IMG/VR virus record: IMGVR_UViG_3300045141_000108
Location: 1 to 23,825 of that record
Source: a virus
Strand: one strand, 5' to 3'
Length of the DNA: 23,825 nt
A program made the translations under genes and the position numbers. The notes beneath the pieces are model-generated. The model made no database searches. It worked only from the letters and a program-made list of their open reading frames with translations, and had not been told where the DNA came from. This document shows positions 1 to 23,825 of the stretch, one piece after another (the stretch's first letter is position 1; each line of letters begins with the position of its first letter).

Positions 1-124
1 GTTTATTGCGCTCGGCGACGGCTAATTCGTGATTAAGTATGGCTTGTTGCAAAGCTAGGCGGTGAGTATTGCCCCACCGCACTAGCAATGCGTAGTCTTT
101 AGAATTCAAATGGTTCTTCGTCAT
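1..124 (-). CDS. Hypothetical protein, 3' part cut by the window edge
   Basis: An open frame starts at an ATG (124-122, minus) and stays open to the window edge, giving at least 41 residues that begin MTKNHLNSKDYALLVRWGN and continue with HRLALQQAI and ELAVAERNK. The start lies inside the 3' end of the gene at 99-341, in another frame, overlapping it by 26 bases. A purine-rich AGAAGAAG lies directly before the ATG and could act as a close ribosome site. The visible part looks helical and charged. I do not recognise the family. The overlap matches the tight packing of this minus-strand block, which supports it being a gene, but the truncation limits confidence. Confidence 0.45.
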   Translation of the reverse strand, partial: MTKNHLNSKDYALLVRWGNTHRLALQQAILNHELAVAERNK

Positions 125-341
125 CTTCTTCTAATGATATGGGTTCATTAGAACCATGATGAAGTATCTCAAATTCAACTATATAACTATGACTTCCATT
201 ACTTAGAAAATTGAGATCATTCTCTAGTTCCTTACGCATATGTTCTTGTAAAGATTTACGTATTCCATCTACATCAGACCAATCTTGAATGATTATATTC
301 TCATTGCATTGAACTATTCTAACTGTAGCTGTGAACATCAT
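99..341 (-). CDS. Hypothetical acidic small protein (80 aa)
   Basis: This 80-residue protein begins MMFTATVRIVQ and ends in an acidic tail (SLEEDDEEPFEF). The start ATG overlaps the stop of the upstream gene in an ATGA arrangement (338-341), which is typical of translational coupling, so I accept the first Met. The N-terminal 15 residues look like a beta strand, and residues 25-45 (DGIRKSLQEHMRKELENDLNF region) look like an amphipathic helix. No cysteine motif, membrane segment or signal peptide is visible. The function is unknown. Its place in a polycistronic minus-strand block next to an HTH-like gene suggests an early or regulatory gene; that is inference only. Confidence 0.7.
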   Translation of the reverse strand: MMFTATVRIVQCNENIIIQDWSDVDGIRKSLQEHMRKELENDLNFLSNGSHSYIVEFEILHHGSNEPISLEEDDEEPFEF

Positions 342-1093
342 GGTGTCCAGGCCTTATACATATCTTCCGAGTATTCCTTGGGTTTCTTTGCACCTATCAA
401 CCCCTTTTGACTTATATTCTTATTCTCCCATGCACTTATGAAATCACCATCCAAGTAATTTATGAGTTCTTGTGTGTTGGCATGAGTGTTCATATCTCCC
501 ATCATATCATGTATCTTGACGTTGGCCTCGTAGAGTTTCATATCTGCAAGTTGTCGCAATAGAATAGTGAAGTCTTCAAGCTCACTTACAAGCTGCATGA
601 GAAATGAACGCACTTCTACAGGAGTCGGCCCAGGAGTTTGTTTCTCTTTCTCTTTCTTGACCGAACGATTATATAGATAAGTGAGCATGAGAGCTACGTA
701 GTGTGGCAGACGTTGAATGTTCGCCGCATTCTCTAAATAACCAATAAGAGTTTCCATATCTAAGGTCTGTCCCTTATATTTAACCTTGTAGCTGTAATCA
801 GCCGTCTCAGAAATATCAAAACGACAACGAAACAAACCTTCACCAGATAGTTGAGTTACTTCCTCAAGCAAACGCTTTTCACACAATTGTGCGACCGCCG
901 AGTGCATACCTTGATAAGTAAGTCCTCGTTCTCTTGCCATAGAGGAAATAGTGCGAGTTCTTTCGTAACACTTAATGAGTACCCATATCTGAGTCTTACT
1001 AAGTTTCACACCCTGATAAGCTAGCTCTGTGATGTAATTTAAAACATCTTGATTCTGCTCATCGTCCGTAGACGAATTTGGGTCAAAGGTCAT
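338..1093 (-). CDS. Winged-helix/HTH-like DNA-binding protein (251 aa)
   Basis: The start chosen is the ATG at 1093 (MTFDPNSSTDD); the frame is also open to TTG codons at 1102 and 1129. AGGAG lies 4 bases before the 1102 TTG and 13 before the ATG, so the TTG is a real alternative. Residues about 30-80 (KTQIWVLIKCYERTRTISSMARERGLTYQG split by a turn, then AVAQLCEKRLLEEV) have the layout of a MarR-like winged helix: helix, helix-turn-helix, then a recognition helix followed by a strand. The later part is helical with a charged linker (VKKEKEKQTPG). It may bind DNA in early regulation or replication control, but I cannot name the family. It overlaps the next gene by 4 bases. Confidence 0.7.
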   Translation of the reverse strand: MTFDPNSSTDDEQNQDVLNYITELAYQGVKLSKTQIWVLIKCYERTRTISSMARERGLTYQGMHSAVAQLCEKRLLEEVTQLSGEGLFRCRFDISETADYSYKVKYKGQTLDMETLIGYLENAANIQRLPHYVALMLTYLYNRSVKKEKEKQTPGPTPVEVRSFLMQLVSELEDFTILLRQLADMKLYEANVKIHDMMGDMNTHANTQELINYLDGDFISAWENKNISQKGLIGAKKPKEYSEDMYKAWTP

Positions 1094-1109
1094 AGGGTCC
1101 AATGTGCTC

Positions 1110-1247
1110 CTAAGAGTGCGGGGTGTCAAGGGATTCTTCAGTAAAAGGGTCGAAGCAACTAAAACGTGGAATTATTGGGTTAGACTCAAGCGGATCTCTT
1201 GTGGGTGTATGACACGAATCAACAAAGGGGTTAATTAGAGGTTTCAT
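1110..1247 (-). CDS. Possible small leader gene (45 aa)
   Basis: An ATG at 1247 (minus) opens a 45-residue frame, MKPLINPFVDSCHTP through to FTEESLDTPHS, ending at TAG 1112-1110. The stop codon is part of the TAGGAG that could serve as ribosome site for the next gene, the geometry expected of a coupled upstream cistron. The peptide is rich in Pro, Ser and Asp, without membrane segment or recognisable motif. No good ribosome site precedes the ATG, so it may not be translated. If real, it heads the minus-strand block and its translation would influence the downstream HTH-like gene. Confidence 0.35.
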   Translation of the reverse strand: MKPLINPFVDSCHTPTRDPLESNPIIPRFSCFDPFTEESLDTPHS

Positions 1248-1314
1248 GGCACTTGAGATGTAACCTTTCAGTGGTTGCTTTGCTTTAAAAGGGCAGGTCA
1301 GAGGGGGTGTCAGT

Positions 1315-1354
1315 GAAGCAAGTTGAAAGCAAGCGAAGCAAGTGTGAAGAAAGC
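1315..1354. repeat. 10-bp periodic direct repeat (GAAGCAAGTT type)
   Basis: Four consecutive 10-base units read GAAGCAAGTT, GAAAGCAAGC, GAAGCAAGTG and TGAAGAAAGC. The nine-base core GAAGCAAGT occurs exactly at 1315-1323 and 1335-1343. The period is close to one helical turn, so the repeat would face one side of the DNA. Confidence 0.6.
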
Positions 1355-1378
1355 TCGATGCAAGCCAAAACCAGAAGT

Positions 1379-1403
1379 AGTAGCCCCCCTAAAGGGGGCT
1401 ACT
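1379..1403. repeat. Perfect 10-bp GC-rich stem-loop
   Basis: AGTAGCCCCC (1379-1388) and GGGGGCTACT (1394-1403) pair perfectly around the loop CTAAA. Flanking CCAG (1371-1374) and CTGG (1404-1407) can extend the stem past a small internal loop. No clean T run follows on the plus strand. On the minus strand a T-rich stretch (TTCTGGTTTT) follows, so it could be a weak terminator or a protein-binding cruciform. Confidence 0.6.
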
Positions 1404-1672
1404 CTGGTAGGTTGCATCCCAATCTCAGGATACGTAAGCTCGGAAAAGACTACATGATATAATAGAAACAAGCCACTTCCTGTAGGAAGCAATAGATATT
1501 CTCGAGTTCTAAGTTAGTTATCATTGCTGTGAAACGTTATGAAACAGGCGCAAAACAGTTACTTGTTGAGAGTAAATGAAGCTTCATGCACGCTAACCGA
1601 GTTTCTTTTTTATTAAGAAAGTGCTTGACGAATCGTTAGAAAAAGCGACGCTGTCGGCGTTGCTGTGACATT

Positions 1673-1780
1673 GGTCACACGTCGGTCACCTAGTCCATTG
1701 TGCCCGGTCACATAAGACTAGTCCGCCTAGTTCGTAGTGACTAGTCAAGACTGTCTAGTCTTTGTGGACTAGTCACCTAT
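1673..1780. repeat. GGTCAC and GACTAGTC operator-like/iteron-like array
   Basis: GGTCAC occurs at 1673-1678, 1684-1689 and 1706-1711. The self-complementary octamer GACTAGTC occurs at 1716-1723, 1739-1746 and 1767-1774, with the one-base variant GTCTAGTC at 1753-1760. The last three units form three tandem 14-bp repeats (1739-1780). Related TAGTC/TAGTT cores lie at 1691 and 1728, so several cores sit at multiples of 14. This looks like a multi-site protein-binding array, either operator or origin. Confidence 0.65.
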
Positions 1781-1810
1781 CACAACTAATTCCCAACAAA
1801 GCTAGAATGC

Positions 1811-1840
1811 TTGACTTAGGTGCCAGAAATTTAGTACGCT
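1811..1840 (+). promoter_or_regulatory. Candidate promoter toward the 2037 gene
   Basis: TTGACT (1811-1816) is followed after 18 bases by TACGCT (1835-1840). The -35 is good and the -10 is fair (T, A and final T match). Transcription would start near 1847 and give a leader of about 190 bases containing the hairpins described at 1843-1988. Confidence 0.35.
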
Positions 1841-1842
1841 GA

Positions 1843-1988
1843 CGGTGCAACAGCAAAGACGCACCGGCAAGCGGGCGGAATCGAGCGCAGTACGGGGGCC
1901 AGCACCTAGGCCCGGTAAATAATGGTGAGACTACGGGTCGGAGGTTGCTCCGCCGGGCACGATTACCGACTGTCGTCTAATCAGTCGG
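1843..1988 (+). ncRNA. Run of hairpins; possible structured leader or small RNA
   Basis: Four perfect short stems follow one another: CGGTGC/GCACCG (1843-1848 with 1861-1866), GGGCC/GGCCC (1896-1900 with 1909-1913), CGGAG/CTCCG around GTTG (1939-1943 with 1948-1952), and CCGACTG/CAGTCGG (1966-1972 with 1982-1988). The density suggests a folded leader for the gene at 2037. I could not match it to a known RNA class, and no tRNA cloverleaf is visible. Confidence 0.3.
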
Positions 1989-2036
1989 ACCAATACAACC
2001 CACTACTAACAAACTTAGAAAGGTCCACCTAACATC

Positions 2037-2894
2037 ATGGAAACATCAATGCTCGAAACAATGGAGAAGTACGGGGTTAGCCTCGCTAACGCTGGACAGA
2101 GTGAGACGATCATCGGTCTTCGCACGTTGTACGTGCAAGGTCTTTCGGAAGTCTCCACCAAGCAAGCGGAAGCGGAGAAGAGCGGCGAAAGTCTGCTGAA
2201 GCAAGTCTCTTCTCTGACAGATACGGCAGAGAATCGGACTGAAGTTGCGGAACTGCGGAAGCAGTTGCGATCAATCGTGTTCGGAGCGATTGAGAGTAAC
2301 CCACAACTTGCCATGCATCTTGGTGAGGTACTGGGCGAACTCAAGACCGATGTTCTTGGTGAGAGGGATTACCTACTCGGCAAGGTGCGGCAAGAGATGG
2401 CACCTAAGCAGAGCATTCCGACCGATGAACTTTCCGAGCGGAAAGATGATCTGTCAGAACTGGCAAAGCTAATCCGTTGGCTTTGGGATCTCGTGAAGAA
2501 CGAGACTTTCGTGAAGACTTCCGAATTCAAGTCAGCATTCCCGATCAAAGCAAAGACCGAGAATGGGCAACCGGTGAAGGGTGTCTTCATTCCCGATCTT
2601 CCGAAGTTGCCTCGCACTGCGTCAGATAATTCCGCACCCGTTGGCCGTGCGGCAGTAATCGGGCGCATGAGTTTCGTTTGGAATGGTGACGCCATTCCCG
2701 TCGGAACATTCCCGTCTGACATTGCCCACGACTACGTGAGCGATGCGAAGTCAGGCTTTGTTGTTGACTTGCGAGGAATTCAAGAAGCGGTCAAGGCTAC
2801 CGGCGGAGATTTCTACTCTGACGCCGCATGGACCGTAGATTTCCCGACTGGCACACTTGGGCGGATGGCACTTCCCAAGAAGCAGGGTAAGTAA
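2037..2894 (+). CDS. Hypothetical protein with coiled-coil N-terminus (285 aa), monocistronic
   Basis: This protein starts METSMLETMEKYG. A second Met at residue 5 is an alternative, since GAAAGG lies 13 bases before the first ATG, further than usual. Residues 30-130 are charged, heptad-like helices (KQAEAEKSGESLLKQ, TEVAELRKQLRS). The C-terminal third (about 200-275) turns to mixed beta (MSFVWNGDAIPVGTFPSD, then FVVDLRGIQEAV and WTVDFPTGTLG). No catalytic motif is recognised. It stands alone between two regulatory-looking non-coding regions and is closed by a strong terminator, so it is transcribed separately. By eye its codons are more GC-rich than those of the structural genes, which could mean separate acquisition. 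The function is unknown. Confidence 0.8.
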   Translation: METSMLETMEKYGVSLANAGQSETIIGLRTLYVQGLSEVSTKQAEAEKSGESLLKQVSSLTDTAENRTEVAELRKQLRSIVFGAIESNPQLAMHLGEVLGELKTDVLGERDYLLGKVRQEMAPKQSIPTDELSERKDDLSELAKLIRWLWDLVKNETFVKTSEFKSAFPIKAKTENGQPVKGVFIPDLPKLPRTASDNSAPVGRAAVIGRMSFVWNGDAIPVGTFPSDIAHDYVSDAKSGFVVDLRGIQEAVKATGGDFYSDAAWTVDFPTGTLGRMALPKKQGK

Positions 2895-2903
2895 AGAAGA
2901 ACT

Positions 2904-2954
2904 AAGACCGAGACTCATTCTCAATACGGGAATGAGTCTCGGTCTTCTTCTTTC
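2904..2954 (+). terminator. Strong rho-independent terminator, possibly bidirectional
   Basis: Two 17-base arms (2904-2920 and 2930-2946; left arm begins AAGACCGAGACTC) are exact reverse complements around a 9-base loop and are followed by CTTCTTTC. The stem begins 10 bases after the stop codon at 2894. An A-rich stretch before the stem (AAAGAAGAACT) would also give a pyrimidine-rich tail on the opposite strand. Confidence 0.85.
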
Positions 2955-2984
2955 ACTAACTTTCGTGTGTGTGCGCACGCACAT

Positions 2985-3147
2985 ACTATCAGTATGTAGC
3001 ATACTGATAGTGAGAACCATTCTCACTTATGCAAACCACTGCATAAATATTCACGTCGAACATTTGTTCGGGAATTTCGCACAAGTGATAATGAGAACCA
3101 TTCTCAGAACGTTTGTTCGACGTACAAGTGTTCGGGAACACACGTTC
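2985..3147. promoter_or_regulatory. Operator-dense region: palindromes and three GAAC-N4-GTTC boxes
   Basis: The segment contains a 12-bp perfect inverted repeat with a 3-base loop (ACTATCAGTATG, 2985-2996 with 3000-3011). The 15-base palindrome TGAGAACCATTCTCA appears twice (3011-3025 and 3092-3106). Three GAAC-N4-GTTC boxes lie at 3058-3069, 3107-3118 and 3136-3147. GTGTTC-GG-GAACAC lies at 3128-3141. GAAC-N4-GTTC is the core of Gram-positive LexA (SOS) boxes; the first site reads TCGAAC-ATTT-GTTCGG. A phage repressor using similar half-sites is an equal alternative. No gene is read through here. Confidence 0.55.
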
Positions 3148-3202
3148 GACGGGCAATTTGTCCGAAATCGGTCGGTCTGGGCGGTTTGCGACGGAACGAA
3201 GT

Positions 3203-3232
3203 GGAGGTAATTCCATGAATACAAATCAATAA
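3203..3232 (+). other. Five-codon minigene with consensus ribosome site
   Basis: GGAGG (3203-3207), one of the best Shine-Dalgarno matches in the window, stands 7 bases before ATG AAT ACA AAT CAA TAA (3215-3232), which encodes only MNTNQ. It could be a regulatory upstream ORF, a minigene, or the remnant of a gene whose body was lost. About 240 bases separate it from the tail-fibre start. Confidence 0.35.
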
Positions 3233-3303
3233 ATAATACTTAGACTAAACCTAAAAACCCATAATTCAGAATAACAGGTTGACACACAGGATACTCTCAA
3301 CAT

Positions 3304-3401
3304 GAGACGGCCTGTAGGAATAGCCAATTGTGCGTGAAGGCAAACCCCATGCCCCGTCAATTAAGGTTAGATGCCGGCCTCGGTATACTACAGGCCGTCT
3401 C
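3304..3401 (+). ncRNA. Possible structured RNA or inverted-repeat element before the fibre gene
   Basis: GAGACGGCCTGTAG (3304-3317) and CTACAGGCCGTCTC (3388-3401) are exact reverse complements and enclose 70 bases. Inside, TAGCCAATTG (3321-3330) pairs with CAATT (3358-3362) and GGTTA (3365-3369) across a 2-base bulge with one G-U. GGCA/TGCC (3339-3342 with 3350-3353) and CCG/CGG (3374-3376 with 3381-3383) form smaller hairpins. The fold is a three-way junction closed by a 14-bp stem. It is followed by CTTATAC/GTATAAG (3403-3409 with 3416-3422) and the palindrome CGACCGGTCG (3427-3436). It could be a leader RNA, a separate small RNA, or a DNA-level inverted repeat. Confidence 0.4.
3361..3389 (+). 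promoter_or_regulatory. Candidate promoter for fibre-sulfatase operon
   Basis: TTAAGG (3361-3366), 17 bases, then TATACT (3384-3389), a strong -10 that touches the right arm of the 14-bp inverted repeat. The -35 is poor. A consensus TTGACA also occurs at 3279-3284, but the -10 position 17 bases later (ATGAGA) is weak. Transcription from here would start near 3396, giving a leader with the CTTATAC/GTATAAG hairpin. Confidence 0.35.
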
Positions 3402-3469
3402 ACTTATACACTATTGTATAAGGGATCGACCGGTCGTCTCACAAAAAATCTCGAAAGAAAGTTAGACCA

Positions 3470-4513
3470 ATGGCATCATCAACTCTCGCTGATCTACAAT
3501 ATCAATACTATGCAACTGCCCTAGGTATTTCACTAACAGCGGCGATGAATCAGTCTCTCAACGATTTAGAATACCAGGCGTTATCTATAGGCGCTCTATC
3601 TGGAGGTGGTACAGCCACTCCAATTCGTGATGAGGGAGTTCAAGTTGTAGCTGCTCCTAATAAGTTGAACTTCATCGGACCGACAATACAAGCAGCCAGT
3701 GATGGTGCTGGTGGAGCTAACGTTACTGTTGCGCCAACTGCTCTCTTAACCCCGTCCAATCCTGTAGGGCAAATCTCTGCTACGAACGTTCAAGCTGCGT
3801 TACAGCAAATTGATCAGAAACAAACTCTGACACAATGGATCGAAAACCTTAAGACAGGTACGGACGTCTTTGACGAATTTCTTGGTGCAGGTTCTGTAGT
3901 AGCTCCTGCTGTATCCAATAACTTTGGTTCTCTGGGGTGGACTGTTGCAACGTCTGCTGGTAACGGAACTGTTCAATTCCTTGGGTCTAATCCGTTCCCA
4001 GGGATACTTGTTCTATTGACTACTACTCTTAATGACATGGTGGCTGTTAACCTGGGCACCAGTGTTTTGGAGTTGGCTCACATTTTTATGAATGAGTGGC
4101 GTCTTCAAACCGTACAGGTTAATGATGGTACAAATAACTTTTCTGTTAGGGTTGGGCTTCATAATGACGCTGTTGGTGCGGAACCTACAAACGGGTTTTA
4201 CTTTAGGTACACTTCAGCGGATGGAGCTAACTGGAAGGCTGTTGTAGCTAATGCTGGTGTTTACTCAGTCTATGATACTGGGTTCCCTGCTGACGTTACA
4301 GCTAACGGTTACCACAGGTTCAGGATTACTTGTGACGGTACAAACTACAGGTTCTACATAGATGATAACCTAGTGGCTGGACCAGCTACTGCAAATATTC
4401 CGGGAGCGGGAAACAGGTACGCACCTGCCTGTAGTGTAATTAAAACTCTGGGTGGTGCTATTAAGGCTGTTAGAATTGATTACTTTGCTCTGCATTACGA
4501 GTTGGCCCGGTAA
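3470..4513 (+). CDS. Tail fibre / receptor-binding protein with lectin-like C-terminus (347 aa)
   Basis: The N-terminal 50 residues (MASSTLADLQYQYYATALG onward) probably attach to the virion. Residues 55-120 contain patterns common in phage fibres (VQVVAAPNKLNFIG, GGANVTVAP, ATNVQAALQQID). From about 135 to the end is a beta-rich domain of concanavalin/LamG-like style (residues FDEFLGAG, FYFRYTSADGANWKAV, YHRFRITCDG, YRFYIDDNLVAG), which usually binds carbohydrate. A purine-rich AAAGAAAG lies upstream of the ATG. It is separated from the sulfatase gene by 3 bases, so both are probably made together and may act on the same surface glycan. The family call rests on pattern only; no database search was run. 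Confidence 0.7.
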   Translation: MASSTLADLQYQYYATALGISLTAAMNQSLNDLEYQALSIGALSGGGTATPIRDEGVQVVAAPNKLNFIGPTIQAASDGAGGANVTVAPTALLTPSNPVGQISATNVQAALQQIDQKQTLTQWIENLKTGTDVFDEFLGAGSVVAPAVSNNFGSLGWTVATSAGNGTVQFLGSNPFPGILVLLTTTLNDMVAVNLGTSVLELAHIFMNEWRLQTVQVNDGTNNFSVRVGLHNDAVGAEPTNGFYFRYTSADGANWKAVVANAGVYSVYDTGFPADVTANGYHRFRITCDGTNYRFYIDDNLVAGPATANIPGAGNRYAPACSVIKTLGGAIKAVRIDYFALHYELAR

Positions 4514-4516
4514 CTG

Positions 4517-5806
4517 ATGCCTCCTAATATACTGTTCGTTCTAGCGGATGATATGCGGTACGAGCAGACTCTCTATATGCCGAATCTACGTTCTGTAGTA
4601 CAAACTCCGGGCACTACGTTTACAAGCGCAAGATGTAACTACGCTTTGTGTCAACCAAATAGAACTGGTTTCCTGACTGGGCAGCTTTCACGTTACCACG
4701 GAGTTACTGGTAACGGTTCATTGGGTACAGTGAACGAAGATAACACTCTAGCAAAATGGGTTCATGATAGAGGTTATAGGACTGGTCTTATTGGGAAATA
4801 CATGAATTCTTCAGATGTAAACGGGCGTCAGCCAAAGCCAGTTGGTTGGGATACTTGGTGGGAAGTTGTAGGAATAACTGGACCTGGAGATGAAGGTCAG
4901 AACAGTTATGCGTTTAAACAGAACGATGGGACTACACTAGCTGTAGCAGCACCTGGGTTGCATCAACTGGACTGGATTAAGAACAACAGCCTGACCTTTA
5001 TTGCAGGGTCAGAACCTTGGTTCTTATACATGACTCCTACAGCGGGGCACGTTCCGTTTGAGCCTTACCCTGCTGACTTGTTTAAGTTTGGTCAACTACA
5101 GTACCCAGTTATTCAAGAGTATGACGTAAGTGATAAACCTTCCTGGGTACAAGCTGCTGCCACTCCAACTGAAGATAAGGCTGCTCAATTCAGAGAAGAT
5201 TATAGGGCTCAGGTTAGAGAAGTGTTTAGTATGGACAAGATGCTACTAAGTATTTTCCAGGCGCTTCCGAATCCAGCCAACACTGTCATTATCTTTTCCA
5301 GTGATAACGGACTCTACATGGGAGAACATCGCAACCCTGCTGTAGGGATTGCAAAGGTTGATCCGTATGATGTAAACCTTAGAGTACCCTTGATTATCTC
5401 AGGACCAGGGTTTAATACTGGTAAGACATTTGATCAGCCAGTTTATGCTCTACAGGATATAACAGCAACTATTGTTTCCCAAACTGCTGCTATTCCAGGA
5501 GTTTCTCCCCAGGGTGGTACTGATCTGAAACAGATTATGGCTAACCCTACAGGGTATGATGGTAGGTACTTGTTACATCAGCGTGGTGGTGGTTCTGGTA
5601 ACTTTGTGTTATCTAACCTTCCATGTGATTGTGTAACTACCAAGACCAATAAGTTAATGCGGTGGCAGACTTCTGATCCAGATCAGTATGAATTATATGA
5701 CTTGGTGAATGATCCGAATGAGTTACAGAACCAGGCTTATGCGGGTGGTTCTTGGCTTACTCTTCGTAACCAACTAGAAGCTCTGTTGAATACACTGTTA
5801 GCCTGA
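4517..5806 (+). CDS. Sulfatase (alkaline phosphatase superfamily), 429 aa
   Basis: This is a full-length sulfatase-type hydrolase. It has the N-terminal metal motif PNILFVLADD (D11, D12) and the CxPxR signature C45-Q-P-N-R49, whose Cys is converted to formylglycine in active type I sulfatases. It also has K94 (LIGKY), H178 (TAGHVPF), the second metal motif D263-N264 (FSSDNGLYMGEH, with H271), and K280 before the RVPLI element. All expected active-site positions are present, so it should cleave sulfate esters, probably on a polysaccharide. It has no signal peptide, so it acts in the cell or as a virion component. Activity would need the host formylglycine-generating enzyme. The gene follows the fibre gene directly, with no clear ribosome site of its own. 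The sulfatase family is well supported; the substrate and virion role are inferred. Confidence 0.88.
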   Translation: MPPNILFVLADDMRYEQTLYMPNLRSVVQTPGTTFTSARCNYALCQPNRTGFLTGQLSRYHGVTGNGSLGTVNEDNTLAKWVHDRGYRTGLIGKYMNSSDVNGRQPKPVGWDTWWEVVGITGPGDEGQNSYAFKQNDGTTLAVAAPGLHQLDWIKNNSLTFIAGSEPWFLYMTPTAGHVPFEPYPADLFKFGQLQYPVIQEYDVSDKPSWVQAAATPTEDKAAQFREDYRAQVREVFSMDKMLLSIFQALPNPANTVIIFSSDNGLYMGEHRNPAVGIAKVDPYDVNLRVPLIISGPGFNTGKTFDQPVYALQDITATIVSQTAAIPGVSPQGGTDLKQIMANPTGYDGRYLLHQRGGGSGNFVLSNLPCDCVTTKTNKLMRWQTSDPDQYELYDLVNDPNELQNQAYAGGSWLTLRNQLEALLNTLLA

Positions 5807-5974
5807 ACAATCTGTACAAATGTCGTCCTCGTTCAGTAACTTAATGTCGTAGTATAGGAAACAGTTTCTACAAGCCTTGGTCTTCTTCACGTACCCGCTC
5901 AGTTTCCTCGGCAGGACTATGAAGTTCTTCGACTTCTGGCTCAAGCTGGGATTCTGATCTGGTGATTGATCCAT
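5798..5974 (-). CDS. Small zinc-ribbon protein (58 aa), overlapping frame
   Basis: An ATG at 5974 (minus) opens 58 codons to TAA at 5800-5798. The peptide runs MDQSPDQNPSLSQKSKNF, then IVLPRKLSGYVKKTKAC, and ends with two CxxC knuckles: C35-R-N-C38 and C53-T-D-C56, 14 residues apart. That is a compact zinc-ribbon layout common in small phage proteins. It overlaps the 3' end of the gene at 5868-6512 by 107 bases in another frame, and overlaps the convergent sulfatase stop by 9 bases. No good ribosome site is visible, so translation may depend on coupling. The paired CxxC motifs and a basic linker in a clean frame make chance less likely. It may bind nucleic acid or protein. Confidence 0.5.
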   Translation of the reverse strand: MDQSPDQNPSLSQKSKNFIVLPRKLSGYVKKTKACRNCFLYYDIKLLNEDDICTDCSG

Positions 5975-6512
5975 AGAGAAAGTCTAGCCATTCTTTAGGA
6001 ACGATCATAGTTTCTCCCAGCAAGAAGCTATGCATGAGATACTGTCCTGCGTCTATGACTCCCTCCATAAAGACGTCACGGTGTTGAGCATCTGTACCCA
6101 CCTTCTGTATGAAGCGGGACTTCTTTTCAATTTGCTTGATAGCAATGTCACCATTCATAATGGTATCCCAATTACTTCTGGCGTCTTGCCATAGCTCAAA
6201 GTTGTCAGGTATTACAGGCAACACTTCGTCTTCCACTGGCTCGCCAAACATAACGTCAGCGACTCGAACTGTGAAGATAGGAATTTGTCCTGAGAAGAAA
6301 CCAAGATAGAAGCACCTTGTCCTCTTAAGAGCTTCCAGTTCTCCATCATTCTCTATGCCAATGAGTGTGTAAACTGTATCACCAATTCGCATTCCTTCAA
6401 ATGGAATTGGCTTGTTGCCGTCTGAGAACTCAAAGTCCAAAGGGGCACTCACATTTACGTGAGCACCCCCATGAGCTTCTACTGTTGCTGGTGGGATATT
6501 AATAGGCTTCAA
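5868..6512 (-). CDS. Hypothetical protein in lysis operon (about 214 aa), TTG start
   Basis: The frame is open to an ATG at 6545, but I choose TTG 6512-6510. GGAGG lies 6 bases before it, and the TTGA overlaps the amidase stop by 4 bases, the usual coupled junction. The protein starts (M)KPINIPPATVEAHGG. Residues 20-100 alternate beta strands (HVNVSAPLDFEFSDG, DTVYTLIGIEN, CFYLGFFSGQIPIFTVRV). A helical stretch follows (about 105-190), then an acidic tail (EPEVEELHSPAEETERVREED). No transmembrane segment is seen, so it is not a holin. Being translationally coupled to the amidase suggests a role in lysis or in the virion lysin; I cannot name it. Confidence 0.7.
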   Translation of the reverse strand: MKPINIPPATVEAHGGAHVNVSAPLDFEFSDGNKPIPFEGMRIGDTVYTLIGIENDGELEALKRTRCFYLGFFSGQIPIFTVRVADVMFGEPVEDEVLPVIPDNFELWQDARSNWDTIMNGDIAIKQIEKKSRFIQKVGTDAQHRDVFMEGVIDAGQYLMHSFLLGETMIVPKEWLDFLYGSITRSESQLEPEVEELHSPAEETERVREEDQGL

Positions 6513-7291
6513 GCCTGGCCTCCTGTAGACCACCAAGGATTCCATTGATTGGTTTTAGTATCTAGAGAACAGACCCAAACAGCATTGTCTTTTCCTCTAG
6601 CTGTGACAATAATTGTGTCACCTTGAGTAGCGGCAGAAGGACTAGAGGTTAGTTCAAAGTCTGTAAAGACGTCATACCAAGTGTTAGGTTCTCCACCTTT
6701 ATTGGCGTAGAGACAGTTTGGTCCAGTTCCACGGACGAAATAGTATGGAGTTCCGTTGCTTGCTACGGCAACTTCTGGAGTATGCAAATCATCATCCTCT
6801 TGTTTGGGAGGCATTGGCAGGTCTGGAATGGGGCAACCAGCTTTAATGAAATCACAAATCTCGGGTCCAGGGCACATAGTATTGAACCAATGATTGTGAC
6901 AATACTTGATGTTAGAGATTTCATTTAGTATATCTCTATAGGCTACTTTAGCTTCATAGGGGAATGGATCGCCTAATCCTCCGAGGAAACAGACGGCTTC
7001 TGATTCGGAGTTTCCAGAGTTAGAACCATTTGCAGAACTGCGAATGCCATGATCACGACCGACGTAAACGTAACCATGAGGACACACAGCAAAATTATAG
7101 GCAATGTCGTTCCACCCTTGAGTATCCATATGATAATTCTGAATCACACGCATCTTTGTTGCACAAGAAGCATGTGGGAAGGAACCCATATGAGTTCCCT
7201 CCCAATGCCCTGTAGCAGAACGTGTGTTAATTCCTAAGGGAGTAGATTTAGGTGGCCTAGCTCCCCATTCACGTCTACTAACTTTGATCAA
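6509..7291 (-). CDS. Endolysin: N-acetylmuramoyl-L-alanine amidase (PGRP/Amidase_2) with lectin-like C-terminus
   Basis: Residues 1-155 match a peptidoglycan-recognition amidase: the opening VSRREWGARPP, first zinc ligand H29 (TGHWEG), GWNDIAYNF (60-67), and the H132...T138-x-C140-PG element supplying the other ligands. It would cut the bond between muramic acid and the stem peptide at the end of infection. Residues 170-260 form a beta-rich domain with W/G repeats (VASNGTPYYFVRG, TIIVTARGKDNAVWV, NQWNPWWSTGG) resembling tectonin or PLL-like lectin blades, presumably for wall binding. The start is TTG with GGGGAG 7 bases upstream, overlapping the previous stop. There is no signal peptide, so a holin is expected, but none is recognised here. 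The family assignment is strong; the lectin domain is tentative. Confidence 0.88.
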   Translation of the reverse strand: MIKVSRREWGARPPKSTPLGINTRSATGHWEGTHMGSFPHASCATKMRVIQNYHMDTQGWNDIAYNFAVCPHGYVYVGRDHGIRSSANGSNSGNSESEAVCFLGGLGDPFPYEAKVAYRDILNEISNIKYCHNHWFNTMCPGPEICDFIKAGCPIPDLPMPPKQEDDDLHTPEVAVASNGTPYYFVRGTGPNCLYANKGGEPNTWYDVFTDFELTSSPSAATQGDTIIVTARGKDNAVWVCSLDTKTNQWNPWWSTGGQA

Positions 7292-7294
7292 TAG

Positions 7295-7597
7295 CTATCT
7301 CCCCTTGTCTTCTTCGTATGTACCATGATGGTGCTTTACTTCTGCCATTTCTTTTGTAATATCTTCATCTTCTGACCAGGTTGCTATCAATACTTCATAA
7401 AGACGAAATGTTAATGGACTGAATCTAACTGGTGAGCAATGGACACAAGCGTTTGATTTGTCAAGATGATAGTTCTGATAAAAGCACCATAACAGAACTT
7501 CATTTACGTCGATCAATTCAACAGCCTCTCCATTTTCATTGTAGCCTGGTACTGGTCCATCTTCTGTTACTGATTCAGATAATTCACCAGGGATCAT
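7295..7597 (-). CDS. Hypothetical protein (100 aa)
   Basis: This frame runs from ATG 7597 to TAG 7297-7295. The stop lies within the ribosome site of the amidase, so the two are coupled. The sequence starts MIPGELSESVTEDG, includes EAVELIDVNEVLLWCFYQNYHL, a C-x-H-C segment (ACVHCSPVRF) and an acidic, His-containing tail (EVKHHHGTYEEDKGR). One CxHC alone is not enough to claim a zinc site. No membrane segment is seen, so I do not call it a holin, although its place just before the lysin is where one might be expected. The function is unknown. Confidence 0.65.
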   Translation of the reverse strand: MIPGELSESVTEDGPVPGYNENGEAVELIDVNEVLLWCFYQNYHLDKSNACVHCSPVRFSPLTFRLYEVLIATWSEDEDITKEMAEVKHHHGTYEEDKGR

Positions 7598-7609
7598 GAC
7601 TCAGATTTG

Positions 7610-7756
7610 TTAGCTATCCTCATGTAGTGCTTCCAACCATTGTTCAACTTCCCCAAGCTCTAGACTCTCTTCCCCAATAGGCAAGTAATCTACATCATCT
7701 CCTTCCGTTTCGCTTGCGGCTTCGTTTGGGTTTTCTACGTTAGGGGTATCAGACAC
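7610..7756 (-). CDS. Small acidic hypothetical protein (48 aa), GTG start
   Basis: A GTG at 7756 opens 48 codons, starting VSDTPNVENPNEAASETEG and containing YLPIGEESLELGEVEQWL, ending at TAA 7612-7610. The start sits inside the stop of the preceding gene (GTGTCTGA, 8-base overlap), and the stop is 12 bases before the next ATG, so it fills an otherwise empty gap exactly. The peptide is strongly acidic with an amphipathic C-terminal helix. It may be a partner or inhibitor of a basic protein; that is speculation. The fit and lack of in-frame stops support a real gene. Confidence 0.5.
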   Translation of the reverse strand: MSDTPNVENPNEAASETEGDDVDYLPIGEESLELGEVEQWLEALHEDS

Positions 7757-8051
7757 GAAAGGTCATAACTTTCTGAATAGCTGATCCAAGGTCAATGTTC
7801 TTTTCAGCACAGAATTTGAAGATGCAAAGAGTAGCATGAGCTAGTTCAATGGGAATTCCCATATACTCATGAGAAGAACTATCCTCAATGGCAATTTCTT
7901 GAAAAGGCCAACCTTGATTCTCTAGGAGAGTTACTTGTTCCATGAAGAATGAAACTTCATCAGAAACAGTAGTCTCAGATTCATCTTCGTGACGCATTGA
8001 ATCAATGATTGATTGAACACTATCCCAATCAATCTGGGTTGTTGCTGTCAT
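7749..8051 (-). CDS. MazG-like NTP pyrophosphohydrolase-related protein (100 aa)
   Basis: Residues 30-98 resemble small phage MazG/dCTPase-like proteins: a first helix DEVSFFMEQVTLL, a variable middle, then GIPIELAHATLCIFKFCAEKNIDLGSAI divided at its turn, where family members usually show ELAD followed by an I/V-rich helix and a GIDL turn. The usual metal-binding Asp of ELAD is His here (H72), and the first acidic pair is reduced, so activity may be lost or altered. Active members hydrolyse nucleotides to the monophosphate and pyrophosphate. GAGGAAGAG lies before the ATG. It is in the minus-strand operon between two small genes. The fold is likely; the reaction is uncertain. Confidence 0.5.
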   Translation of the reverse strand: MTATTQIDWDSVQSIIDSMRHEDESETTVSDEVSFFMEQVTLLENQGWPFQEIAIEDSSSHEYMGIPIELAHATLCIFKFCAEKNIDLGSAIQKVMTFRV

Positions 8052-8229
8052 TTATCTCTTCCTCTATCCAATAGGGTTCGATTTGTTGTGTGATTGTCAT
8101 ACCTGGGTAACGGCTTGGGTCTAGAGAATGTAAGGCATTAAGCCATCTTCTATCTGCCCTTCCAGAATCATAGGCTTGGATCGTTACCTCTATCAATATG
8201 CGGGCTTTGAACTTCTTTTCGCTGCGCAC
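8029..8229 (-). CDS. First gene of lysis operon, hypothetical (66 aa), leaderless GTG start
   Basis: The protein begins VRSEKKFKARILIEVTIQAYDSG and contains RRWLNALHSLDPSRYPGM, ending EEEINDSNNPD. The GTG start is 7 bases after a TATAGT -10, so transcription should begin at or next to the start codon. No Shine-Dalgarno fits in that space. A beta strand (ARILIEVTIQAY) followed by a helix suggests a small alpha/beta protein. It overlaps the MazG-like gene by 23 bases. I do not recognise a family. Confidence 0.65.
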   Translation of the reverse strand: MRSEKKFKARILIEVTIQAYDSGRADRRWLNALHSLDPSRYPGMTITQQIEPYWIEEEINDSNNPD

Positions 8230-8236
8230 GTCCCGT

Positions 8237-8265
8237 ACTATACATTATTTTGGGTAGCTTGTCAA
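8237..8265 (-). promoter_or_regulatory. Leftward promoter, consensus, leaderless
   Basis: On the minus strand TTGACA (8265-8260), a 17-base spacer and TATAGT (8242-8237) form a near-perfect housekeeping-sigma promoter. Seven bases separate the -10 from the GTG at 8229, which puts the start codon at the predicted +1. It should drive the amidase-containing operon. Confidence 0.8.
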
Positions 8266-8270
8266 GGCTT

Positions 8271-8299
8271 TTCTCATCACTTGACGTGTAGTTTATAAC
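8271..8299 (+). promoter_or_regulatory. Rightward promoter of structural operon, leaderless
   Basis: TTCTCA (8271-8276), 17 bases, TATAAC (8294-8299), then 6 bases to the GTG at 8306. The -35 is partial (4 of 6) and the -10 good (5 of 6). A TTGACG at 8281 is wrongly spaced. A weaker -35 would suit activation or late expression. It lies back to back with the leftward promoter. Confidence 0.6.
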
Positions 8300-8305
8300 T
8301 TAAAC

Positions 8306-8851
8306 GTGGCAAGGAAATCCGAGGTTACGTCCAACCCCATTCGGATGTTGCGATTAAGTCGAACTATGACACTAGAACAGTTCTCGGATGCGTGTGGGAT
8401 ACATCTACAGGCTGTATATCTCAATGAGATGGGCATGTATCCTACTATTCTTCCAGCTATTCTGCGAACGATGAAGTATTATGGAGAAATCCCTGAGGAA
8501 GCAGAAGAGGAATATCAAGCCTATGTTAAAACTGAACGATATAGTTTCGGAGACAATCATACGCCATACGAACTTGGAACTCCAAGCATTACAGTATCAT
8601 CAATTAAGACTTTTCGGACCATACTTGGATACTCAACTGCGTTTGGATTTGCAAAGGCCATCTGTATTAACCCAACAATTATCCGACGGGTAGAGTTTGC
8701 CAAGGCACTTGAATTTCCAGGACAATTGAACTTTGCACTCCGAGATATTCAAGTACCACCGGATGATATTGAAGAACTAGAACTGAGGCATCAAGAGTTT
8801 TATGGAAGATTTAGACTTCGGAACCGACGAACCAGCAGTAGCAAAGCCTGA
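8306..8851 (+). CDS. Double helix-turn-helix regulator (181 aa)
   Basis: The GTG start is at the predicted transcription start. Two similar helical units are visible: residues 11-60 with an XRE-like HTH (TLEQFSDACGIHLQAV, then YLNEMG) and residues 98-150 with a second (STAFGFAKAICINPTII, then RRVEFAK). Each is followed by a P-x-x-I type end. The C-terminus is basic (RFRLRNRRTSSSKA). Two HTH units in tandem suggest binding to two half-sites as a monomer or to adjacent operators. As first gene of the structural operon, beside a divergent promoter pair, it could control both directions. It overlaps the terminase small subunit gene by 50 bases. The DNA-binding role is likely; the target is unknown. 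Confidence 0.65.
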   Translation: MARKSEVTSNPIRMLRLSRTMTLEQFSDACGIHLQAVYLNEMGMYPTILPAILRTMKYYGEIPEEAEEEYQAYVKTERYSFGDNHTPYELGTPSITVSSIKTFRTILGYSTAFGFAKAICINPTIIRRVEFAKALEFPGQLNFALRDIQVPPDDIEELELRHQEFYGRFRLRNRRTSSSKA

Positions 8852-9491
8852 ACCTCCTAAATTAAGTGACGCAGATATTCGTGTTCTCTCTTATGTAGAG
8901 CAGTTGTATTGGGAAACTGGGAAGGTGCCCTCTCAGGCTGCTGTAGTAGATGGCCTTGATCCCCTTGCCAGCCTTAAGACTAGAAACCTTGTCAAGAAGG
9001 CGTGGGAGAAGGAAAGATTTCAAAGGGCATTAACAGAACGTGGAATAGAATTCAAAATTGAAGAGAAGATTCTCTCACCAAAGCAGATAGTTTTGGTCAA
9101 TATGCTTCTGAATGTGGGAGATAAGAAGTCTCTAAGACAGAAATTGGAGCTTCTTAAGGTCACAATGGTTCAGTATAATGCTTGGTTACGCGACCCTGCT
9201 TTTCATCAATACCTTACAATGCGTACTGAACAGCTATTCAATCACTCAGATCATGAAGCGTATAAGAGTCTAGTAGAGCAAGTGATGAATGGTGACGTTA
9301 CTGCCATGAAATTGTTCTTTGAAATGCGGGGTATTTACAATCCCAAGGTTACTGTTGACATTAATATTGAAACTGTTGTATATCGCCTTGTTGAAATTGT
9401 TGGTCGTCATGTTAGAGATCCCCAAATACTTCAATCAATTGCTAAAGAGGTTGAAGAGTTAGGATTGCCAAAACGTGCCCTCACGGCTTAA
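8802..9491 (+). CDS. terS: Terminase small subunit-like protein (229 aa)
   Basis: The gene starts inside the previous one (MEDLDFGTDEPAVAKPEPP) with AAGAG shortly upstream. Residues 20-75 form a helix-turn-helix-like region (LSDADIRVLSYVEQLYW, GKVPSQAAVVDG). The central part resembles phage small terminases with an insertion-element-type HTH (LSPKQIVLVNMLLN, TMVQYNAWLRDPAFHQYL). The C-terminus is helical and suited to oligomerisation. In packaging the small subunit selects viral DNA and hands it to the large subunit. The assignment rests on position directly before the large terminase (17-base overlap) plus the HTH pattern. Confidence 0.75.
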   Translation: MEDLDFGTDEPAVAKPEPPKLSDADIRVLSYVEQLYWETGKVPSQAAVVDGLDPLASLKTRNLVKKAWEKERFQRALTERGIEFKIEEKILSPKQIVLVNMLLNVGDKKSLRQKLELLKVTMVQYNAWLRDPAFHQYLTMRTEQLFNHSDHEAYKSLVEQVMNGDVTAMKLFFEMRGIYNPKVTVDINIETVVYRLVEIVGRHVRDPQILQSIAKEVEELGLPKRALTA

Positions 9492-10980
9492 AGCAGGAAT
9501 TAAAAACGAAAAACAAGCGTTTCAATCATTTGCTGACGCTTTACGTGAATCTGTTCGTTTCCCAAACATTAATAACTATAAACCGCATGAGAAACAGCAA
9601 ATGTTCCATGAGAGCCATGCACCTAAGAGGCAGTTCGTAGGGGGCAACAGGAGCGGAAAGTCCTTTGCTGGTGCGGCAGAAGCCATATGGTACGGCAAGG
9701 GTGAGCACCTATATAAGAGGCTGCCCTGGGACGTGCCCACAAGAGGTAGGATTGTAACTGTTGATTTCAAACAAGGCTGGGAAAAGATTATCAAGCCTCT
9801 GTTACAAGCTCTAATTCCCAAGACTATGCTTATTGATGGGTCATGGGATCGTAGCTTCAACAAAGACTTGCACACGCTTACTTTGGATAATGGTGCGTTC
9901 ATAGAGATTATGTCCTATGAACAAGAACTAGACAAGTTCGCTGGTACTTCTCGCCACTGGATTTGGTTTGACGAAGAACCTCCCAAAGAGATTTTCACCG
10001 AATGTATGCTCAGGTTGCTAGATACAGAAGGTCATTGGTGGATGACGATGACTCCTGTAGAAGGTATGACGTGGACATATGATGATATTTATTCTAGGTA
10101 CGGTATTGATCCATATCTCTTTGTTGTCGAGGTTGATATGGACGATAATCCGTATCTTACTACGGAGGGGAAAGAGCTGGCATTAAGTGGTCTTTCCCAA
10201 GAAGACCTAGATGCTCGTAAGCATGGTAAGTATATCAGTATCGGTGGATTGATTTACCCTGAGTTTGATCAATATAAGCATGTGATTGAACCTACAGGAA
10301 CTCCACCTGGCTGGTTACGCTTTGATATGATGGATAGTGGTTTGCGAAATCCAACTGCTTGGTTGTTTGCTTGTGTGGATCGTGAAGGAACGGTTATTAT
10401 TCTAGATGAACATTATGAAGCTGGACGAATTGTATCTCATCATGCCAAGATAGTAAAGGAAAAAGACGAATCCTTCGGTGCTCCTGCTTATCGTGTTGGT
10501 GATCCTAGTATTGTTAGTCGTAATCCTGTCACCGGAACATCCATCCAATTGGAGTACGTTTTCAACGGCGTACCTATTATTCCTGGCAATAACGATGTTT
10601 CTGCTGGTATATTACGCCTCAAAACTTATCTCTCAGGCTCCGTAGTTGAAGGGTCTAAGTCTCCTAAACTATACATTTGTAGGAACTGTGTCAATCTGAT
10701 CTGGGAAATGAGAAAATATCGTTGGAAAAGATGGGCACATAAACAACTGAATTATGAGCGTAACAGGCCAGAAGAACCCGTTAAAAAGGACGATCACGCT
10801 TGCGATGCCTTGCGCTATGGTATAGCGTCACGACCAGAGACGGACGATGGCGCATTCGTCCCTGCCACCCACCCCAACTACGGGAGTGAGGCAGTAGAAT
10901 TAGACAAACCTGTTATTGATAGAGAGATTACTCTAGCCAACAGAAAGTATGCAGACTACAATCTAGGAGAAGATTACTAG
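9475..10980 (+). CDS. terL: Terminase large subunit (501 aa)
   Basis: This packaging motor has an N-terminal ATPase with Walker A GGNRSGKS (56-63), Walker B WIWFDEE (162-168, catalytic E167/E168) and coupling motif TMTP (191-194). The C-terminal RNase H-like nuclease has D284 in RFDMMDSG followed by RNPTAWLF, and the closing DHACD motif (440-444) with ALRY. Both halves are complete and the length is typical. It translocates DNA into the prohead through the portal and makes the end cuts. The start is GTG, overlapping the small subunit by 17 bases, and AGGA lies about 10 bases upstream. The next gene begins on its last base (TAGTG). Confidence 0.97.
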   Translation: MPSRLKAGIKNEKQAFQSFADALRESVRFPNINNYKPHEKQQMFHESHAPKRQFVGGNRSGKSFAGAAEAIWYGKGEHLYKRLPWDVPTRGRIVTVDFKQGWEKIIKPLLQALIPKTMLIDGSWDRSFNKDLHTLTLDNGAFIEIMSYEQELDKFAGTSRHWIWFDEEPPKEIFTECMLRLLDTEGHWWMTMTPVEGMTWTYDDIYSRYGIDPYLFVVEVDMDDNPYLTTEGKELALSGLSQEDLDARKHGKYISIGGLIYPEFDQYKHVIEPTGTPPGWLRFDMMDSGLRNPTAWLFACVDREGTVIILDEHYEAGRIVSHHAKIVKEKDESFGAPAYRVGDPSIVSRNPVTGTSIQLEYVFNGVPIIPGNNDVSAGILRLKTYLSGSVVEGSKSPKLYICRNCVNLIWEMRKYRWKRWAHKQLNYERNRPEEPVKKDDHACDALRYGIASRPETDDGAFVPATHPNYGSEAVELDKPVIDREITLANRKYADYNLGEDY

Positions 10981-11381
10981 TGGCATTTGAAATTCGTGTT
11001 GATGGTGAGACAGTTCATGAGATTGACATTGATCCTCGTCTTGTGACTGGTGTTAGTCTTATGTCTGCTCAGGGTGAAGCCGGAGTTGCTGGTTCTCCTC
11101 TTTCTGGAGAAGGAAATAACTGGGTGAATCTTACGCTTAAGGTTCAACAGCCCACGGCGCTTCCTGTAGTAGAAGATAATGCTCGTCTTGCAGCAGAGGA
11201 AAATAAGGACGAGTATCTTGTTCATAATCCTGTTGCAGTTCAGACAGAAGAGAACATTGGGAAGCCTGCTGAGGATGCTGAGAATCTTCCTGAAGAGAAG
11301 GCTGATCCAGGAAATCATACCCCTGAAGAGAAGCCAGCAAAGTCTGAAAAGACTACAGAAAAGGTTCCGGCTTCTAAGTAA
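10980..11381 (+). CDS. Hypothetical protein with acidic, Lys/Glu-rich tail (133 aa)
   Basis: GTG start overlaps the terminase stop by one base. Residues 1-62 form a beta-rich unit (FEIRVDGETVHEIDIDP, then NWVNLTLKVQQP). From 63 on the sequence is low complexity, rich in Glu, Lys, Pro and Ala (EENKDEYLVHN, AEDAENLPEEKADPG, EEKPAKSEKTTEKVPASK), probably disordered. It lies between terminase and portal, where small packaging- or capsid-related proteins are often found. The family is not recognised. Confidence 0.75.
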   Translation: MAFEIRVDGETVHEIDIDPRLVTGVSLMSAQGEAGVAGSPLSGEGNNWVNLTLKVQQPTALPVVEDNARLAAEENKDEYLVHNPVAVQTEENIGKPAEDAENLPEEKADPGNHTPEEKPAKSEKTTEKVPASK

Positions 11382-11908
11382 TGTTCCAGAAGATAGATAC
11401 TCTTATTGCTTCACCGGGTTGCTGCTTCCTATGTGGAAGTGGTAACAAGCCTCCATATGTTGATTTTGGTACAAGCATTGATTACTACGGAGCGGTAGTA
11501 TTGTGCCATGAATGTATGGAGGCCGGTGGAGCACTTGTTGGAATGCTTACTGCTGATAAGTATATGGAATCTTTTAAAGCAATGGCTGATTTGACAAAGC
11601 GAGTAGAAACTCTGCAATATGAGAATGAAGCTTTGCGTCATGCCATTGAAGAACTCAACTTTGCCAATTTCCACTCTGGCGAAATGATGGTGGTCCTTGA
11701 TTCTAGCGGCGATAATTATACAGTCAGTGGTGCTGTTGCTGCTGTTACTCGTGTTTTGGAAGGTTCTGAAAGCTCTGATGAAGTATCACGAAGTTCAACA
11801 GAACTCCTGGATTCTGGAACGGGAGAGAATGATGAATCGAGTGATGACGAAGGAGTGGACGAGTTACGCTCAACTCCAGACGAGTCAGACTTCAAGTTTA
11901 AGCTCTGA
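11381..11908 (+). CDS. Zinc-ribbon and coiled-coil protein (175 aa)
   Basis: The ATG shares the A of the previous TAA (TAATG). Residues 14-46 hold two knuckles, C15-F-L-C18 and C42-H-E-C45, 23 residues apart, with FGTSIDYYGAVVLC between: a zinc-ribbon of the kind that follows a protein or nucleic-acid interface. Residues 60-95 (YMESFKAMADLTKRVETL, YENEALRHAIEEL) are a heptad-like coiled coil. The C-terminal 50 residues are an acidic Ser/Asp/Glu tail (SSDDEGVDELRSTPDESD) that overlaps the next frame. The role is unknown; it may be a small accessory of head assembly or packaging. Confidence 0.75.
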   Translation: MFQKIDTLIASPGCCFLCGSGNKPPYVDFGTSIDYYGAVVLCHECMEAGGALVGMLTADKYMESFKAMADLTKRVETLQYENEALRHAIEELNFANFHSGEMMVVLDSSGDNYTVSGAVAAVTRVLEGSESSDEVSRSSTELLDSGTGENDESSDDEGVDELRSTPDESDFKFKL

Positions 11909-12059
11909 AAATGAAGATGTTGGAATGTCTGACGAAGAGGAATTGCGTCGTTGGACAGAATCTCTTGCCAATCCTGGGCTTGGAGAAGAACTAATTGAGT
12001 CTTACGGAAATGAGTTCGCCGAACTCGGCCTCATCCCAACAAACGAAGACAACGTTTGA
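11832..12059 (+). CDS. Small acidic hypothetical protein (75 aa, start uncertain)
   Basis: The frame ending at 12059 bridges the gap before the portal. The starts considered are ATG 11832, preceded at 6 bases by GGGAG, and ATG 11925, which leaves a 44-residue acidic protein (MSDEEELRRWTESLANPG). The frame is open further back to 11697, where it would encode a hydrophobic helix, but that part lies wholly inside the preceding gene and is probably incidental. The last 44 residues look like a real helical acidic protein ending LGLIPTNEDNV. It overlaps the portal start by 65 bases (49 if the portal begins at ATG 12010). The function is unknown. Confidence 0.45.
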   Translation: MNRVMTKEWTSYAQLQTSQTSSLSSENEDVGMSDEEELRRWTESLANPGLGEELIESYGNEFAELGLIPTNEDNV

Positions 12060-14082
12060 GCATGTAACTGGTGCTAAGTCTCAACGGGAACTGCTGAATT
12101 TTGCACAAGAGAAGTTCAGTAAGGCTAAAGAGTATCGGCAACAATTCGAAAATCAGTGGTATATGAATCTGGCGTTCTATTTTGGACGCCATTATTTGCA
12201 ATGGAATGTTTCAAATGGTACTGCTGCTGTTGCTCGAATGTTTGAACCTCCCGCTCCACCTTGGCGAGTTCGTCTTGTAGTTAACAAGATCAGAGCTTAT
12301 ACTCGTAAGGAAATGGCTAAGCTCACAAAGGAAAATCCTACTGGGTTTGTAGTTCCACAAAGCTCAGATGATGAGGATATTCTAGCTGCGCAGGCTGGTG
12401 ATCATCTAGCTGAGTTCTTCTGGCGGGAATTGCAAGTAGACCTTCAAATTCGTCGTGCAGTTTTCTGGATGAGTCTTACAGGTACAGGGTTCTTGAAGGA
12501 CGGATATGATCCGAATAAGAAATTTGATGCTGAAACTCAGGGTAATTGTTTTTGTGAACGAGTAACTCCACTACATATCTTCGTTCCTGATGTTCAGGAA
12601 GAAGAAATTGAAAATCAGCCTTGGGTTTTCCATGCTGCCAGTAAGTCTCCTGGCACAGTTGAGAACGTATATGGAGTAACTGCAAAGGCTGATTCTAAGG
12701 GTTCTGAAATGATTGAGGATCGGTTCCTCAATGCTATGGGTGTTCGACAGAATAGTAATAAGAACTACTGTTATGTCAAAGAGATGTGGATTAAGCCTGG
12801 TGCGGATAAGAGGTTTAAAGAAGGTGGATTGATTACCTGGATTGGTGATCAAGTTCTCCTAGTTCACAAGCAATGGCCTAACGCTCATGGAGATTATCCC
12901 TTCACTAAGATCGACCTAATGCCTACAGGTAGGTTCTACTCAGATTCTAGCGTAGTCGATCTAATCCCCCTTCAGAAAGACTACAACAGAACTCGGTCGC
13001 AATTGATTGAGGCGAAGAATCGTATGTCTAAGCCTCAATTGATTGCCCCGAGAGGATCAGTAGACCCTAATAAGATTACATCTGAGCCTGGTCTTATTAT
13101 TCAGTATCAGCCTGGATTCCAACCCCCTGAACCTTTGAAGATGGAGGGTATTCCTTCCTATGTAATGGAAGAGTTGAATCGTACTGATTCTGATATGCAG
13201 GACATTTCTTCTCAGCACGCTATTTCTCGTGGTGGTGCGCCTCCTGGGGTTCATGCGGCAGCAGCTATTTCTTACTTGTTGGAACAAGATGACTCAATTT
13301 TGGCCTCTGCTATTAGTTCCATTGAACTAGGTGCTGAGAAACTTACGAAGCATTTCTTGTCCTATGTTACTGAGTATTGGGATGCACCAAGACAAGTTCA
13401 GATTACAGGACAGAATGCTGGATTTGAAGTTTATGAACTAGATAAGAATTCTCTTGGTGGAAATACAAACTATGTAGTTCAGGCTGGTTCTGCGACGCCT
13501 CGCTCAACTGCTGCTAAACAAGCATTCATTATGGAGCTTTTCAAGATGGGTTTGGTTCCACCTGAGAAAACTCTTCGTTACTTGGAGATGAATGAGACTG
13601 GCAGGTTGTATGAGGAAATGCAGGTTAATGCTCGTCAGGCTCAACGTGAAAACGTAAGAATGGCGCATGGTGATCAGCCTTCAGTGAATACTTGGGATGA
13701 TCATATTGCTCACTTGACTGAGCATGATAATTACAGGAAGCGTCAAGAATACGAAACTCTTGATCCTGAAATTCAGACATATTTTGAAGAGCATGTTAGA
13801 GGACACAAAGCCTTTGTTCTGATCCATAAAGGTGTTCCACAGGAATTGGTTAATATGGCTCTCCAAGACCCCTCTGGAATGCAATTGGATAGTCTACTTT
13901 ATCAACCTCCACCGGGACAACCAATGCCGCCGGGACCAGGAATGGGGCCACCACCACCAGGACCACCAAAATCTCCGCCTCCTAATATGCCTGCTCCGGG
14001 ACCAGTTGGTCATCCACCAATTCCTAGTGGTGGACCACCGCCAGGAAATCCTCCACCGGGAATTGGAGGACCTCATCCATAA
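11995..14082 (+). CDS. Portal protein (695 aa) with proline-rich C-terminal extension
   Basis: The size, position after the terminase, and sequence pattern fit a podovirus portal: N-terminal helices (AKEYRQQFENQWYMNLAF, FGRHYLQWN), a conserved core with RLVVNKIRAYTRKEMAKL, the stem/clip region, then a crown with SQHAISRGGAPPGVHAAAAI. Twelve copies form the ring for DNA entry and tail attachment. The start is TTG 11995 with GGAG 9 bases upstream; ATG 12010 is the alternative. The last 60 residues are nearly all Pro, Gly and Met (from YQPPPGQPMPPGPG to GGPHP), unusual for a portal and similar to the protein at 15091. Its ATG-sharing junction with the next gene is TAATG. Confidence 0.9.
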   Translation: MSLTEMSSPNSASSQQTKTTFEHVTGAKSQRELLNFAQEKFSKAKEYRQQFENQWYMNLAFYFGRHYLQWNVSNGTAAVARMFEPPAPPWRVRLVVNKIRAYTRKEMAKLTKENPTGFVVPQSSDDEDILAAQAGDHLAEFFWRELQVDLQIRRAVFWMSLTGTGFLKDGYDPNKKFDAETQGNCFCERVTPLHIFVPDVQEEEIENQPWVFHAASKSPGTVENVYGVTAKADSKGSEMIEDRFLNAMGVRQNSNKNYCYVKEMWIKPGADKRFKEGGLITWIGDQVLLVHKQWPNAHGDYPFTKIDLMPTGRFYSDSSVVDLIPLQKDYNRTRSQLIEAKNRMSKPQLIAPRGSVDPNKITSEPGLIIQYQPGFQPPEPLKMEGIPSYVMEELNRTDSDMQDISSQHAISRGGAPPGVHAAAAISYLLEQDDSILASAISSIELGAEKLTKHFLSYVTEYWDAPRQVQITGQNAGFEVYELDKNSLGGNTNYVVQAGSATPRSTAAKQAFIMELFKMGLVPPEKTLRYLEMNETGRLYEEMQVNARQAQRENVRMAHGDQPSVNTWDDHIAHLTEHDNYRKRQEYETLDPEIQTYFEEHVRGHKAFVLIHKGVPQELVNMALQDPSGMQLDSLLYQPPPGQPMPPGPGMGPPPPGPPKSPPPNMPAPGPVGHPPIPSGGPPPGNPPPGIGGPHP

Positions 14083-14255
14083 TGCCTTGGACAGCACAAA
14101 GTTTCTCCAAGCATAATAAAGGTCTTAGTCCTTCTCAGAAAATTAAAGCAGCACAGATTGCTAATGATATTCTAGAGAAGGGTGGCTCTGAGGCTAGAGC
14201 TATCAAAATTGCAAATTCAGTCGTGGCCCGCAGGCTTACAAAAGGAAAGAAATGA
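14082..14255 (+). CDS. Small MPW-type phage protein (57 aa)
   Basis: ATG shares the A of the portal TAA; TGA at 14253-14255 is followed at once by the next ATG. The protein begins MPWTAQSFSKHNKGLSPSQ and continues KAAQIANDIL, GGSEARAIKIANSVVARRL, ending TKGKK. Small basic helical proteins with an MPW start, KHNK-x-LS and an AN-x-I-L...EA-x-AI-x-xAN pattern are frequent in tailed phages beside structural genes; their role is not known to me. The perfect fit between portal and next gene and the recognisable pattern make it a confident call despite its length. Confidence 0.8.
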   Translation: MPWTAQSFSKHNKGLSPSQKIKAAQIANDILEKGGSEARAIKIANSVVARRLTKGKK

Positions 14256-14747
14256 ATGGCTAACGCACAAATTGGAAACCGGGCAGGTGTGTCTGCTGTA
14301 GGAAATAACGGATTTTTGGCTAATATTACAGCAGATGGAGCTAACACTGTAACTGTTGATGATACATTTGATATTGATGTTGGTAGAAACATTGATATTG
14401 TTAATAAGAATACTGGTGCAGTTCTAGCTTCTGCTCGTCAAGTAACTAACATGACTTCTGCTGGAGTCATGACTTATGGTGGTGCAGATGTTGCAGCAAT
14501 TCCAGGTACTCATGTTGTTGTAGCTCCTGGTACTACAGTTCCATTTGGATATTCTAATTTGAATGGTGGATCAACTCCAGGTGAAGGATTTAATCTAGGT
14601 GGGGAAGCTACAACAATTGACCGTCTTCGTAATCGTCTTAATGGTATCAATGCTACTACCTATAGTAATACTGAACTTGATAAAATGACTGAGAACGATA
14701 TGATTTATGCTGTTCGTTTGTACGAAGCACCGGGGTCTATCAGGTAA
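14256..14747 (+). CDS. Capsid-associated protein sharing the major capsid insertion domain (163 aa)
   Basis: Residues 20-90 match the insertion domain of the major capsid protein in this window: TADGANTVTVD is identical in both (25-35 here), followed by VGxxIDI, TGAxxAxxRQ-x-T and TYxGADV at the same spacing. The rest (residues 92-163) contains GYSNLNGGSTPGEGFNLGG and a helical end (IDRLRNRLNGINATT, TELDKMTENDMIYAVRLYEAPG). A decoration, cement or head-fibre role is suggested because it shares a capsid surface domain and lies between portal and scaffold. That is inference; a structural copy packed in the head is also possible. Confidence 0.75.
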   Translation: MANAQIGNRAGVSAVGNNGFLANITADGANTVTVDDTFDIDVGRNIDIVNKNTGAVLASARQVTNMTSAGVMTYGGADVAAIPGTHVVVAPGTTVPFGYSNLNGGSTPGEGFNLGGEATTIDRLRNRLNGINATTYSNTELDKMTENDMIYAVRLYEAPGSIR

Positions 14748-15091
14748 TGGCTAAGAAAAAGACTTCAACCCCAATGATTTCAGGGAGTCCATCAGAAGAA
14801 GCTTCTGAGAAACCTGGGATGGATACTCCTGCCGAAGAATCAGCAGAAGTTGGTAAGCCTCCTGTTAAGGTTACCAAGAAGTCTATGAATCGTAGACTTC
14901 AAAAAGCTATTCCTACGAATCAAGCATTGAAGCCTAATAGTAATAAGGTGACAACTTTTAAGAAGCCTGGATTCCAAGCTGGTGGACTTCTACAACAAAT
15001 TCAAGGTGGGCATCCTCCTTCTCCACAGCATGTTATTAATGTGAATGTTCATCCAGCGGTTTCACGTAGACTTCAAACAAGGAATAAATAA
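14747..15091 (+). CDS. Basic, probably disordered hypothetical protein (114 aa)
   Basis: ATG overlaps the previous TAA (TAATGG). The protein starts MAKKKTSTPMISGSPSEE, has an acidic stretch (EEASEKPGMDTPAEESAE), then basic segments (KVTKKSMNRRLQKAIP, NKVTTFKKPGFQAGG) and ends VHPAVSRRLQTRNK. The composition suggests it is mostly unstructured. Two RRLQ peptides occur in it, a motif shared with neighbouring small genes. Its position between the capsid-domain protein and the scaffold suggests a minor head component or assembly aid; the family is not known. Confidence 0.7.
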   Translation: MAKKKTSTPMISGSPSEEASEKPGMDTPAEESAEVGKPPVKVTKKSMNRRLQKAIPTNQALKPNSNKVTTFKKPGFQAGGLLQQIQGGHPPSPQHVINVNVHPAVSRRLQTRNK

Positions 15092-15525
15092 TGCCTCCTG
15101 CTCCCCCTGCTCCACCAGCTAAGAAAAAGAATCCTCCCCCTTCTACTAATAAACCTCCGCCTCGTGGGGGTGGTGGGGGTGGAAGTATTCCTCCACAATT
15201 GCTAATGGCATTAATGGCCCAACAAGGTGGTGGTGAACCACAAGGTCCACCAGGAATGGGACCACAAGGAATGCCTCCGGGAATGCCACCTCCAGGAATG
15301 GGTGGTGGAATGGGTGGGCCAGGAATGCCACCACAAGGAGTTCCACCCCAAATTCTTGCATTAATGGGTGGTGGTGCTGGTCCTCCAGGTGGAACTTTGC
15401 CAGGAGGAATGCCACCGGGAATGGGTGGAATGGGTGGTCCTCCACCGCCTCAAATGTCTGGCGGAATGGGACAAGGAATGCCTCCAATGATGCAAGCCGC
15501 ACTACAACGTAGACTAGGAATGTAG
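15091..15525 (+). CDS. Gly/Pro/Met-rich repetitive protein (144 aa)
   Basis: ATG overlaps the previous TAA. The sequence begins MPPAPPAPPAKKKNPPPS, has a run of six Gly (RGGGGGGS), then irregular repeats of PPGM, GMGG and PQG between residues 48 and 130. Two short helical elements stand out: PPQLLMALMAQQ and PPQILALMGG, near-repeats of each other. It ends MQAALQRRLGM. It is not a regular collagen repeat. Such Met-rich linkers could act as sticky, flexible material in the head, and the portal tail has similar composition. The opposite-strand open frame here is a by-product of the base composition. The function is unknown. Confidence 0.7.
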   Translation: MPPAPPAPPAKKKNPPPSTNKPPPRGGGGGGSIPPQLLMALMAQQGGGEPQGPPGMGPQGMPPGMPPPGMGGGMGGPGMPPQGVPPQILALMGGGAGPPGGTLPGGMPPGMGGMGGPPPPQMSGGMGQGMPPMMQAALQRRLGM

Positions 15526-15530
15526 ATAAA

Positions 15531-16397
15531 ATGTCTGATCCATCAAGCCAGGGGCCTCCTGATATTTCGGCATTTCTGCCAGCACAGGAGACTACAGCTG
15601 AAGAAACTTCAATTCCAGAAACTGAAGGCCAGGCCGAGAGCAGCCTTTCAGACGGCTTTCTAGCCAACATTCCAGATAAAGATAGGGCCGTTGTTCAGAG
15701 GTACGTCAAAGACTGGGATGCAGGTGTAACTAAGCGTTTCCAGGAGATTCATGATTCGTATTCTCCCTACAAAGAATTGGGAGATGTTGATTCTCTTAAG
15801 CAGGCTCTTGAACTCTATCAAATGGTTGATACTCAGCCTGAGGTAGTTTACGAAGCACTTAAGCAGCATTTTGAACAACAAGGTGTTCCTAATGCGTTTC
15901 AACAGCAGCCTCCTAATCAGGGAGTACCGAATCAGTTTCCACAGAACGGTCAGTTTCCCCAACAACCTCAACAGATGAATCCACAGTTGCAACAAGCCTT
16001 AAGTCCATTCTTGACTCCCCTACAGGAGCAGTTGGCTTCACAGCAACAACTAATGGCTCAAATGGCTGATGTAATTGTGAGTGGACATAGAAGCACCCAG
16101 GAACAACAGGAAGATGCTGCGCTGGACGGTTATCTTGATGAACTCCGGCAGAAGCATGGAGATTTTCCTGAGGACGTAATTCTTCTCCATTTGTATCAGA
16201 ACCCTGGTTCAACTGGTGATCAAGCTATTGCTGCGTGGAAATCTTCAATGCAGCAATTCTTCCCCTCAGCACAACCTCCGCCTCCTGTATTAACAGGTGG
16301 TTCTGTTCCTCAAAATACTGTTGATGTTGGTTCAATGGATTCCAAGGACGTTAGGAGTCTTGTTGCCAATGTAATGGCAGCAACTCAGAACCAATAA
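15531..16397 (+). CDS. Capsid scaffolding protein (288 aa)
   Basis: This gene lies directly before the major capsid gene, the usual place for a scaffold. It starts MSDPSSQGPPDISAFLP. Residues 40-90 show the scaffold-like pattern FLANIPDKDRAVVQRYVKDW, then AGVTKRFQEIHDSYSPYKEL. Residues 118-190 are Gln/Pro-rich and probably coiled or disordered (QQQPPNQGVPNQFPQ), and the C-terminus is helical (DSKDVRSLVANVMAA), suited to binding the coat. Scaffolds guide coat assembly and leave or are cleaved before packaging. No protease gene is seen in the window. The assignment rests on position and pattern. Confidence 0.78.
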   Translation: MSDPSSQGPPDISAFLPAQETTAEETSIPETEGQAESSLSDGFLANIPDKDRAVVQRYVKDWDAGVTKRFQEIHDSYSPYKELGDVDSLKQALELYQMVDTQPEVVYEALKQHFEQQGVPNAFQQQPPNQGVPNQFPQNGQFPQQPQQMNPQLQQALSPFLTPLQEQLASQQQLMAQMADVIVSGHRSTQEQQEDAALDGYLDELRQKHGDFPEDVILLHLYQNPGSTGDQAIAAWKSSMQQFFPSAQPPPPVLTGGSVPQNTVDVGSMDSKDVRSLVANVMAATQNQ

Positions 16398-16414
16398 TCT
16401 GCAAAGGATAAACA

Positions 16415-17623
16415 ATGGCCCAAGCCACGATGACGGCTTTGACGGCTATTCTGAAGGAAATTTATGAGGGACGTATTGAGACTCAGCTTCAGAATGAAGT
16501 CGTTGCAGCCACGAGAATTGAGCGTACTTCCGATGGTGTTGTAGAAACTGTCGGTGGTAAGTATGTGGATTTCCCAATTCGTGTCGGTCGTAACTCTGGT
16601 ATTGGTAACCGACTCGAAAACGAAGCCCTGCCTGCTGCTGGCGCTCAGCAATACGCTGCACCCCATGTTCCTTTGACCTACTGTTATGGTAGAGTTCGTC
16701 TTACAGGCCAGTTGATTGAACTGGCTGAGAAGAACTACCAGTCATTCTCTTCTGCTCTTGATGAGGAAATGAATGGTGTTAAGGATGACGCAGCCAAAGA
16801 CTACAACCGTCAACTCTACGGTAACGGTACTGGTGCTATGGCTAGTGTTACTGCTGACGGTGCAAACACTGTTACTGTTGACAATATTCAGTATCTTGAA
16901 GTAGGTCAACAGATTGACATTCGTACTCGCTCGACAGGAGCTACTGTTGCGGCGAACCGTCAGATCACAGCAATTAACGAAAACACCAAGGTTATTACCT
17001 ACGATGGTGCTGATGTTACTGCCACAGCAACAGAAGGCATTTATCGTATGGATAACTTTGCGGGTGGAACTTCACGAGAGCTTTCTGGATTTGATCTTAT
17101 TATCTCAGATACTCTCGTCCTTCACGGTGTCGATCCTGCTTTGCAGCCCAAGTGGAAGGCCACGGTCAAGAATAATCCTGCTGGTGCCGGAACTTTGAGG
17201 GCACTTTCAGAAGGTATTATGATTGAGACGTGTGACGCTGTTAGAACTAAGGGTGGAAAGACCACGGCTATCTTTACTGGTCTTGGTTGCCGCCGGGCGT
17301 ACTTCAATCTCTTGGTTCAGCAGAGGCGTTACACTGACACTAAATCCTTCGCAGGTGGTTTCCAGGGCTTGCCATTTAACTACGGAACTGAGATTCCTGT
17401 AGTGGAAGATGTGGATTGCAAGCCTAATACCATGAAGTTCCTTGATGAGCCTGCTTTTAAGATTTTCCGTAATAAGCCCTGGCATTGGGGAGACACTGAC
17501 GGAACGGTTCTTAAGTGGGTTGGTGGATACGATGCTTGGGAAGGTTTCCTTAAGCAGTATTCCGAACTTGGAACTACTCGTCGTAATGGTCATGGTACAC
17601 TGAACGACCTTATTGAAGGTTAA
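16415..17623 (+). CDS. Major capsid protein with insertion domain (402 aa)
   Basis: AAAGGA stands 6 bases before the ATG, one of the better ribosome sites here, as expected for the most abundant virion protein. Residues 1-135 (TALTAILKEIYEGRIETQL, VDFPIRVGRNSGIGNRLE, SFSSALDEEMNG) and 213-402 (FDLIISDTLVLHG, GLPFNYGTEIPVVEDVDC, WHWGDTDGTVLKWVGG) fit an HK97-fold coat. Residues about 140-212 are a beta-rich insertion starting near MASVTADGANTVTVD and ending EGIYRMDN, closely related to the small protein at 14256. Insertion domains commonly decorate or stabilise capsids. There is no sign of an N-terminal delta domain or cleavage site. A hairpin follows the gene. Confidence 0.9.
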   Translation: MAQATMTALTAILKEIYEGRIETQLQNEVVAATRIERTSDGVVETVGGKYVDFPIRVGRNSGIGNRLENEALPAAGAQQYAAPHVPLTYCYGRVRLTGQLIELAEKNYQSFSSALDEEMNGVKDDAAKDYNRQLYGNGTGAMASVTADGANTVTVDNIQYLEVGQQIDIRTRSTGATVAANRQITAINENTKVITYDGADVTATATEGIYRMDNFAGGTSRELSGFDLIISDTLVLHGVDPALQPKWKATVKNNPAGAGTLRALSEGIMIETCDAVRTKGGKTTAIFTGLGCRRAYFNLLVQQRRYTDTKSFAGGFQGLPFNYGTEIPVVEDVDCKPNTMKFLDEPAFKIFRNKPWHWGDTDGTVLKWVGGYDAWEGFLKQYSELGTTRRNGHGTLNDLIEG

Positions 17624-17630
17624 CAATTCG

Positions 17631-17671
17631 GCGGGGGTGGGAGTTTCTTGTGTGGTTTCTCTCACCCCCGC
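17631..17671 (+). terminator. Hairpin after major capsid gene (attenuator or partial terminator)
   Basis: GCGGGGGTGGGAG (17631-17643) pairs with CTCTCACCCCCGC (17659-17671), 13 pairs with one G-U, around a 15-base T-rich loop. No T run follows, so it is more likely to reduce or stabilise the transcript end than to stop it fully. It lies between the capsid gene and the next start, which fits a drop in expression after the capsid. Confidence 0.7.
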
Positions 17672-17690
17672 TGAGCCATTAGGAGATTAA

Positions 17691-18164
17691 GTGGACGAAA
17701 AGAAAAGACTTATTGAACTTGCAGACGGGTCATACGTTGAATCTGATGTTCTCAATATTGTTGAGAAGATCAGAGCGTATGATCCTAATCTTAATATTAA
17801 ATATTGCGACCCTGCTCTTGCTGATCTTGATGATGCTCCTTATAAGATCGTGGAATTATGTCCAGATGGTGTTGAGCGAGTTGTATTCTATGTCTGGAAG
17901 CTAGATGAAACGATCCTTGAACGAATTTACGCCGCTGACAATGCTTGTAATAATGTTCTTGTCGGGCTTAATAACAATAATCTTATTGCTAAGAAGGCTC
18001 AGGAGCGTCGCTATGAGGAAATTAGATTGGAAGATCAAGATATTGTAGCAAGTTACTTGAAATCCCCGAAGGGGAAGTTTAGTTTCAAGCGTCGTGAAGA
18101 TGATGCTCTAGTCACTATTGACGATCAAGAAGGTAGAAGGCATAAAGTCAATGAACGTCGGTGA
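17691..18164 (+). CDS. Hypothetical virion-region protein (157 aa)
   Basis: GTG start with AGGAG 5 bases upstream. The protein starts (M)DEKKRLIELADGSYVESDV and shows KIVELCPDGVERVVFYVWKLDE, ILERIYAADNACNNVLVGL, and a basic, probably extended C-terminus (YLKSPKGKFSFKRREDD, RRHKVNERR). The N-terminal part looks alpha/beta. It sits between coat and adaptor, the slot in which head-completion or minor capsid proteins are found, but no family is recognised. It overlaps the next gene by 14 bases. Confidence 0.75.
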   Translation: MDEKKRLIELADGSYVESDVLNIVEKIRAYDPNLNIKYCDPALADLDDAPYKIVELCPDGVERVVFYVWKLDETILERIYAADNACNNVLVGLNNNNLIAKKAQERRYEEIRLEDQDIVASYLKSPKGKFSFKRREDDALVTIDDQEGRRHKVNERR

Positions 18165-18807
18165 CATTAAGCGTCGAGCCACTAATATGCTTGGTGATGA
18201 TGCTAAGTTAGTATTTGAAGATGTTGATCTAATGGATTACATTAATGACGCACAGGTAGATTTATGTCGTAAGACTGACATACTTCGAGGAACACTGTTA
18301 TTGGCTATTAATGCTGGAGTAGAGTCTTATACCCTTACCTCAGACGTTATTGATATTCAACGTGTGACTTATGCTGGAACGAAGTTGTATAAGACTACTT
18401 GGCAGGAAATTGATCTGTTTGATCCCAGCAAGGATACAGCAACTATTGGGGGAGCTACTGGAACGGGAGTCCCTACTCATTATCATAGAGAGGGCATGAA
18501 TATCTTTCTGTACCCTATTCCAAACTTTACTCAGAATGCTAGTTTAAGAATCTATTATTCTCGTACCCCCGCAGTTCTGGCAGTAGATACTGATACTCCC
18601 GAAATTCCTCTTTCTATGCATGAAGATTTGGTGCTTCGAGTAGTTGGTAAAGGTCATGAACAGGTTGAGGATTTTCAGGCTTCTACCAGTAAGATGACTG
18701 AGTACGACAAGGCCATTGTATTGTCCCAAGAGCAATCTCAAGAGGGTTCAGATGAATCCTACCCAGTAGTGCGAGATACTGAAATTGGTGTTTGGAGTGG
18801 ACATTAA
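18151..18807 (+). CDS. Head-tail adaptor / tail tubular A-like protein (218 aa)
   Basis: I choose ATG 18151 (MNVGDIKRRATNMLGDD) with AGAAGG 10 bases upstream; an upstream TTG at 18118 has no support. The pattern is that of podovirus adaptor proteins that ring the portal: FEDVDLMDYINDAQVDLCR, YTLTSDVIDIQRVTYAG, a G-x-P-x-x-Y segment (GVPTHYHREGMNIFLYPIP), LRIYYSRTPA, and a helical end (MHEDLVLRVVGKGHEQ, MTEYDKAIVLSQEQ). It connects the portal to the nozzle. Its TAA overlaps the next ATG by one base. Confidence 0.78.
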   Translation: MNVGDIKRRATNMLGDDAKLVFEDVDLMDYINDAQVDLCRKTDILRGTLLLAINAGVESYTLTSDVIDIQRVTYAGTKLYKTTWQEIDLFDPSKDTATIGGATGTGVPTHYHREGMNIFLYPIPNFTQNASLRIYYSRTPAVLAVDTDTPEIPLSMHEDLVLRVVGKGHEQVEDFQASTSKMTEYDKAIVLSQEQSQEGSDESYPVVRDTEIGVWSGH

Positions 18808-20330
18808 TGGCTCGTCCTAGAGAGTTCAACGATTTTGAGATTAGTAAATTTGCGGGCCTTGATCTTCGAGGTCCTGTAGAACTTCAACCAGAAAAAACAC
18901 TTACAAAGTGTATGAACTTTGAAGTTGGGTTACTTGGGGAACTTCGTAAGCGTCCAGGCATAGTTCAACAGCATAGTGGAGCTACACTAACTCCTGCTGG
19001 AAATGGAGTTAAACTTCTAGGTCAATTGTCAAATGATACCTATAGTCAGATCATTGCTCAGACAGATGATGTTGCAAGTCCTGGGAATGGAAAAGTATAT
19101 GCTTCCAGTGATAGTGGAGTAACTTGGGCACAGATTTCAACTCCTGCTGCTGGTACATTTAATTGTGGTAAAGGAATCCAATATGGGGGTAATTTCCATA
19201 TGCCCTCAACTGGAGGTCTTCAAAGATGGGATGGAGCTACTTGGACTACCTTTAGTACTGGAATTCCACATTCAGTTCTTCGTGGAGTAATTCTTCAGGA
19301 TAGGTTATTCATAGTTGAGATTAATACTGGTTTTATTAAATATTCAAATGTTGCAGATTTAGGTACATGGCCTTCTGGAAACTCTATTGGATTTAGTTCT
19401 GAAGATAGAGATAAACTTGTTGGAATCATTGCTTATAGAGATCGCTTAGTTACTCTTCGTCAGAATTCAATCAACGTCATCTACTTGAATGGTCCTCCAA
19501 CTTCTTGGAATGTGAAGCAACTTCCATTTAATGTAGGTGTACCTAATGAGGATTGTGCAGTAGTTTATAATGATCTGCTGTACCTTTGCTCATATGATGG
19601 AGTTTATCGTACTGATCTAACCCAAATTGAAGAAATCTCTAAACCTATTGCACCTATCTTCTTGAAGAGACGTAAGGCAGTTTTTAGTTTAATTCAAAAA
19701 TATAATGATACCATCGGATATTACAATGGAAGAGTTATCTGTTCTATGTTGACAGATACTACTACTTGTCGTATGATGGTATTCAATATTGATAACAATA
19801 CTTGGACAGAGTGGCTTCCTAATATCAGTAGCGGTACTACCTTTGCTTACAATCCTCCTAGAGATATGCTTTCTATTCAGCTTGGTAGGAGAGTAGGTGG
19901 TATTCCATATACCAAAGAAGGACTTTATATGTCCTTCAATGATGCTGGAAAGATACATTTCTTTGATGATCAGAATCCTGTGTATGGAGATGATGTTACT
20001 GGATTAGCTCCAATAACAACCGTAGTTAGAACTAAATCAACTGATGCTGATCTTCCATCGGAACAGAAGCGTGCAGCTAGATTTGCTGTTAGAGCACATA
20101 AAACAGGTGCTCTTGCTAATCTAACAGGTCTATATAGTGTTAATGGAGTAGATGGTCCTACATTTCCTGTTCCTGTTGATGTTATTGCCAAACAGGCGAG
20201 ACTAAAAGGCCCTGGATGGTTCAGACAAGTAGCATTTGAAATGTCTGATTCTTCTACAAGTTATATTGAGATAGAAGATTTTGTTATTGCAATCAAGAGG
20301 AAGAGTGATATTACCGAGGCAGCTACATGA
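18807..20330 (+). CDS. Tail nozzle / tail tubular B-like beta-propeller protein (507 aa)
   Basis: The ATG at 18807 overlaps the previous TAA, and GGAG lies 9 bases before it; the earlier TTG at 18792 is not needed. The N-terminus has the typical opening of podovirus nozzle proteins: KFAGLDLRGPVELQPE, NFEVGLLGELRKRPGIVQ. It is followed by repeated beta blades with W and G turns (GNGKVYASSDSGVTWAQIS, GNFHMPSTGGLQRWDGATW, DLLYLCSYDGVYRTDLTQI, RMMVFNIDNNTWTEWLP). The C-terminus (KGPGWFRQVAFEMSDSS, IEIEDFVIAIKRK) is beta-rich. This protein forms the tail tip channel and may hold the fibres. Confidence 0.8.
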   Translation: MARPREFNDFEISKFAGLDLRGPVELQPEKTLTKCMNFEVGLLGELRKRPGIVQQHSGATLTPAGNGVKLLGQLSNDTYSQIIAQTDDVASPGNGKVYASSDSGVTWAQISTPAAGTFNCGKGIQYGGNFHMPSTGGLQRWDGATWTTFSTGIPHSVLRGVILQDRLFIVEINTGFIKYSNVADLGTWPSGNSIGFSSEDRDKLVGIIAYRDRLVTLRQNSINVIYLNGPPTSWNVKQLPFNVGVPNEDCAVVYNDLLYLCSYDGVYRTDLTQIEEISKPIAPIFLKRRKAVFSLIQKYNDTIGYYNGRVICSMLTDTTTCRMMVFNIDNNTWTEWLPNISSGTTFAYNPPRDMLSIQLGRRVGGIPYTKEGLYMSFNDAGKIHFFDDQNPVYGDDVTGLAPITTVVRTKSTDADLPSEQKRAARFAVRAHKTGALANLTGLYSVNGVDGPTFPVPVDVIAKQARLKGPGWFRQVAFEMSDSSTSYIEIEDFVIAIKRKSDITEAAT

Positions 20331-20827
20331 GTGATCCTTATGGATATGGAATTTCTAACCCAACAGATCAGCCTATTTCTTTTGGTGGAGAAGTTCCTAT
20401 TCCACAATCTATTAGTGCTAATGATCCAGGAATTTCTGCACTTAAAGCCAATGCAGATCACTCTCATGCTCTAAGTATTGGTGGAGTAGATACTCCTTGG
20501 TATAATCTTCCTCTAGGACCATTTTGTGGTATTTATGGTGGTGCAGGATTTAGAACTCCACAATATGCTCAGGTAGGTAATATTGGACTTCTTAGAGGAT
20601 TAGTTGCTTTTATAGGTTCAACAGCTTTCCCTGTCCAAATTGGACAATTACCTGCATCAATGGCTCCAAAAGCACAAGAGGTTGGACTAGCATTTGGAGA
20701 AACGGGAATCTTTAGAGTTGATGTTTGGGCAGATGGACAGGTAGTTATGATGATGACTACAGCCGGAGATGCTTCTCCTTCATATCTTTCTCTTGGTGCC
20801 CCCTATTTTATCTATGTGATAGATTGA
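20327..20827 (+). CDS. Short tail protein with C-terminal fibre-type beta domain (166 aa)
   Basis: ATGA overlap with the nozzle stop. Residues 1-60 are Pro/Gly-rich (YGYGISNPTDQPISFGG, SISANDPGISAL). Residues 65-166 follow the pattern seen at the ends of many phage tail proteins: WYNLPLGPFCGIYGG, TPQYAQVGNIGLLRGLVAF, VQIGQLPASMAPKAQE, IFRVDVWADGQVVMM, and a closing SYLSLGAPYFIYV. Such domains form trimeric receptor-binding or collar structures. With the fibre at 3470 this gives the phage two candidate surface-binding proteins. The pattern is clear; the exact role is inferred. Confidence 0.68.
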   Translation: MSDPYGYGISNPTDQPISFGGEVPIPQSISANDPGISALKANADHSHALSIGGVDTPWYNLPLGPFCGIYGGAGFRTPQYAQVGNIGLLRGLVAFIGSTAFPVQIGQLPASMAPKAQEVGLAFGETGIFRVDVWADGQVVMMMTTAGDASPSYLSLGAPYFIYVID

Positions 20828-20828
20828 T

Positions 20829-21029
20829 ATGAACTTCTTAGAGGCTCTACTTAAACAAGTCCAAGCCTTACAGGGAATACAGGATCAACGAGGCCCTGTA
20901 GGGATTCTATCTCGTGGTGCAAATGTTTATGGTGCAGGTGGTTCAATGGCAGCACAAAAAGGAGGGGGTCCGCAGTATGGTCGGAAACCATCCTCCGCTT
21001 CTATTCAACGAAGATTGTTTCCATCATAG
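20829..21029 (+). CDS. Small hypothetical protein (66 aa) ending in an RRL motif
   Basis: Starts one base after the previous stop. The N-terminus MNFLEALLKQVQALQGIQ is an amphipathic helix; the rest is Gly/Ser-rich (GILSRGANVYGAGGSMAAQ) and basic (KKG-type), ending SSASIQRRLFPS. The C-terminal Q-R-R-L resembles the ends of the proteins at 14747 and 15091. Its last 25 bases overlap the 3' end of the opposite-strand LAGLIDADG gene. The function is unknown; it could be a small tail-head or ejection accessory. Confidence 0.65.
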   Translation: MNFLEALLKQVQALQGIQDQRGPVGILSRGANVYGAGGSMAAQKGGGPQYGRKPSSASIQRRLFPS

Positions 21030-21343
21030 AACTCTTTAAAGGCTTTGATAAATTGATCCTTCTTAACAGAACCGAGCCAAGGCCATAATATGCAAGCAAG
21101 ATGTTGGACATGTTCAAACTTACTAATTGAGAGTCTATTAAACCCAGACTTCTCAGTAGACCATGTTCCAACTCCTGTTATATGTTTGAAAGTTTCTAAT
21201 GTTTCATAATCCTTTTGACCTATGCAGGCCATAATTCTATATGATTTTCTGTTTTTTCCTTTCTCATATCGTTTGTTTGAATAAACTGTTCCTTCTCCAT
21301 CAAAGAAACCAGCAGACCATGCATATTCCTCTCGGGTTACCAT
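21005..21343 (-). CDS. LAGLIDADG-type homing endonuclease (112 aa), free-standing
   Basis: Residues 8-19 (AWSAGFFDGEGT) are a clear LAGLIDADG motif, followed by a beta segment (KSYRIMACIGQ), a helix (DYETLETFKHITG) and another beta pair (FNRLSISKFEHVQHLA), ending with a helix (DQFIKAFKEF). A single motif implies a homodimer, about 112 residues being short but in range for minimal enzymes. It is the only minus-strand gene within the structural operon. The ATG sits 6 bases after its own -10, so it is expressed independently and leaderlessly. It is inserted between two virion genes without breaking them, which suggests a mobile gene. No intron or intein around it is seen. Confidence 0.8.
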   Translation of the reverse strand: MVTREEYAWSAGFFDGEGTVYSNKRYEKGKNRKSYRIMACIGQKDYETLETFKHITGVGTWSTEKSGFNRLSISKFEHVQHLACILWPWLGSVKKDQFIKAFKEFYDGNNLR

Positions 21344-21349
21344 GCCTGC

Positions 21350-21378
21350 ATACTACTCTTTTCTAAATAAAAAGTCAA
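21350..21378 (-). promoter_or_regulatory. Promoter of homing endonuclease gene, leaderless
   Basis: On the minus strand TTGACT (21378-21373), 17 bases, TAGTAT (21355-21350), then 6 bases to the ATG at 21343. This matches the geometry of the promoters at 8230-8305: same spacer and start codon at the predicted +1. Confidence 0.7.
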
Positions 21379-21387
21379 GGGGTTTTA

Positions 21388-22068
21388 ATGGCTGATCCAC
21401 TTCCTCCCGAAGTAGTTGCTAATGTAGCAGCTAGGCGACTAGGCTTTGGACAACAACGTGATACTGCCTTGCAGAGTCTTTCGCAGGGTTATAATGAGAA
21501 TATTGCTAATTTGAATAAATTTGCTGATACTAGTAATCAGCAAATTATGGATCAAATGGGTGCTCAGGGTCTTGCAAACTCTGGAATTAGAGTTGACCAG
21601 CAAGGAAAACTGCAACAGAATGTTGCCCAGCGAAGAGGTTTCCTTGAGCAAGGTTATGGTACTGGTCAATCTAATATTCAAAATCAATATGATTCTAATC
21701 TAGCTGGTTTGCAGGACTATCAGAATCAACAGGCTAATATGTATCAGCAACAGACTCTTGCGAAGCAACAACAAGATGCTCAAATGGCTTTGCAGCAACA
21801 GCAGGCTGATTCTCAGAGAAATGCTCTAGCACAACAGCAATGGTATGCTGCGGCTGCGGCTAATCAACAGAATCAGGGATTTGGTGGTGGTGGTGCTCCT
21901 GCTGCTCCTGGTCCTGATCAAGCTGCTTTGGATGCTTGGTATAAGCAAGCTGCAATTAATCAGTGGTACGCAGTAGCTAAGTGGAATGAAGCTATGGCAT
22001 CTAATAATCGTCAACAGTTTGCTGGTGCTGGTAATCCTCTGGGTTATGCTGGAGCAACATTCCAATGA
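21388..22068 (+). CDS. Gln-rich internal virion / ejection-type protein (226 aa)
   Basis: AAGGGG stands 5 bases before the ATG. The protein starts MADPLPPEVVANVAARRLG, has heptad-like helices (RDTALQSLSQGYNENIANL, TSNQQIMDQMGAQGLANSG), then a Gln-rich helical stretch (residues 115-155, YQQQTLAKQQQDAQMAL), a Gly/Pro linker (GFGGGGAPAAPGPDQ), and a second helix with repeated WY/QWYA pairs (ALDAWYKQAAINQWYAVAK). Podoviruses encode such helical proteins after the tail genes for release with the genome. The role is inferred from position and composition. Confidence 0.68.
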   Translation: MADPLPPEVVANVAARRLGFGQQRDTALQSLSQGYNENIANLNKFADTSNQQIMDQMGAQGLANSGIRVDQQGKLQQNVAQRRGFLEQGYGTGQSNIQNQYDSNLAGLQDYQNQQANMYQQQTLAKQQQDAQMALQQQQADSQRNALAQQQWYAAAAANQQNQGFGGGGAPAAPGPDQAALDAWYKQAAINQWYAVAKWNEAMASNNRQQFAGAGNPLGYAGATFQ

Positions 22069-23618
22069 ATACTGATCCAGGAAATCTAAGCTATAATCCA
22101 TTTGGTGGATCAAATAAAGGTGGTGGTGGAGGGGGTGGGGGAGGACAATCCTCTGCTGGTGGTTTCCTGTTGGGCTTGAACTTGCTCAAAAAATTTGGTG
22201 TGGGTGGTAATAAGCAAGCTCTGACTTCTGGCGCTCCTTCACTTGATCAAGCTCCTACATCTCCTGGGTCATCTCTTGATGATCAAATTCTAGCTCTTCA
22301 AATGGCAGCTATTGATGCTCGTTATGGTGGAGATGGTGGTGCTTCTGCTGCTGCAAAGAGTTACCATCCTGGTCCTGCTCCTGCAATGCAGCAATATAGT
22401 GGACCTACAATTGATGAATTGAATCAGTATACTAATACTGGTCGTACTAATATTGAACAGTCTTATGGTAATCTAGCAAACTTTGTAGCCTCTCAGCTTC
22501 CCCAAACACAAGACATTTACAATCAAGGTGGAGCGGCTCAGCAAGCTGCATATACTAAGGCTGCACAGAATATTCAAGGGGCAGTTACTTCTGGACAACA
22601 AGCCTTGAATGTAAATCCGGCTTCTGCTGGTGCTGCCGCTGCTGTTGATCAGAAAAAAGCTGTTGCTGATGTTCTAGCTAGGTATCAGAGTACTAATGCT
22701 CAGAACCAGTTGTCTGCTGCTCAAAAGAATCAAGCCAATTTGGCAATGCAGGCTTCTAACAATGCACTTCGAGTAACTGGTGATCGTCATGCTGGCGATG
22801 AAGCATTATATCGTTTTGTAGCTGGAACTAATCTTCAGAAATCTCAGGCTCAGCTACAGATGGATCAGATTGCTGCGTCCAATAAAGCTAAGATGGACCA
22901 GTATAATCAGCAGGAGAGTTACAAAAAAGCTGATATTATGAATCGGGCTGCTGCGGCACAGTCTGGTAATGCTGATAAGGCTCAGGCTGCTAAACTTGAC
23001 TTGCTTGCTAAGGTTCTAGGAACTCAGGCTAAGGCTGGAACTCATCTTAGTGGAGTTCAGGGTGTTCTAGCTTATGGTAACCAACAAGGTAATCCTAATG
23101 CAGCTACTAGTTTTTTGAAGATGGTGGCTGATGCTAGAAATATTGCTGAAACGAAAAATATGGATGCTAAGAATGATCCATCTGGACAGACAAAGACTAC
23201 TACTGCTCAAGCAGAGTTGCAGAACTTAATGATGGGTACTAAGCCCGATCCAACTGATACTCAGGGTATGATTGATCTTGTTAGAAATACTCCTGCTCTT
23301 AGTTCTCTACAGAAGTATGCACTTTGGGCACCACAGCAGGTATATAATAATCAAGAATTGCAGGATCAACTCTTCCCTGGGGCAAGAGCACAAGTAGCTA
23401 AACTTGTAGGTAAACTAGGTAATAAGACTAGCTTTGATGATTTAATGAATCAAGGTGTTGCTAAGAGTTTCAAGCCTACCTTTAATATGCAAGCCTTGCA
23501 GAAGAATCCAACTGATTATGCTACCTATCAGAATTATCTAAATCAGCAACAGAATTCATCTGATTTGTATAACAGTATGTGGGAAATTTACCAAGGTAAG
23601 TATGGATCAGGTATGTAA
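22065..23618 (+). CDS. Internal virion / ejection-type protein (517 aa)
   Basis: ATGA overlap with the previous gene. The N-terminus has a nine-Gly run (SNKGGGGGGGGGQSS) and a Gly/Pro-rich segment; residues 120-330 are Ala/Gln-rich long helices (AAQQAAYTKAAQNIQGAV, AQNQLSAAQKNQANLAMQA, ANKAKM-type repeats); the C-terminal part is helical with YATYQNYLNQQQNSSDL. No lysozyme or transglycosylase motif is visible. In podoviruses large helical proteins encoded last in the structural operon are ejected into the host to form a DNA channel. I use that as the working call, with moderate confidence. Confidence 0.65.
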   Translation: MNTDPGNLSYNPFGGSNKGGGGGGGGGQSSAGGFLLGLNLLKKFGVGGNKQALTSGAPSLDQAPTSPGSSLDDQILALQMAAIDARYGGDGGASAAAKSYHPGPAPAMQQYSGPTIDELNQYTNTGRTNIEQSYGNLANFVASQLPQTQDIYNQGGAAQQAAYTKAAQNIQGAVTSGQQALNVNPASAGAAAAVDQKKAVADVLARYQSTNAQNQLSAAQKNQANLAMQASNNALRVTGDRHAGDEALYRFVAGTNLQKSQAQLQMDQIAASNKAKMDQYNQQESYKKADIMNRAAAAQSGNADKAQAAKLDLLAKVLGTQAKAGTHLSGVQGVLAYGNQQGNPNAATSFLKMVADARNIAETKNMDAKNDPSGQTKTTTAQAELQNLMMGTKPDPTDTQGMIDLVRNTPALSSLQKYALWAPQQVYNNQELQDQLFPGARAQVAKLVGKLGNKTSFDDLMNQGVAKSFKPTFNMQALQKNPTDYATYQNYLNQQQNSSDLYNSMWEIYQGKYGSGM

Positions 23619-23825
23619 TGGCTGGAATCTACGGTTCAAATGCTCCTGATTATAATATTGGCAAACTCAATCCTAATGATCCAAATGTTTCATATCAGGG
23701 ATTTGCTCCTGAGGTAATCAAACTAGCTGGACAACTTACCAGACAGAGAGCTAAGGCTGGAATTGGGCAACCAACTGCTCCTGATCCAGGGCTGATTGGG
23801 CGTATATTTGATGTTGTTCAGCGAC
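23618..23825 (+). CDS. Probable internal virion protein, N-terminal part (cut by window edge)
   Basis: An ATG overlapping the previous TAA (TAATG) opens a frame that runs to the window end: MAGIYGSNAPDYNIGKLNP, then VSYQGFAPEVIKLAGQL, RQRAKAGIGQPTAPDPG and LIGRIFDVVQR, 69 residues visible. The start is helical and Gly/Pro-rich like the preceding virion proteins. It continues the structural operon and is probably another ejection-type protein, possibly a large one. Nothing more can be said from the part seen. Confidence 0.7.
   Translation, partial: MAGIYGSNAPDYNIGKLNPNDPNVSYQGFAPEVIKLAGQLTRQRAKAGIGQPTAPDPGLIGRIFDVVQR

Follow-up and report, generated by a model that had tools for sequence, protein, structure and literature searches.

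We found that a podovirus genome from the IMG/VR collection encodes a complete type I sulfatase immediately behind a tail-fiber-like gene, at a position that other glycan-active proteins occupy in its close relatives. From sequence and gene order, the protein is probably a desulfating enzyme that takes the place of a depolymerase and removes sulfate groups from the host's sugar coat. While each part of this arrangement is already known, the combination of a sulfatase with a phage receptor module appears to be undescribed in the sources that we searched. The stretch of DNA analyzed, referred to here as the window, is one entire IMG/VR record of 23,825 bases. It is the genome of a podovirus, with genes for the small and large terminase subunits (TerS and TerL), a P22/SU10-type portal, a capsid protein, an SU10-type adaptor, and an endolysin. 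The features relevant to the analysis are as follows (labels such as L002 denote other loci that we compared).

3470–4513, plus strand: fiber-like gene (347 aa) with a conserved N-terminus, a variable C-terminal half, and a weak LamG-like signal
4514–4516, plus strand: 3-base gap between the fiber stop and the sulfatase start, read from the sequence
4517–5806, plus strand: type I (formylglycine) sulfatase, assigned from PF00884, an AlphaFold2 (AF2) model, PDB fold matches, and aligned catalytic residues
4649–4663, plus strand: formylglycine motif C45-Q-P-N-R49 (CxPxR), with C45, P47, and R49 conserved in the alignment
5868–6545, minus strand: conserved hypothetical gene forming the right border of the sulfatase slot, 51% identical to L002 1090–1731 in the same place
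6509–7291, minus strand: endolysin/amidase (phrog_1493 endolysin, 79.9 bits), 59% identical to the L002 gene in the same place
8802–9491, plus strand: terminase small subunit (phrog_24579, 59 bits)
9475–10980, plus strand: terminase large subunit (PF03237, 43.9 bits; phrog_2, 95.9 bits)
11995–14082, plus strand: P22/SU10-type portal protein (PF16510, 74.9 bits; phrog_156, 175 bits)
16415–17623, plus strand: major capsid protein (phrog_14242, 318 bits)
18118–18807, plus strand: SU10-type adaptor protein (PF24175, 89 bits)

The sulfatase frame opens with ATG, and its 429 amino acids are encoded by 4517–5803. In the family-model search, PF00884 matched at 103.2 bits (E 2.1e-29; profile positions 1–298 of 301) against a curated cut-off of 25 bits, and PF16347 (SGSH_C) reached 29.4 bits, barely above its cut-off. 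A 32-sequence alignment and the accompanying residue table show that D11, D12, C45, P47, R49, K94, H178, D263, N264, and K280 match bacterial sulfatases; the calcium-binding D-D...D-N residues and the catalytic lysine, histidine, and lysine are thus all present and aligned. An initial annotation, made from the letters alone, had called the gene a complete sulfatase on the basis of these residues (all except K94), and both its residue numbers and its gene coordinates were right; the PF00884 search that it had proposed as a check agrees. The sole departure from the canonical set is in the K-x-H motif, where the histidine is M96, followed by N97. We do not regard this as a defect because the bacterial clade to which the protein belongs has the same trait (GKYLN).

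The AF2 model, built from the 32-row alignment (pLDDT 86.1, pTM 0.92), has the alkaline-phosphatase-like alpha/beta fold of solved sulfatases. A Foldseek search of the PDB returned carbohydrate sulfatases, the best being 5g2v, the N-acetylglucosamine-6-sulfatase BT4656 (E 2.8e-25, TM 0.79). The initial annotation had named a structure prediction lacking the metal site as evidence that would count against it; the prediction is confident and has the sulfatase fold. Type I carbohydrate sulfatases (PF00884, SulfAtlas S1; e.g., BT4656 and the S1_11 enzyme BT3177, 7p24) share this fold with the window protein, as well as the D-D/C-x-P-x-R/K/H/D-N/K set and a C-terminal SGSH_C-type subdomain. However, the window protein is only approximately 20% identical to the solved enzymes and differs from them in being phage-encoded, 429 aa long, leaderless, located behind a fiber, and M96/N97 at the K-x-H motif. 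In all likelihood, it hydrolyzes sulfate esters. An enzyme of the same superfamily that cleaves phosphodiesters or phosphonate monoesters, acting on phosphate-containing wall polymers, would have the fold and the CxPxR site in common with it, and the phosphonate monoester hydrolase 4uph is among the PDB matches. The best fold and sequence neighbors are nevertheless carbohydrate sulfatases, and the PehA model score (40.7 bits) falls far below its cut-off of 900, which leaves a phosphoesterase extremely improbable.

For catalysis, C45 of the CxPxR motif would be the residue converted by formylglycine-generating enzyme (FGE). No match to an FGE gene was found in the 23.8-kb record, and FGE-family matches were found in three of five genomes that carry related sulfatases, a count that reflects genomes of uncertain completeness. 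These figures would also suit a protein that only binds, its sulfatase fold serving as a lectin for a sulfated glycan, with FGE maturation absent or unneeded. However, the protein has retained every catalytic residue although it is only approximately 30% identical to its bacterial relatives, which implies that catalysis is under selection, and we consider a purely binding role highly unlikely. We favor a catalytic protein that would be activated by the FGE of the host.

The N-terminus of the sulfatase coincides with the first core beta-strand (MPPNILFVLADD), and there is no signal peptide, as had been claimed from the letters; those bacterial comparators whose reading frame is complete have longer N-termini that carry an extra leader. 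In composition and codon usage, the gene is typical of its own phage (GC 0.443, GC3 0.358), and its codon-usage correlation is the third-highest among the 20 genes of the record. In a maximum-likelihood tree, it falls inside a 15-row, mostly actinobacterial clade of GKYLN-type sulfatases (support 100/99), on a long branch (2.06). N97, W111, and NTLAxW- and PxGWDxW-like segments are common to it and the GKYLN-type enzymes of Rubrobacter, Nonomuraea, Nocardia, and Thermoactinospora. Where those enzymes have a full frame, they also have an N-terminal leader, whereas the phage copy is leaderless, long-branched, and about 33% identical to its bacterial relatives at most. Given that distance, the same gene was not found as bacterial cargo; its discovery as such, in unrelated loci, would have counted against the initial annotation by that annotation's own criteria. 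The closest named TerLs, at approximately 40% identity, are from a spring podovirus and Arthrobacter phages; a host search with the window TerL at E ≤ 1e-20 was negative in 395 genomes from the class to which one actinobacterial carrier of a sulfatase belongs.

Some sulfatases act in the cytoplasm, among them choline sulfatase and certain arylsulfatases. The gene might be an auxiliary metabolic gene, with a cytoplasmic sulfatase taking sulfate from small imported esters and feeding sulfur metabolism during infection. Sulfatases have been reported among viral sulfur-cycle auxiliary genes, for example from deep groundwater (cited in PMC10029852), and the two cases have in common a sulfatase on a virus contig. 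However, the window protein is no choline sulfatase (67.8 bits for TIGR03417 against an equivalog cut-off of 433), and its nearest relatives are the mostly actinobacterial GKYLN-type enzymes. It is also leaderless and is encoded in a receptor slot away from metabolism and replication genes, with no link to sulfur metabolism genes, in contrast both to those auxiliary sulfatases and to a viral sulfatase with an N-terminal leader (L017) that is found among methylase and replication genes. We therefore regard a metabolic role as decidedly unlikely.

The identification of the upstream gene as a fiber comes mainly from its N-terminus, which is common to the corresponding gene in relatives collected by TerL. 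Residues 3–88 are 73% identical to L104 and residues 3–103 are 49% identical to L105, while the C-terminal part (155–340) has 29% identity to part of the L107 fiber. A conserved start with an exchanged end is the usual pattern of phage fibers, and the conserved part would be the virion anchor. The initial annotation had further ascribed a lectin-like end to the fiber; the LamG-like model PF13385 gave 18.9 bits, under its cut-off of 27.6, so that such an end is at most hinted at. Its observation of a 3-base spacing was accurate (4514–4516). There is no obvious Shine–Dalgarno sequence between the fiber stop and the sulfatase start, and the two genes are probably translationally coupled. Near-zero gaps behind the fiber module recur elsewhere (6750/6752 in L104, 3011/3011 in L105, and 7526/7529 in L107); in L104, one extra gene of 170 aa separates the fiber N-terminal gene from the gene in the slot discussed below.

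To compare this slot, relatives of the phage were collected through TerL or TerS. The closest is L002 (TerL 77% identical); TerL identity is 68% for L104 and 66% for L105 and L111. In L104, L105, and L111, the slot encodes a PF15892 BNR_4 beta-propeller (39, 54, and 54 bits, respectively; cut-off 27.3), with identical slot genes in L105 and L111. In L002, a weakly similar fragment, cut by the contig end, is located beside the same two right-border genes as in the window. A profile of the BNR_4 slot proteins weakly matched solved structures of rhamnose-glucuronate lyases and a PL25 ulvan lyase (E 4.5e-4 to 0.045), which suggests that these proteins cleave polysaccharide; the AF2 model of one was poor (pLDDT 46). 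In a more distant relative, L208, a pectate-lyase-type tailspike (PF12708, 54.8 bits) is encoded between TerS and TerL. An enzyme may not be a constant occupant of the slot, since L107 and L110 carry proteins without a family assignment there. The L107 open reading frame (7526–8119, 197 aa) overlaps the fiber stop with its start (ATGA). We considered and set aside an SGNH esterase for it, as the motifs were seen by eye only (FDGQSL...DGLHWS) and no Pfam, PHROGs, PDB, or phage match was found.

PF00884 was found in none of the 88 TerL/TerS relatives; because many of these are fragmentary and end short of the slot, the figure sets a bound on absence without proving it. Within its phage group, the window sulfatase is the only case. 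However, it is more than a stray cargo gene because the slot holds other glycan-active proteins in relatives, and this exchange strengthens the initial placement of the gene in an adsorption module, which had relied on adjacency. We are confident that the sulfatase belongs to the receptor module.

As to what it does there, we propose a receptor module of two genes, with the sulfatase as its exchangeable enzyme. The upstream fiber would be the conserved virion anchor and the coupled downstream gene would supply a glycan-active protein, a type I sulfatase here and a BNR_4 propeller in close relatives. The enzyme would be made in the host cytoplasm, where host FGE would convert Cys45 to formylglycine, and the folded protein would join the tail or leave the cell together with the virions. 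Since the sulfatase itself lacks an anchor domain, this model assumes that it binds to the fiber. During the next infection, it would take sulfate esters off a host polysaccharide (capsule, slime, or wall-linked), which would either expose a receptor or free the virion from a sulfated decoy layer. On balance, we lean toward such a virion-borne enzyme that is activated by host FGE and desulfates a surface glycan at entry. Its main rivals are the metabolic role weighed above and release at lysis. In the latter case, the leaderless sulfatase would build up in the cytoplasm, be freed when the cell bursts, and keep progeny from being trapped by desulfating cell debris or slime, and virion membership would be unneeded. 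The lack of both a signal peptide and an anchor domain would fit, as would the nearby endolysin gene, though that gene is on the other strand. However, the sulfatase is coupled to the fiber and not to lysis genes, BNR_4 proteins occupy the same slot in relatives, and in another virus, described next, a sulfatase domain is fused covalently to a baseplate-region protein. Action at release is consequently unlikely, and we retain action at entry as the preferred reading.

Searching IMG/VR directly with the window sulfatase gave no close relative, and an alignment-based scan found eight loci with distant sulfatases, three of which (L021–L023) are near-identical contigs of one virus. In L021 (IMGVR_UViG_3300025112_000078), a contractile-tail virus, positions 5470–10623 encode a protein of 1717 aa whose C-terminal part is a sulfatase domain (105 bits for PF00884) in which CxPxR is kept. 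The D-D pair is kept as well, as the raw sequence reads LILVDDIG and the V/S in the residue table is an alignment slip. This protein is very probably a virion protein because its gene is located between baseplate hub-type and wedge-type genes. L020 (IMGVR_UViG_3300005611_001882) encodes a leaderless sulfatase of 510 aa at 2382–3914, whose ATG overlaps the preceding stop (ATGA, 2382–2385), with TerL, portal-like, and capsid-like genes shortly downstream. Other loci were of a different kind. The L018 sulfatase (8764–10314) has a lipoprotein-like leader (ALGC) and is encoded on the opposite strand between a portal gene and fiber-like genes; it is more like a lysogenic cargo gene, perhaps changing the host surface. 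Two were set aside as phage-structural cases: in L019, the sulfatase is in an apparent bacterial flank beside outer-membrane-type genes, and in L016, it is at the end of a 448-kb contig.

The five phage sulfatases in the tree are scattered and form no common group. At least three changes of label are forced by strongly supported branches, and the minimum over the tree is five. A broader possibility is that tail-borne desulfatases form a genuine class of entry enzyme, one that phages have acquired several times. Unrelated lineages (the window podovirus, L020, and L021) would have placed type I sulfatases independently in structural modules, either coupled to a fiber or fused to a baseplate protein, where they would modify sulfated glycans of the host while leaving the chain whole and would borrow the FGE of the host. 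We put this generalization forward tentatively, at slightly less than even confidence.

The rarity of sulfatases in phage genomes, noted in the initial annotation, holds in the collections that we searched. A tblastn search of 50,697 phage records with the window sulfatase matched ten, and no true phage relative was found among the matches examined. For example, Campylobacter phages A11a and A18a (26% identity) were rejected, as the A11a sulfatase has enterobacterial chromosome genes as neighbors (PTS, emrD-, and ilvB-type) and the record consequently looks contaminated. The block in question (L006; MG065691.1, Campylobacter phage A11a, 77121–90350; PTS, symporter, emrD-type, and ilvB-type genes) is a probable contamination that creates false phage matches. 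Two fecal “Bacteriophage sp.” contigs (L007 and L008) were rejected for the Bacteroides-type glycan-utilization or metabolic genes alongside, and the match to AFYI01000001 was rejected as a Salmonella chromosome contig. In BFVD, a fold search found the sulfatase fold in giant viruses of eukaryotes only, with no phage protein below E 0.001. No phage-tail sulfatase was found in the papers searched, which came largely from open-access journals and included no preprints; viral sulfatases come up in them only as sulfur-cycle auxiliary genes (PMC10029852).

The PF03781 domain has a C-type-lectin fold related to FGE and is not a sulfatase. Under the name FGE-sulfatase, such domains occur in phage tail-fiber variable proteins, for example in Desulfovibrio piger prophages (PMC12724379); the name and the tail location resemble those of the window sulfatase, but the window has no PF03781 match. 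Another parallel is offered by tail-borne depolymerases and deacetylases (pectate-lyase tailspikes, BNR/sialidase-like propellers, and SGNH esterases), which, like the window sulfatase, belong to the adsorption module, are exchanged among close relatives, and, as we infer for the sulfatase, act on surface glycans. Unlike them, the sulfatase would take off sulfate and leave the chain intact, its gene is separate from that of the anchor, and it would need host FGE. Most phage entry enzymes described to date either cleave chains or take off acyl groups. If our reading is correct, sulfate removal would add another kind of cell-surface chemistry, and sulfated surface glycans would be receptors for phages, or barriers to them, on bacteria in the environment. 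Infectivity would also hang on a post-translational modification made by the host (cysteine to formylglycine), so that only hosts able to activate the enzyme would support infection. Should the slot prove to be a general cassette, a survey of it across this podovirus group would reveal which glycan modifications hosts deploy against phages.

Other features of the record were also observed. A gene of 285 aa at 2037–2894 (plus strand) is 36% identical to its L104 counterpart in the same place and is the codon-usage outlier of the record (GC3 0.57). Its counterpart is on the minus strand in L104, and apparently also in L107, L110, and L113, a difference that may stem from a local inversion or a replacement. 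Directly after this gene, at 2904–2946, there is a perfect inverted repeat, its 17-bp arms separated by 9 bases, which resembles a terminator stem. At 21005–21343, on the minus strand and thus opposite to the structural genes, an open reading frame of 112 aa has a LAGLIDADG-like motif (SAGFFDGEG) and is possibly a free-standing homing endonuclease; a similar open reading frame is found in L110 at 14381–14842.
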